From: Takashimella koratensis
Taxonomy: Eukaryota; Basidiomycota; Tremellomycetes; Trichosporonales; Tetragoniomycetaceae
Length of the DNA stretch: 64,000 nucleotides
Direction of reading: 5' to 3'
Assembly (NCBI GenBank): GCA_003116875.1
Contig: BCKT01000001.1
Location: 2,785,486 to 2,849,485, forward strand
Below the pieces are notes generated by a model that saw only the letters and a program-made list of their open reading frames with translations, was not told where the DNA came from and made no database searches. Shown here piece after piece: positions 1-64,000 of the stretch. Every line of letters starts with the position of its first letter. The first letter of the stretch is position 1. A program made the position numbers and the translations under genes.

Positions 1-106
1 TCAACCTGGCTGCTCTCTCGTCGTGTCGCTCCTCCTTCACCCTCGCTGCGCTCTCGTCATGTCGATCCCCCCTCACCTTCGCTTCGTTCGGGTTTCGGTC
101 GTTTAG

Positions 107-343
107 GCGCCCTACCTCTTCTCCACCGTTTGGTCACTCATCAAACCTTGGCTTGACGAAGCTACCGTTCGCAAGATTCATATCTTGGGTAAAAACTACA
201 AGACGGAATTACAGCAATACATTGAACCAGAATCTTTGCCTTCGGATTTGGGTGGAGTTTGTTCTTGCCCCGGTGGTTGCAGTTTGAGTGATGCTGGACC
301 TTGGAATAAGGCAGCCCCGAAGGAAGTACCGGTTGCTGCATAG
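107..343 (+). CDS. SEC14: SEC14-family phosphatidylinositol/phosphatidylcholine transfer protein, 3' end (partial)
   Basis: Only the last exon lies in the window. The reading frame opens right after an intron acceptor ending at 106 (TTTAG) and encodes 78 residues to the TAG at 341-343. The peptide matches the C-terminal end of the CRAL-TRIO lipid-binding domain of fungal Sec14: APYLFSTVW, then IKPWLD, KIHILG, then ELQQYIEPESLP with DLGG, and finally LSDAGPW. In the family this domain exchanges phosphatidylinositol and phosphatidylcholine at Golgi membranes. A short Cys-rich insert (CSCPGGC) follows the DLGG turn; yeast Sec14 has a charged loop at about this point. Bases 1-106 are the tail of an intron made of imperfect repeats of a CTC/CGT-rich unit. 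Membership of the Sec14 family is clear; whether this is the main SEC14 or a paralogue cannot be told from one exon. Confidence 0.75.
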   Translation, partial: APYLFSTVWSLIKPWLDEATVRKIHILGKNYKTELQQYIEPESLPSDLGGVCSCPGGCSLSDAGPWNKAAPKEVPVAA

Positions 344-1345
344 GTGCTTGTTCGCACTAGGTGAGGAATGGAAGTGGGGAGGGGGAGGGGGAGGGGTTGA
401 TGGAGGTGTAAAAGTGCAGTTGGAGATGGAGAATGTAGAGATCCCGTATGGTCAAATCTGAATTTTTTCCCCCTTGCGCTCTTTACTTTGCTTGCTCTTG
501 TTCTTGTTCAGTCTCGAGTTCTTGCTTTAATTCGTTAATTTCCACATTGGTAACAGATTTTCGACTCCCCTCGCCTAGGTGCAAAGGCGTTGTAGACTAC
601 CCACGACGAAGACGAAGACGAAGAAAAATCAGAAAAACAGTTCGAGAGGGAGGGGGTTGGGGAAAGAAAGTGAAACGCAGATTACTCGCTTAGGTTTAGT
701 TTAGATAGTTGACTGAATGCATCGTGAGCAGGTTTTGGCATAGAGTCGCGAAAGCCTAGGACTTGAGTCGAACTGAGAGATCAAGAAATGGATCGAGACA
801 AGTGCACCAAATTGTAGATGGACATGAACCGAGTCAAATAAGGGGAAGAAGCAAAGAGAGACACGACAACGAGAGTGTTTGGGTTTAAAGGTAGCAGATA
901 ATCAAGTAGGGACTCATTTCACACCGAAGAGACTAGGACGAAGCGAGTAAGGGGACAGAAGGAGCAGTAACAGGTCAAGACAAGGGTATATAAGGTCGGT
1001 CTATCGCACAGGAGATTGAGTTAGATTACACCGTGACGAGACGAGACGAGATGAGAAAGAGACTGAAACGAAAAAACGAAACGAAACGACTTTAGGCATC
1101 TCCTAATATTTGGGGAAAGGCAGTCGAAGCAGGAATAAAGGGGGTATTATCACAGCTCGAGATTGTACAGGTCCGAAAAGGACTAGGGAGGAATGTCGCC
1201 GAGATCGCTGCTGGGCAGGGAAAGTAGAAGAGCGAGGAGGCGGCGGGAGGCGAGGCGACGAGCCAGGGAAACAGGAGGAATCCAAAGCAACGAGCGAAGC
1301 AACGGACCACGGAGAAAGGGAAGAGCGGATCAACCTCGATGACTT
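344..1345. other. Intergenic region between convergent SEC14-like and GATA genes
   Basis: This holds the 3' flanks of two convergent genes. It contains purine-rich runs (about 368-400 and 590-670) and short GACGA repeats near 1034-1090. The small open frames here have no family resemblance and look like chance frames in low-complexity DNA. I see no RNA gene. Confidence 0.6.
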
Positions 1346-2865
1346 TTAAGCGCTCGAAGGACTGCGCCACTCTCCCTTCTCTACCTTGACGCCCTTCTCT
1401 CCGTTCTCGGTCGAAGCCGAAGTCGGCACCTGCTGCTGCTGCGGGTGCTGCTGTTGGTGCTGCCCACCCAACTGCGCCTCCTCAGATCCCACGTTCTCCC
1501 TCGCCTGGCTCTGCTGCCCTAGCCCCTCGGCGACACTGTCCACCGGCTCGCCTCCCACCCCGACCCCATGGACGGACGAGATCGATCCCCTGGCCGAGCG
1601 ACGGGTCTCGTACTTGTGCGTCGGAGTGTAAGGAGTGTACCTTATCGGCTGAGGGGTGTGAGGGGTGTGGTGACCGCCGTGGCTACCAAGACTGCCGTGG
1701 CCATTGTGGTCGTTGGAGATGCCCTGGATCGGAGCTGAGGCGGGACCGGAAGACGATGAGACTCCGTGGGCGTGAGCGTACTGGACCCCGGATAAGGGCG
1801 AGTAGTGGCTCTGGCTCTGCGGGTAGCTGTAGATTGACATGGGCGACTCTGCGATGCGTCAGCTAGATCATATCAAAACTACAGTTGAACTCACGAGTGC
1901 TGCCGCGGCTTGGGGCGGGGACTAGCCCAATCCTACCGTTGATGCGCATCGGTAGGTTCAATAGACGACGCCGAGGCCCATCCGGAGGATTGAGCGGTCG
2001 GTCGTTCCCGTGGGTACGCTCGTAAATTCCACACTTGTTGCAGAGCTAGTCAAGTTAGCGACTGTCCCCATCGTACTGGATCTTTGGCACTCACAATCTT
2101 GCCAGGGTGGGTGAGTGACTTGCGCCAGGTGATACGGGTCTTGAGCGAGTTGTCGCCACAGTTGTAGCACCGACGGTGGACCTGATTGTCAGCCAACTTC
2201 ACATTTTAGCTCACCTTTTCCGATGTCTTGGTGTCCGCGTCAGTGGTGAAGAAGTGCCCGTTGGGGCCCGGGATAAGCCCCGCCTGCATCTGACCTGGAG
2301 TCATGTCACTCAAGCTCGTCAAGGCGGGCGAAGTCTCCAAACCGTCCTGGTTCTGAGGAGCGAGCGGGGACGGGTGCTGAGACGACTGCGAGACTTCCCA
2401 CCTGTCGTCTCGGTGTGGCGGATTTGGCGTGGCAGATCGAGCCGTCATCATCTCGCCCGGAGAATACGCCTCGACGTCGGACCGCTCACGCTCCGACCCC
2501 CAGCCGGAGAAGGTGCTTGGCTGGATGGTACCTTGCATCTGGTACCCGTGACCAGAGTACTGCGAAGGAGGCGCGAGCTGCGGGTAGGGAGGTTGGGTGT
2601 AGTAACCCTGCGGCTGCTGCCACGCCGAGTACGAGTGAGGCGCCGAGGCAGGTGGCGTAGGCGGTGCCGAGGCCGAGTGCGAGGGCATCGTGTACGAGTT
2701 GGCGGTGGGCGGGGTGTAATAGTTATACCCACTAGGAGCAGGGTAGGTCGTGTGGAACTCACCCGCCGCCGCGTACGACCGTGGAGCCGTATACTGGGCG
2801 GCGTACTGGTGCTTGAAGGAGTGGGACGGGAGCTGGTGCGAGTGGTTGTAAGAGTACGACGACAT
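1346..2865 (-). CDS. GATA-type zinc finger transcription factor
   Basis: Exons on the minus strand: 2865-2215, 2181-2095, 2045-1895, 1848-1346. All junctions are GT-AG and in phase, giving 463 residues from the ATG at 2865. A single GATA-type finger lies at residues 222-251 (C222, C225, C248, C251), with WRKS, PGKILCNKCG and YERTH followed by a basic tail (GPRRR). An intron splits the finger between PGKI and LCNKCG. The N-terminal 217 residues are rich in Tyr, Ser, Pro and Gln; the C-terminal part has His, Gly and Gln runs (QHQQQHPQQQQ). Both are typical of disordered activation regions. The family binds GATA sites in the nucleus and in fungi controls nitrogen, iron, light or capsule responses; which of these applies here cannot be told. 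A matching in-phase exon may extend the N-terminus upstream (3232-3611). Confidence 0.82.
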
Positions 2866-3231
2866 GCTGGGGACTTCGAACCGCGGGTCCCCTCGAGGCT
2901 GCGGCCATGCGCCAGCAGGTTGACTGGTGGGTTGGTGGTCGTGTAAGCAGGTGTCTTACTGAAGGATTAAGAGGTTTTATACAGGGAAAAAGTGCCCACA
3001 AGGGGCAAAAGGCAAAATCGAATACAGAAAGAAACTCAAAGCCGCCCCAACGCTAACTGCCCTCTGCGAACATGGCCGCAGGCGAACAGCCACCCGTCGA
3101 GACAACTTTGACAGAGATTTCTAGTGGAGTCTACAGAATTACCAACCCACCTTGTGTTAACGGTACTCTCGGGTCCTTGCCTGTGACAGTTAGCAACCGA
3201 AAGGTGGGAATCAAAGGGAGGGGTCACTCAC

Positions 3232-3611
3232 TGTGCCGAGGTGTACGTCTCGGCTGTGGTCGACGCCATGGTGGAGGGCGGCTGCTGCTTGGGTGCAGTG
3301 GTTGGGCTGACAGGGCTCATAGGGGTCGAGTAGTAGTATGGCGAGTCCAAAATGTGGTTGAATGATAGGGGCGCTGGGATGTGAGAGAGGTCGAGGGCGG
3401 AGAAAGAGGTAGACTCGGTTTCAACTGGCCAACTGGGAGTAGAAGGAGAGTGAGAGAAGGCAGAGGCCGAGGTTGGAGTGGGTGGAAGGAGGGAAAGAGG
3501 AAGGATTGGAGGTGGCTGGAAGTCGGACTCAAAGTTGAGAGGAGGGAAGAATGGGTCGGATGGGGTGGTGTCGCGAGGGATAGAGACGGGGAGGAGGGGT
3601 GCAGCGCTCAT
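3232..3611 (-). CDS. Candidate N-terminal exon of the GATA factor
   Basis: An open frame from an ATG at 3611 runs 126 codons plus 2 nt to a strong donor (CA|GTGAGT) at 3231. Splicing to the acceptor CCCCAG at 2867 would join it in frame to the ATG at 2865-2863 through one His codon, giving a protein of about 590 residues. Its composition (Pro, Ser, Thr and Tyr, with LDSPYYYSTPMSPVSP) resembles the N-terminus of the GATA protein. The implied intron (365 nt) is much longer than most introns here, and phase agreement alone has a one-in-three chance. It could instead be untranslated leader. Confidence 0.4.
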
Positions 3612-6600
3612 GTGTCTACGAGAGACGTGCTGGGGTCGCGCCGGTGTCGGGCACTGGTGATTGTCAGCGGGTGGATGGTGACGATGGGTGATGTTGGGTG
3701 AAGAAGATGATAGAGAAAGGATGATGGAAGGGGAAGGAAGGGGGAAGAGTTGAAAAATGATGACGGTGATGTAGGTGGATAGTTTCCAATGTCTAGGCAG
3801 TGACAAGAGGAAAGGGATAATATCGGGCCGAGTGAAGAGAGGGAGAGAGAGCATGTGCCGCCCCTCCTTGTGACTTAACTATCTCGCAGCGGGCAAGGAC
3901 GACTATCCGCGCCACTGGCCCTGGCCGGAGGCGCCGGAAGTGCCAAAGGATGGCGAAGAGGTTGGTGGACAAGGAAGCAGAGGAGAGGGAAGAGGGAGGG
4001 GAATTGCGCCTCAAGCGCGTGGTAGTCTGCCTCGCACAAGGCAAAGGGGGCACAGCGTAAAGGGTGGGGGAGATGTTAGGGGATGAAATGGTAGGCTGAA
4101 AGGGGGAGTGATAGTTGCCGAGGTGGAGGTAGGCGCCGGCGATGGCACTCACGGCAGGATGAAACGAGATTGAGTCGGTCTTGGCCGGGAGTGGGGGGAT
4201 GATGGGGATGAATGGACGCCCTAGGCGAGAGACTTGGATCGTCAGGATGGTAGGCACGGGGGTGATTGCAAGCGAATCGTTCCGAGGGATGGAGCGAAGA
4301 GGGAAGAGGTCGTGACCGAGGTGAGAGAGGGATACGCGATCACTCGGTGGTATTCAATACTCCGGAGAGGAGGTGGTGGACTGATGGAATAGATAGACAG
4401 ACCGAGTACCGTGCGACGATGGAGAAAGGGGGAGACGAAACGGGGAGAGAGATGTGGGCGAGGGGTGAAGGAGCAACTCACCTTGGGTCGAGGTTGCGGG
4501 ATTCAACAGCAGCAAAGGAGGTGGTGGAAGGCGAGTGGGAGGAAGGATGGGGAGGTCAATGGGATAGGTGGTCGATGTCAAGTCAGAGTCGCTCTGTGAT
4601 GATGGTGAGGGGCATGTCAAAATGATGCTCATCAGCCGCCGATCGTGCCCGGCGTGGTGGTCGTGAAGGAGGTGGGATATTGACAATGGACTCACGAGGA
4701 GGGTTACGCTGGGCGAGGTGACGATGAGTGAAGCCGGGAGAGGAGGATGAGAGAGTGAGAAGAAGGAAGATGAGCGCGCCGACTTCTTATTCAACTGGAG
4801 TCAGCGCGTCGGACGAATGCGGGTGAGAGGGAAGGTGGTGGAGTGAGACGCAAATAAGGTAGAGGGAGAGGGAGGAAGAGAGACTAGAGAGGAGAAGGAA
4901 GACACGCCGCGGCGAAGAGAAGATGGAAAGAGCAAGTGGAGAAGCGCGCAGCCAGCCGAAACGGTCAGGTACACCTAACCCGGACCAGTCGGTGCACAGA
5001 GAGTGTATGTGTGTAGGAGGTTGATTGGATCGGCCACGGTGTATGTCTCGTGTTTGTGCATCCCCTCGTTCCTCACCATCATCGGCCCTGGATCGTGTAT
5101 CGGAGATGAAAGGGGGTAGAGGGTGGGGGTTGGGAGGGAAGGTGGGGAGAGAAGGTGAGAGGCGAGAGAGGAGGGATGGAAACAACGTGTGGTAGCCCGA
5201 ATTTGATGGGGACGGGGAACAGGAGAGGGTGGCGAGGAGTGGACAGGCCAAAGGATGGGGAGGATCTAGATGGATCGCTAGATGAAAGGAGGAGGAGGAC
5301 GAGGGCTAGACAACGGTTTAGATCGAGGGGAAAGGAGGGTGGATGGAGACTCGAGACACACCACTGATCACGGAGACGAGAGGGGCGAGGGGGCAAGGGG
5401 CAAGAGGGGAGGAGACCAGGGGAGGGGGAAGTGTGCGTGGTAGACGGGGACGGGGAGAGGGGAGAGGAGACCGAGAGAAGGGCGCATCAGACACGTACGT
5501 GTTCACGGACACCAAGGTGATTGATGATCCAGGCTTGATCGAAGATGATGCGATGATGGCGAGGACGGGGTGGGGGTTATGACTGATGGTAGAGATTGGC
5601 CGGGGTTGATGGCGACGGGTGATTGGATTCGACCAGAGACCAATGATTGGGGCGCGACACGAGGCGAGGATTGGAAGAGGTGATTGGGGTGATTGGATGA
5701 GGGCGAGGGCGAGAGGGCGCTAAATAGTCTGTCTGATGGGGAGACGGGATTGATGGAGCGGACGAGCGCGTCGGTCGTGTCGTCGTCGTCGTCGCAGTCG
5801 TCGTGTGTGGTGTTTTGAAGCGAGTTCAAGTTCAAAGGAGGGTGCTCCAGGGTGACGTCGTTGTCAGGCTGCGTAAAAGATGTCTGTAGTGAAGCAAGGA
5901 CCAAGACGACCAACAACTTGGATCTAGTCAGCCTTTATCATAGTCTCATCCCGACCCGAACGTCAAGTGTCAGTAGCTCGTCGCGAATCTGTCAGTACCT
6001 CGTCAGTACCGTCATGTCTCACGATTCCACATTGCCCCTGCCCCTGGCCGTTGACCCCTTTCGGCCGGCCAAGTATGCGCAGCTCCTGCTTCACCATGCA
6101 CGGCCTGCCTGACCGTGGAGAAAACTCTCCTCTTCTCGTCTGGTTCTTCCCTCTGCTCTTGCCCCAACCCGGGCACTCTCGTCTGATACCTCTGCGAGAA
6201 GGGCAGGAGCGAAGGCCCGGTTGAGGCATTAGGGTGACGAGGTAGTGATAGCTCGTGGCTAGCAGGGGAGGAGCTGAAGCGCTGAGACGCTGACGGTGAG
6301 AAGGGGTTGATGGGTTTGATCACGACTTGACGAGGTAGTGATGTTTTTGACCTCACCGGGGGTTTGCACCAGTCGAAACCAACCCCCCTGCCGCCACGTG
6401 GGAAGACTGCCACAGATCATTGTCTATTCTCGGGGGATGGCAGAGAAGCAGAGGATGACCCCTACGAGGCTCGAGCGTTGCGTTACAGCGTCGCAACTGT
6501 GGGGGAAGGAAGGCGGAATTGGGGAGAAGCATAGCATGCAGTCCAGTGCCAGTGCCGGTGTCAGTGCCGGTGCCAGTGCCAGTGCCAGTGCCAGTTCCTG

Positions 6601-7363
6601 GGCAAGATGGTGTACGTGTACGCCGGTAGCAGCTTCGGATGAGATGGTGATGGAACAACCTGATGAGACCTAGGTGATGGCGAACGGGTCTGTAGTGGTT
6701 CTGGAAACGATGATGGGATCGTAAAAAGGTGCAGAGGGAGTGCATCAGTGATGATTGATGCTGGAGACGTTGGAGGACTTGTGGGATCATGGATTGGGAG
6801 GAATGCATCCACCGTGCGTCGTCGATGTTGAGATAAAAGGTCACGTGGTGTGTCGGCGATACGCCGAGCAACTGTCGAAACTATCGGCGATAAGGAAATC
6901 CCGAAGAGTTGCGAAAATCCTGGGTGGGGTGCCACCGTGGCGAGTATCCTCAGTGCCACCTTGGTCCGAGCGGACCCTTTTCACAGCGCTCTGCGAGGTT
7001 CTGCTCCTGGCCCTTTGGATTCTACACCCTGGCTCTCCTGCACTCACTTGGTCGTTGAGATTTTTCAGTTCTCGTTCTCTATCCATCAACTCTTTCCAAC
7101 ACACCCACCAAAAGACATCGTGAGCACGCATCCGTCTTGGTCAACACCGTAAGGAATCTTTGCTGACCTGGTGTATCTATCTTGCTCGTCGCTCTCTCCT
7201 CGCTATCATCGCGCGTATCGATCGTCTCTGTGAAAAATCGATTTGGTTGTTGGACCTGGTTCTCATCGTTTGCTCGTTCTTATTGTCGCCCGCTCTGTGC
7301 CGCTTGCTCCTTGTCATCTGCTCCTACTATCGCCCCGTTTCGTTCGCATCGCGCAGAGTCGAG
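3612..7363. other. Long CT-rich (minus strand) region between the GATA gene and RPL9
   Basis: The plus strand is strongly purine-rich from about 3.4 to 5.7 kb. The minus strand carries many overlapping Ser/Pro/Leu-rich open frames and several good splice signals: donors GTGAGT near 4170, 4480 and 4694, GTACGT near 5495, and an acceptor CTGACTCCAG near 4790. One stretch between the acceptor ending CATCACAG (near 4600) and the donor near 4480 reads as a plausible exon (SDSDLTSTTYPIDLP...). No recognisable domain appears, so I cannot assemble a gene. It may hold leader exons of the GATA gene, an unrecognised disordered protein, or only regulatory DNA. The right end (about 6960-7363) should contain the RPL9 promoter and leader. 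Confidence 0.35.
6543..6594. repeat. Hexanucleotide repeat (CCAGTG)n
   Basis: About eight units of CCAGTG with two CCGGTG or TCAGTG variants. On the minus strand it would encode Gly-Thr or His-Trp dipeptides, which explains the repetitive open frames there. Confidence 0.9.
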
Positions 7364-8651
7364 ATGAAGGACATCACCTCCAACGAGTCTCTTACCATCC
7401 CCGAGGGTGTCACCGTCTCCATCAAGGCCCGCAAGATCACCGTCACCGGTCCTCGCGGTACCCTTGTCAAGAACGTCGGCCACGTCGCGATGGACATCCA
7501 GGTCGTGAGTTGGGACGGGATTAGGGTTGGGACGGGATGGAACGGGAGGATTGGGAAGAGAGGAATGGGGAAGAGAGGATTGGGGGAAGAGAGGGCGGGA
7601 GGATCAGAAAAGGACGGGGACGGAGATGGGACTTGGGATGGGGTCAGGTGATGGAGGCAGGCGCGAGGAAAAAGAGGGATAGGCAAGGGTGGGACACGTT
7701 AAGAAAAGAGGCGAGAGGGAAGCTTTCGGCGGAGACAGGGCATGGCAGCGAAGAAGTAGAGACGAAACCATCGTCAACACCAACTAACACACCCCAGGTC
7801 AAGGGCTCCAAGGGCGAGCAGGTCATCTTCACCGTCTGGCACGGCGCTCGTAAGCACGTTGCGTGCCTCCGAACGATCAAGTCGGCTGTCGAGAACATGA
7901 TCACTGGTGTTACCAAGGTGAGTCGAGGGGTTGAGGTTGAGGGGTGGAGAGGGTCGAGGGTTAGGGGGTCGAGGAGGTCAAAGGGCAAGGGGCTAGACCG
8001 GAGGGCGAGTGGAGATGGGCTAGGGGATTGTATACCGGCGTTGGAGGAAGCAGGCAGAGGGCGCGGTGGAGACGTCGATGCTGGTCGAGAAGTGGGCGTG
8101 GAGCAGACTCGATTGGGGAGAGATTCGAGGTGTCACTTTCACCCTCAACCTTTGCTAACCCCACGCAGGGCTTCCTCTACCGCATGAAGCTCGTCTACGC
8201 GCACTTCCCCATCAACGCCATCCCCTCCGACGACGGCTCTGCCCTCCAGATCCGAAACTTCCGTAAGTGTCATCCTTTTTCTCCATTCTCGCTCCTCTCT
8301 TCTTCTTTTCCCTCGTGCTCCCGCACGCTCCCGCACTCGTGCTGACCCCACTAGTCGGCGAGAAATTCGTCCGTGACTGCCCAATGCTCGACGGTGTCAA
8401 GGTCTCCCTCTCCGAAGTCAAGGACGAGATCGTCATCCAGGGTAACGACATTGAGAAGGTCTCCCAGTCCGCCGCTTCCATCACCGACAAGACCCGTGTC
8501 AAGGAGAAAGATATCCGAAAGTTCCTCGACGGTGTTTAGTGAGCTCGGCAAAGAACTTCCCGATGTCCTTGCACAAAAATTGTACTCTAAACTGATCATT
8601 TTCTCTCTCTACAGCATTTCCAGCCGGGAGCACGTTGTTTCGGAGGAGTAA
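7364..8651 (+). CDS. RPL9: 60S ribosomal protein L9 (uL6)
   Basis: Exons 7364-7504, 7798-7917, 8169-8262, 8355-8538 and 8615-8651 give 191 residues, the same length as yeast Rpl9. Diagnostic stretches are [31 protein letters not shown] with YAHFPIN, and [11 protein letters not shown] with a short acidic end (VVSEE). The protein is a core component of the large ribosomal subunit, near the base of the stalk and the sarcin-ricin region. The start is the ATG before KDITSNESL, which fits the family; an in-frame upstream ATG at 7160 would add a hydrophobic leader not found in uL6 proteins. Introns 1 and 2 (293 and 251 nt) are long for this genome; I found no convincing snoRNA boxes in them. The last intron splits the Tyr codon of DGVY. 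Confidence 0.96.
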
Positions 8652-9509
8652 ACGCTATTTCACTCTGACCGCGAGTTTGAGGGGGGAGTAGAGGTGTTGG
8701 CTGGGGCCGGAGCACGCCCTGGCAGCTTTCTTATTGATTGGGCTTGGCCAATCAACTAGTAGCTTGTGTACGATTCGGATGCATGAGCTCCATTTTCTCA
8801 TTCGCGGGACAAACCGTCCTTGGGAGGGATTTACTCACCCTACTACTCAACAAACATGCATGAAACGGGCATGAAAGGAAACAGAGGAGCAGAGTTGACG
8901 TCGGGCATGAGAGATGCATGGGTCTCAAGGTGTTGCGGATGCGTAGGATGGAGCAAGTCGAGGGGAAGCTAGAATAATGGGTGGTGGTGGTGGCTTGGTT
9001 GGCGAGGTCGAAAAATGCCACTTTTGGTGATCACGTGATTTTCACCCACCCTAACACACCCTGGCCGCCAGCGTAAATGCTAGGCCACGGCTTCCCCATC
9101 TTGCATCCATGCATGATGTGATCTTGGCAATTGACCTATGCATGCAGCTTGTGAATGCGGTCTCTTCCTGTCATTGAGGGTGCATGAGCGCCCATTGAAA
9201 TCGGGTTCCAGATCGTGAGCCGCCTGCCATACGCATCCGCACGATTTGACAACCCGTATACAACTCCTTTCTTCCCTTGCAGTACTCAGCTCGCTGAACC
9301 GGACTCAGCAGACTGAGGCTGAAAAGGAGTGGATCCTTTCACGATTCAGATGCCGAGAGTCCACGGGGGGGTGTCAAAAGGAGTAACAAAGCCCTACGGC
9401 CGGTATGGGAAAATATATAAGCAGTGTGTGATGTTGACAGTCACCATCCCAATTCCCCCTCAACGTCTCCACAAGTCTCTCACATTCCGATCGTCTCGAC
9501 AGATAGACA
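8652..9509. other. Intergenic region between RPL9 and the KDHL array
   Basis: Nothing coding is supported. The sequence is less GC-rich than RPL9 and contains many TGCATG/ATGCAT words (for example 8869-8935 and 9105-9145). The TATA box of KDHL copy 1 is near its end. Confidence 0.6.
9414..9420 (+). promoter_or_regulatory. TATA box of KDHL copy 1
   Basis: TATATAA lies 90 bp before the ATG at 9510 and is followed by a CT-rich leader, a normal fungal core promoter arrangement. Confidence 0.6.
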
Positions 9510-9989
9510 ATGCCCGCCGATACCAACGTCTCGCCCTCCTCTCTCACCCTGCGTGACGTGTGTGAGAATCTACGAAACAACCCGCAAATAGACCTTGGAC
9601 ATCGAACAGACCCGACTTTTCTCGCTTTCATCTGCGATTCTAAACCCCCCGTCCAGCCTGCACATGGAACGTATGATGAAGGGACCATCGACACTTTCGA
9701 AGGGAAGATAGGATACACCATTTTCAGCCGCTCGCTCTCAGGTGAGGAAAGCGATTGGTACTCGTTGGTCAATCTGGGTGAGGGGAAGTTGGAGTGCTCT
9801 TTCGGTGGGAAAATCCCAACAGAAGCAGAATTGTCAAAGGTCTATGATACGTGGGTATCGTCAATGGGCGACAGGTCAGCGTTTGAAAAAATAATTAAGA
9901 ATGAGAACTCGAATTTGGTCATGGCAATCATGGGGTCTAAAGAAATTGTGGGTATCGAGGATGCCAAGGACCGGGGTCACAAGATCTGA
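9510..9989 (+). CDS. KDHL-family protein, copy 1 (divergent, intact)
   Basis: Single exon of 159 residues ending in TGA. I do not recognise a known domain, and there is no signal peptide or membrane segment. It is the most divergent member of the array. The shared plan is a variable N-terminus, a GTYDEGTID block like the G-T-F/Y segment of other copies, a stretch corresponding to their beta-rich core (IGYTIFSRSLSG), then a C-terminal helix-like segment (ELSKVYDTW) where other copies have KDHL....W. Membership rests on order, size and position in the array, not on high identity. It has its own TATA box. Function unknown. Confidence 0.65.
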   Translation: MPADTNVSPSSLTLRDVCENLRNNPQIDLGHRTDPTFLAFICDSKPPVQPAHGTYDEGTIDTFEGKIGYTIFSRSLSGEESDWYSLVNLGEGKLECSFGGKIPTEAELSKVYDTWVSSMGDRSAFEKIIKNENSNLVMAIMGSKEIVGIEDAKDRGHKI

Positions 9990-10721
9990 ACACGTGCTTG
10001 TCCCGGGCCACTCTCTCATTGTTAGACGATGCATTATCTTGACTCACACAAAGAGGTTACGTCGAGGTCGCCGAGCACTCACTAACGAAATACTGTCTGT
10101 TGGTCTCTCCAAGCCCCTTTCATCGCTTTCGAGGATACATCTGAGGTTTGGGGACGTTCAGGTAGCTGGTGTGCTACCTCTCTCGTCCTCCACTTCTGCG
10201 GCTACGTGACCTAGAGGAGAGGTCAGGCCTTCACATGTCGTTTCTCAAAGGATTGACACGGGCGTGGGGGTTAAGCGAAAGAGAGAGACGTGAAGTGACC
10301 TCTTTTGCTCTTTTCATTATCTCCGTGTTGTCAGTTGTGAAGATCAGTGCAGATCTTGGTGCTAAGTGTTTCAAGCAGACTTGGCGAAAGGAGCAGCGGT
10401 CTAGTCTGTACGAATGTTTGTTCAAGCGAACATCCCTGGAGTCGACCGAGGGGAAGTTGTCGAGCTCCAACAGGTGGTATGTCTCTGCTGGCACTGAAAG
10501 GATTGTGAAAACTCCACTCTTCCCCCGAAAGCTTTTAGTGCTAGGACTATTCTAGACGAACAGATCGAGGTGGGCGAGGAGCGAGAGTGGAAGGCCACAG
10601 CTTACTGAATAAAGTTATTCGCCAGTGCTTGCTGTTGCGTTCGCCTACTTTCCCGACATCTTTCACAACTTCTTCACCTACAACACCTTTCCCCAAGCTT
10701 CACCCCCAATACAACATCAGC
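9990..10721. other. Spacer between KDHL copies 1 and 2
   Basis: No gene is supported. It contains a block (10441-10537) that is repeated before copy 3. Confidence 0.55.
10441..10537 (+). repeat. Intergenic block of the KDHL array, unit A
   Basis: Similar by eye to 11766-11857: both share AGCTCCAA, GTCTCTG, CACTGAAAGG, CACTC..CTTCCCC and CTGAAAG/CCGAAAG in the same order. It lies before copy 2 as its partner lies before copy 3, which shows that duplication carried the upstream flank along with the gene. Confidence 0.6.
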
Positions 10722-11329
10722 ATGTCGGCAAAGACCCTGGAACCGCCCGAATATCTCGAGCTGGCGACAAAATTCACTCCGCTATACCTCGCCGCCGATG
10801 AAAGACCACCCGTCCCCGATTCTTCGGATGGACGTCAGGACGAGCCTACAGGGCCGCTGAGCTCCTTGTGGTATATCACGCATCGAACCAGGAGACTCAC
10901 ACTCACCCCTTTCGATTGCAAGCAGGACCACAAAGACCCTCAGAAAGGTTCTTTCAACGGCGTCGAAACGGCCAATTCAAGCCAGACCGTTGGCATCCAA
11001 TTTTCCCTGAGGTGATTCACGCGCCGAAAATCGACTGTACCACCCACGAAGAAGGAGAATTGCCATCGCCCTGCTCGAACGACGGGTCGTGTTGTTGGAC
11101 ACTTCTCTTCTCCAACAAGGTGCACTCGACGATCACCTACGATGCGCCTTCCGGGTCGGTCGTCTACCGCGTCTGCTCGAAAGACCATCTCACCGACTCA
11201 GAGATCCAGAACTACTGGGTCAAAGCCCGTGACAAACTCCCTTCGTCCGCCATCCGTGGGCCGTCCGACCCCACCGAGGCGCCGTTACCCACCACCGGGT
11301 CGTCCACCGCGGCTGACTCGATCGGTTGA
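10722..11329 (+). pseudogene. KDHL-family copy 2, frameshifted
   Basis: The frame opens at 10722 (MSAKTLEPPEYLEL) and runs to FSLR, where it meets a TGA at 11013. The next frame continues without a gap with VIHAPKIDC and on to the family signature (VYRVCSKDHLTDSEIQNYW) and a Ser/Thr-rich tail ending at 11329. Copy 3 reads through the same point as FSVKQIHVPKLEIC in one frame, so a one-base loss near 11010-11012 is the simplest explanation. An intron is unlikely because all intact copies are intronless and homologous residues lie on both sides of the break. A sequencing error is possible. Confidence 0.65.
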
Positions 11330-12061
11330 GTGGTACTCAAACGCAGGAGTGGTACTCGAACGCAGGCGGTGAGGTGTTTTGTACTCTTCCGTACACCGTA
11401 TACCTCCCGCCCCTTCTCCAAGTCTGATCAGTGCTCATTCATTTCGCTTCTTTACTTTCTGACTCGTACTTTCCCACTGTCCTCCTTCTATGTTTCTACT
11501 TATCTGATGCAACGCTTCCGTACCAGTTTCCCTGGCGCCCCAGCAGCCAAAGATGTGCTGCTACCTGGCTGTCCGCGTGCAGTGAAGTGGAGCCACTGAC
11601 GTCAAACCAACCCTTTGACTATCACTGAGTTGCTTCAAACCTTTCAACACAGTGGTAATCATGAATGCTCTTGTCAATCCTTTCTTCCATTGGCAAAAAC
11701 TTGCACCGAGCGCTTCATGGCTACCCAAAGGAGGAGCGGTCACTGCTATGCCAAACTGTTTTGACCTGACAGAGGAGATTGTCCAGCTCCAAGCGTTTTC
11801 TCGTCTCTGTTTGCACTGAAAGGTTCGTCAAACACTCCTCTTCCCCTGAAAGTCCAGGCGTTGACGTTATCTGTGTGGTGGGAAAAAGCTGTGCTAGGCT
11901 TTCCATGCAAACGTCAGGGTGAGGGGACACTTGTAAGCATAGTTTGCAGAGGGATTCACAGTTGGATTTGTTCGTTTCTCACCCTTTCAACTACTCACAC
12001 CCCCATCACCGGAACCGCCATTCACCATTCATTACACAATTTCACCCCAATTCAACCCCAC
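11330..12061. other. Spacer between KDHL copies 2 and 3
   Basis: No gene is supported. The 3' flank of copy 2 contains TTTTGTACTCTTCCGTA (about 11374-11390), which recurs after copy 4. The block 11766-11857 is described separately. Confidence 0.55.
11766..11857 (+). repeat. Intergenic block of the KDHL array, unit B
   Basis: Partner of 10441-10537. A weaker trace (CCAAGCTGTTTTGCTGAGAT near 14274) of the segment just before this block follows copy 4. Confidence 0.6.
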
Positions 12062-12697
12062 ATGAAGGAGCCAAAGACCATCACAAGGGACAAATACGAT
12101 TCCGAGGCGATGCAGATCATGACTCTGCACAGTGCCATCAACTACGACCTTACGGACGAGCCGGTTAGCGAGTCACGGGAGGTCGAAATGATGGTCGCAT
12201 CGTTCAAGGTTAGACACGGACACGGCCACTTTCGGATGACAGAAATCGACTGCTCGTGCTCAAAAGCAGACGCAGACCAGAGTTGGACAGGGGAGTTCAA
12301 GGGGACTACGACGACGGACCCCAAAACTCCCGCCGCAATTCGGTTTTCCGTCAAACAGATTCATGTCCCGAAGCTCGAGATCTGCGTTACCGATGGACCG
12401 GAATACACTTTGGTCGGCTCAAACGGCGTCTACACCAACATCACTTGCCATCCCCCGACGAGAAAGTCATTCCAGCACCGCCTTTTCATCAGCCATCATC
12501 TCAGTCAGGAGAACATCGAATGACTTTGGCGAACGGAACTCGCTGGAAAGCCATTGCCTTTTCCTCCGACGATGCCCAAGGGTGCTTGGCCGTCTACCGA
12601 TGCCCGTTCGTCCGCCCCTCGCCCCCCTTCGTCTGCGGCTGGCGAATCCTCAACCGCTACTGGCGCTCACCCAGCTTCAAAGAACGAGATTGGATGA
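12062..12697 (+). pseudogene. KDHL-family copy 3, premature stop in the conserved C-terminal motif
   Basis: Opens at 12062 (MKEPKTITRDKY) and contains the family core: RFSVKQIHVPKLEIC, GSNGVYTNITC and SHHLSQENIE. A TGA at 12521-12523 follows, at the position where copy 4 has Ser and just before the conserved Leu-Trp. The same frame continues after the stop with LWRTELAGK and a Ser/Thr/Pro tail of 57 codons to a TGA at 12695-12697, ending NEIG much as copy 2 ends DSIG. Truncation to 153 residues would remove the conserved Trp. It could still make a shortened protein, but a recent nonsense mutation is the simpler reading. Confidence 0.65.
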
Positions 12698-13533
12698 AGC
12701 ACACGACTCCAAAGCGCGCCGCAAGATATCCAGTACATTCTCATACATTTTGTACCTCCCGCGCCTTCTTTGAGTTTTCAGCGTCATATTCTCAGTCTCT
12801 CGTATCCGTATGCACGCATTCGGCACCCATGGCCTAAACTGAAGGCTCCACTAAATTCACCAATATGAAATGGTCTGTTGCTTGGCTGCCAGCATGCATG
12901 AAAGGATGAAGACACGACGCTTGACCAGCTCCGCGAGAGAGGCGGCACTGCGTCGCTCCTTTCGTCCCTTTCTTTTCCTATTCCTCCTCTGTGTTAGTCG
13001 GAGCACAACCAACGAAGGTCAAAGTGACAAAGATACATTTCCCGACTCTCTGTACTCGCCTTTCGCCAAATTCAGCACAGCTTTGCTCCTTCCCCTCCGC
13101 CACTTCTCCGACACAAAGAACGTGTCTCCGATCTCGACTCTCAGTCGTTTCCAAGCCAGTTCGCTTCGCTCCTTTCCCTTTCCCCGTGTTACTTGCACCG
13201 CTTCGACTGACGAATGTTGTTTCAGGACTCTCTTGATAAAGGAGTGATGAGTATGACTAAGCGAACATCAGTCGAGTGAGCGAAGCAGCCAAGCTGAGTG
13301 CTTTTGCAATCCCGAAAGGATATGCCGCGCTGTTGGAGAAATGCCGGAATACGAAAGATTCTCTCTGAAAGTCCGTTTATAGCTCCTTTGGGGGCCGCCA
13401 ACAACGTTTCTCCGCCGTTTGGAACGAATCCAACCCCCCTACCAAAACCAAGGCTGCTGATGTTATATTCTGAACATCCTCTGATTCAGATACAGTCTTA
13501 CTTCAACACATTCATTCTGACTTCAGCACCGAG
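12698..13533. other. Spacer between KDHL copies 3 and 4
   Basis: No gene is supported. The open frames here have no family motif. Confidence 0.5.
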
Positions 13534-14004
13534 ATGTCGACAGATCAAGCACAGCACAATCTGCAAGCCGAGCTTGTTACTCACCTTCTGAACCTCCAAA
13601 AGGTCACCATCGGTACCGCGAGGGCACCGAACGATTCAAAGGCAACTTACTCAAAAGACAACATTCCCGAGTGCAAAATGCTGCCTTTCAGGAGTTCTGC
13701 ATTGGAGAACGCTGAACTCGATGACTCCACGATTATCAATGTGCAGCTCTCTGTCACGCATCGACACATTCCCTTGTTCCACCGTACATCCGACGGCAAA
13801 ACCAGCGATGTCGACGGCACAGGCGGTGTTTACTCGAACATCACGTTCACCATCCCCCCTCAACCGGCATTGTCGCTGAAACAGCAGACTCTGCGTTCCA
13901 CAGCCTTTACGAAGAACCACCTCACAGACGAGGACATCGAATCGCTTTGGCTGAAGGTTCGCTCCAATGTCTCCTTGGGGACGAGGACTGGGGGAGGAGG
14001 GTAA
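13534..14004 (+). CDS. KDHL-family protein, copy 4 (intact)
   Basis: Single exon, 156 residues. Core features: IINVQLSVTHRHIPLF, then DGTGGVYSNITFTI, then FTKNHLTDEDIESLWLKVRS, followed by a short Gly-rich end. No signal peptide, membrane segment or known domain is visible. The arrangement of alternating hydrophobic strands followed by a C-terminal helix suggests a small beta-rich cytosolic protein; this is inference. It is one of five copies without a visible lesion. Confidence 0.75.
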   Translation: MSTDQAQHNLQAELVTHLLNLQKVTIGTARAPNDSKATYSKDNIPECKMLPFRSSALENAELDDSTIINVQLSVTHRHIPLFHRTSDGKTSDVDGTGGVYSNITFTIPPQPALSLKQQTLRSTAFTKNHLTDEDIESLWLKVRSNVSLGTRTGGGG

Positions 14005-15150
14005 GCGAAGCTCGGAGGGACGCGACGAAGGCTTTTGTACTCTTCCGAAGGCTTTTGTACTCTTCCGTAGTACATTCAGTTGCATGCTTGTCAAGCCTTT
14101 CCCCCTCTTTCATCAGTCCGCTTTACTTGCTTTTTGTTCCCATTTTGTTCAATACCAGTAAAATGAAGTTTTCTCCGAGGAAGACCTTGTGACCGAAGTG
14201 TGAAGGTGCATGGTCTTCGAAGCAAACACATTGGCCGGTAATCATCAGGAGAGCTAAATCCCTCACTCCTCTGCCAAGCTGTTTTGCTGAGATCCATTTT
14301 CGCGTTTCCACAGGATAGAAGATAAAGATCTACCCAGAAGAGAGGATGGAATTTCAGGCCCGTTTCTGCCTTCTTGACGACCCGGTTCATTCCTTGACAT
14401 CTCATTCCTCTCAAAGCTCTTTGCAAGAGTCATCTCGTGGTCGTTTACGACTGAATCAGCTCTTGGGTCAACTTCGCGTATCATGAACAGACATGGGGTG
14501 CTCAAAAAACCTTTGTGCTCAATACATAGATTTGAAGTGATTCAAATGTGGAGCATGAGAGCTCAAAAACCGTCCCTCTTCACTTTCATTCGTGCAGGTG
14601 ATCTTTTTGCATGCAGATATTTTGAGCCAACTACTGTACATCTGGTATCATTGGTGATTAGCTCTTTTGGTTGTAGAGAGAGAGGGAAGGTGTTTGTCTG
14701 ACGATTCAGACGGCACTATAGTGAGCTGTCAATTTCTCTCATCTTCCGTTTCTACTACAGTAACTGCACAAAAATGGGTATCGCCTAAACTTTCGTCCAG
14801 TTTGTTGCTCGACACCCTCGACTTGCCCTCCACCAGCTGTTCAACTTATCCTTTTCACCCAAAAACGAAAGGAAAGATCAAAGGTTTTCATTTCGGCGTC
14901 AGCTGCAAAAGAGGCATGAACGCACACCACAAGCGCCAGAGTCACTAAACTTTTGTTGACGGAGACTGAATCACACCCACCAACGCCCGCTCCCTTTTTT
15001 TGCCTCTCCGGAGTATGGATCCTACCTTTGTCCTTGGATCGGACAGGTTGTTGTATCTCAGTACAGCTGCAAGATACTAGGATTTCACGGCTTAAGATAA
15101 CCTGCCCCTCTTATTGAGCTTTACTTGATGAGCTCTCCAACGCTACGACC
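14005..15150. other. Spacer between KDHL copies 4 and 5
   Basis: Longest spacer of the array. It holds a 20-bp direct repeat near its start and a trace of the array's intergenic block near 14274. A frame near 14875-14948 (KIKGFHFGVSC) faintly resembles the family core and may be a relic, but it is too short to call. Confidence 0.45.
14027..14066 (+). repeat. 20-bp tandem duplication in the 3' flank of copy 4
   Basis: Two perfect copies of GAAGGCTTTTGTACTCTTCC. A single copy of its core occurs in the 3' flank of copy 2, so this element belongs to the ancestral duplicated unit, possibly as an RNA 3'-end signal. Confidence 0.9.
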
Positions 15151-15691
15151 ATGGACTACGGAACATTTTCGACCCAAGAGCCAGCGCCACCGAGCGACGC
15201 GATCATTCCCCCCAAAACAGCAGACCTCGACCTCTCACCTTTGTGGACCTTCAGTCCTAACCTGACCTACCTCGCCTTCAATTGCCCTCTATGATGTTGG
15301 CGCCGCCAGTGTGATCGAGACGGGGCCTTTCGGTTGTGATTGCTACCGTGTGAACGAGGGCTCCTTCTACGCAAAGCTGGCTCCTCAATCCGAGCCGACC
15401 AAGATCAGCTTCAAAGTCACCTGCGAACATGCTCAGAGTTTCAACATTGTTTCACTCGGCGGGCTGCTCAAAAGCCGGGTTCCAGGATCCGGCGGCGTCT
15501 ACTCCACGATCGAATTCTCCTCTGCCCAAGGTGATTCAACCTGTACATGTGTCGTATATTCGAAAGATCATCTCTCTCAGAAGTCGGTCGAAAAGTGCTG
15601 ACCATTCGTGCGCCACAAGCTCTGCCAACAACAGCCTTCAGATATTGATGCGTCATTGGAGGTTCAAGGGTCTGAGGATATGTTCACGTGA
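15151..15691 (+). pseudogene. KDHL-family copy 5, frameshift plus nonsense
   Basis: The frame from the ATG at 15151 (MDYGTFSTQEP) ends early at FNCPL. From about 15276 another frame carries the conserved protein: IALYDVGAASV, KISFKVTCEHA, IVSLGGLLKS, GSGGVYSTIEFSS and YSKDHLSQKSVEKC. One extra base near 15276 restores phase relative to copy 7 (LLSMALLNSGWASL). At 15599-15601 the codon after EKC is TGA where copy 8 has Trp (KKCW). The frame then runs on as PFVRHKL to 15691. Two independent lesions make this a decayed copy. The copia element is inserted about 340 bp downstream. Confidence 0.7.
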
Positions 15692-16030
15692 GAGTACCCT
15701 CCAGCGGTACGCGCACTCCTCGAGTACAGTGAGTGACATAATGAAATTTCTCCAGAATCAGCCATCATTGACTTCCAAAGCTTTAGGCTGGTGTGGGGGT
15801 GGAGATCTTGGACGCTAAAGGGGATACAGAGCTCGAGGGAGGCCGAAAAAGCTGTACTCATGGAGACAGATAGTATGGAGACAGGTGTTGAAAGTCTGCC
15901 GCCGAGTTACAAAGGAATGCTTTGTCAGCGGTATCAAAAGAGACAGTTGACGCTTTCGGACTACGGGAGCTATCTGACGCTGGTTGTCTCCTCCAGATTT
16001 CTACAGAGAGAGAATTGAGCCCGAAGAGGG
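15692..16030. other. 3' flank of KDHL copy 5 up to the copia insertion
   Basis: No gene is supported. Its continuation on the other side of the retrotransposon starts at 21282. Confidence 0.5.
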
Positions 16031-16035
16031 TGTAA
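16031..16035. repeat. Target site duplication, left copy (TGTAA)
   Basis: TGTAA directly before the 5' LTR is identical to 21277-21281 directly after the 3' LTR, as expected for copia integrases, which make 5-bp duplications. Confidence 0.9.
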
Positions 16036-16344
16036 TGTCAGGTATCGAACCCGAGAACTGCGGAGTGGATCTGAAGCGGTCCGAGCGCTCCCGAAGTACC
16101 TGGGATGCCGAGAGGGGACTGCGCAGGCGGTGGCGCAGACGGTGGCGCAGGCCGAGACCATGGAGAACAATAAGGCCACCGGTAGGGGCGATGCAGCGCT
16201 GCGGCGCACGAGCCTGCGAGCGGCTGCGGCCGCGGAGAAGGACGGGGATGCATAACGACGCGCAAGCGGTCGAGGCCGATCTGGTAGAGTTAAATAGCGG
16301 CCAGTAGCGTCGAGGATGAATCCCTAACCCGTTGAAACCTAACA
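16036..16344 (+). repeat. 5' LTR of the copia element
   Basis: 309 bp, starting TGTCAGGTATCGAACCC and ending GAAACCTAACA. At 16256 it has C in a CpG where the 3' LTR has T. The sequence directly after it (16345 onward, GATTCGCAGTCAGAG) is where a primer-binding site is expected; its complement contains CTGCGAA, which resembles a tRNA anticodon loop, as in copia elements primed by internal tRNA fragments. The tRNA is not identified. Confidence 0.93.
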
Positions 16345-16425
16345 GATTCGCAGTCAGAGTTAGCAAGGACTCTAGACACACCCCCACCCACTGTTTGCCA
16401 CCCATTTGCCACCCAGACACCCACC

Positions 16426-19400
16426 ATGTCTACCAACACCACCCGTCGTACCGTCACCCTCTTGACCGACAACCAACTCCGCTGGGAGCGCGAGATCCTA
16501 GCCGAGCTGCGAGCCAAGGGATGCGCCGGCTTCCTCAAGGGACGAGACCCCGAGCCGATGTCAAGCAGCGACATCGTCAATGGAAAGGTCAAGAGGAGCA
16601 AGAGGATCGACTTGGAGATGCCGTTATCGATCGAGGCCGGTACGGACGCGAAGCAGAAGGAGTGGAAGGACTGGGTCGTTCGACAGGACAAAGCCATGGG
16701 TATCCTCTCATCGTCGGTCGAGGCCGATGTTGCGCGCGCGTTGGTCAAGCTCGACACCCCACTCGAGATGTGGGACTTCCTGATGGTCATNGTCGAACGA
16801 CAGTCAGCCTCTGAGGTGAACAGGGTACAGGAGCTACTCACAGTCACCCAGCTCCACGACGACACGCCCAAGGCCATGCAGAAACACCTGCAGGTCTACT
16901 CCGACCTGCTCGACCGCGCTGAGCACTGCAAGATCATCAACACCGAGGGTGCGAAGATCGAGAAGTTCGTCGCTAGCCTCTATGCCCAGTTCCCCGTGTT
17001 CACAACGCAGATTGTGGCACGCAATGTCGACAATTGGTTCGAGTTGCGCGCGCTGTGGAACGACGAAGTTGAGCGACGAAAGGTAGCAAAGGCATCGAGG
17101 TCGAACGCCAAGGCTATGGCCCTCGCTACCTTCCCACAGCAGACGGGACGAGGCGGTCGAGGTGGAGGGCGAGGCGGCCGAGGCCGCGGAGCCAATCGAA
17201 ACGGAGGCAAGGGTGGGATGGAGACTAGGGCTTGTTACAACTGCGGTAAGACAGGCCACCTCAAGGCAAACTGTCCTGCGGGACAGCGAGGGACCGCCCC
17301 AAGGGGCGGAGCGAAGGCCGGTGGCAACGGCGATAAAGAGGACGATAGCGACGGCTTTGGACTAGCATCAGTCGGAGTTGCTGGGGTTGTCACGGGGGCC
17401 ACCAATGGGTTCGAGGACATGTGGATCGTCAACTCCGGCGCAACACACCACATGTCCGGGTTTCGAGAGTGCATGGGCGATGCTATTGCCCCCACCGCTC
17501 GATTCACCACCACCGGCGCTGGGGGACGAGTCCTTCAGGCGCTAGGCGTGGGCAAGGCGACGCTACTCGACGCGGACGGGCAATCGGTAGCGGTGAACGG
17601 GGTCAAGTACATCCCCGGCCTCGGATTCAACCTCCTCTCGTACTCGGTGATGATCGACAAAGGTTGGGACGTCCAACTCCGAAGCGGCAATGGCTGGATC
17701 TCCCGTGGGGAGACCAGGATCGATCTCGAGCGTCAAGGGCGTCATTGGGTAGTGAAAGACCATAGTACCCATGCGCTGGCGTTGCCGGTTGTCGAATGCA
17801 CCCGTTCCCTCTACNATGAACATGTCCGGCTGGGCCATGTAGGGCGAACGAGGTTGCTAGAGCTAGCCAGGAAGGGCATGCTTGCAATGGGACATGATGA
17901 GGCGGTGGCGGATCGCTTCAAAACGCTCGACTGCAAGACGTGTGCAAAAATGAAGTCGACACGGTCGCCAATCGTGTCCGATGGTCCACGAGCAACTAAG
18001 GACGGCGAAATGATTCATGTCGACCTAGCGGGACCATTCTCCCCTTCGATAGGGGGAGAGGATCACCTAGTTATCATGCTCGACGACTACTCGAGGGCAT
18101 GCTGGGTGGAGCCGACCAGGGGGAGATTGTCGGCTCCCAAGGTCGTGCAAAGGTTCGTTGCCCTTGTGGAGAGGCAACTGGGAGGCGCAGTCCGGTTCAT
18201 TCGATCGGATAACGCGCCAGAACTAGTCTCGAAGGACTTCGAAGACTGGCTGAGCGAGAAGGGTATCGTGCACCAACGAACGACCCTGCACACGCCGCAG
18301 TTAAACGGCGTAGCAGAACGCTTTGTCGGAACGATCAAAGCGATGGTAAGATCGATGCTTGCGAGCTCGAGTCTGCCACACTCGTACTGGGGCTACGCAG
18401 CAAGGTACGCAGCGGTGGTCTGGATGTGCGTACACGAGGGACGAGACGGACGCGAACCGTGGTCCAAGGTCACCGGGAGAAACAACGACCTCTCGAGCGT
18501 CTTACCCTTCGGCACGAGGGTAACGGTACACGTCCAAGACGCGCAGCGGCGCGGTAACCGGTTCGACATCCCGCGGGGACAAGCCGGTAGAGTCATAGGA
18601 CAGCGCCTAGGTTCGAGTGGATGGATGATACTCCTTGACGAAGGAGGCATCATACACTCCAGGGATGCGCGCCCCTCAGCGGAGGAGCCGCTACCCGCCG
18701 CCCCAACCCCAAGAGACGGGGTTGACGGGGCGGCGAATACCGCCGGGAGACGGCGGGCAATGCTTCATGACGCCGAACCGGAGTTCAGCGCCGAAGGAAG
18801 CGAGGACGACAATCAGGGAAACGTCGAAGCGCCACCCGAGGAAGAGAGGGAAATGACGCCTCGACAGACACGTCGACCCAGCAGCCCACTCTCCGAGCCA
18901 CCGGCCGAGGCCGGGGCAGCCGAAGGAGATGAGATTGAACTCGAAGCGCCAACAACCCACGTAAAGGGATGGCGATACGTGCCCTCTGAGGAGGCACCAC
19001 AACCGAGCAACCCGTCGGCTGGTGAGACAGGTGGATCGAGGATTGATGACACCGGCGTACAACGATCAACACGACTCGACGAGATACGCGACCAAGGCCG
19101 AGCGCTGGCGGTGTACGAGCATGACAACCCGAAGACCGTTGCTGAGGCAATGGGTAGTCCCTACGCTGCACAATGGACGTCAGCAATGAAGAAAGAGCTA
19201 GACAAGCTCAGGGAGATGGGGACATGGGACGAGGTGGACTCGATCCCGAACGGGCGACGCACAATTGGAGCCAAATGGGTCTTCAAGATCAAGCGTGATG
19301 CAGACGGACGAGCAACGAAGTTCAAGGCTTGACTGGTGGCGAAAGGATATTCGCAGCTCAAAGGGGTCGACTATAACGAAACATTCGCCCCGGTCGCACG

Positions 19401-20688
19401 GATGCAGTCGCTGAGGTTACTGCTTGCGCTGGCGTCAACACTGGACCTCGAGGTCCAACAGGCCAACGTTGCGAGCGCATATCTAAACGGTACACTTGAA
19501 GAAGAGATCTTCATGGGATATCCGGAGATGATGCGACAGAAAGGATCAGCTCTGAAGCTGAAGAAAAGCCTCTACGGACTGAAGCAGTCTGGTAGAGCAT
19601 GGTGGGAGGAACTTACCACCAAACTGAAACAGCAGGGCTTCACCAGCCTTGAGAGCAAGTGGGGCCTGCACTTCCAAGCAAAGACAGACAATAACGCTGC
19701 GGTGCTAGTCTTCGTGTACGTCGACGACCTAGTGGTAGCCTCGAGGAGCGCCAAGACGATCGACAAGGTGTTTGCTGGCCTAGCAAAACACTGGGAAATA
19801 GAGAGGCTAGGGGATGTCAGCACAATCCTAGGGATCAAGGTGCAAAGGGACAGGGGGAGTAGAGTAACTCACCTATCGCAACCGTCATACATCGACCAGA
19901 TCATCGAGCGATTCCCCGAGGCGACCAAGTGGAAGCGCCCACCAAGTTCGCCACTAGCCAAAGACCACGAGAGACGTGGGGAACAGGACAAGGCGGCCAA
20001 TATATCGAGGTATAAAGCGATCGTCGGCAGTTTACTCTGGATCGCGTCATCAACTCGACCAGACGTTGCGTTTGCCGCGGGGGTTCTAGGCCGAGCATCA
20101 GCAAACCCCACTAGCCATGACTGGACGCTTGCAATGCGCACNGTGGCTTACCTGAAGGGGACGCAAGGAGAAAGGCTGAGGCTGGGCGGCAAGGAGAGGA
20201 CACCGCTCGAGGTATGGACAGATGCCGACCTAGGAGGCAAACTAGCGGGGCGACGATCAACCACCGGCTGGATAACGTTCGTCTGCGGCTCACCCGTGTT
20301 GTGGGCCTCAAAGAGACAGAGCACAGTTGCTCAGTCCACCGCCGAATCGGAATACATTGCGATGTCAGAGGCGATCCGAGAGGTGGTTTGGATGCGAGGG
20401 GTATTGAAGGAACTGAAGTCGCACTGGGCAATTAAGTCAGCCACCAGAGTTCACTGTGATAACCAGGCGGCAATCGCAATTGCCAAGGGACCTACCTCAC
20501 ACCAGAGACGCAAGCACATCGATATCAAGTATCACTACTTGAGACTGATGGTTGAGAAAGGTGTGGTTGACGTCGACTACGAACGAAGCAAGGAGAATCG
20601 AGCGGATCTCCTCACCAAGTCAGTCTCAGGACCCGAGACGACACGAAAGCAACTGCAACTTGGCCTGGTAGGCAAACCAGAAGCGTAG
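16426..20688 (+). pseudogene. copia gag-pol polyprotein, inactivated
   Basis: One frame of 1420 codons plus the terminal stop, interrupted by TGA at 19330-19332 in the conserved FKA-LVAKGYSQ segment at the start of reverse transcriptase, where the family has Arg. Visible parts: a CCHC knuckle (CYNCGKTGHLKANC) near 17233; the protease site WIVNSGATHH with Asn336 where the family has the catalytic Asp; the integrase zinc region (HVRLGH...CKTC) and D-D-E core (HVDLAGP, RSDNAPE, NGVAERF); reverse transcriptase with Asn1014 in the ANVASAYLNG segment where the first catalytic Asp is expected, and an intact YVDD at 19717-19728; RNase H (TDADLGG, STAESEYIA, CDNQAA). All three changes are G:C to A:T at former CpG sites. 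N bases occur at 16791, 17815 and 20142. Confidence 0.9.
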
Positions 20689-20957
20689 ATTCGATATCCG
20701 AGGAGATCAAGAGGTGTTGCAGGGACATTGGCTGAGCTGGAGGTCGTCAAAGTCATCAGAGACGGGCTGAGGACATAGAAGGAAAAGAGGAAAGGTGTCA
20801 ATGACACGGTTCGCTACCCCCGGCGTTACCGGTGTTACCGACAGCCAACCAAATGTGGCGATTTCAATCCTCACTTACATTTCGAGCTTCCATCCAGTTC
20901 AAGGCAGGTACGACTATACATAGTACGTGCTAGAGTGGGTTGAGGACCTCTCTCGAC

Positions 20958-20966
20958 GAGGGGNAG
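20958..20966 (+). promoter_or_regulatory. Polypurine tract of the copia element
   Basis: The purine run GAGGGGNAG lies directly before the 3' LTR, the position used to prime plus-strand DNA synthesis. It contains one ambiguous base. Confidence 0.6.
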
Positions 20967-21276
20967 TGTCAGGTATCGAACCCGAGAACTGCGGAGTGGA
21001 TCTGAAGCGGTCCGAGCGCTCCCGAAGTACCTGGGATGCCGAGAGGGGACTGCGCAGGCGGTGGCGCAGACGGTGGCGCAGGCCGAGACCATGGAGAACA
21101 ATAAGGCCACCGGTAGGGGNGATGCAGCGCTGCGGCGCACGAGCCTGCGAGCGGCTGCGGCCGCGGAGAAGGACGGGGATGCATAATGACGCGCAAGCGG
21201 TCGAGGCCGATCTGGTAGAGTTAAATAGCGGCCAGTAGCGTCGAGAGATGAATCCCTAACCCGTTGAAACCTAACA
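20967..21276 (+). repeat. 3' LTR of the copia element
   Basis: 310 bp, nearly identical to 16036-16344. Differences: N at 21120, T at 21187 (C in the 5' LTR, CpG to TpG), and one extra base near 21246 (GAGAGATG against GAGGATG). Confidence 0.93.
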
Positions 21277-21281
21277 TGTAA
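21277..21281. repeat. Target site duplication, right copy (TGTAA)
   Basis: Matches 16031-16035; it marks the right edge of the insertion. Confidence 0.9.
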
Positions 21282-21446
21282 GGAGACGAATGGTCACATT
21301 TGATGCCGACTCGCGGCAAAGGATTGCTTTGCTACCGGATCTGAGAGTTGGACGACGATCTTTTCTTTTAGCAACTGTACTCCCGAGACATTTTTGTTCG
21401 CACGCTTGGCTGCTCTTGGAGCGCCCCAGAGTATATGACCTCGAAG

Positions 21447-21454
21447 TATAAGAG
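21447..21454 (+). promoter_or_regulatory. TATA box of KDHL copy 6
   Basis: TATAAGAG lies 86 bp before the ATG at 21533, at a spacing like that of copy 1. Confidence 0.5.
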
Positions 21455-21532
21455 TGCGGTTCTCACTGTTTGAGCAAAGACCCCATCATTTTGCTCGCCC
21501 CATAAGCAAAGTGCTCTGACCCTTTTAACAGC

Positions 21533-22030
21533 ATGGCTCAACTAGAAGCAGACATCAGGCAGTGTATAGAGAGGTATAGCAAGATTGACAGGGACTTTAC
21601 CAAAGGCAACAACTCAACCTTTTTGATGGCATACAAATTCATTGAAGAGGCAGCGGTCATTGGTCTCACCAGAGTGGGGGGAGGTAGCCACAACTCAACA
21701 CCAGCGAAAGTTTGCTCCGGATATTCGCTCCCTGAGAAGTCGTTCCGTGGCGCGATCAATGATGGGTCAGAGCAGGTCGATATCGACTTTGACATTGAAC
21801 ATAAACACGTCTTTACACTTGAGGTCTGCTCAGAGTCCAGCATAAGCCACATTGTAACCGGTACAGGTGGTCTATACTCCACGATCACGTACACATTTTC
21901 CAATGGCTCGGCAGGGGGTATTCGCTCCGTAGAAGGTCGAACTTTTTCACGTGATCATCTAACTTTGGACCAAGTAATTCAGACCTGGTCGAACGTCCGT
22001 TGGAAGCTAAATCCTTCTGCAAACGATTGA
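21533..22030 (+). CDS. KDHL-family protein, copy 6 (intact)
   Basis: Single exon, 165 residues. Core: VDIDFDIEHKHVFTLEVC, then GTGGLYSTITYTF, then TFSRDHLTLDQVIQTWSNVR and WKLNPSAND at the end. The N-terminus is longer and more helical-looking than in other copies (IRQCIERYSKID). It is the first gene after the copia insertion and keeps its own TATA box, so the insertion need not have silenced it. No known domain, signal peptide or membrane segment. Function unknown. Confidence 0.75.
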   Translation: MAQLEADIRQCIERYSKIDRDFTKGNNSTFLMAYKFIEEAAVIGLTRVGGGSHNSTPAKVCSGYSLPEKSFRGAINDGSEQVDIDFDIEHKHVFTLEVCSESSISHIVTGTGGLYSTITYTFSNGSAGGIRSVEGRTFSRDHLTLDQVIQTWSNVRWKLNPSAND

Positions 22031-22626
22031 GAGGACGATTCACCTTGAAGCTTTATCTGAGAGCTGTTCATCGTTGCTTAGCTAGTCTACTCGGCATTAC
22101 AATCCAGGTAGCTTAGCGTTCCTAGTCTCATAATGATGCTCTGAATGCAACGACGTTTCTCCTGTATTTTGCTGATTTATTGCACTTGGCGGTCGGGAAG
22201 AGCGGATTGCCTATGCCCCATTGAGAGGCAAGGATGAGTGAGGAGCTGGGACAGTGAAGCTCTTCTGAGTTTAAACTCGTCCGCCTGTGGGGTGGGGAAA
22301 GGGTGAAAAGCTGCGCAAAGTTTTCTCGGCCCCTGTCCTGTGTCCCCTTTGTCTCCAGGCAAGAGAGGAAGGGTAGACAGCTCTCGGCGATGGGACCGAA
22401 AAACAGTCCACTGAGTGTGTACTTATCGCAGATATGCTGGACTCGTGTCGGGCAACGAAAGTTGTGTACTCCCTTGTCGCTCACCTCCGAGGTTTCATAT
22501 TATTCTTTCCTTTATCTTTGTCTGCGCCCATCCTACTGGCAAGCAGTAAAAACGTCTGGTGCAAACTCAACGCCGCTCAAACTGTCTCACCTCTCACTCT
22601 CTTTGACTTTGGAAGAACGTACCACA
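22031..22626. other. Spacer between KDHL copies 6 and 7
   Basis: No gene is supported. An open frame runs from about 22303 in phase with copy 7, but its residues show no family pattern, so it is treated as leader and promoter. Confidence 0.5.
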
Positions 22627-23133
22627 ATGGCTGATATCACAATCGTTAGCGAAGCGAAAGACACTCTGTCTGCCATTTCGAATAGGCAGCGGAGCGTGGA
22701 CGTCAACACAACCCCTTTGTTGAGCGACAACCAGTCACTTTTCCAACTATTATCCATGGCACTTCTCAACTCGGGATGGGCAAGTCTCGAGGCAAAGCCA
22801 GCTCCAGAGTGCTCTGGCTGCCCGACCAGTGAAGGTACTATCGCTCACCAGCTGAGCGGGTCTTCAGAGCCTACTGAATTCGACTTCAAGATAACATGCG
22901 AACATGCACCCAAAGTCGACATCGTTTCATTGGGCGGGTGGCTGCGTAGCCCAATTCCAGGCTCGGGAGGTGTGACCTTCAAGATCGATTTCAAATCATC
23001 TACCCGCGGGGCAACATGCACTGTCTATTCGGACGCTCATCCGACTCCACAGGAGATCGAAGGGTATTTGGCGTCCGTAGAGCACAGACTTCGCCCGCAT
23101 CCACCTAACGTGGAGGACGTGGATGAGGTATAA
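22627..23133 (+). CDS. KDHL-family protein, copy 7 (intact, variant motif)
   Basis: Single exon, 168 residues from the ATG at 22627 (MADITIVSEAKDT). Core: FDFKITCEHAPKVDIVSLGG, then PGSGGVTFKIDF and CTVYSDAHPTPQEIEGYL, followed by VEHRLRPH and an acidic end (VEDVDEV). It is closest to copy 5 in the CEHA and VSLGG blocks, but the KDHL tetrad reads DAHP and the conserved Trp is Leu. The upstream in-frame extension to 22303 has no ATG-linked family similarity. Function unknown. Confidence 0.75.
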   Translation: MADITIVSEAKDTLSAISNRQRSVDVNTTPLLSDNQSLFQLLSMALLNSGWASLEAKPAPECSGCPTSEGTIAHQLSGSSEPTEFDFKITCEHAPKVDIVSLGGWLRSPIPGSGGVTFKIDFKSSTRGATCTVYSDAHPTPQEIEGYLASVEHRLRPHPPNVEDVDEV

Positions 23134-23687
23134 CATGGATCGTCCACACCTCATGAGACTCATTTACACTGGGTTATCCGTAGGGATGTGAACAAATGCA
23201 TTTACTCGCAGCAACTCGTAACAGCCAGGTAGGATACTACCAAAGGGTAGAGGGGTAGACATCCCATGAAGCAGAATCGGTCAGTGATGGATAGAGGAGC
23301 GAGTCATTACACTGATTGCTAAGACAATGATCGCTGGGCATTTGCCCCGTTTGAGTGATCAAAAGATAGCAAGGAGAAAGGGTCGTTGAGGAGGGGAGGT
23401 TGTGTCGAGGAAGGGGCAAGATCACTTCGTCTGCTTGGAGCTAATGCTGAACTGTCGGTGGTGTTGCTCTTTTGTGGACTGACATACTCATTCGTCGAGG
23501 GAGCACGCCTTGACTTGTGTCCTGCTTTTGAAGTCCCTCCCTTATGCCCTTTGTCTTGACTCGACGGGGTGTCGTGGAAGGCATGATGAAGTGAACATCA
23601 TGCAATAGCTGTCTTTTAGTTCAACGTTTTCTTCAACAGCGCTTCTATCCCCATCCTGCATTTATCCTCTCCGTCTACAAACCCAAG
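23134..23687. other. Spacer between KDHL copies 7 and 8
   Basis: No gene is supported; short frames only. Confidence 0.5.
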
Positions 23688-24239
23688 ATGAGCACGGATC
23701 TCCAGGCATCCATCTCAGTTACCGAGCGAGTTCGAGGCGTCCACTACCACTCGACGTCCACGCGAACGACTGCACACAATTTCCAATTGGTCCAATGTCT
23801 CGCATGGTTGAGTGCAGGAAAAGCAACACTCAATGAAGGGCGGTCACCACCTCCTTGTTCCGGCCGTCCGGTGAACGCCGGCACTTTCACCGAACATGTT
23901 TTTGAAGACAAAGATCAGACGAAAATCAGCTTCACTTTGACTTGCGACGAGCACATGCCCCTTCTCACCTTCGTCTCGAATGACTTTTCGATCACCCCAT
24001 TCGACGTCTACGGCTCTGGAGGGATTTACTCGACAATTGTGTTCTCTTGGTCCGATGGGGAGTTCACCTGCAAAGCATTCACGGAAGAGCACTTTGCAAG
24101 CGTCGAGTCGGTCAAGAAGTGTTGGGCGGATGTACGCTGGAGAATTCCTCCACCGTCGCCAAATGTCGAGGAGCCGCAGCCGAGCTCGGTCAAAGACGAG
24201 ATCTCCGGCGACGACGAGCATTTCAGCGACGAGGGATAG
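23688..24239 (+). CDS. KDHL-family protein, copy 8 (intact)
   Basis: Single exon, 183 residues, the longest copy. Core: AGTFTEHVFEDKDQTKISF, then LTCDEHMPLLTFVS, GSGGIYSTIVFSW, CKAFTEEHFASVESVKKCW and ADVRWRIPPP, then an acidic tail (KDEISGDDEHFSDEG). The same frame stays open past the TAG for about 43 codons with a similar acidic composition, so the tail may once have been longer. It is the last copy of the array. No known domain. Function unknown. Confidence 0.75.
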   Translation: MSTDLQASISVTERVRGVHYHSTSTRTTAHNFQLVQCLAWLSAGKATLNEGRSPPPCSGRPVNAGTFTEHVFEDKDQTKISFTLTCDEHMPLLTFVSNDFSITPFDVYGSGGIYSTIVFSWSDGEFTCKAFTEEHFASVESVKKCWADVRWRIPPPSPNVEEPQPSSVKDEISGDDEHFSDEG

Positions 24240-25728
24240 TCGACCAAAGAAGAACTCGACGAAGGTGGCAACTACGACGGCGACGGTCACCCGTTTGAGT
24301 TCACCTCCCAGCCGAGCGACTTGTTGTCCCACGCCGACCACCGAGTATGCGTTTCCTCCCGATTGAGTTAACGACCAGACCAGGATGTTCACAACTCCCT
24401 CCACAGCCGATTCTATCTTCATTCCTCTCGCCCATTTACCTTGCACCTTGCAGCCTACCTTCCCAGTCTCTCCCTTTTCCTTTCCGGCACGCGTTTTCTT
24501 CTTCGTCTTCTCAGAAGCAGTAGCCATTGTCAATCATTCTTCTCGAACCCTCTTCCTTCACACAGTTCGACAAAGCAAGCTGCTGTTGCAAAACCCAGCT
24601 GTTATGTAAATCCATACCGTCCTCTTGGCCATTAGGTTTCGCCACTCTCGAGTTTTCGAATATTCTGCACTGCCTTTTGCCAAGTCCCAATTTCCTGCCA
24701 AGTTTCACTTCTTGGCCCGATCCTGACCCTTAGAACCACATGAGCAGCGCTTGCTGTGGTCTTGAGCCTGGTCGCGATCCATAGAACAGGTGCCAAGCGT
24801 ACCCACTCGTGTGCCAGGAACGGGGATCTAGCCAAGTACTCCCCATGCATCCCATGTTCGAGGATGGAAGTAGCGGGTTGTTGGGAGTGGGATTAGTGGG
24901 TGTAAACAAAAGTACCCGATTGAGCGAGGTTTTTGACGTCTCGGAGAGTATCATCATAGCTGGCCTTCTCGGGTATTGACGCTCCGCAGGGGGGGCCGTC
25001 ATGCTGTGGGTATGGGAGTGGAGGGTGTCTCAATGTGGGCAGGAAGGGAGGTAGCGTCGATCGGGTTCCCGTAGCATGTGGAGGTAGTGTTTGCCGGTAC
25101 GATCGGACCGCAGTGAGGGCGCTGTACCCAGTCGCCTCTGGTTGTAGCATACATTTGGTGGCTCCGGGCGCAGCGACCCATGGACGCACAATGGTTGCGA
25201 GGGCGCCCGGGGATGCTTGGCATTTGTTGGTATTTTCGGTTACGGTTGCTCGCTTCCCACGCGCTGACCGCGTGCATTGCCGTCTGGCCGTGGGTGGATG
25301 GATGGGTGGATGCACTTTGCCACTGGGCGTCGTTGACCCTAATCCCAATTGAGTTGGCCCCGTCCTCTGCCCTCTCCCACGCCAAGCCAACATCGGTCCA
25401 TCTCCCACCCACCCCCTATCCCCCATCGTACCAGCCAACATACTCACTCGTCCCATGGCCCCCGTCGTCGTGGCCGGTCTGATCTGATCACTCAGCCAAG
25501 ACTTCAACGAGGTAGACAGAGTCAGTCATATTTGCCACCGGTTGCATCGCCTTGACTCCCTTTGTACACGCCGTCGATCGTTCCCAAGGCCAAGCGCTCC
25601 ACCCAAAATTATTATAAACAATCCACCGATTCAACATCCCCCCATCTCTTCAACCCCACCTACTCCCCTCTTCCCACCTACACCACCCACACCCCCTGCA
25701 TGACTACCCCCTACGCACAGTCGCCACC
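24240..25728. other. Intergenic region between the KDHL array and PMC1
   Basis: Contains the 3' flank of copy 8 and the promoter of PMC1. Open frames on the minus strand at 24893-25507 look like chance frames: repetitive Arg/Pro/Thr composition, no motif. Pyrimidine-rich DNA with the TATA box (25613-25618) precedes the PMC1 start. Confidence 0.5.
25613..25618 (+). promoter_or_regulatory. TATA box of PMC1
   Basis: TATAAA, 111 bp before the proposed ATG, followed by a long CT- and CA-rich leader. Confidence 0.5.
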
Positions 25729-28700
25729 ATGCCCCCGCAGCCGTCGCCACCCGTGATCATCACGACCGACCTCGACGCGGCCACCGAGTACGTCGACTCG
25801 CCCGCTCCCATGACCGCGACGACAACGTCGACATTGTCCCCAGCCATTGTCGACCACCTTCACCACCATGACTACCTCAACCCTTCCCCCTCTCAGTCTC
25901 ACCCTTCGACACATCTCTCCCCGACAAGGCTACACCCCCCAGGCGGTGGACACAGCCCTTCCCCTTCTTGGGGGTCGGCGCTGACCCCGCCGTCACCTAC
26001 GTTGACCAACGCATCGTCCGTGCATTTCTCAGAGGATACACCGATCACTCCTCGGCACTCGACGGGCGGGCGCAGTGGTCGACAATCACCGACCGACCCG
26101 CATGTCGTCGAGGCTCAGATCGTCCCGACACAACATGGTTGGGCACCGAGAATGTGGGACGATCACGACGATATTGTTGTTGAGGAGAGCGATGGCAACG
26201 AGCAACGGCGAAAACGCGCCAAAAGCGAGGCGTCAAGTGTGAAGCGGTTATGGTGGACGATGACGGGTCACACCGAGGATAAGGACAATGACAAGGTGGA
26301 TGAAGCAGAAGAGGCGAGAATGTCGCATATCGATCCGGAGAAGGATCAGACGGATCCAACACCGTTCCGCGAGAAGCCATCGAGGCTGGCGATGTTGGTC
26401 GATCCGAAATCGTTGGAGGAGTTGGAGAAGATTGGGGGCGTGGAGGGGTTACTGGAAGGGTTGGGAGCGGATGGGAAGAAGGGCTTGGCGGCGGGAATGT
26501 CGGAGGGTGAGGGTAGCGGCGGGGAGGAGCGAGGGCAGGTACAGACGGGTGATGGACCGCAATGGAAGGCGAGCATGGATGATCGGCGGAGGGTGTATGG
26601 GAGGAACGACCTACCCGAGCGCAAGAGCAAGAGCCTTTGGCTTCTCATGTGGCTTGCGTTCAAGGATAAAGTCATTGTGAGTGATGAAGTAGGCATAACT
26701 GACTCTAGATTCTCTTGTTTGTCGCGGCGATTGTGTCCCTTGCACTCGGTCTGTACCAAGACTTTGGCGTTCCACGGCAAATCACGTTCTCGGATGAATG
26801 CCCGCAAGGGTGCGAAGAGCCCGCTGTCGACTGGGTCGAAGGTGTCGCCATCATGGCTGCGATCCTAATCGTTGTTCTTGTCGGCTCGATCAACGACTGG
26901 CAAAAGGAGCGACAGTTTGCGAAACTCAATGCCAAGCGGGAAGATCGAACGGTCAAGGTGATTCGAGGTGGGAACGAGATGGTGATCAACGTGCGCGACT
27001 TGGTCGTCGGTGACGTCGCGTTGGTGGAACCTGGTGAGATTATCCCTGTCGACGGGGTGTTCCTCCGAGGTCACAATGTACGGTGCGACGAGTCGGGAGC
27101 GACTGGCGAGTCGGACGCGATTCGCAAGGCGTCGTACAAGGAGTGCATCGAGGAGAGAGACCGCACAGCCTCGAGGGAGAAGCGAAAACTCGACTGTTTC
27201 ATGGTCTCTGGCGCGAAAGTGCTCGAAGGCGTGGGCGAGTACCTCGTTACCTCGGTCGGGCCATACAGCTTCCACGGGCGGATCATGATGGCGATGCGCG
27301 GCGACTCAGAGGAAACACCTCTGCAGATCAAACTCAACTACCTCGCTGAACTCATCGCCAAGGCGGGCGGTGGGTCGGGTCTGATCCTCTTTATCGCCCT
27401 CATGATTCGCTTCTTCGTGCAGCTGGGAACCGACCCAGATCGCTCGGCCAACGACAAGGCGCAGAGCTTTATCCAGATCCTCATCATCTCCGTTACCCTC
27501 GTTGTCGTCGCCGTACCGGAGGGTCTGCCTCTCGCCGTGACTCTAGCCCTGGCATTTGCGACAAAACGAATGACGAGTCAGAACTTGCTCGTTCGTGTCC
27601 TGGGTTCGTGTGAGACCATGGGACACGCGACGGTCGTCTGTACCGACAAGACTGGAACGCTCACGCAAAACGTCATGACGGTCGTTGCTGGGTCTCTCGG
27701 CGTGCATGGGAAATTCGTGCGTGGGATCGAAGAGCACCCCGGTCGGTCCAACGCGAACAATGTCGAGGGCAAGAACAACGACAATGACTTTGCGTTCGAC
27801 ATGAAGGATATCAACGACGTGGCGTCGAATGAGCTGCAGGTGTTGTTCAACGACGCGATCTGTATCAACTCAACCGCGTTTGAAGACAAGGACGAAGAGG
27901 GCAACCTCGAGTTTGTCGGGAGCAAGACGGAGACGGCTCTTCTCCGGTTCGCAAAAGAGCAAGGGTGGGCGAACTGGCGCGAAACTCGAGACGGGGCCGA
28001 AGTCGTCCAGATGATCCCGTTCTCCTCGGACCTGAAAGCGATGGGCGTCGTCGTCAAGCGCGAAAACGGGTACCGCCTCTACCTCAAGGGCGCGAGCGAG
28101 ATCCTCACTGCCAAATGCTCTGATCGCGTCGTCGTTTCTCGTGACGGCGGCGAGGGCATCGAAACCACCCCGATCTCACGAGAGGAGATGGAGAACATCT
28201 CCAAGACGATCGTCTTCTACGCAGACCAGACACTACGTACTCTCGCTCTGTGCTATCGCGACTTTTCTTCGTGGCCGCCCAAGGGCGCCGAGGGGGCCGC
28301 CAACGATAGTGTACCGTATAACGTGCTCGCAAAGGATATGACCCTGATTGCGGTCACGGCGATCGAGGATCCATTGCGAGATGGGGTCAAGGACGCCGTG
28401 AAGGATTGCCAGCACGCCGGAGTCGCAGTCAAGATGTGCACGGGTGATAACGTGCTTACCGCTCGGTCGATTGCTAGTCAGTGTGGGATCTTTACTCCCG
28501 GCGGGATCGTCATGGAGGGCCCGATTTTCAGGAAGCTCTCGGACGCGGAACGGCTCGAGATTGTGCCTCGGTTGCAGATCCTTGCTCGGTCTAGCCCCGA
28601 AGACAAGCGGCTGCTCGTCAAGACGCTCAAGTCAATGGGTGAAGTTGTCGGCGTTACTGGGGACGGAACCAACGACGGTCCCGCGCTCAAGCTCGCCAAT

Positions 28701-30299
28701 GTCGGTTTCGCCATGGGCATCGCGGGAACAGAAGTGGCCAAGGAGGCTTCAGATATTATTCTCATGGATGACTCGTTTGCCAACGTCGTCTTGGCCGTCA
28801 TGTGGGGTCGGTGTGTCAATGACTCAGTGAAGAAGTTTCTCCAGTTTCAAATCTCGTAAGTGTCGCTCGTCTGAGGATCTTTTGAACACTGCTGACAAAC
28901 CCAGTGTCAACATCACCGCCGTCGTCATCACTTTTGTCTCTGCCGTCGCGTCCAACTCGGAAACATCCGTCCTCTCCGCTGTCCAACTTCTCTGGGTCAA
29001 CCTGATCATGGATACTTTTGCGGCCCTCGCTCTCGCCACAGACCCAGCGACCAAGACTTCCCTCGACCGCAGTCCTGATCGAAAAAACGCACCACTCATC
29101 ACCGTTGAGATGATCAAGATGATCGTCGTTCAGGCAATCTACCAAATCATCGTCTGTCTTGTCCTCCATTTCGCGGGGGAGAAGATTCTACGCCTGCCAG
29201 CGGGGACATCGAACGACGCGGATGTGCGCACCCTCGTGTTCAATTGCTTTGTGTTTTTACAAATCTTCAATCAGCTCAACTGTCGACGACTAGATCGCAA
29301 ATTCAATGTCCTCGAAGGGTTCTTCCGAAACTATTGGTTCATGGGTATCTTCCTCATCAGTGAGTTGTCTGTCTCCACCTCTATGAGATAGTGCTGACTC
29401 GTGCAGTGGTCGGTGGTCAGATCCTCATCATCGAAGTGGGCGGCGCGGCATTCTCCGTCCAGCGACTGGGAGGCCGTGACTGGGGAATCTCCCTGATCAT
29501 CGGTCTCCTCTCACTTCCTCTTGGCGTTCTCATCCGTCTCATGCCTACTGCACCTATCGAGTCATTCCTTGTCCGATACCATCTATACCCCGACATCAAC
29601 GCTCTCCCGACCGTTTCTCCCGATTCCGAAGACACCAAACCCAGTTCTGACTCTCCCGAGCAATTCGCATACAACCCGGCCCTCAGTCGAGTCAAGGATA
29701 ACCTCTATACCTACGCTCGGATCCGAGGAGGTCGAATGCGTGCGAATTCGTTTGTGGTTAGGTCGAGGGCGACGCAGTTGAAACAGGCACATATCCAGCC
29801 ATCGTCACTGCTCGCGATGGTACCGACGCTTGTAGCTGGTGGAGTCGGTGCAGGGGCGCATTGGGTTGCCCCGGCGCCCGGGTCGGAGAGGAGCAGGTTT
29901 GGGAGTACGAGCGGGGATGAGAATGCCCTGGGTTTAACGGATAGTGAAAGTGACGTCGGTGGGGATGTTGGGGAAGGGCAGAGTGAGGCAGTTTCGACTG
30001 AACCTGGGCCGAATGTATCACCGCAGCGCTCAAGGACCGCATCGTCTTCCAGGTCCAGGTCGTCACCGAGATCAAGGACTCGATCGAGGTCGAAATCAAT
30101 CGCAGAGTTGGTAGCGGAGAGTAAAGGTGGTGTTCAGGTTCACCCGGATACGGACCCGAATGATCCACTGGTCAAGAGGTTTGGGATCGAGGTGCCGCCG
30201 AAACGAGTGGGCGAAGAAGGTGTGACGCAGCAGGAGAGGGAGGGGAGTGCGAGGGGTAGGCAAGAAGGGAGCGGGGAGGTGCCTAGAGAGGAGGTTTAG
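25729..30299 (+). CDS. PMC1: Vacuolar Ca2+-transporting P-type ATPase
   Basis: Exons 25729-26676, 26709-28855, 28905-29359 and 29407-30299 give 1480 residues; the first intron is only 32 nt. The protein pumps Ca2+ into the vacuole using ATP. P2B-type ATPase features in order: TM1 (ILLFVAAIVSLALGLY, from residue 317), TM2 (AIMAAILIVVLVGS), actuator loop (CDESGATGES), TM4 (VPEGLPLAVTLALAFATK), phosphorylation site CTDKTGTLTQ with Asp629, nucleotide region (KGASEIL), hinge (GDGTNDGPAL) and the C-terminal membrane segments. The N-terminal 316 residues are mostly disordered and Pro/Ser-rich. The C-terminal tail of about 230 residues has an Arg/Ser run (SSRSRSSPRSRTRSRS); in this class the tails often hold regulatory sites, but no calmodulin-binding helix is obvious. 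Vacuolar placement is inferred from fungal orthologues. Confidence 0.93.
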
Positions 30300-30590
30300 A
30301 GTGGAGTCAGTGGAGTTGTGTGTGTATAGGATGGGTCTGTTCAATCGTCGTTAGTCGAACGAATCGGTTCTCATCGCGCTCCTGGTTTGAGTTTGAGATT
30401 GCTTTTACACCAAAAACGTGAAGAGACAGGATCTCCACGCCTTGTACTTGTATCGTCTTTGTCCTATCCAGGCTTCCCTCCCTTCTCGTTCGCCCCAGTC
30501 TCAGCGATCGGTCCTCGTTCTCGGTTATCGGAAAGCATCAATCATCGCATCATCGTATATTTGTCAATACTGTCAGGAGGCGTCCCGTTA

Positions 30591-31387
30591 TCAATAACTG
30601 TGCATATACATACATGTAGTTTGGGAAGGAAGGGAGGTAGATGGATCGCATATAGATCCGGATATGTAAGAGGTGTTTTTGTATGGACAAGGTCGAGGTA
30701 ACAGAGTTGGTGGATAAGGGTACAATCTTATGGTAGGATAGGGTCGTGGGTTGAGTGTGGTAGTAGGGATCAACCGGCCCACATATCCTGCGATGGGACT
30801 TGGAGGACTTCTGGTTCGGGACGACGAGGAGCGGAGCCGTGAGTGGGGTGGGCGAGGTTGTGCTCGGGCCAGAGAGCACCGGGGACGTGAATAGGCGGGA
30901 GTTGTAGATGAGAAGGGGAGAGAGGTGGGTGTGGGAAGAAGATCGAGGGGGGAATGGTCGACGAGGTCGGAGGTGGAAGGGAAGGGCGGGAAATGGGAAG
31001 TTGAAGTTGGGCCTGAGTGTGTGTAGGAGTTTGGGTTTGGGTAGGCGTAGAGGCCAGTGTAAGAGGGGGGTAGAAATGGTGGGTCGAAGAGGGAGAAAGA
31101 GGGGTAGTGGTAGTTGATGGAGCAGGGAGGATAGGGCCTGGACCATCCGGAACGCCTAGAACGCCCGGAACGCCTGGAACGCCTAGAACGCTGGAGAGAA
31201 CGAGTGAGGTTGGGGATGGGAGAGGGCCGGAAGAGGTGGAAGAGGTGGAAGCTTGAGTGCGGGGTCGGGTTAGGAGACGGGTAGAAGTCGTAAGGGAGCG
31301 GTTGGAGGGATTCGTCTAGAGAGAGTAAGCTACCCAGACTCAAGTTGGACTTATCCCGACCTAACCAGCCCCGCCAACCCCAAACCC

Positions 31388-31467
<80 letters not shown>

Positions 31468-32082
31468 CAAGACCAGTCAGACTAACCTCGCAGAGACGCC
31501 ACCATTTGCCCTTGCCAGCTGATTGACCACCTTCGCCCGGTTCTCGAGATTGTTGCTGAAACGATGTCTCCATTGACAATGCGTGTCGGACAGAGTTCTG
31601 AGTAAGTGTCAATCATCAGCTCACGCAAGAGAGCGTACGGTATAATGAGAAAGTAAGGTGAGGAATAGGGAAGAGAAAGAAAGGATGGATACGACCAAGA
31701 GCTCACTTGCCATGCCCGGTTGGTGTTGTCAAATTCAGAGCCCCAACGTTCTCGAAACGCCTGGTAGATCTGAGCGAGGGTGAGCATTCGCCTAGGTGAA
31801 GCAAGGAGTACGAGTCGGACTCGATCGACGTAGTTCATATCTCGGCAGTCTAGGGAGAGGGTTTAGCTTTGCCACCAATGAGGGATGAAACGGGATGAGA
31901 AGAAGGGAAGAGGGAAGGGGAAGGGAGGAAGAGAGGAAGAGAGGGTGGGACTCACCATCATCATCGTTGTCTCGGACAGGTCGAGACACGGAATTGTTGG
32001 TAATCGGCGCGTGTCGATCAGACCCAGACCGAGCTCGTTTCGGACCTGATACAGGTGCAGAGGTCCGAGAGACGTGGGTCAT
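30591..32082 (-). CDS. Divergent forkhead-domain transcription factor
   Basis: Exons on the minus strand: 32082-31956, 31849-31707, 31597-31487 and 31349-30591, all in phase, giving 379 residues. The forkhead winged helix spans about residues 46-127: a first helix (NYVDRVRLVLLASP), then MLTLAQIYQAFRERW, the recognition helix region NRAWQNSVRHALSM and the wing GKGKWWRL. An intron splits WQ from NSVRH. The usual KPPYSY start is replaced by DMNYVDRV. The last 252 residues are low-complexity Pro/Ser/Tyr/Arg with an RRSRRSGRSRRSGWSR tract. The last acceptor is AAG at 31350-31352; it was chosen because the CAG/TAG alternatives nearby give a frame that stops soon. The family binds DNA in the nucleus; the target genes are unknown. 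Confidence 0.78.
31387..31467. repeat. (CAGA)n microsatellite inside a forkhead gene intron
   Basis: About 20 uninterrupted tetranucleotide units. On the transcribed strand it is (TCTG)n, a pyrimidine-rich tract shortly after the donor of the third intron. Confidence 0.97.
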
Positions 32083-32881
32083 GATGATGAGTGTAGAGTA
32101 TGGTGTGGATGTACAGTGACTAGTGTACCGTGTGTAGCCTGTAGTGTGGGGAGTATGGTCAATGTTGTCAATGTTTGAATGTTGAATGTGTGGTCAGAAG
32201 TCAAAGATGGCGAGCGGGGGTTTGGAGAGGTCAAAGGAAGGGGAAGGGAGGGATGGCAGTTGGGTCGGCTGGTTGGATCTTGCGTCTCAGCTGCCTCGCC
32301 GCTTTGGTCATTCATTCATTCGACGCCCCCGTTTCTCTACCGCAGTGTTGCACGCCGTACGGCCCGGTTTTACTACTACTGATACCTTGATAGACTGGGT
32401 CACTTCAGATCGCCGTGGACTGTAGGCTCTAGGTGGGAGCAAGGAGAGATTAGCAGGCTGTGATCAGGCTGTGAGCGAGGTAGCGTGGCAGCGAGGCGAG
32501 GCGAGGCGAGGCAAGTGCTAAAGCGTAGTTGGAGAGGACGGATTCGCAGATAGCGATTAAATGGCGTTGATGATTGCTCACTGAGCCTGTCTTGGTAGCA
32601 TCTATCTATCCGGCACTGATCCAGCTGCTTTTGACTGCTCTGCTCGCTGCTCGGTGCTCGCTGCTTGCCGTGATACTCTGTCACCTGCCTATGCTGGTTG
32701 TACAGACGATACACGACCTCAGTTAGCCAAGGAGACAAGATGAGACGCATTCAGTCACCAAAGGGTCACGTGACTTCTTGCTTTCTTTTCGGCATCTTTG
32801 ATTGAATTTTTTGTTGGATCTACCTCAAACCACCACTTCCCCATTGACCCAACCCAATTCAACCCAATATATACCACCACA
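32083..32881. other. Divergent promoter region between the forkhead gene and RRP15
   Basis: Nothing coding is supported. It includes a short GGCGA repeat (32490-32512). The last 100 bp before RRP15 are CA-rich (CCCAACCCAATTCAACCCAA), and TATATA occurs at 32867-32872. Confidence 0.55.
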
Positions 32882-34219
32882 ATGTCCGCGCCCAAATCGA
32901 TTTTGAAGAATGGAGGACCTAGTAGTAAACCCGGACCGAGTCGAGCGGGTCCGAGTCGACTCACGGGACGAAAGGGGGTTGAGAAGTCTGTCCCCGGGGT
33001 GAAGAAGGGCGGGATGAAGGTTGCGATGAAACGAAGGCGCGATGAGGACGAGGACGAGGACGATGATGATGATGGAGAGGACGAAGACGACGCGATGGAC
33101 GAGGACGATGAAGGCATGGATGAGGATGAGGATGAGGGAGATGATCAAGGCGATCAAGGCGACGAAGAGTCAGATGATACCGACGATGAGATTGCTAGGT
33201 CCAAGGAAAAGTCAAAGAGACCTCAAAGTGAGTTCCGAGTGATGACTGACTCTTGCCCAAGTACCGAGTGCCGAGTACCGAGCACCTTACTTGATACTCC
33301 TCCTCTAACCCTATACCTATCTCAAATCCCTACGCACACCTGCTCTTACCTCCTACATCATTTGCACGGACTCACTAATCCCCCCCCTTTAGAGAAGAAA
33401 CGAACCACCACCGCCTCCGACTTTGGGTCCACACTCACTTCCCTCCTTACCGAACCTACACGTGTCAAGGCTTCTAAATCCAAGCTCACAACCACCCCCG
33501 GCACCACCACCACCACCACCGCCGCTGCTGAACCCACTACCGAATCTACCAAACCTACTCGACCTACTCGACCTACACCCGGGACTCACGCCAGCGTCAG
33601 CGCCACTGCTAAATCCGCGATTCTTTCCCTCTCCGCTCGTCCAGCTCCACCCACGATCTCTGCCGAAACCCTCGAACGACGTGCTGCTCGTGCATTGAAA
33701 GCGGAGAAAGCGGAACGTTTGGATAAAGCAAGAGTTAAAGATGTGGTGGAAGGTTGGGCACCAGCAAGTGGAGATTTAGGAAGTCAAGAGTTTGAGAAAG
33801 GGTTGAGAAAAGTAGCTCAGAGAGGTGGTAAGTTGGTCTCGTGATTTCTGCTTGGATTTTGGCTTGTCGGACGGGAGTCGCCTCTTCTGTTCTTGGCTTG
33901 ACTTCCCTGCGACTCTTTTGGATTCAGCTCCCTTACTCTCCCTCCTTTTCTCTCCAATCTCATCTCTTACCAACTTGGTGACTAATCACACGCAGTGATC
34001 AAACTATTCAACGCAATTCTCTCTGCCTCGCGTCAATCCGAAACCGCTCGATCCGCTCTCCCACTCTCTGCAGGGGTCAATACTGAGCTTGGACCGAGTA
34101 GCGCGAATACGGGAGGGAAGAGGAAAGAGAAGGATAATGTAATGGGTAGAGGGAATGGGAAAGATGGGGAATTGACTAAAGAGAGTTTCTTGGATTTGGT
34201 AAGGAGAGGTGGGAAGTAG
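32882..34219 (+). CDS. RRP15: Ribosomal RNA-processing protein 15
   Basis: Exons 32882-33227, 33393-33827 and 33996-34219 give 334 residues. The family signature is the C-terminal QEFEKGLRKVAQRGVIKLFN, the Rrp15 core found from yeast to man, interrupted here by the second intron after QRG. The N-terminus is basic (KGGMKVAMKRRRDE) and is followed by a long acidic run of Asp and Glu (about residues 58-104), common in nucleolar proteins; the middle has Thr/Pro repeats. Rrp15 is part of pre-60S particles and is needed for processing of 27S pre-rRNA in the nucleolus. RPL9, another 60S gene, is in the same window but not linked in an operon-like way. Confidence 0.88.
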
Positions 34220-34698
34220 GAGACCGGGTTTGAAGGTTAGGTGGGTGAGATTAGGGTCGGCTGTGGTAGAGAGAGGATGGGATGGGACAGGAGTGAGAGG
34301 TCAAGGATGTGGATGGGGTATGTTCAGATACAAGGGTTCAGTGATTAGCTGGATTAAGCCAACCACCACTGCAACGGTCAATACTCGTGCTACTACGATA
34401 CATCGCCATGTTTATTTTGATATCGATCAAAGGTCTACTGAATCACTAACGGGACCATTGCTTTTGGTACAGCTACAACGGGAGAGCTCGAACTCGCTCT
34501 AACGTACCTGTAATGAGAGGCGGAGCTGGTTTTGAGATTTATTTAGCATATGATCGGTTGAATGCTGGTGAAGGATAACTCAGAGACGAGGACACGAGAT
34601 GGATGATTGGGTTGTGATTAAGACGTGAATTGTACAGCAATAACGTGGAGAAGGGGGATGGGTTGATGAGATTGGAAGACTGCAGATTGGACCATGGG
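34220..34698. other. Region between the convergent RRP15 and SPO11 genes
   Basis: The 3' flanks of both genes meet here. No further gene is supported. Confidence 0.6.
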
Positions 34699-37561
34699 TC
34701 AATGGCCCAAAGTAGCGGAGATGTGGGGGACGATGTACTCCACGAGCGGGTTACCACTTCGTCCGCGTCGTTGATTCGATCCGCTTTGGCTCTGTCTCTG
34801 GCTTGATCTCCAATTCTCCGTTCCGCCATCACCGTTGTCACCGCTACCGCCGCCATCACCGCCATTATCCCCGCGCATTTCCAGATCCTGGGCCAAGAGC
34901 TCATCCAGTGCCGACCCTCCCTGACTCGGACGCGCAGACAAGATCTCAATCTCTGCTTTTCGTCGGAGATGCAGCATACGGCAAAGTTCGGATCTGTACA
35001 AGTCAGCACGCGCCGTTTGGTGGGCAGGGGTTGGGTGTACACGGACAGCCCAAGTTGAGGATGATAGAGTATAGAGCGATAACCTACCGCCATTCGCTGG
35101 GGAGGTCGGGGTCACGTAGCATTGCTTGGGCCTGAAGACGCTAATCAGCTCTTGACTAAATCCAGCTGGCTTGCTCACCTTCCCTACGTCCCTATCGCTC
35201 AGCGGCAGGAGCTCGTCGTAGCTGATTCCCAGTCTAGCCAAGTCAACACATTTCACGTCCTAGCACACTGCCCTCGCTTCAATGAAATCGGACTCACCGC
35301 TTCACCTCCTCGAGCTTCACGCCCATCCACTGGACCTTCTCGCCGAGCGCCAGGTCCGCATAGTCCCCCGCGAACCGAGTGGCCTTGGATCCCCTAGTGT
35401 ACACGGATAGAATGTCGAGGCCGTGAGGGTCGGCATCGACGAGCGCGAAGATACGTGCTGAGGGGTAGGTGTCGGATAGGAGGTGGGTGAGCTGGAGTGT
35501 GGCTAGGTCCGGATAGCCTTTGCCCTGGAGAAGTTAGCTGTGTGCGTTCGACAGAACCCTTCAGCTAGCCCACAGTGATCAGGACGCCACGAGGGAGACG
35601 GGGGTCGCGGAGTAGACCGGCGCCACAGAGAGGGAGAAAGACGGCCTGCGAGGTGTGAGCTAGCTCGTGACGACACATTGCGAGGCTCAGCTCACGTCTT
35701 TCTCCACTATCAGGATCCAGTCGATCCCGTATCTCGCGGTGACCATGTCAATCCGTTCAATGGGCGGAATGAGCGTCCCCTACGACAGTGTGAGTACCAT
35801 CACCAGCTCCCAAGAGAAGATCGGCAGTTACAACTCACGGTAGTCGGAGTCAGACTCAGGTATTCTCCCCCTTTCAGTCGAATCTTTAAGTCCGCCGACG
35901 CGACGAGGCCTTTGGCGGTAGCACACTGCGATGATGTCAGCTGAACGTGTGGATTTTGGCGAACATTCATCAACTAACCACATTGAAATCCGCCCGCTTG
36001 AGTCCCGCGGACGCGACAATGTCATCGACGAGCTGATCCAAGTCAGCCGCAACGCTGTTCAGCGAAGAAATAGCCAAAAGCGCACTTTGTCTACCACGGT
36101 CTGACTTCGAAACAGCGCCTTGTCCTTGTAATAAATGTCTCTGTGATGTTAGCTGAGGAGGTTCCCGGGAGCTGACGAGCTAACCTCTTTGTGGTTGGTA
36201 CATCCGTGAGCACCGCTTCGTACAGCAACGACCCAACGCGCATTATGCATGCTGCAGAGTAAGCGAGTCAGCTGATCCTCGCAGGTCGCCACAGCCTACA
36301 TCCACTCACATAGCCGGTGCATTGCGGTTTGAGCCGGCTTCGTGTTCGGATCATCCGGAAAAACGATCACTTGTTGGTCTCTGTACCTCTGGTTAAACGA
36401 CTCACACCAGATTCTGGCTTGGAAGATCGACTCACCCTGTTTTCCGATTGCGAAGGCTCAGTTTCACACCTACCTCCTCCCCAACAGGGACACCACCTCC
36501 ATCGGCCATCGCCAGTTGTCGCTGCCGAGGCGTCATGCGCTGAAACGCCTCTCGTCGGGCGATCGCTTCCACAGATGTCAGGAGCTGGTCGAGTATGGAG
36601 AGCGGGATAGACTCTAGGTATGCAACTGCTTGTCGCCTGGATATCGGGTCAGCTGTTGCGACCTTTGGCACCTCCCAGCTCACTTGCGAGGGCTCCAATC
36701 CGCTTGGGTTGATTGTCGTGGTTCGTTTACGTCTTCATTTAGGAGCGCATTGAGCTTTAGGCAGGGCAAGTCGCTGATATCCTCCGGTGTAGCTTGATTT
36801 GAGACCGGGGCTTGAGGAACCAGGGCGTCGGCCGAGTTATGATTTTCAAGCAGCGGTGGGGGCGGCTCGACGATCGCCGTAGGGAACTTTGGCGCTTCGA
36901 GAGTCGAGTCGAGCTGTTGTCTTCCCCGTTGGAGAAGGAAGAGTAGCTCATCTTGGTCGTCGGAGAAGGTAGTCGGTGCGTGGGACGAAGAGGGGACTGC
37001 AACGTTGTTGAGTGGTAGAGGGGTGCGGAGGGTAGGGGATAGGTGAGGAAGGGAAGGTGGAGGTGTGATAGGCTGGGTCGATGATGCCGAGGACGGGTTA
37101 GAGTGCGCTAGGGGTATGGATGAAGGTGTAGAAGGAGATGAGAGGTGAGGGGCGGCAAAATGATGAGAACGTCTGTTTTCCAAGTCTTGCGAGTGTGGCT
37201 CGTAGGTGGTGAAGTCCCCGCCTTGCTCCTCGCTCGCCGTCTGGACGGATCCTTCCTCCCTCTCGGGCTCATCGTCCACCGTTGTCCTCGACTCCGCACT
37301 ATCGCCAGAATCTGCCGAATCCGTCGAATTGAACGAATCCCCGGAATCTCCAGAATCAGTCGAGTCAAAAGTCGTGTCGCCCTCCCACTCGACTTCGCCT
37401 TGGTCGTACAGTGACATGAGGTCGTCATTGTCGTTAGTGTGAGGTGAATGCGGAGGGGAGAAGGTGTTGGGGTAGGAGAGTGTGGATGGGGAAGGGAAGA
37501 GGAGCGAAGGGACAGGGTGGAGGAGGGGTGGGATTTGGGAGGTGCTAAGATGAGTGGGCAT
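34699..37561 (-). CDS. SPO11: Meiotic recombination endonuclease Spo11 (topoisomerase VI A-like)
   Basis: Thirteen exons on the minus strand: 37561-36684, 36636-36436, 36386-36310, 36251-36185, 36140-36086, 36032-35979, 35925-35839, 35779-35696, 35645-35574, 35524-35298, 35233-35179, 35131-35088, 34993-34699; 731 residues, all phases agree. It makes the DNA double-strand breaks that start meiotic recombination. The winged-helix part carries TTKRDIYYKDKALF with the catalytic Tyr at 412 (second of the YY pair). The Toprim part has WILIVEKD (Glu499) and ALVDADPHGLDI (Asp555, Asp557), the Mg2+ ligands. Conserved DDIVASAGL and GKGYPDLAT segments agree. The first 292 residues are a disordered extension with Asp/Ser-rich repeats (DSTDSGDSGDS) that most Spo11 proteins lack, so the true start may lie later. 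Presence of SPO11 implies a meiotic capacity. Confidence 0.92.
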
Positions 37562-38407
37562 CAGAGAGGGAAGGTGGGAAGAGGGAAAGAGGGGTGAGTG
37601 GCCGGTGCACCCGGTGAGTGAGGTGAGATGACCCAGTGGTTAGAGCAGTAGGGCAGGGAGGCGGAGAGTGAGCAGCCAAGGGCGAGATATGCGAGCAGTG
37701 GGGACGAGAAAAGAGAAGGAGATATGTGAGATGTGAGATGGGTTTTGTGAGAGAGGGGGTGAGAGTGAGTAGAAGGCAGGGTGGTAGTTGAGTGAGTGGC
37801 TGCGATGTGAGGAGACGCAACGAGGAGATGGCGGGGATGGTTGTATGTCAGATGGGGGTTAGATAAGGCAGGAAGAAGAGAGGTAGCTATCGTGAGCTGG
37901 GTGGGGAGGCTGCATGGTGGTGGTAGTGGTGGATGGTGGTGGATGGTGAATGGTGGATGGTGGATGGTGAGGAGGAACAAGTGGATGCACAGAGTGGAGG
38001 TATCCCAACGGCAACGACGGAACCAAATTGGAAGCAAGCTAAATCCCAAGCGGTCGGCTAGGTCCGAGCCTATTACAATCCCCGTTTCAAATTTTACTTC
38101 CGTCCCTTAACCCTCTTGATGAGAATTGCTAATCCCTTCTTATTGACGAAATGATTCCGATTGATGGCGTTATTGAACCCCCCGTTCCCCGCCGTAGCCG
38201 ATTCCCCGAGCGTACGCACTCACACACACTCAAAGGACCCCCTTCGCCTTTGGCCAAAGGAAGGAGGAGCTCACCCGAGTCGAACCAAGGTTGGAGGAAA
38301 AAAAACCATAGATCAGTATCAGTCATCTATCTTACTCCCCACCTACCCACCTACCCAGTTCCCTCCAACTCACTACAAAACCCACATCACACTCTTGGGC
38401 CAAGTGC
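37562..38407. other. Divergent promoter region of SPO11 and the aminotransferase gene
   Basis: GA-rich on the plus strand up to about 37900, then the GGTGGAT repeat. No gene is supported. A T-arm-like GGTTCGACTC on the minus strand near 38280 has no matching A box and is not a tRNA. Confidence 0.55.
37914..37970. repeat. Imperfect GGTGGAT/GGT repeat
   Basis: Short-period repeat of GGTGGATGGT and GGTGAATGGT units in the SPO11 upstream region. Confidence 0.85.
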
Positions 38408-40847
38408 ATGCGCTCCGTCCTCTCTCTCGTATCAACTCGCATCTCTGTACCTAGACTCCAAGCTCCCCGCTTAGCTCTTCACCAACCCCACCTCTACCAT
38501 CTCTTGCCTCAACTTAACTTGAACACAAGGACCATGTCGACTTCGAAACAAGCTGTCATCCCTCAGTCCGATAGGATGTTCGAGGGAGGGACTCATAACT
38601 TGGATGTGTGGAGTATCTTTACGTGAGTAGGCTGCCGAGCAAGCAAAGGGAGCCAAGCAGGGAGTGAAGGATGAGCGAAGGGGGGTAAGTGGTTGAGGAG
38701 GGGTAGATGGTCCTACGTACCCTACATCTAAGCTCGTCCTTGAGTTTGGTCGCTGGGGGTAAGAGAGGCGAGGAGGTCCGTCTAAAAGAGAAACACTCTC
38801 GACCAAGACGAGGAGGAAGCCCAACGCTTTGGACCCGAACCCATCGTCAATCAACATATCTCACCTCATCCGACCCCTTTCTCTCCCACCTCTATCCCAT
38901 ACCTTCTTCTTCGTCTCCTGTCTTTTCTTCCGTATTCTTTCCAAGCTCACGTTAATGGTCGCTAACGCTCCCATGCTTTTACAGCCCCTCCAACGTCCCT
39001 GCGGACGCCATCAACCTCGGCCAGGGCTTTATGAACTGGGCACCTCCCGAATGGGTTCGATCTGCTTCTCACGCGTCCATGGATAACGACGTGATGGTGA
39101 ACCACTACGTTCACCCTCGAGGTCGTCCTCGCCTCCTCAAGGCACTCAGCAAGCATTACTCGAGCAGCTTTGAGAATCTCGTCAAGGAGAATAGGGAGTT
39201 GGCATTGGATGAGATCGTCGTCACGGCCGGAGCCAACTGCGGTGAGTTGATTGTCTGGCTGGGAGTGGGAAGAGAGGGAGAAGGGAGAGGGAATGGAGGA
39301 AGGGAGGGTTTGGGTCCTTTGGTGGGAAAGGTGGTAGTCATGCTCGTGTCGACGAGGTCGTCACTGAGGTCGTCACTGCTTCGTCGGCAGCTTGTCACCA
39401 CCTTGGCGGAGACTGTTAGCTTGCACTGTCCACGTCGACACTATCGTTGTCATCCACCTCTACCCATTCATCTTTCCCTACTCCTTTCCAGTTCATCCCA
39501 CCTCATCTCCCGCCCTGTTTACAGTCACTGACTCATCGCCCACATAGGGACCTACGCTGCCCTCTGTGCTCACCTTCAGCCGGGTGACGAAGTGATCTGC
39601 ATCGAGCCCTTCTTTGACCAATACTTTGCCTCTATCGTATTCAACGGTGGTAAACCCGTATTTGTCCCTCTTCACCCCCCACCTTCCGATGGTGGTCGTT
39701 ACACCTCTGACGATTGGAAACTCGATTTCGATGAACTTCGAGCGGCTTTCACATCCAAGACGAAAGCGATCATCGTGAATACTCCTCATAACCCTGTTGG
39801 TAAAGTTTTCACTCGTGAGGAATTGGAGAAGATTGCAGAGATTTGTATCGAGAAGGATGTTTTGGTCCTTGCCGATGAGGTTTACGATTGCCTTGTCTTT
39901 GATGGCAAAGAGCATTTGCGTATCGCCGGTTTGCCCGGAATGTGGGAGAGGACTCTTACTATTGGATCTGGTGGCAGTGAGTTGAGCCTTTGATTTTCAT
40001 TGCATCACATCTATCCTCTTCCCTCTCCAGTCTATCCTACATCTCCCCGACGTCTCCTCTCTCCCTGTCTACCTCTCTTCCCATCTCGAATATGCTAACC
40101 TCTACCCACAGAGTCCTTCGCCGCGACTGGCTGGCGTGTCGGATGGCTTATCGGTCCCCCCGCCTTGACCGCTGCGACTCTTGCCGCTCACACCAAGATT
40201 GTCTTCTGCACCAACTCGCCAATGCAGGAAGCTGTAGCTATCGGATTCGAAAAGGCACCCGAGCACAATTTTTTCCCTGATCAATTGGAAGCTTATGTCG
40301 AACGACGAGATGTCTTGTGTAGCTACTTTGATAAACTCGGTCTTAGCTACACTCATCCAGAGGGTAGTTACTTTGTCTTGGTGGATATGAGTCCAGTCAA
40401 GGTTCCGGACGAGTTTGCCGTCCCGCCTAGTTGCCAGGGTAGAGGCAAGGACTTCAAGTTGTGCTGGTGGCTCGCACAGGAGCTCAAGGTCGTTGGCATC
40501 CCGCCGTCCGAGGTGAGTCGAGATCGAGCGCCGCGAGGCGCGAGCAGTGAGGCGGCGAGTAGACTGCCACTATGAGAAGCTGGTCAACCTCCACCCTTGA
40601 ACTCTGAGCTGACCCATGTCTTAGTTCTACTGCAAGGAGCACGAGCACATTGGCGAGCGTTTCGCTCGTTTCGCTTTCGTGAGTGACCTCTTCCCTCCAC
40701 TCTCTCCTCTGTTCCTGTATTCTTCTCCCTACTCTTTGCAAGTGGCTTGAGAGTGGAGACTGACGGTGATTTTAGTGCAAGGACCCCGAGTTGCTTCACA
40801 AGGCCGGAGAGCGCCTTCTCCGTCTTGCCGACTACATCCAGAAGTAG
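38408..40847 (+). CDS. BNA3: Kynurenine aminotransferase, BNA3 type (class I PLP-dependent)
   Basis: Exons 38408-38622, 38985-39241, 39548-39976, 40112-40512, 40625-40678 and 40776-40847 give 475 residues. The enzyme transfers the amino group of kynurenine (and likely other amino acids) to a 2-oxo acid, forming kynurenate. Fold-type I features: INLGQGFMNW, the substrate loop HYVHPRGRPRL, NTPHNPVG, LADEVYD and GSGGKSFAATGWRVGW with the PLP Lys at 301. The first 42 residues before an internal ATG at 38534 are rich in Arg, Leu, Ser and His with no acidic residues (MRSVLSLVSTRISVPRL), like a mitochondrial presequence; the second ATG (MSTSKQ) would give a cytosolic form. Intron 1 (362 nt) is unusually long. 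The exact substrate range cannot be read from the sequence. Confidence 0.92.
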
Positions 40848-42035
40848 ACTACGTCGTCGCCGAGTGGCCGAGTCTCCGGGTGCGCGCGGTCGAATCACCT
40901 GAGTGCTCGGTTCGAGTGGAGAGAGGAGGTAGATATGGAAAGGGACGAAACGAGGTGCGGGAATCCGTCGAGCCATCAGTCGTTCATTATATCGGATATC
41001 GAATCGAAAATACAGAAAGAATACCATTAGACAAGGGGGAAATCAAATGGAAGGGGAAAAGATCAGGACGTTGGAGGAGGGAAGGAAGAAAAGACAGAGG
41101 AAGAGCGAGGGATTAGGGGGTAATCAATGAGGTTTAGATGACCAGACTCTCTTTGGGTTTCGACAATCTCGCTTTCTTCCTTTTCATCGTTTGTCACTAC
41201 CCATCTACCACTCTACCTATCATTTGTTCAGTGTCAAGTGTCGAGTGTCGAGTGTCGAGTGTCGAGTGTCGAGTGCTGAATTTGAGTGTCGAAGGTTATG
41301 CATTGTGTTTTACCTAATTCTGCCCCTCTCGTTGCTAGAAATCATCATGATAAGCTCTTCTTTCTCTCTGGCAGTTCAGTCCAATCACTAGTCTTCTCTA
41401 TAGCAGTTTGTTCAGTTTCTATCTATAAGCGCAAGGTGGTGGTGATACATTTTCGACTAGGCAAAAAGCGAGTACAGCACCGGTCGAGGTAGACACGAGA
41501 TACGAGATGAGAATTTAGATGGAAAACCGTGTCTGAGGAAAGAGAGTAAAGCAAAAATAAAAATCGAATGAGAAGGGCTTTTGGAGGAGGTTTGGTTTTG
41601 GAGGAGTTACTATAAAAACACAGGAACCACGATGGATACGAAACGAAAGAACGAGAAGAGGTGGTCGGGTGCGCACAGATATACACTTTTAGAACTTTGA
41701 TTAAGATCGACCCCAGCCAGAAGACGAGACGAGGCGAAGGGAGGTGGAGGAGAGGAGGTGAATAGGTTGAGGGAAGAAGCTCGAAGACGTAGTGACATAG
41801 ACAATGATGGGAGGAGAAAGGCGGGAGAGAGTCGAGAGGGTCGGGTGAACGGATGAGAGCGACGAGGTTGGTTCGAGTGGTGAGTCGGGGTCGGCGCTGC
41901 TGAGGCTGGGTATCCTCGACGCCGAAACCAGGCAGGTCAAGGTCGTCCAGATCACAGCCTGGCTTTCCCGTCTTCGATTTAGACTCACTCGCCCGTACCG
42001 TTCGACTCGACTCGCTATCGCTCGCCGACGCCCAT
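40848..42035. other. Region between the convergent aminotransferase and VCX1 genes
   Basis: No gene is supported. A 7-bp repeat lies at 41231-41277. The open frames at 41423-41804 on the minus strand are downstream of VCX1 and have no motif. Confidence 0.55.
41231..41277. repeat. Heptanucleotide repeat (GTGTCGA)n
   Basis: Six to seven units of GTGTCGA, the first with one mismatch (GTGTCAA). Confidence 0.9.
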
Positions 42036-44378
42036 TCACTCCGACGTCGCGCTCTGGCACCCCAACAAGGTGGCCGTATTCGACCCTGGGTAATACCAAA
42101 AGCTTACCGCGATGATCAAGTACAAAAACATGAGCACCAGTCCTTCCATCCAATTCGACCTTCCATCCGCCAATGTCTGATTGACAATGAGGACCGTGAA
42201 GAACAGGACGACAGATTCGTATGGGTCGAACAAGAGAGTCATAGGTTTCCCAATGGTCCATGCGAGTAATTCGATGACGGGGATAACGAAGAGTGCGATT
42301 TGGATGGAAGAACCAACTGCGACGGAGATGGAGAGGTCGATCTTATCTTTGACCGAGACGGAAACGGCAGTGAAGTGTTCAGCGGCGTTACCGACGATAG
42401 GAAGTAGGATGAGACCGACCCATTCCGCCGAGAGACTAGGGTTGGAAGCGACCATTCCATTGATAGAATCGACGAGGAACTCGGCAGTAACGCCAACGAG
42501 AACAGCGTCAAGGACCATCACACCGACAGTGCAGACCATGTTCATCTGAGGTACCTCTTCTTCGTCCTCTTCCTCCTCGTGCTCGCCAACAGCACGCTCA
42601 GCTTCATCCTCGGTCCGAGCGACGACCGCATTCGTACCGTTCGCAGCGGTGTTGGCAGCTGTCACCGCGGTCGAAGTCGTCGTTTCGTCCGAACCACCAG
42701 TAGGCGATCCGAGCTCCTCGTCATGCTTCTTTCGTCGAAGGTGCATGTTGTTGCGAATCTTTTCTTGCATATTGGTCACTTCAGGTCGGTACTGCGTCGA
42801 TGCGGAGACCGGGTCGTCCTCGTAAAGGTTCTGAGAGGATTAGCACTTGGTCGAGTACCTGTGAACGGAGATGGGCAAAGAAGAGCTCCACTCACTGCAT
42901 GGGTCCACATCTGGAACGTGAGGTACCCGATGTACAAGACCAGCAACAAGATGGCAACTCCATGACTCATCGCCAAAAGATCTGTTGCCAACTGTGCGCT
43001 CGTGATCGAATAATTCGCACCATCCGATGTAACCTGGATGGAGAAGTGGAACGCCGAGGGGATAAGGACGGCGATACCTGCGATCAAGAGGAGAGAGGCG
43101 TTGAGTTGCGCCGCGGTGGTTTTGATCGTTTGTTCGGCGAATCGGACACCGCCTGCGAAGAAGCACCTGTAATGGGTAAGGATAGAACAAGAGGTCGGTA
43201 CACAAAAAGTGGGTCACAGTGGGGAGGAATGTCCACTTACATGCCGAGGACGAGGAGAAGGTTACTCAAGATCGAGCCGACCAAGGACGACTGCACGACA
43301 GCAAGCTCACACTGAGATTGTCAGCTTAGCCATACCGAGCCAGCGCGTGTGCGTACCTTGATGAGCGCGAGGATCGCAACGATCAGTTCGACGGCGTTAC
43401 CTAGCGTGGCATTGAGCAGACCACCGAGTGTTTGGCCAAGACGGAGTGCTGCTTCTTCAGTCGCGAATCCGAGCAGGCCAGCTGTGGTGGGTCAGCGGGA
43501 GGTCACCGATGGGGTGGTAGGTGGACAGCCGACTTACCGAGCGGGATGATGGCGATGAAGGAGGTACAGAAGACCGCGGTATCTGAGATTGAAGCGACCC
43601 CGCCGCTGTGCTTCACAAAGTACAGCGCCCAGCCTGGGAGAAGTTAGCATGGCTGCAACGATCACATCGACCACAGCCTGGCAACTTCATCGAGACTCAC
43701 TGATCGGAATGAAGATGAGCAGGACGTTACTGTAACGGTTCAATCAGCACCAGCTCCATACATTCCCCAACCATCTCCCACGTCACCCTGACACCCCCTG
43801 TACCCCTCTCTTCCCTATTTACCCGTGCACAGGCCCACTCACAGCCAAGTACTTGTCGTCGCCGCCTTGATTGAGCTCCAATACGTTGGCGCCTTTCCAA
43901 TCTTCTTTTCGGGGGTCAACAACCCCGTTGTCATCCTCCTTATGACCCCTGCATTGGGATCGATCTGAGAACTCGGTCGACGACTACGTGCGGACTCGGA
44001 AGTTGCGCGGCGGTTGGTAGGTCGAGACGCGAGGGAGTTGGCGCCTGATGCAGTGGTGTCGACGGTTACTGTGCGGTTGGGGCGACGACGGGTACCGGCG
44101 GTTGAGTCGGGGAGAGAGTGGACAGAGGAACCGCGCCGACCGTCGTCGTCGAGATCGTCGATGGCAGGAGGTTGAGAGGTGGGGAGGTGAGAAGGGAGAG
44201 AGGGAGAGGAAGGGGGAGAGGCGGTGATGGGCGTTCCCGCGCGGGCTGGCATCGTGGATACAGAGGCAGGAAGGGCGGAGAAGGAGACGGTGCGTGAAGG
44301 GTCCGGGCGGGAGGGAGTGGTCGTTGGGTTGGTTGGGTTGGGTGGGTTGGGGATGAGAGTGTCGGTCGGCGCGGACAT
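42036..44378 (-). CDS. VCX1: Vacuolar Ca2+/H+ exchanger
   Basis: Exons on the minus strand: 44378-43843, 43729-43701, 43633-43538, 43481-43357, 43311-43241, 43166-42896 and 42830-42036; 640 residues. It exchanges cytosolic Ca2+ for vacuolar H+ (CaCA superfamily, CAX family). The two alpha repeats are visible: [18 protein letters not shown] in the first half and [14 protein letters not shown] in the second, each with the acidic ion-binding Glu. An acidic linker ([13 protein letters not shown]) separates the halves, as in other CAX proteins. The N-terminal 178 residues are disordered and Ser/Thr/Arg-rich; in plant CAX the N-terminus is autoinhibitory, but that role is not shown here. The last exon reads through a GTAAGC (near 42107) because the continuing [12 protein letters not shown] matches the family. 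Exon 2 has only 29 nt. Confidence 0.93.
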
Positions 44379-44816
44379 GGGTCAAGTGAAGTGTGCGAGG
44401 TATGCGAGGGTGTGGGGATCAAGAAGTGGTCAAGGACCAGGTAGGTGGAGAGCGAGGTAGTGAAGAAAAGAGTGGTGAGCGGAGTTGAGGTTAGCTGGTT
44501 GTTGGGTTGTTTATAAAGGCAGAGACGGCGGTTGGACGATGGGCGATGAAAGGAGCGATAGGGGCGCTATATAGGCGGCGAGGTGTGGAGGGGNGGGGGG
44601 AGAGGGAGGGGAGGAAGGGGGAAGGGAGAGGGAAAGGACGACGAGGATAGCTTTCGACAAAGGCAGTGGAGGAGGTAGGAGTAGGGGTGCGTGGTGAGAG
44701 TGAAGAGGGGGTAGAGAGGAATGAAGAGAGTGAAGAGAAGAGGAAGGAAGAGAGAAGGGAAGAGACAAAAACGCACAAGAAGACGCGAGCGGCATGCTCT
44801 GTGTTTAGGTGTGGTG

Positions 44817-44818
<2 letters not shown>

Positions 44819-44854
<36 letters not shown>
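44819..44854. repeat. (GT)18 dinucleotide repeat
   Basis: Uninterrupted GT run in the VCX1 upstream region. Confidence 0.97.
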
Positions 44855-44855
<1 letters not shown>

Positions 44856-45613
44856 GATTGAATAGAGAATTGGTCGGTTGAAACGTGTAGGGTCGAGTAG
44901 AGTTGGCTTCAGGTTGGGGCCGTTGGGTTGGGTCTGGGGTTGGGAGGAGTTGGTTGAGAAGGGATAGATCTCGGATCGGGTCGGTCGTGCTCTCTCTTGG
45001 TCGAGGGTGGAGGAGGGGGAGGATGATGCTGTGATCTGTAAGAGTTGGGTGGAGAGTGGTGTTAGAGTGTAGATGGGACACTGGGGGATTAACGAGGCGG
45101 TGTAAGGGCGGGACCCGAGCGAGGGAGGGGGTAAGGGACAATGCCAAGCCTGACACGGGCCAAACAAGGCAACCCACCACTACTGCGACTCTTTTTATTT
45201 GATTCCTCGCTGATGCCAAGAACAAGTATCACGTTGGTAAGGTTGGGTTGGATGAACACCGTTGGACCCCTTTACGACGCTAGGAACCCGACGAGCTAGT
45301 ACAGCAATCCAAGCGAGCGTGGTTGAGAGGGAGAGGAATGGTACTGCGTAGTGTACAGTATGTTGTTTGTTGGTCCACAGTCAGGAAAGTGAAATCGGAA
45401 AAAGTGAAAATGAAATCACTCCACCCAGTGGGGAGAGGGTACGTGCGCCGCAGTCTTGATTAAAACCAGGGGACAGACGGACCGGGACCAGAAGATTGAT
45501 TGGTATAGCTTAGTGGTACGTAGTAGTGTGGCCGTAGTTTGCTATGTCATGCGATGCAAGTCGCAGAGAAGAGAACAGGACGAGTGTGGCAAGTCTCTCG
45601 TTTAGGTGAGGTA

Positions 45614-45663
45614 AGACGAGACGAAACGAGACGAGACGAGACTGGATGAGACGAGACGAGGCG
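45614..45663. repeat. Imperfect GACGA repeat
   Basis: About nine units of GACGA/GACGAAAC/GATGA; similar short GACGA runs occur near 1034-1060. Confidence 0.8.
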
Positions 45664-46857
45664 TACAAACCGCCGGCCGCCGGGGTCTCACTCAACCCGT
45701 GGACACACGGGTATGGGACGACGACGTTGCCACCCAGTCACCAGCCAGTCACTGGCAGTCACCGTTCCCATGGTCACCAACCGAGGCAGTCATCAAAGAA
45801 TGCCGAGTCCCCGATCCGTACCTACGTCTCCACTCCTTTCATCCCGCGTCCAGAGACCTGCTGGCGCCCAGAGGCACAGGCCTCACCACCCGGTGTCGAG
45901 CTCTCACGAGACGAGTTCAGACGACTGCACCGTCTCACATACCGCCCCGACTGTGCAGTTGTGTAACCTGAGCAACAATGTGGAATTATCGTACATCCAA
46001 AAAAGTAGTATCAGAGAGTGGCTGTCCCCAGATGTGGAGGGGAGGGAAGTTACCAAGTGCCGGCCGGAGCTAGGCGGCGAGTCGGGTCTGACTATAGCCA
46101 GAGAGAACAGAAGGCAGAATAGGGGAAACAGAGGGACAGGGGGACAGGACAGCCAAAGAACAGGACACGAGGACAAGGCGGGACGAGAGAACAACAAGTA
46201 GGAATGTAGTTTACCTGCTGCTGTATCTACGATTCGCCCGATACGAAAATAAGAAGAGGAAGTAAGGAAGAGAAGAAACAAGAATGTGAAAAAATATTGT
46301 CCAAGGGTTACCAAGATATCGATCGGTACAGCGTGATTGACGAAAGTGCAGAGGCGGAGGAAGAAAGTAGTAAAGTAGGAGTAATCGAAAGTATGTTCGG
46401 ATCGATGCGAGATGCTCGTCACATTGCGATACGCGACAAGTGATCTAAATCCAAGTCGGTTGAGTAAAGAGAGCGGGCGTGGGTGCCGCCACCTTTACCC
46501 CGGATTCTAGCGTTGTCCTCGATCATGCAAGCTTGACTCGCCAACGTTGACGTAGTCCACAATCACTGTGGCATAGCGAGGTACGCTCCCGCCGCTTGGG
46601 CGTTAACGAACAGGCTCGATCGACGGTTGGGTGTAGCCGCAGCGAGGCTGTTCCCGGATGGCGAGCTGGGGCTTTGTGTCAGTCGTGAATCTTGCGTGAA
46701 TGGCGATGTTGCCAGTTGAGTGCGGAAGAGTGAAAGGGTTGAGGGACTGAAAGGTAGGAGAAGATTGAGGTTGAGATAGGAATTGAAGTTGAAATTGAAA
46801 GTTGAGGAAGTGGAAGTGGAAGTGAAAGCGGAAATGGAGGATCGAGCAAACCCAAAC

Positions 46858-48393
46858 TCAAGCTAACCGTGACATATCTCCATGCGCTCCGAGACCTTGG
46901 TTCCCGCTCAACGGCTCGAGGCAGCTAACCGGGACGACACCTCTGTTGTGGTGTTCATCTTCGCAGAGGGACCAGCCGTCATCGTATGCCTGGTGAAGGA
47001 ACAATTGTTGACCTGGGGTAATGGCGAGTTCATCATCGAGCGAGCGAACGAATCCGACTTTGACAAGTACCATTGTCCCGTCGTGCAGACCTTGAGCTGC
47101 GCCTGCACCCCCACCGACACCAGCAGCAGCGACACCGGCCGCACCAGCCGCGTGCATCTCGTCTTGCGGAGGGATAACGTTCTCTTGGTAAGCCGGGTAC
47201 CCTTGTTGAGGCGGGTAAGTCCCGTATTCGTCGTGACCCTGTTGCGGTGCCTCGGTGTAGTAGTTGGACCCAGCACCTGCACCCGCATAGTTGCCGCCAG
47301 CAGCATCGTACGCGTCGTACCCATGAGTTGCTCCGTACGGCTGGGGCTCGTAGTACTGGTTGGGAGGGTAGGTGGGCTCGGAAGGGTAAGGGACGACCGT
47401 GTCTTGCAGGGGGTAGCTCTGGGCCGGGGCGTCGTGCTGTGATTGAGGGTTGAGTGTCAATAAGGATCTAGATCTCCTGGTAGACGAGAAAGATCGTGGT
47501 CCGCCACTTACAGGCTTCTCCCATGCCGGGTCGTCATCAACAATCACAGGCGCAGTCTGCCACGGCTCGAACATGGAGCTACGGTGACGAGTTCGCCTAG
47601 CTCTAGACCTCTTCCTGAGGGTCCGAGTAACGAGAAGCGCAATTGCACAGAGAACGACGACACCGCCGATGATGATGCCCACGAGCTGGAAATGTTAGCT
47701 GGGTAAGCTCTAGCGATCTTGGTCTGGCATGAGGCTGTGGTGTACACGAGGTATACGATACTATGCCTGACCCGAGGAGAGACTGGACTTACAGCACCAA
47801 TGGAGAGACCAGACCCGCCGATGCCCGAGCTCCCGCCCGTCGAGGCAGCCGAGGACACTGCGGCGCTGCTCTTGACAGTGGTCGTGACGAGTGACGGCGC
47901 GGGAATCGTGCTAGTCACCGTCTTGACCGTCGAAAGGGAACTCGTGGTCGTCGGAGTCGTGCTTGTGCTAGTGGTCGAAGTGGTAGAGGTCGTGCTAGTG
48001 GTAGAGGTGGTAGAGATGCTGCTGCTCGTGCTTGAGACGGAAGAGGACGAAGAGGAGCTGGAGAGGATAGAGGAGGTAGAGATGATAGAAGAGGTCGAGG
48101 AGGATGAAGAGGAAAGTGCAACCGAGGAGGAGGTCGTGCTCGCTGCGGCTGGGAGAGTCAGTTGGAGACCGAGAAGACAAGAGACGGTGGGGATTATTGA
48201 AAGATAGGGAGAGGAAGTGGGAAGGAGGGACAGAAGTGGGGTAGGAAGAAGAGAGAACCAGCTTACAGGAAACAGGAGTAGCGGGGTTCGCACCAGCGAC
48301 AGTAGTCGTCGCGGCAGCAGAAGAAGTCGTCGCCATTTTCTCAGTCTTGGTGTCTGTGAACAGACCATCGAGGTCGGAGAGGACGTTGGCCAT
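46858..48393 (-). CDS. FUS1-like membrane protein: Ser/Thr-rich stalk, one TM segment, SH3 domain
   Basis: Exons on the minus strand: 48393-48267, 48148-47793, 47685-47512 and 47436-46858 give 411 residues. Order: a short N-terminus (MANVLSDLDGLFTDTK), a Ser/Thr run of about 80 residues (many STTSTTST units, likely O-glycosylated), a Gly/Ser linker, one TM segment at about 163-184 (LVGIIIGGVVVLCAIALLV), a basic stop-transfer (RTLRKRSRARRTRHR), a Pro/Tyr/Gly/Ala-rich region, and a C-terminal SH3 domain (KVGFVRSLDDELAITPGQQL, WSLCEDEHHNRGVVPVSCLEPL). This is the layout of yeast Fus1, which acts in cell fusion during mating; other fungal SH3 membrane proteins share it. No signal peptide is seen, so the TM would act as an anchor with the stalk outside. 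The 75-nt third intron is in frame without stops; if retained the protein has 436 residues. Confidence 0.75.
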
Positions 48394-49602
48394 GGCGGTG
48401 GATGAGTTGTGAAGAGGGGGGGGTTGTCCAGTCAGGTGGGACACGCCAGGTGCCGTGGTGAGGTTGACAAAAGTAGTGACAAGACGAGAGACGAGCGAGT
48501 TACAACCAGTCGTGACCGGCGAAGAGCGAGCAGAGGACCAAGTGACAGGTATCAATTAGTAGGTATCGGATAGGACGTAGATGACGAGCAGCGACCAGTC
48601 GCAAAGTAACGGATAATGGAAGATTCAGGTCGACAAGGCGAGTGGACCAGGGCGGCGAGGGTTAGAGGAGGGGAGGCAAGGGAGGAAGCGATCGTTAGCA
48701 CGGGGATAACTTAGCGGAGGTTTAGTGTTACCTCGCGACGAGAGGGGAGCGGGAGGGTGAGTGGAGGCTCACAGAGGAGACAGAGGAGAGCAGGAAGGAT
48801 GACGAAGGCGAGGAGAGAGGAGAGGAGGAGAGAGGAGGAGAGACGCAGATGCGCAAGGAGCGAGGAGAGAGCACAACCAGGAGCAAACCAGGCAGTCAAA
48901 GCTCGTCGTCAAGGGTAGTGGTCAAACACTCACGGTATCAGAACCCTCAAAGGACAGCGACGAGAGTTGACAAAGGTGAGCGCGGTGGTCGGGGGGTCTG
49001 CGAAGGGAGGTAGAAGGTATAAAGCAAGGACCGCGAGTAGGTGGGTGCTTGAGGTTGATGCGACTGGGAGTGGGAGTGGGAGTTGGGGTTTGAGGTGAGA
49101 AGAGAGTCACTAAAGTGAAGAGAGAGTTGAGAAGTGTCGAGGGGCTGGAGATTTGAACCAGCCGGTTGGAGGGTTGATATGTGGGTTGATACGTGGGTTG
49201 GGTGTCTGGTTCAAAGGTCACGATTGGGTCCGACGCGAGTAAGAACGGGTGGAACAAGAAGAGGTGCAGGGGAGAGAACAATGGGTTGAGCAAAGGCGAG
49301 AGGTTCGAGGTTACAAGTACTGCGCACAGACACGAAAGGACGGACGCGTGCGAGGTCGAGGTGGATTGAGAAAATGAGGTAGGTGGGGGCAATGAGCGTG
49401 GGTCTCGGATCGAGTCGGTGATGGGGGCGGGCAGTGGCGAGAGGCGAGGGGTGGTAGGGCGGTAGGTGTGATGTAGCGGTGAGGTGAGATGCGATGAAGA
49501 GGGGATGTGGGAAGGAGGATGAAACGTACTAGGTGATGATGAGGAGATGCACAGACAGGTCGGTGCAGAGGTACAGTACAGTAGGCAGCGGGTAAACGGT
49601 CA

Positions 49603-49640
49603 GGCAGAGGCAGACGCAGACGCAGACGCAGACGCAGACA
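49603..49640. repeat. (GCAGAC)n hexanucleotide repeat
   Basis: About six units; it would encode Asp-Ala dipeptides in one frame. Confidence 0.9.
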
Positions 49641-49698
49641 ATCGCGGGATCCGGATCAGCCCAAGGTTTTGCGCAAAAGACCAGTCGATCAGCGAGCG

Positions 49699-49737
49699 GC
49701 AGAGCAGAGCAGAGCAGAGCAGCAGAGCAGCAGAGCT
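49699..49737. repeat. GCAGA/GCA repeat
   Basis: Mixed GCAGA and GCA units, 39 bp. Confidence 0.85.
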
Positions 49738-50941
49738 CGGCAGCATCCATGGCCAACCCCAGGCGAGAGCAGCAGGAAAGCAGCCCAGCAAGCCAGCAGA
49801 GAGGCCTGTGGACGTAAACACGCGACGAGGCCAAAAAACCCCGAGACGAAACAGGGTCTCAACCAAAATTCTCAATCTCCTCCTCTCTCCTGCCCCCTCA
49901 CGCGCCCTCACCCCCTCACCCCCATGGCCCCTTCCCCTTGCTCATTCTTCCCGCTCACCCTCAGACTTGCCGCCAGGGGAAAACCCAAAAGACCAAACAA
50001 CACCTACACCTACAGAACCTATCCGCGCCCATCCGATGGGCCTGGGCTAGTCTCTCGTGGCGCCATTTGAGATGGGATCCAAATCGTCCACCCCCGGGAG
50101 AGGTGGGGTACGTCGGATGGGATCTGTGGCGTTGAATGCACACACACACACAACAAGAGGGCCGGGATCGATGCTTGCTTTCCCCGCTGTCATCGGGAGG
50201 TTCTGGCTGGGTTGACACAACAAATGACAAGAGTCGCAGTATTCAAGGGTCCATCAGGTCTTGTTTATCACCCCAGAATGAAGAATGAAACGACAGTCGC
50301 AGAGGCGAGGCAAAACCAGAGGCAAAGGCGCCGGTGTAATACCGGTGAAACAATCAGATCGCCAGGGAAGTAAATAACACCAGTACCGGGATACACAAAG
50401 CACGTAAGCCGCCGAACCGCAACCCTGGCGTATTCATGCATTAATCGACGGCAGTCCCGGTCTCGCCTTGACTCGTTGACCCCTTGACTCACAGCTCAAA
50501 ATTCACGATGGAGCACAATCGTCAGACACCGGTCTCATGGTCATCAGGATTCAGCCTGTTGTCCTCTTCGTCCTCTCCAATCGCAATCGACAGGAACGAC
50601 AATGGGTCCCATACAACATCGTACTCGTAATCAGTACAGGGCAATCCCACTCTACATGTATTTCTACGTTGAAATGTTTGTTGATCCCCTGCAGATCGTT
50701 GTGGCCCATCCGACCGGGCGTAATGCTATCAATGCTGAGATCTGCGTTCCTCCTGTCACCTGTGATAATTGAATACCTGTGTCTATCCGGTGAACTCGAT
50801 GTCCTTTCTCTTCTCGTACAAAGTGTTTGGACGCGATTTGGATCCCGAATCGAGCCGAGCGACGCGAAGCTGAACCACCATTATGACCGCCGTCCTTGTC
50901 GGGGGTCGACGTGAGGCAAACCTGAGCTCGTTGTGCGCGGG

Positions 50942-52737
50942 TTATGACCTCCACCCAACCCACCCGACCCAGCGCGGATCAGACCCGGCCCAGTCGCCCA
51001 TGGCCTCATGAGATAGACGGACGATCGTCCATGGTCCAGAAGGGTGAGAGAGCCACGTATCGAGGAAGAGGCGGACCTGGGACCGCGGGAGCGCAGCGAG
51101 CATGTGAGCGAGCGTGTGAGCGAGCGAACGAATACACGCGTGGACAAGGTAACCAGTGGGCCAGGAGCGAGGGAGCAAGACAGGAGGAGTCGCAATGATT
51201 AGGAATAGGGAAGAAAGAGCATATGTCAGCTCGATCGTTGGCTGTAGGCGCTGAGGAGCAAGACAGTACATAGCTTACCACGTCTGGGCTACGGAGCTCG
51301 ACCACGACCCAGACCAGCCCCAGTCCCAGTCCATCTCCCTCACCTTCTTGGTCACCCTTCCCCCGTCCCTCTCCTTCTTCACCATCCTTATCCTCTCTTG
51401 TATCCCTACCGTCTCCGCCCTCCTCCCTACCGCGGTGCGGGTCCGACATCGCCGCGATCGTATCGACCAAAGGCGAGACCAAGTGTTCGTTATAGATACA
51501 GTCCACAGCAACGACCAAGTCCACACGATCGGTAGAATTGTGGGACGGGGGGTTAGAAGGTGTTGTAAACCAGGTTCCGTTTCGTCTATGTCGGGCGGAT
51601 ACTTCGACCCAATCCAGTTCGGCGACTGTAACACCTTCCTTCTCTTTCTCAATCCCTAACACTTTCTCTTTCCCCTTCTCCTTTTCTTTCTCTTTCTCTA
51701 CCGCTGTACCCAGACCGTTCTCTCGAAAGTTTCTCGCAATCAGCCTCACGTTCTCACCTTGATCCGTCGCCGTCCAGGACTTCCACACCTTCCCCACTGC
51801 CAGAGCCAACACACCGATCCCTGCGCCCAGCTCGAGGACGCGTGTGGATGCGACGGCGGACGGGGAGAGGAGAGGGGGAGGGGAAGGGTGAGAAGGGGGA
51901 AAGTGGGTTTGGGAGAGGATGTGTCGGGATAAGTGAAGAGTAGAACGCCATAAAACTGAGCCTACATCGAACGTCAAACGACGGAAGGGAGATTGAAGAG
52001 GTGGGAGGGAGAAAAGTTGGATAAGTTGAAGATCTAGACTCACCGGTATCGCCCTTCCGACTCCGTAAAGCCGAGGGATCCTGGAAAACTGTGAATCCAA
52101 CTTCGTCGTCCTTCTCAACCACGCTCTTCTCTTTCTTTCGCCTCGACCTGCCCGCTCCCGAACTTGTCCTTGACGTAGGCTGTGATGTGGGGCCAATTTT
52201 GGAAGCCAGCTTGGACCCGGTACCGGAACCAGACCCGCCGCTAGCAGCGAGGTCGCCAGGATCAGAGAGTCCAGGCGGTGTAGAGGTCCCCGTGGGCGTG
52301 GGCGTGGAACGCCGAGTAGGTACAGGGGAAGGGCGTAGGTTGAGGCGGATATCGAGAGAGGGTGAAGAAGGGTCGAGGTACCCTAGACCGCCGGAGTGGG
52401 GCTCGAGCGTAGATAAAGACATGTACAGCTCCATCACCTGTAGAGTCAGTAGAGGCCAGGCAAAAAGATGAGCAGGCAAGCAGGCAAGCTAGTAAGTAGG
52501 CAGGTACACCGCGTCAAGTTTCTACCAGAGTTATAATACAACCAAGGCAAGAGCTCGACTGGGACGTACCTCTTCGTCAGCGTCAAAGACCTGGACACTG
52601 CCAGGTGGGAAATTGAACAAACCACCCGGACACGACGGAGTCTCGATACTGGTTTCCGACCCGTTATCGTCTCCACCATCTGTATCTCCATGATCGTGGA
52701 CGTGACGAGGGCCGGGATGGGCAGGGGCCGTCATCAT
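50942..52737 (-). CDS. METTL21-type protein methyltransferase
   Basis: Exons on the minus strand: 52737-52570, 52437-52044, 51961-51279 and 51076-50942, all in phase; 459 residues from the ATG at 52737. Class I SAM-dependent fold: motif I RVLELGAGIGVLALAVG, motif II ATDQGENVRLIARN, the family motif VVAVDCIYNEHLVSPL (D-x-x-Y) and ELRSPDVV, then a C-terminal FLDTWLSHPSGPW. This pattern fits the METTL21/EFM group that methylates lysines of translation factors and chaperones; the substrate is not known. Two low-complexity inserts interrupt the fold: a Lys/Glu run (EKEKEKEKGKEK) and an Asp/Glu/Gly/Arg run after AAMSD. The frame is open 5' of 52737 without a further ATG, so the start is uncertain and an upstream exon is possible. 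Confidence 0.82.
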
Positions 52738-53025
52738 GGGGTCATCGGTTGAATCTTGGTAAATGGGCAAACGGGAGTAACCAAAGTCAAAAGTAACCTC
52801 CACCCGGTAAACCTCCACTTTTGGGACCCAACCTTCAACCTTCAACCTCCACCTTGTCGGACCGGCCCGACCTAGAAATAGACCATGTCGCAATACCGCC
52901 AAAGACCTCGATACCGTTTCTCCGTTCCTCCCCCCCTGTCCTCTTCCTCTTCCTCTTCCGCATCATCCCTCATCGATCAAGTATCACCCACCAGGCTCAC
53001 AAGTAGCGAATAGCAAGCACTCATC

Positions 53026-55174
53026 ATGACCACGGTCGCGAAGAACAACATGACTTATGGTGTGTATGACAATGAGGGGAATGAGGTAGAGATGTGGCGC
53101 TGACGACAACCCCCCCCCCCCCCCCTCCTCCTCCTCCCCTAGTCCGGCTCGGAGAGTCCGGTCTCAAGGTGTCCAAACTTATCTTGTGAGTCACTCACGG
53201 ACGGTGTCACCTTCCTTCCTTCTTTCCTACGAACGTGTCTACCTTCCTTTTGCCACTTCCTTCATTGCCCTTCCCCTCTCCTTCATTTCGTTCCCCCTCC
53301 CACTTCGTCTCCTCGCTCTCCCTTCCTCTTTGACCTTGTCCATAGCTAACACCACCCAGGGGCTGCATGTGTACGTCCCATCCCAGCTTCTTTAGCTTCT
53401 CTCCACTCACCGGCCCAAGCTGATGACGTCTGTAGCCTACGGCACACCCGACTGGGCAGCTTGGGTCCTTGACGAGAAGACCAGTATTGAGCACATCAAG
53501 TTCGCCTATGAGCGCGGTATCAACACTTTCGAGTAAGTCGAGTTGAACTGTCGTCCTTCTCTCTTCTGCAGGAGATAGATGATCAAGACTCTCAGCACCG
53601 CCAACACGTGAGTCACTGGCTGTGCGAGGTCCTGCATAACAGCCGTTGACACCCCACAGGTACTCGGCAGGCGAAAGCGAGGTTGTCCTCGGTAAAGCCC
53701 TCAAGGAAATTGGCGTGAGTCTTGGACAGGTCCACAGATCTCACTCAATTGCCAGATGGTCAATCAGTGCAGCTGACATCCCCAGTGCCCGCGCGAGAGC
53801 GTCGTCGTTCTTACCAAGGTGAGCTAGCAGTTCCTTTTCAATGAGCTCGGCTGACGAAATCAGGTCTATAACCCCGTCGATAGGAGCCTTAAGGGTATGC
53901 ACGCTGTCAACAAATCTGGTCTCAGCAGGAAGGTATGTCCCTTCTAAATCTCTTCCCCAACCACCACCTTCCACCCAATCACTTATGGATGTCTATTTCG
54001 TCATCTTGGTGCAACCGCTCACACGCCACAGCACATCTTCGACAGCATCCAGGCAAGCTTGAAGAGGCTCCAACTCGACTACGTCGATGTCCTCCAGTGT
54101 CACCGATTCGACTACGACACCCCCATTGCGGAGACTGTGAGCTGGCTTTTCTGTACCGAACAGACGGGATTCAGCTGACACGGGATCAGATGCAAGCGCT
54201 GCACGATGTCGTCCAGATGGGATGGGTCCGGTACATTGGCATGTCCAGGTGAGTCATCTCCTTCGTATCGAGATACCGCGTGGGCGAGCAGTTTGTCTGA
54301 CGTATTTTCTCAGCTGCTGGGCGTACCAGTTCCAGGCGATGCAGAGTAAGTTCAGCTGAATTCCACTCTTAAGCGAAATAAGCTGACACACGGTCAGACT
54401 ACGCGATCAACAACAAGCTTACCCCCTTCATCTCGATGCAAAACTTTTACAACGCCACGTACCGTGAAGAAGAACGTGAGATGATCCCGACTGTCAAAGT
54501 GGGTACAGCTGGTGGGGTTTTCATGAACGGAGCTGACCCTTGTGTACAGATGTTCGGCGCCGGGATGATCCCGTGGTCTCCCTTAAACCGAGGGTTCCTC
54601 TCTAGGCCTTGGAAGGCTGAAGAGACTGTCCGTGTCAAGTCTGACAAGTGAGTGAAGGGCAACCTATGTCTCCATTGCCTTCCACTCTACATTTCACTCG
54701 TCCTCTCGTTTAGCTGTCCGCTTCGCACCGGCCTCGATCGTGGAAAGGTAGCTAACTCAACGCAGCGGATACAAGAGCCGTAACACCCACTTGCCCGACG
54801 AATCGCGTCAAGCTATCAACGAGCGAGTCGAAGAACTGGCCAAGAAACGGGGTGTCCCTATGGCTCAGATCGCACTCGCTTGGGTGCTTAGCAAGGACTA
54901 TGTGACAGCTCCGATCATTGGATCGACAAAAACGGACAATATCGTGGAGCTGATCGGTAAGTCAAAGCCGGGATTGAGGGGTTTGTTGGTTGCGTGGTGT
55001 GAAGATCGTTGGGATAAGCTGACGTCAATGTAATAGGCGCACTCGACTTGGAACTTACCAAGGAGGAAATCAAGTACCTCGAGGAACCGTACACCCCTCG
55101 TGACATCGTCAGTTCTTTTCCGGATTTGGTCACGGTGTTTAGCTGACAAACGAACACAGGTTGGGTTCACGTAA
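53026..55174 (+). CDS. Aldo/keto reductase, copy 1
   Basis: Sixteen exons: 53026-53059, 53143-53185, 53360-53370, 53436-53532, 53596-53607, 53660-53714, 53786-53818, 53864-53932, 54032-54136, 54190-54248, 54314-54345, 54398-54498, 54550-54647, 54766-54956, 55037-55107, 55160-55174; 341 residues. NADPH-dependent oxidoreductase with a TIM-barrel fold. Visible family features: YVRLGESGLKVSKLILGCMS, NTFDTANTYSAGESE, VVLTK, QCHRFDYDTP, EEREMIPTVK, MIPWSPLNRGF and APIIGSTK. The catalytic tetrad is Asp62, Tyr67, Lys95 and His142. Exons 3 and 5 have 11 and 12 nt. Intron 12 (51 nt) is in frame without a stop; intron 15 has an unusual GTCAGT donor. Intron 1 carries a run of about 16 C. It resembles aryl-alcohol/YajO-type reductases; the substrate is unknown. 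Confidence 0.92.
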
Positions 55175-55281
55175 GACGTATGAAGCTTGATAACAAAGTG
55201 GATATCATGCATCAAATTGAGTGGACGGGATACGAAAGCGAGGGAGTGTGGCTGGAAGATACTGATTTGAGGGTGGCATGA
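55175..55281 (+). other. Chromodomain-like fragment just after the reductase gene
   Basis: In the frame entering at about 55162 the sequence reads WVHVRRMKLDN, then HQIEWTGYESEGVWLEDTDL and a stop near 55281. The spacing of I-E-W-x-G-Y-x-S-E-x-x-W-x-x-x-x-x-L resembles the core of chromodomains, which also occur at the end of some Ty3/gypsy integrases. It overlaps the last exon of the reductase in another frame. It may be a retrotransposon relic or a chance match; an alternative C-terminus of the reductase through the same acceptor is also possible. Confidence 0.35.
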
Positions 55282-55287
55282 GAGGTA

Positions 55288-55725
55288 TCAGGGAGAGTCG
55301 CGTTCCAAGGTGTGGGTTTCTTCCGCGATGGCGAGGGCCGAGAACGGGACAGTGATGGTATCGTTTGACCCCGAGGGCGCTGAGAAAAGAGGTTGAACAA
55401 CGTCCTCTGGGAACCCCTCAGAATCCGACAGATTTGACTCTGACTCCATCCTCTCAGCGATAAAATCTGCCCCTTCGTGGTCAGTCTCCACGAATTGGGT
55501 GAGGCGCGCCGTGAACTCGGCCTCATCAGCAGGGTTGTCGGACTGCATGAGAGTCATGAGCTGTTGGAGAGGGTCGGCGCCGATAGAGGGTGTCTGAGCT
55601 TCAGCGGCATCTCCCCTGCGGAAGGCAATGAGTTCGGAGAGAGCGGATTCCACGGCCGAGTACCAGTCGACCGAAGAGCTGGGGTCAAGGTCGGCGTCCG
55701 TAATTGTGGAGGCGTGGGAGGTCAT
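55288..55725 (-). CDS. Small acidic protein of unknown function
   Basis: Single exon, 145 residues (MTSHASTITDADLDPSSSVDWYSAV to HTLERDSP). It is rich in Asp, Glu, Ser and Ala, with two likely helices (AVESALSELIAFRRG and EAEFTARLTQFVETD), and has no signal peptide or membrane segment. I do not recognise a domain. It lies between the two reductase genes on the other strand. The length and even composition favour a real gene over a chance frame. The chromodomain-like fragment lies just past its 3' end on the opposite strand, so a link to a decayed element cannot be excluded. Confidence 0.5.
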   Translation of the reverse strand: MTSHASTITDADLDPSSSVDWYSAVESALSELIAFRRGDAAEAQTPSIGADPLQQLMTLMQSDNPADEAEFTARLTQFVETDHEGADFIAERMESESNLSDSEGFPEDVVQPLFSAPSGSNDTITVPFSALAIAEETHTLERDSP

Positions 55726-56569
55726 CGCGTACGTTGATAAGGAGGCGATTGGTGGACGATAAATGAAGAAGGCAAGTGATAAGAACGGGGTGAGACGAAG
55801 GTGGAGAGGTCAAGTGCGAAGATGTGGAATGTTGGGGTTTAGAGTAAGGCCTGCTGGGTTTGAGAGATAATGAGGCTCAAATCACCGCCAATCCTATTTA
55901 ACCACAAGACTGTCCAGAAACCCCAGATCCAGAGGGAGATCTCGTCAACCTTTGAACCAAGCTGACCTCCACAACGGATCATCACGGAGTCAAAGGGGTA
56001 TAAAAGAAAGTTGGTTCACACATGTGCGGAGTAGGAGGTATGTTGCGTGTTATCACGGAGTCAAAGGGGTATAAAAGAAAGTTGGCTCACACATGTGCGG
56101 AGTAGGAGGTATGTTGCGTGTTATCAAAGGATGGAAAGATTAGGGGTCGACGATCTGTGTGGTGTGGAGTGAGAGTTTGCTTCATTCTCGGATGGGGTTT
56201 TCAGGGTCTGGCGACTGCAAGAGCGGGACCCCCCTCGGCCCCCATTTTCCCCCACTCTGATACCCTGGATCGTGCGGCGTTGCCGTAGTTGTATCCTGTG
56301 ACAAGCAGTGTACGATAGCATAGCGGCACATGGATTGGTACCCAAGACGATCCCTGGTTTAGTGGGCCCGGGGATTCATGGTCTGGGGCGTTGCGAGACT
56401 ATTTACCCGGGTTGCCCGGCGAGTCCCAAGTGGAGGTTGACCAGGACAAATAACCGTCTGCTGAATATCACCAGCCAGGATATAACCCCTCGCACTCTCC
56501 TCTTCACCTCTGCTCACCTTCATCTACTCCAGCACAGCACAGAGTACACCAGGTCGCACTCTCGCTACC
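55726..56569. other. Region between the acidic orphan gene and reductase copy 2
   Basis: Promoter region for both neighbours. It contains the 71-bp tandem duplication described next; no further gene is supported. Confidence 0.55.
55981..56122 (+). repeat. 71-bp tandem duplication with a TATA box in each unit
   Basis: Copies at 55981-56051 and 56052-56122 differ by one base (TTGGTTCAC against TTGGCTCAC). Each holds GGGGTATAAAAGAAAG and CACATGTGCGGAG. On the plus strand the TATAAAA boxes lie about 500 bp before reductase copy 2. Confidence 0.95.
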
Positions 56570-58413
56570 ATGTCAGACTCCAAGATGACCTATGGTGAGC
56601 GGACGAGCAACCAACTCGCCGTAACTAACCCCATCCAGTCCGACTCGGCAAGTCTGGGCTCAAGGTCTCCCGCATCATTCTGTGAGTCTTGATCACGAAG
56701 GGGTGACTCAGGCAGATATCCCCACCTCCTAGCTGACCGTTTTTTAGCGGGTGCTTGTGTATGTGCCCGTCTTGAACCACTCCGCTCATCTCCCAGCCTA
56801 CGGGGACCCCACCGTGACGTCGTGGAAGCTCGATGAGAAGACCGGTATCGAGCATATCAAGTACGCTTACGAGAACGGCATAAATACCTTTGAGTGAGTA
56901 GCGGAGGCTACCTTGGCTCATCTGAGTGATGCTGACATGTCCAGTACGGCAGACACGTAAGCGAGGATCCACCAGTCATCCAGCACAACAGCGGATTGAA
57001 TGGCTGACCTTCCGGATGTTCAGCTACTCTGCCGGCAAGTCCGAGATCATCCTAGGAAAGGCGCTCAAGGAGATCAACGTGAGACAAAGAGCCCTTGAAG
57101 CATTGAGCCCTTTACTCACCACCATGGTAGTGCCCACGTGAAAGCGTTGTGATTCTCACCAAGGTAAGCGGTTTGGTCGAGGATGTCTCTCTGGTAGGGC
57201 TCCGCGCTGATCCCTAGGTCTTCTTTACCATCGGTGGCCCCGAGCCGCCTTGTGAGGAGCTCGAACGGCCTCCCTGGGTCAACGCTTTTGGTCTCAGTCG
57301 CAAGGTGCGAGCTGCGGTCTTCTCCAGTAGCCCGCCTCAAGCTTGTAGCTCACCTTTTGCCCTACCCAGCACATCTTCGACTCGGTCCAAGCCAGCCTCA
57401 AGCGACTCCAGCTCGATTACATCGATGTTCTTCAGTGCCATAGGTAAGTCATATCAGCAGTCCAACTTCCACTGTGAACCCGATAGCTGACAATATGCAG
57501 GTTCGATTACGACACTCCCATCGAGGAGACAGTGGGTTCCCAAGCTCGAATCATGTCCTGACATGGTCAGATGCAAGCGCTCCACGATGTTGTCAAGCTT
57601 GGATGGGTCCGATACATTGGCATGTCCAGGTAGGCGTCTGCTTCTCATCCCTATGAGCAAAGCTGACGTACACGCAAGCTGCTGGGCGTATCAATTCCAG
57701 GCTATGCAGAGTGTGTTTCCCGTCATTTGGTTTGTCGCTTCCGCTGACGTTAGGATTAGACTACGCTATCTCGCATGGCTTGACGCCCTTCATCTCGATG
57801 CAAAACTTTCATAACGCGGCGTACCGAGAGGAAGAGCGCGAGATGGTTCCCACTCTCAAGGTAGGCGACGTGATGGGTGTATACTTTGCTGACGGCCCAT
57901 ATCAGATGTTCGGGGTAGGAATGATCCCTTGGTCGCCTCTGTGTCGCGGTTTCCTCGCCCGACCGTGGACCGCTGCCGAGACTGAGCGCGTCAAGTCTGA
58001 CCCGTGAGCTTAAAGCGTAGTCCGAGCTCACACTGACAACGATCCGCAGAGGTTACAAAAGTCGCAACCTTCATAGTCCAGAGGATTCACGCAAACAAAT
58101 CAACGAACGCGTTTCCGAGATCGCAAAGAAACGTGGGATAACCATGGCCCAAGTTGCTCTCGCTTGGTCCCTCGCCAACGATTTCATCACCGCGCCAATC
58201 GTTGGCACCAGCAGCTTGCAAAACATGAAGGAGCTGATTGGTAGGTAGAACGACGTGCTCAACATCATGTGCGGGAGCTGATTTGTTCCAGCTGGGGCAA
58301 GTGTGGTTCTCACTGAGGAGGAGAAGAAGTATCTTGACGAGCCGTACACTCCGCTGCCTATCGTGAGTGACCGTCTTGGTTCCTACTGACCTGCGAAGTC
58401 CGGTCACTCCTAG
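56570..58413 (+). CDS. Aldo/keto reductase, copy 2
   Basis: Seventeen exons: 56570-56594, 56639-56681, 56748-56758, 56797-56893, 56945-56956, 57024-57078, 57131-57163, 57218-57304, 57370-57443, 57501-57531, 57571-57629, 57679-57710, 57760-57860, 57906-58003, 58050-58240, 58292-58362, 58399-58413; 344 residues. It is the tandem paralogue of the gene at 53026: same intron positions and phases, including the 11-nt and 12-nt micro-exons, plus one extra intron inside QCHRFDYDTP. Tetrad Asp59, Tyr64, Lys92, His145. Its exon 8 encodes a longer loop (FFTIGGPEPPCEELERPPW) than the YNPVDRSLKG loop of copy 1, so substrate preference may differ. Two acceptors are AAG (exons 12 and 17). Substrate unknown. 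Confidence 0.92.
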
Positions 58414-58777
58414 TCGTCTCAAGAAAGAGGGATGGAGTCGTCTTGAACTGCAGACTGGATCAGTCTACTCTAGAACTTGATCGCAGGTAAAGTATCTGTA
58501 CGCGCTTTTTCTTGGTTGCGAATCGTTTATATGGGCCGCGTTTCGCCTGGCTCTCTGTATTAGCAAGATAGCAGCAGCTTGAATGTACTTTTGGAAATGC
58601 GGTGGAAGTGAGCCGTACGTGGCCTTCTTTCGCCCAGCATTCGCTACCCAACCAACTGTTACCAGAGCCAACACACGAAAAGCCAAAGCGATCAATACAT
58701 GGGTACAGAATTAGCAACAGACACTTTGGACTGAGGCATACGACGGAAACGCCATGAAGATCGGATCACATGACACG
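58414..58777. other. Spacer between reductase copy 2 and the HxH array
   Basis: 3' flanks of convergent genes. Nothing further is supported. Confidence 0.55.
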
Positions 58778-59251
58778 CTAGACACTCGCGACCCTATCAA
58801 CACTCTTCGCACTGACATTTGAAGTGAGGTCGATAGTCTCCTGACGGGAGAACAGCCCATGGCCGCGACAGATAGAGTGCACATGCGCCTCCTTCGCTAC
58901 GCTATTATAATCTACGAGCGTCTTATTCTCAATGACCTCCTTGTTTTCGAGGCTGAAGGACTCATCCCATACAGGTACTTTGAACAGACCCAAGGGAGTG
59001 TCGCCAGAGAAAATTGAGTATTCACAGATGAAAGCTTCTCCATCCTTGGTAGATCTATCGGGCAGTGTAACTGTCACTGTCTTTTCACTAACGTCGGGCT
59101 CGCTGAAGTGAAGATTTGTTCGTGATAACAATCTGTGAGCAAAGTCCGAACATTGCTGGTGGACCTGGAAAGGACGATCGGATACAAACAACGGCCCAGA
59201 TCCGAAACACTCAGCAAAGGCTGAAAAGTCGAAAATCAACGTGCGAGACAT
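58778..59251 (-). CDS. HxH-family protein, copy 1
   Basis: Single exon, 157 residues (MSRTLIFDFSAFAECFG). I do not recognise a known domain; no signal peptide or membrane segment. The plan shared with copy 2 (60149-60619) is a Cys-x-Asp/Glu-Phe segment (QQCSDFAHRL), a block EKTVTVTLPDRSTKD, a strand-rich middle ending in LFKVPVW, an AHVHS motif, and a final block ETIDLTSNVSAKS. A TATATAT box lies about 105 bp upstream (59358-59365). The His-x-His pair occurs in all four copies and could bind metal; this is inference. Confidence 0.7.
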   Translation of the reverse strand: MSRTLIFDFSAFAECFGSGPLFVSDRPFQVHQQCSDFAHRLLSRTNLHFSEPDVSEKTVTVTLPDRSTKDGEAFICEYSIFSGDTPLGLFKVPVWDESFSLENKEVIENKTLVDYNSVAKEAHVHSICRGHGLFSRQETIDLTSNVSAKSVDRVASV

Positions 59252-60148
59252 GTTATTCTAAATGCTGTCGAACGATTGAATTCCCTTGGAGAGATTGAAG
59301 GTGGGTGTGGCAGGAGCGTAGAATGCGCTCCGAGCTCGTGCTGGCTAGCTCGAGTTCATATATATCTTTCATAAGACGTGACCATCCCTTTGACTGTCTT
59401 TGCATCGACGATAGCTCATGTGAAAATCAAAAGAACAGGAATTCTGACCGGTGACGTATCGAAAAGGAGCGTCTGCTTCGTGGGAAAAATCCCACCTTTG
59501 AATATTCTGGGGCAACAAAAGGAAGGGTTCTCGCTTGCGCTCGGCTTGTACAAAGCGCCGTTCTTCCTTTGCCCGCCGCCTTTGAATGTTCTTCTCGTTT
59601 CAATCAGTGCAAAGCCATCTCGATGCCCCATAGCCAAGACTCCTCACGAAAGATACGTGGCTTTGAACTGCTCGCATGAGCTGCTTGTAAGCTCACAGTC
59701 TGAGATATCTTTGCCGCTGCACTGAGGTGTTGAGCATTCACCTGATACAGAAGCTGTGTTCAAAGGCTGAGATCCATATTTTAACAACACAGGGGTCTGC
59801 TTCACCACCTTGTTCCAATAGAAACCGCTCTCGCGTCTCCGTCAACATGGATGGGACGCGCAACTTGCCTTGGACTAGTATCTCTCGCCTCTACTCCCCT
59901 CTTGTTGATGGTTAAGAGCGGTGCCGACTAGTGTTGCATGACGCCTGCTTGACAGCGTTTCACTGGACCGGAGTCATGTGGCCCAGAACATTCCGCCATA
60001 TTTTCCATGCCACCCCCCTCCAGCCGCTCCTGGGACGGTTTCCTATCCAATCCAACAATCTGAGTAAAAAAGAACATTGCATGGAGAACACACTAGCAAA
60101 AGAACGAAGCAAAAGACAATCGGTGTTGTTGCCGCTATGAGGGTCCCT
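59252..60148. other. Spacer between HxH copies 1 and 2
   Basis: Contains the promoter of copy 1. Frames at 59378-59915 have no motif. No gene is supported. Confidence 0.5.
59358..59365 (-). promoter_or_regulatory. TATA box of HxH copy 1
   Basis: ATATATAT on the minus strand, about 105 bp before the ATG at 59251. Confidence 0.5.
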
Positions 60149-60619
60149 TCAGACGATACTCTCAGCGGTGGCGACAGACGACAAGTCAACCAATTCGCGT
60201 ATGTAGTAGGGCACACCGTGGGAGTAGTTCGTGTGTATGTGGGTAGCCCTCGTCTCTCCATCGGTGTGAGTGCGGTTCACATTGTCGGTGCGCGCGGTAG
60301 TGTCAAAGCAGTAGTACGGGTTGCACTCAGGTTTGATAATCTCAATTTGCTTGGCGAATAATACGGGCTGGTCGCCGAAACAGTAAGTCTCTTCAAGAAT
60401 ATCAGCGTCTAGGTCTTTGGTAGAGCCGCCGAGGAGCGTTACGGTCACAGTTTCGCGTTTATGAATGTGATCGCGTAAGCGGAGATGTTCGTAAGCTTCA
60501 AAACGGCTGGCAAATTCTGAACACTCTTGAGTTCCGGCATTGGCAGACTTGGAGCCGAATGACGCAAACGCCTGTCGGAGGGAGGCAGGCAAAAAATCGA
60601 GAATAGACCGATTAGACAT
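60149..60619 (-). CDS. HxH-family protein, copy 2
   Basis: Single exon, 156 residues (MSNRSILDFLPASLRQAF). It is closest to copy 1: QECSEFASRF, then RETVTVTLLGGSTKD, a CFGDQPVLFAKQ segment that corresponds to the GEPVF/DRPVF block of copies 3 and 4, then ATHIHTNYSHG and RELVDLSSVATAES. The middle between these blocks (CNPYYCFDTTARTDNVNRTH) differs from copy 1. No known domain, signal peptide or membrane segment. Function unknown. Confidence 0.7.
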   Translation of the reverse strand: MSNRSILDFLPASLRQAFASFGSKSANAGTQECSEFASRFEAYEHLRLRDHIHKRETVTVTLLGGSTKDLDADILEETYCFGDQPVLFAKQIEIIKPECNPYYCFDTTARTDNVNRTHTDGETRATHIHTNYSHGVPYYIRELVDLSSVATAESIV

Positions 60620-61469
60620 TGCAATAGTGGACGTTGTTGCAAAACTCGATGTTGATTGCGGGTCTGAAAACGCGGAGCAGTCTGAGCTTGTGTTGCAAGT
60701 GTTGCAGGTGTTGCTGTTGTTGTTGGGAGCTGTCCCGGTAGGTTGCTCTCGAGTTTACATATTTTTTCTAAGGAGATGTTTGCCTATCGACAGTCTGGTC
60801 GTCGAAAAAGGCAAAAGGAGAGCCAAGTCTGACTTGCTGAAAGGGAACTCGCGGCAAGAGACTATCGGTCTCACACACCTCTCTAAAAGTAGCCGTAGGA
60901 AAGTCCAGACTCTCTCAAAGAGGTGATGTTGCAACACAACAATGGAGTGGTCGGAGATTCGGATTGACCTCCTTGGAGAATTTGGGCGGCGAAGCACTCA
61001 TCTGACTTCGCATGTCTGAACTCGTCCAAGAACAAAGGGGATCATGTTGCTCTGACAACGATTCCGAGAATTCCGATCATACTCCTGTGTGCAGCGGGAT
61101 CTGCCCCCGACCGGTCTGGACTCTCGTCCCCTTGACTTTCAGCAAACACCAAAAGGTGGACAACGCCCAAAGAGTACACCGGGCAAAATGGAAATCTACA
61201 TGTGGGAGAGCCTATGCTATCTATTTGCTGGCCTGCTGGCGAGCAAAACTTGTATTATCAACTCAGCTTCGTAAAGTAGCTCGAGAGACATTAGAAGGGC
61301 AACAGACTGTCTCTGTTACCTTATAGTCAGTCACTGAAAGATGTTTCTTCGACGGAGAGAGGATACTCAAGCAGGTGTAGCTTGGTGAAAACTCCGCTGT
61401 CTGGATTGCATTCGGACGATGAAAGAGACGAACTCAGTGTACTAAAAAGCTAATCAATAGGTGACGACC
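60620..61469. other. Spacer between HxH copies 2 and 3
   Basis: No gene is supported. Frames at 61012-61326 (+) have no motif. Confidence 0.5.
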
Positions 61470-62012
61470 CTAGAGGAGATCCTCCTCGGTCTTCACGCCA
61501 GGAACTGCAGCTAACGAAGCAGTCTTTGCCCCCGTCAGAACAGTGCCTTTGGGTATCAAAGTGAACTCCCATGTCTCAAACGGATCGTTGTCGTCAGCAT
61601 GGGTGAACTGATGCCTGTGTACGTATGAGCCACCCCCACTGCTCCCCTTAGGCTTGATGGTGCTGATATCCGTGCAGGTTGCAGGGCACTCGGTGCTGTA
61701 GCCCATGTCATCCCTGGTCCATTCCTTCAGGTTGAATACAGGCTCGCCGTTTCGAAATCCAACTGTTTCGTTGAGGGTCATCGGAACGGACAGGATACCG
61801 AAACCCGGACACATTTCTTCGGGGACGTATTTGGATACTTTTGACTTGCCCCACTCTATCCCCTGAAAGCCCCCAAAGTGACTCTGGAAGTCAGCGCAGA
61901 GCTCGACGCCGGGTTGTTCATGGTCGCTCATCAGGCTCTGAACGAAAGCCTTGAATTGAGGGGGGATGATTGAGAGATTGCGAGAAGTGAAGAAGCTGGA
62001 CATCGTGCTCAA
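61470..62012 (-). CDS. HxH-family protein, copy 3
   Basis: Single exon, 180 residues (MSTMSSFFTSRNLSIIPPQF). Together with copy 4 it forms a second subfamily: ELCADFQSHFGGFQGIEWGK, then GEPVFNLKEW, a TDISTIK block, YVHRHQF and EFTLIPKGT, followed by a variable tail (AVPGVKTEEDLL). TATAAAA on the minus strand (62123-62129) lies about 110 bp upstream. No known domain, signal peptide or membrane segment. Function unknown. Confidence 0.75.
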   Translation of the reverse strand: MSTMSSFFTSRNLSIIPPQFKAFVQSLMSDHEQPGVELCADFQSHFGGFQGIEWGKSKVSKYVPEEMCPGFGILSVPMTLNETVGFRNGEPVFNLKEWTRDDMGYSTECPATCTDISTIKPKGSSGGGSYVHRHQFTHADDNDPFETWEFTLIPKGTVLTGAKTASLAAVPGVKTEEDLL

Positions 62013-62878
62013 TTGAGAACTGGTAGATAAAGATGAGAGTAGGTTGTGAGTTGCGGGGGGTGGGAAGACGGTTCAGTTTGCAAGGTGCGATGGGGCTGTT
62101 TTTATGATGCCAAAGCAGCCGCTTTTATAGGTTGGTGTGATGGTTGGAGCGACAGCGTCTACGTTTTTGATTTCCGTCCCCGTGACGCCGAGCGCCCAGA
62201 CCGAGAGCATACCGACATCCACCTTTATGGTCGACGTCCACCTACGTGGTGTAAAAGGGAACGAGATAGAAAAGAGAAGACGACGGTCTCATCTCACGAC
62301 AACCATTCAGAACCAAAGCTCCGCCCCGCGTGACCGTCGGGTTTTCGTTTCCTATGTTGTACGACTGAAGATCCTTTCTTTCATCCCTCCGCAAAAAGTC
62401 CAGAATCTGCTCCTTTGAACACACTCTGGGGGCTATCCTTTCAAGATGTCTCAGCTGTTTAGCGCCTCTCTGAGCATGTCTCATGTCTGGTCGGGCTGGA
62501 CGGGGTCTCGACCTCAAGTGTGGGTTGCACAGAGTAGCCTTTAGCCGTGTGCCTGGTGAGGCAAAGCTACCAGTACGGTCCATTCCTGCTTTTCAAAGTC
62601 TGGGAAATGACGGATATCCTCAGCGATAGCTAGGCCGCTTCCCGAGAGTGCTACCGAATGGAGGTCACAAATTCAGATATATGAGTGCTTGTGATTGGGG
62701 TACAGTGTAAACGAAACTATCGATCATTAGAAACTAGACAGACGGGTAAGTGGTTCACACTGTGCTTGACAACGGCAGTCTCTCCATTCCCGTCCTCCAA
62801 TCATGAGGATGAGATCTGCAATGCATTCGGAAAGTCGAAGATACGAAACTATGATCTGAGTCACCTCTGTGTTACCGT
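62013..62878. other. Spacer between HxH copies 3 and 4
   Basis: Contains the promoter of copy 3. No gene is supported. Confidence 0.5.
62123..62129 (-). promoter_or_regulatory. TATA box of HxH copy 3
   Basis: TATAAAA on the minus strand, about 110 bp before the ATG at 62012. Confidence 0.6.
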
Positions 62879-63400
62879 TCAGACTATCACGGTATCCTCG
62901 TCGCAGTCAGGCACCTCCATCTTCGGAGGCACTTCGGTAGTCTGAGGGATCAGGGTAAACTCTAGCTTCAAGAAGGGCGTCGAGCAGTATCTTAGCTCAT
63001 GAGTATGGGCAAAGTCCCCCTGGAGGTCAGAGTCAGCAGTCTTGACCGTCGAAATGTCATCGTGGATGCGACTATCGTACATGTCATAACTCCTGCTCTC
63101 GCTTTTCCACTCCTTGAGGGTAAAAACCGGGCGGTCATCACGACTGTATATCGATTCGGTGACGATCCATGGAACTTGATCGAACCCCGAGGTAGGGCAT
63201 TGGTCTGTGACGTAGACGCGACTGGACTTCGTTTGAACTGAAGTCAAACCTTTGAAGCCTCCAAAATACTGTTGGAACTCTGCACAAAGTGGGTACATGC
63301 CACCCCTGGACATCGTGGTGAGGAAGTCCTGGGCGTCTTTCCTGTCTGTAGCGGTCATGGGGCCCGTTGCAGAAATGGTAGACATGACGTTGCTCAACAC
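62879..63400 (-). CDS. HxH-family protein, copy 4
   Basis: Single exon, 173 residues from the ATG at 63400, or 168 from the second ATG (MSTISATG), which lines up better with the start of copy 3. Shared blocks: PLCAEFQQYFGGFKGL, then DRPVFTLKEW, DDISTVK, FAHTHEL and LEFTLIPQT, then an acidic end (DCDEDTVIV). TATAAAA on the minus strand (63521-63527) lies about 120 bp upstream. No known domain. Function unknown. Confidence 0.75.
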   Translation of the reverse strand: MLSNVMSTISATGPMTATDRKDAQDFLTTMSRGGMYPLCAEFQQYFGGFKGLTSVQTKSSRVYVTDQCPTSGFDQVPWIVTESIYSRDDRPVFTLKEWKSESRSYDMYDSRIHDDISTVKTADSDLQGDFAHTHELRYCSTPFLKLEFTLIPQTTEVPPKMEVPDCDEDTVIV

Positions 63401-64000
63401 TATAAGGCGATTGATTACGTGGACGGTTGTTGTGTTCCAATTGGCTAGTCGTGGCGTGGTGTGAAGAAAGTAGAGTGGGATGCTTGGTAAGTGCTAGACT
63501 TGGTGTAGCGGGCGCATGGGTTTTATATGCCGTCGGTTGCGCAATGATTGTAAGCTTTTGCCACCACCTATCCCGGTATTTACCGCGAGTAACCGAGGCG
63601 AAAAGCCATGTCCTCACGGATGAGACTCGTGCTTCATGTTTGTGAAAGGAGCTGCTGGGAAAGAGACGGCTGGACATCGTGAGATCCTTCGTACAGGACA
63701 ACCCTTTGTTTGCCGGCTATGTTCGTAAGATAGAGAACAAAGGATGCGGATGACAGAGATCTTGCTCGGATAACACTAGCCCGGGAGCAACCTTTGACAG
63801 CCCACGGGTGCACAATCCCCGGCCCGCCTTCTGTCTGTTTTTTTTTTTCCCGTTGCAGCGAGGGTGAGTACCCGAATGTCTTCAGCAAACAACAATGTCG
63901 GCACAGTACGTCTCGGGGTACAGCTCATTCACATTTGGTCCCACGCGACCTTCTTTGAGCCTGTTTTGACTCTCCTCGGCTTCTGAAGACAAAAAAGAGC
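63401..64000. other. Upstream flank of HxH copy 4 to the window end
   Basis: Contains the promoter of copy 4 and a T run (63838-63848). No gene is supported; further array members may lie beyond the window. Confidence 0.5.
63521..63527 (-). promoter_or_regulatory. TATA box of HxH copy 4
   Basis: TATAAAA on the minus strand, about 120 bp before the ATG at 63400. Confidence 0.6.

What the first reader, a model, noticed from the sequence alone, without database searches (positions are those of the whole stretch)
9510..24239. Tandem array of eight copies of an unrecognised small-protein family (KDHL family)
Eight same-strand, intronless genes of about 155-185 codons share a plan: variable N-terminus, a strand-rich core with a C-E-H-like segment, G-S/T-G-G-V/I-Y-S-T/N-I, then KDHL.......W.(x)VR. 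The rest of the genome here is intron-dense, so intronless tandem genes stand out. Divergence is high while the motif order is kept, which suggests fast evolution after duplication. I know of no named fungal family with this signature. Possible roles (self/non-self or stress-related) are speculation.
Basis: partly seen in the sequence, partly recalled or inferred. Interest (0 to 1): 0.82.

Follow-up and report, generated by a model that had tools for sequence, protein, structure and literature searches.

The report
Tandem family of small orphan proteins
A yeast-like fungus carries a row of seven related small genes, four whole and three damaged, for a protein family that matched no named family in the libraries searched; it looks like an ordinary local gene expansion whose job is still unknown.

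The parts
10722..11329 (+). copy c2, frame-broken: N-terminal piece ATG 10722 to TGA 11013-11015, C-terminal piece in another frame to TGA 11327-11329
   Evidence: C-terminal piece 34.5 bits, 0 of 2,000 shuffles; N-terminal piece 4.1 bits, 0 of 2,000; frames read. One small indel would look like this, so an assembly error is not excluded.
12062..12523 (+). copy c3, 153 codons, stops at TGA where relatives read on into LW..VR; likely truncated
   Evidence: 40.8 bits, 0 of 2,000 shuffles; stop codon; the stretch after the stop scores -2.8 bits against the profile
13534..14004 (+). copy c4, intact, 156 codons
   Evidence: 60.4 bits, 0 of 2,000 shuffles
15152..15601 (+). copy c5, broken: an ATG at 15152 in one frame, homologous stretch 15281-15598 in another, then TGA 15599-15601
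   Evidence: 83.5 bits for 15281-15598, 0 of 2,000 shuffles; 42% identical to c7; frames
21533..22030 (+). copy c6, intact, 165 codons
   Evidence: 76.9 bits, 0 of 2,000 shuffles; model pLDDT 78.2, pTM 0.73
22627..23133 (+). copy c7, intact, 168 codons from the ATG that aligns with its relatives (an upstream in-frame ATG lies at 22390); motifs eroded (GGVTFKI, DAHP, no W)
   Evidence: 73.6 bits, 0 of 2,000 shuffles
23688..24239 (+). copy c8, intact, 183 codons, clearest motif set
   Evidence: 88.8 bits, 0 of 2,000 shuffles; model pLDDT 76.1, pTM 0.61, core blocks near 90
16036..21276 (+). copia-type LTR retrotransposon inserted between c5 and c6; LTRs 16036-16344 and 20967-21276; target duplication TGTAA at 16031-16035 and 21277-21281
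   Evidence: LTRs 99% alike, TG..CA ends and TSD; 'copia-type' is my reading of the ORFs (recalled order of domains), no family scan was run on it
   Evidence: 1,347 of 2,000 shuffles score as well

Best explanation
Seven neighbouring genes descend by local duplication from one small gene. Each encodes, or once encoded, a soluble intracellular protein of about 155-185 residues with one domain: two N-terminal helices, six strands and a C-terminal helix. The family evolves by birth and death: copies diverge, break (three of seven here) and take in a retrotransposon, while the core motif is kept. SHOWN: homology of the seven, tandem order, coding constraint in the past, breakage, no membrane helix by hydropathy, absence from the libraries searched. 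PREDICTED: the topology. INFERRED: that the intact copies are binding modules whose variable N-terminal helices and loops choose different partners while the conserved GSGGxYSTI strand, the C/H/H residues and the DHL..W..VR helix hold the domain together, so that several diverged copies are kept because variety pays.
For: Leave-one-out profile tests, pairwise tests, split-family hhalign control E 5.9e-16. Third codon position most divergent in 15 of 15 pairs. Identity by region: N-terminal helices 16%, GSGG-strand 51%, strands 3-4 31%, C-terminal helix 30%. Same topology in models of c8 and c6. Largest 19-residue hydropathy mean 1.06 in c6, lower in c3, c4, c7, c8; largest 9-residue mean in the first 38 residues 1.30. 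Duplicated flanks: 62 nt at 73% upstream of c2 and c3, 37 nt at 76% downstream of c2 and c4. Own-genome searches with c8, c7, c6, c4 and c5 found only the array, apart from one hit at E 0.064.
Against: No expression, strain or interaction data. Low identity alone does not show diversifying selection; weak constraint fits too, and three of seven copies are broken. Pairs are too divergent for a useful dN/dS. c7 has lost parts of the motif although its frame is open. Fold searches gave no relative from which to borrow a function.
Confidence: 0.4

Rival explanations
1. A fading relic: an old lineage-specific family that no longer matters much, kept for a while by chance, with copies breaking one after another.
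For: Three of seven copies broken or truncated, c7 eroded, a retrotransposon with 99% alike LTRs in the array, low identity.
Against: Four open frames of 156-183 codons persist, beyond 0 of 500 shuffles for five ORFs, and third codon positions are still the most divergent.
Confidence: 0.25
2. A small enzyme or metal-binding protein: the invariant Cys57, His89 and His135 (c8 numbering) form a catalytic or zinc site.
For: Six columns are invariant in c3-c8, and three of them are C/H, which make up 6.1% of residues (binomial P 0.004, computed after the fact). c2 keeps the Cys and the DHL His in its profile alignment; the middle His by eye.
Against: The predicted strand order does not show that the three residues meet; no coordinates were at hand to measure it. 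No match to a metallo- or hydrolase family.
Confidence: 0.2
3. A hidden distant member of a known fold family, for example a helix-grip (START/Bet v1-like) lipid-binding domain or another antiparallel sheet with a C-terminal helix, too diverged to be seen.
Confidence: 0.25
4. Intragenomic conflict or self/non-self proteins.
For: Tandem, divergent, lineage-restricted, partly broken, beside further small orphan genes in tandem.
Against: No partner gene, no membrane helix as in wtf-type drivers (recalled), no Pfam match to a known allorecognition domain. No strain data.
Confidence: 0.1

Closest known systems
Tandem, lineage-restricted multigene families evolving by birth and death (general kind)
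   Same: Local same-strand duplicates, high divergence, broken copies, no relatives found outside
   Different: This family has its own motif set and predicted domain; copy-number variation among strains is untested
Small secreted effector clusters of fungi (recalled)
   Same: Short orphan genes in tandem
   Different: No hydrophobic start in c3, c4, c6, c7, c8
Helix-grip (START/Bet v1-like) domains
   Same: Predicted order of helices and strands is similar
   Different: First strand missing, short last helix, only a noise-level structural match

Membership tests
Birth-and-death tandem gene family | Homologous copies next to each other | tested here: met
   Seven plus-strand copies
Birth-and-death tandem gene family | Divergence instead of homogenisation | tested here: met
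   20-42% identity in 15 pairs of c3-c8
Birth-and-death tandem gene family | Broken copies among intact ones | tested here: met
   c2, c3, c5 of seven; assembly error not excluded for c2
Birth-and-death tandem gene family | Copy number varies among strains or species | not testable with these tools
   No relative of this genome is held; own genome only
KDHL family, membership of c1 (9510-9989) | Sequence similarity above shuffles | tested here: not met
   1,347 of 2,000 shuffles as good; 7 of 7 pairs not distinguishable
Any Pfam-A or NCBIfam family | Score above the curated cut-off | tested here: not met
   c1, c3, c4, c6, c7, c8 scanned; best weak hits for c3 BioW 13.8 of 25 bits and PRK09837 15 of 598 bits, for c8 DUF6984 12.6 of 24.6 bits. 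The pieces of c2 and c5 were not scanned.
Small secreted effector | N-terminal signal peptide | tested here: not met
   Hydropathy only: largest 9-residue mean in the first 38 residues 1.30; no dedicated predictor was available
Helix-grip (START/Bet v1-like) fold | Seven-stranded sheet wrapped round a long C-terminal helix | tested here: inconclusive
wtf-type meiotic drivers | Several membrane helices | tested here: not met
   Largest 19-residue hydropathy mean 1.06; the defining feature is recalled
Anti-phage defence or phage protein families | Match to PADLOC or PHROGs profiles | tested here: not met
   0 families at E<=1 for c4, c6, c7, c8 (4 of 7 copies)

The most novel reading that the evidence does not exclude
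The copies are a new protein domain, two helices-six strands-one helix with a conserved Cys-His-His set, used by one tremellomycete lineage as a fast-changing set of intracellular recognition or conflict proteins, with neighbouring unrelated orphan families doing the same kind of work at the same chromosome region.
Probability: 0.1. Interest if true: 0.75.

Novelty: new member of a known kind. Interest (0 to 1): 0.36.

Why it matters
If the four intact genes are expressed and selected, this is a compact natural series of diverged paralogues of an unnamed domain, useful for finding out what a lineage-restricted gene family does and for testing whether its predicted topology is new. As it stands, local expansions of orphan genes are common in fungi (general knowledge), and the function is open.

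Tried and rejected

An adjacent 90 kb was used as a rough control: no profile hit at E<=0.1, and by eye its local duplicates are ordinary genes, including one three-copy membrane-protein set. It is not a genome-wide baseline.

Full report
WHAT WAS CHECKED. The window is G000:C1:2785486-2849485 of a 25.1-Mb assembly in 24 contigs. Its RPL9 (7364-8651, five exons read by hand) is closest to Cryptotrichosporon argae (84%) and then to Cryptococcus, Kwoniella, Saitozyma and Vanrija among the best 120 of 4,855 hits. So the organism is a tremellomycete, with no very close relative visible in the protein collection.

THE ARRAY. c3, c4, c5, c6, c7, c8 and the C-terminal piece of c2 scored 34.5 to 88.8 bits, with 0 of 2,000 shuffles as good. 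The N-terminal piece of c2 scored 4.1 bits, also 0 of 2,000 but close to the best shuffle (3.5). c1 scored -2.2 bits, and 1,347 of 2,000 shuffles did as well. Pairwise scores agree: 18 of 21 pairs among the seven beat 300 of 300 shuffles, three pairs with c3 are weaker (1, 5 and 30 of 300), and c1 is not distinguishable in 7 of 7 pairs. hhalign of c1 against the family gives E 0.36, while two halves of the family find each other at 5.9e-16. The array therefore has seven members, not eight. A profile built from the seven found those seven and nothing else above threshold in C1:2775500-2887013 (next E 0.23); the seven match by construction, so this shows only the lack of others.

CODING. In 15 of 15 pairs of c3-c8 the third codon position differs most (overall 0.575, 0.504 and 0.674 for positions 1, 2 and 3). 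Five plus-strand ORFs of at least 150 codons occur where 500 shuffles gave at most 3. Four copies are intact: c4, c6, c7, c8. c2 changes frame just before its first stop (11013-11015), c3 ends at TGA 12521-12523 where relatives continue with LW..VR, and c5 changes frame and stops at 15599-15601. One-base assembly errors could explain c2.

THE INSERTION. Between c5 and c6 lies an LTR retrotransposon, 16036-21276, with TG..CA ends, LTRs 99% alike, and a TGTAA target duplication on both sides. Its LTR has at least 40 matches in the genome (40 of 65 candidates scored). It splits an array that otherwise repeats about every 1.0-1.6 kb.

RELATIVES. Pfam and NCBIfam gave no family at a curated cut-off for c1, c3, c4, c6, c7 and c8. 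PHROGs and PADLOC gave none at E<=1 for c4, c6, c7 and c8. PDB sequences gave nothing at E<=10. The large protein collection gave nothing at E<=10 for c8 (16 candidates) or a seven-row alignment (1,389 candidates). That search needs shared five-residue words and uses at most 100 of them, so relatives at 25-30% identity could be missed. The RPL9 control shows that Tremellomycetes are held, but not this lineage. In its own genome, searches with c8, c7, c6, c4 and c5 (five of seven copies) found only array members, except one C15 hit at E 0.064.

CONSERVED RESIDUES. In six aligned copies (c3-c8) six columns are invariant: Cys57, His89, Gly109, Gly112, Ile117 and His135 in c8 numbering. Three of six being Cys or His is unlikely at their 6.1% share (P 0.004, post hoc). 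c2 keeps the Cys and the DHL His in its profile alignment. Conservation is highest in the GSGG strand (51%) and lowest in the N-terminal helices and one loop (16%). Hydropathy shows no membrane helix and no signal-like start.

HOW IT MOST LIKELY WORKS. Shown: one gene duplicated locally, copies diverged under protein-level constraint, some broke. Predicted: one small soluble domain. Inferred: intact copies act as intracellular binding modules with variable ends and a fixed core. The relic reading, a metal or catalytic site, a hidden known fold and a conflict role remain open, with the weights given under rivals.

NEIGHBOURHOOD. More small orphan genes in tandem lie nearby: 58781-59257, 60152-60754, 61473-62072 and 62882-63493 on the minus strand. 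They form two pairs (28% and 37.5% identity) whose link to each other is weak (hhalign E 0.0073, probability 5%). Right of the window, 64449-64871 and 66019-66723 are another pair (34%). None of these six reaches a Pfam cut-off, and none is related to the array by profile comparison. The adjacent 90 kb on the left shows ordinary duplicates by eye. Whether such clusters are typical of this genome was not established.

VERDICT. A real, previously unplaced tandem family, smaller and more damaged than first described; a new member of a known kind (lineage-restricted tandem family), with an unsolved function.

Noticed in passing
window 58781-63493 (minus strand): Four small uninterrupted orphan ORFs in tandem, two pairs at 28% and 37.5% identity with a weak link between the pairs; no Pfam family at its cut-off.
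   Followed up: partly
L027 535-957 and 2105-2809 (window scale 64449-64871 and 66019-66723, minus strand, just right of the window): Another pair of small orphan ORFs, 34% identical over 123 residues, no Pfam match.
   Followed up: partly
left of the window, window scale -8151 to -4723 (L031, minus strand): Several short ORF pieces with 31-50% mutual identity, apparently repeated exons of another local gene set.
   Followed up: no
   Followed up: partly
window 16036-21276 and G000:C1:805551-810795: LTR retrotransposon with 99% alike LTRs and a second copy with 96% alike LTRs on the same contig.
   Followed up: partly
window 54382-54648 and 57657-58004: Two plus-strand ORF pieces 72% identical, read by eye as aldo-keto reductase-like exons (recalled).
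   Followed up: no
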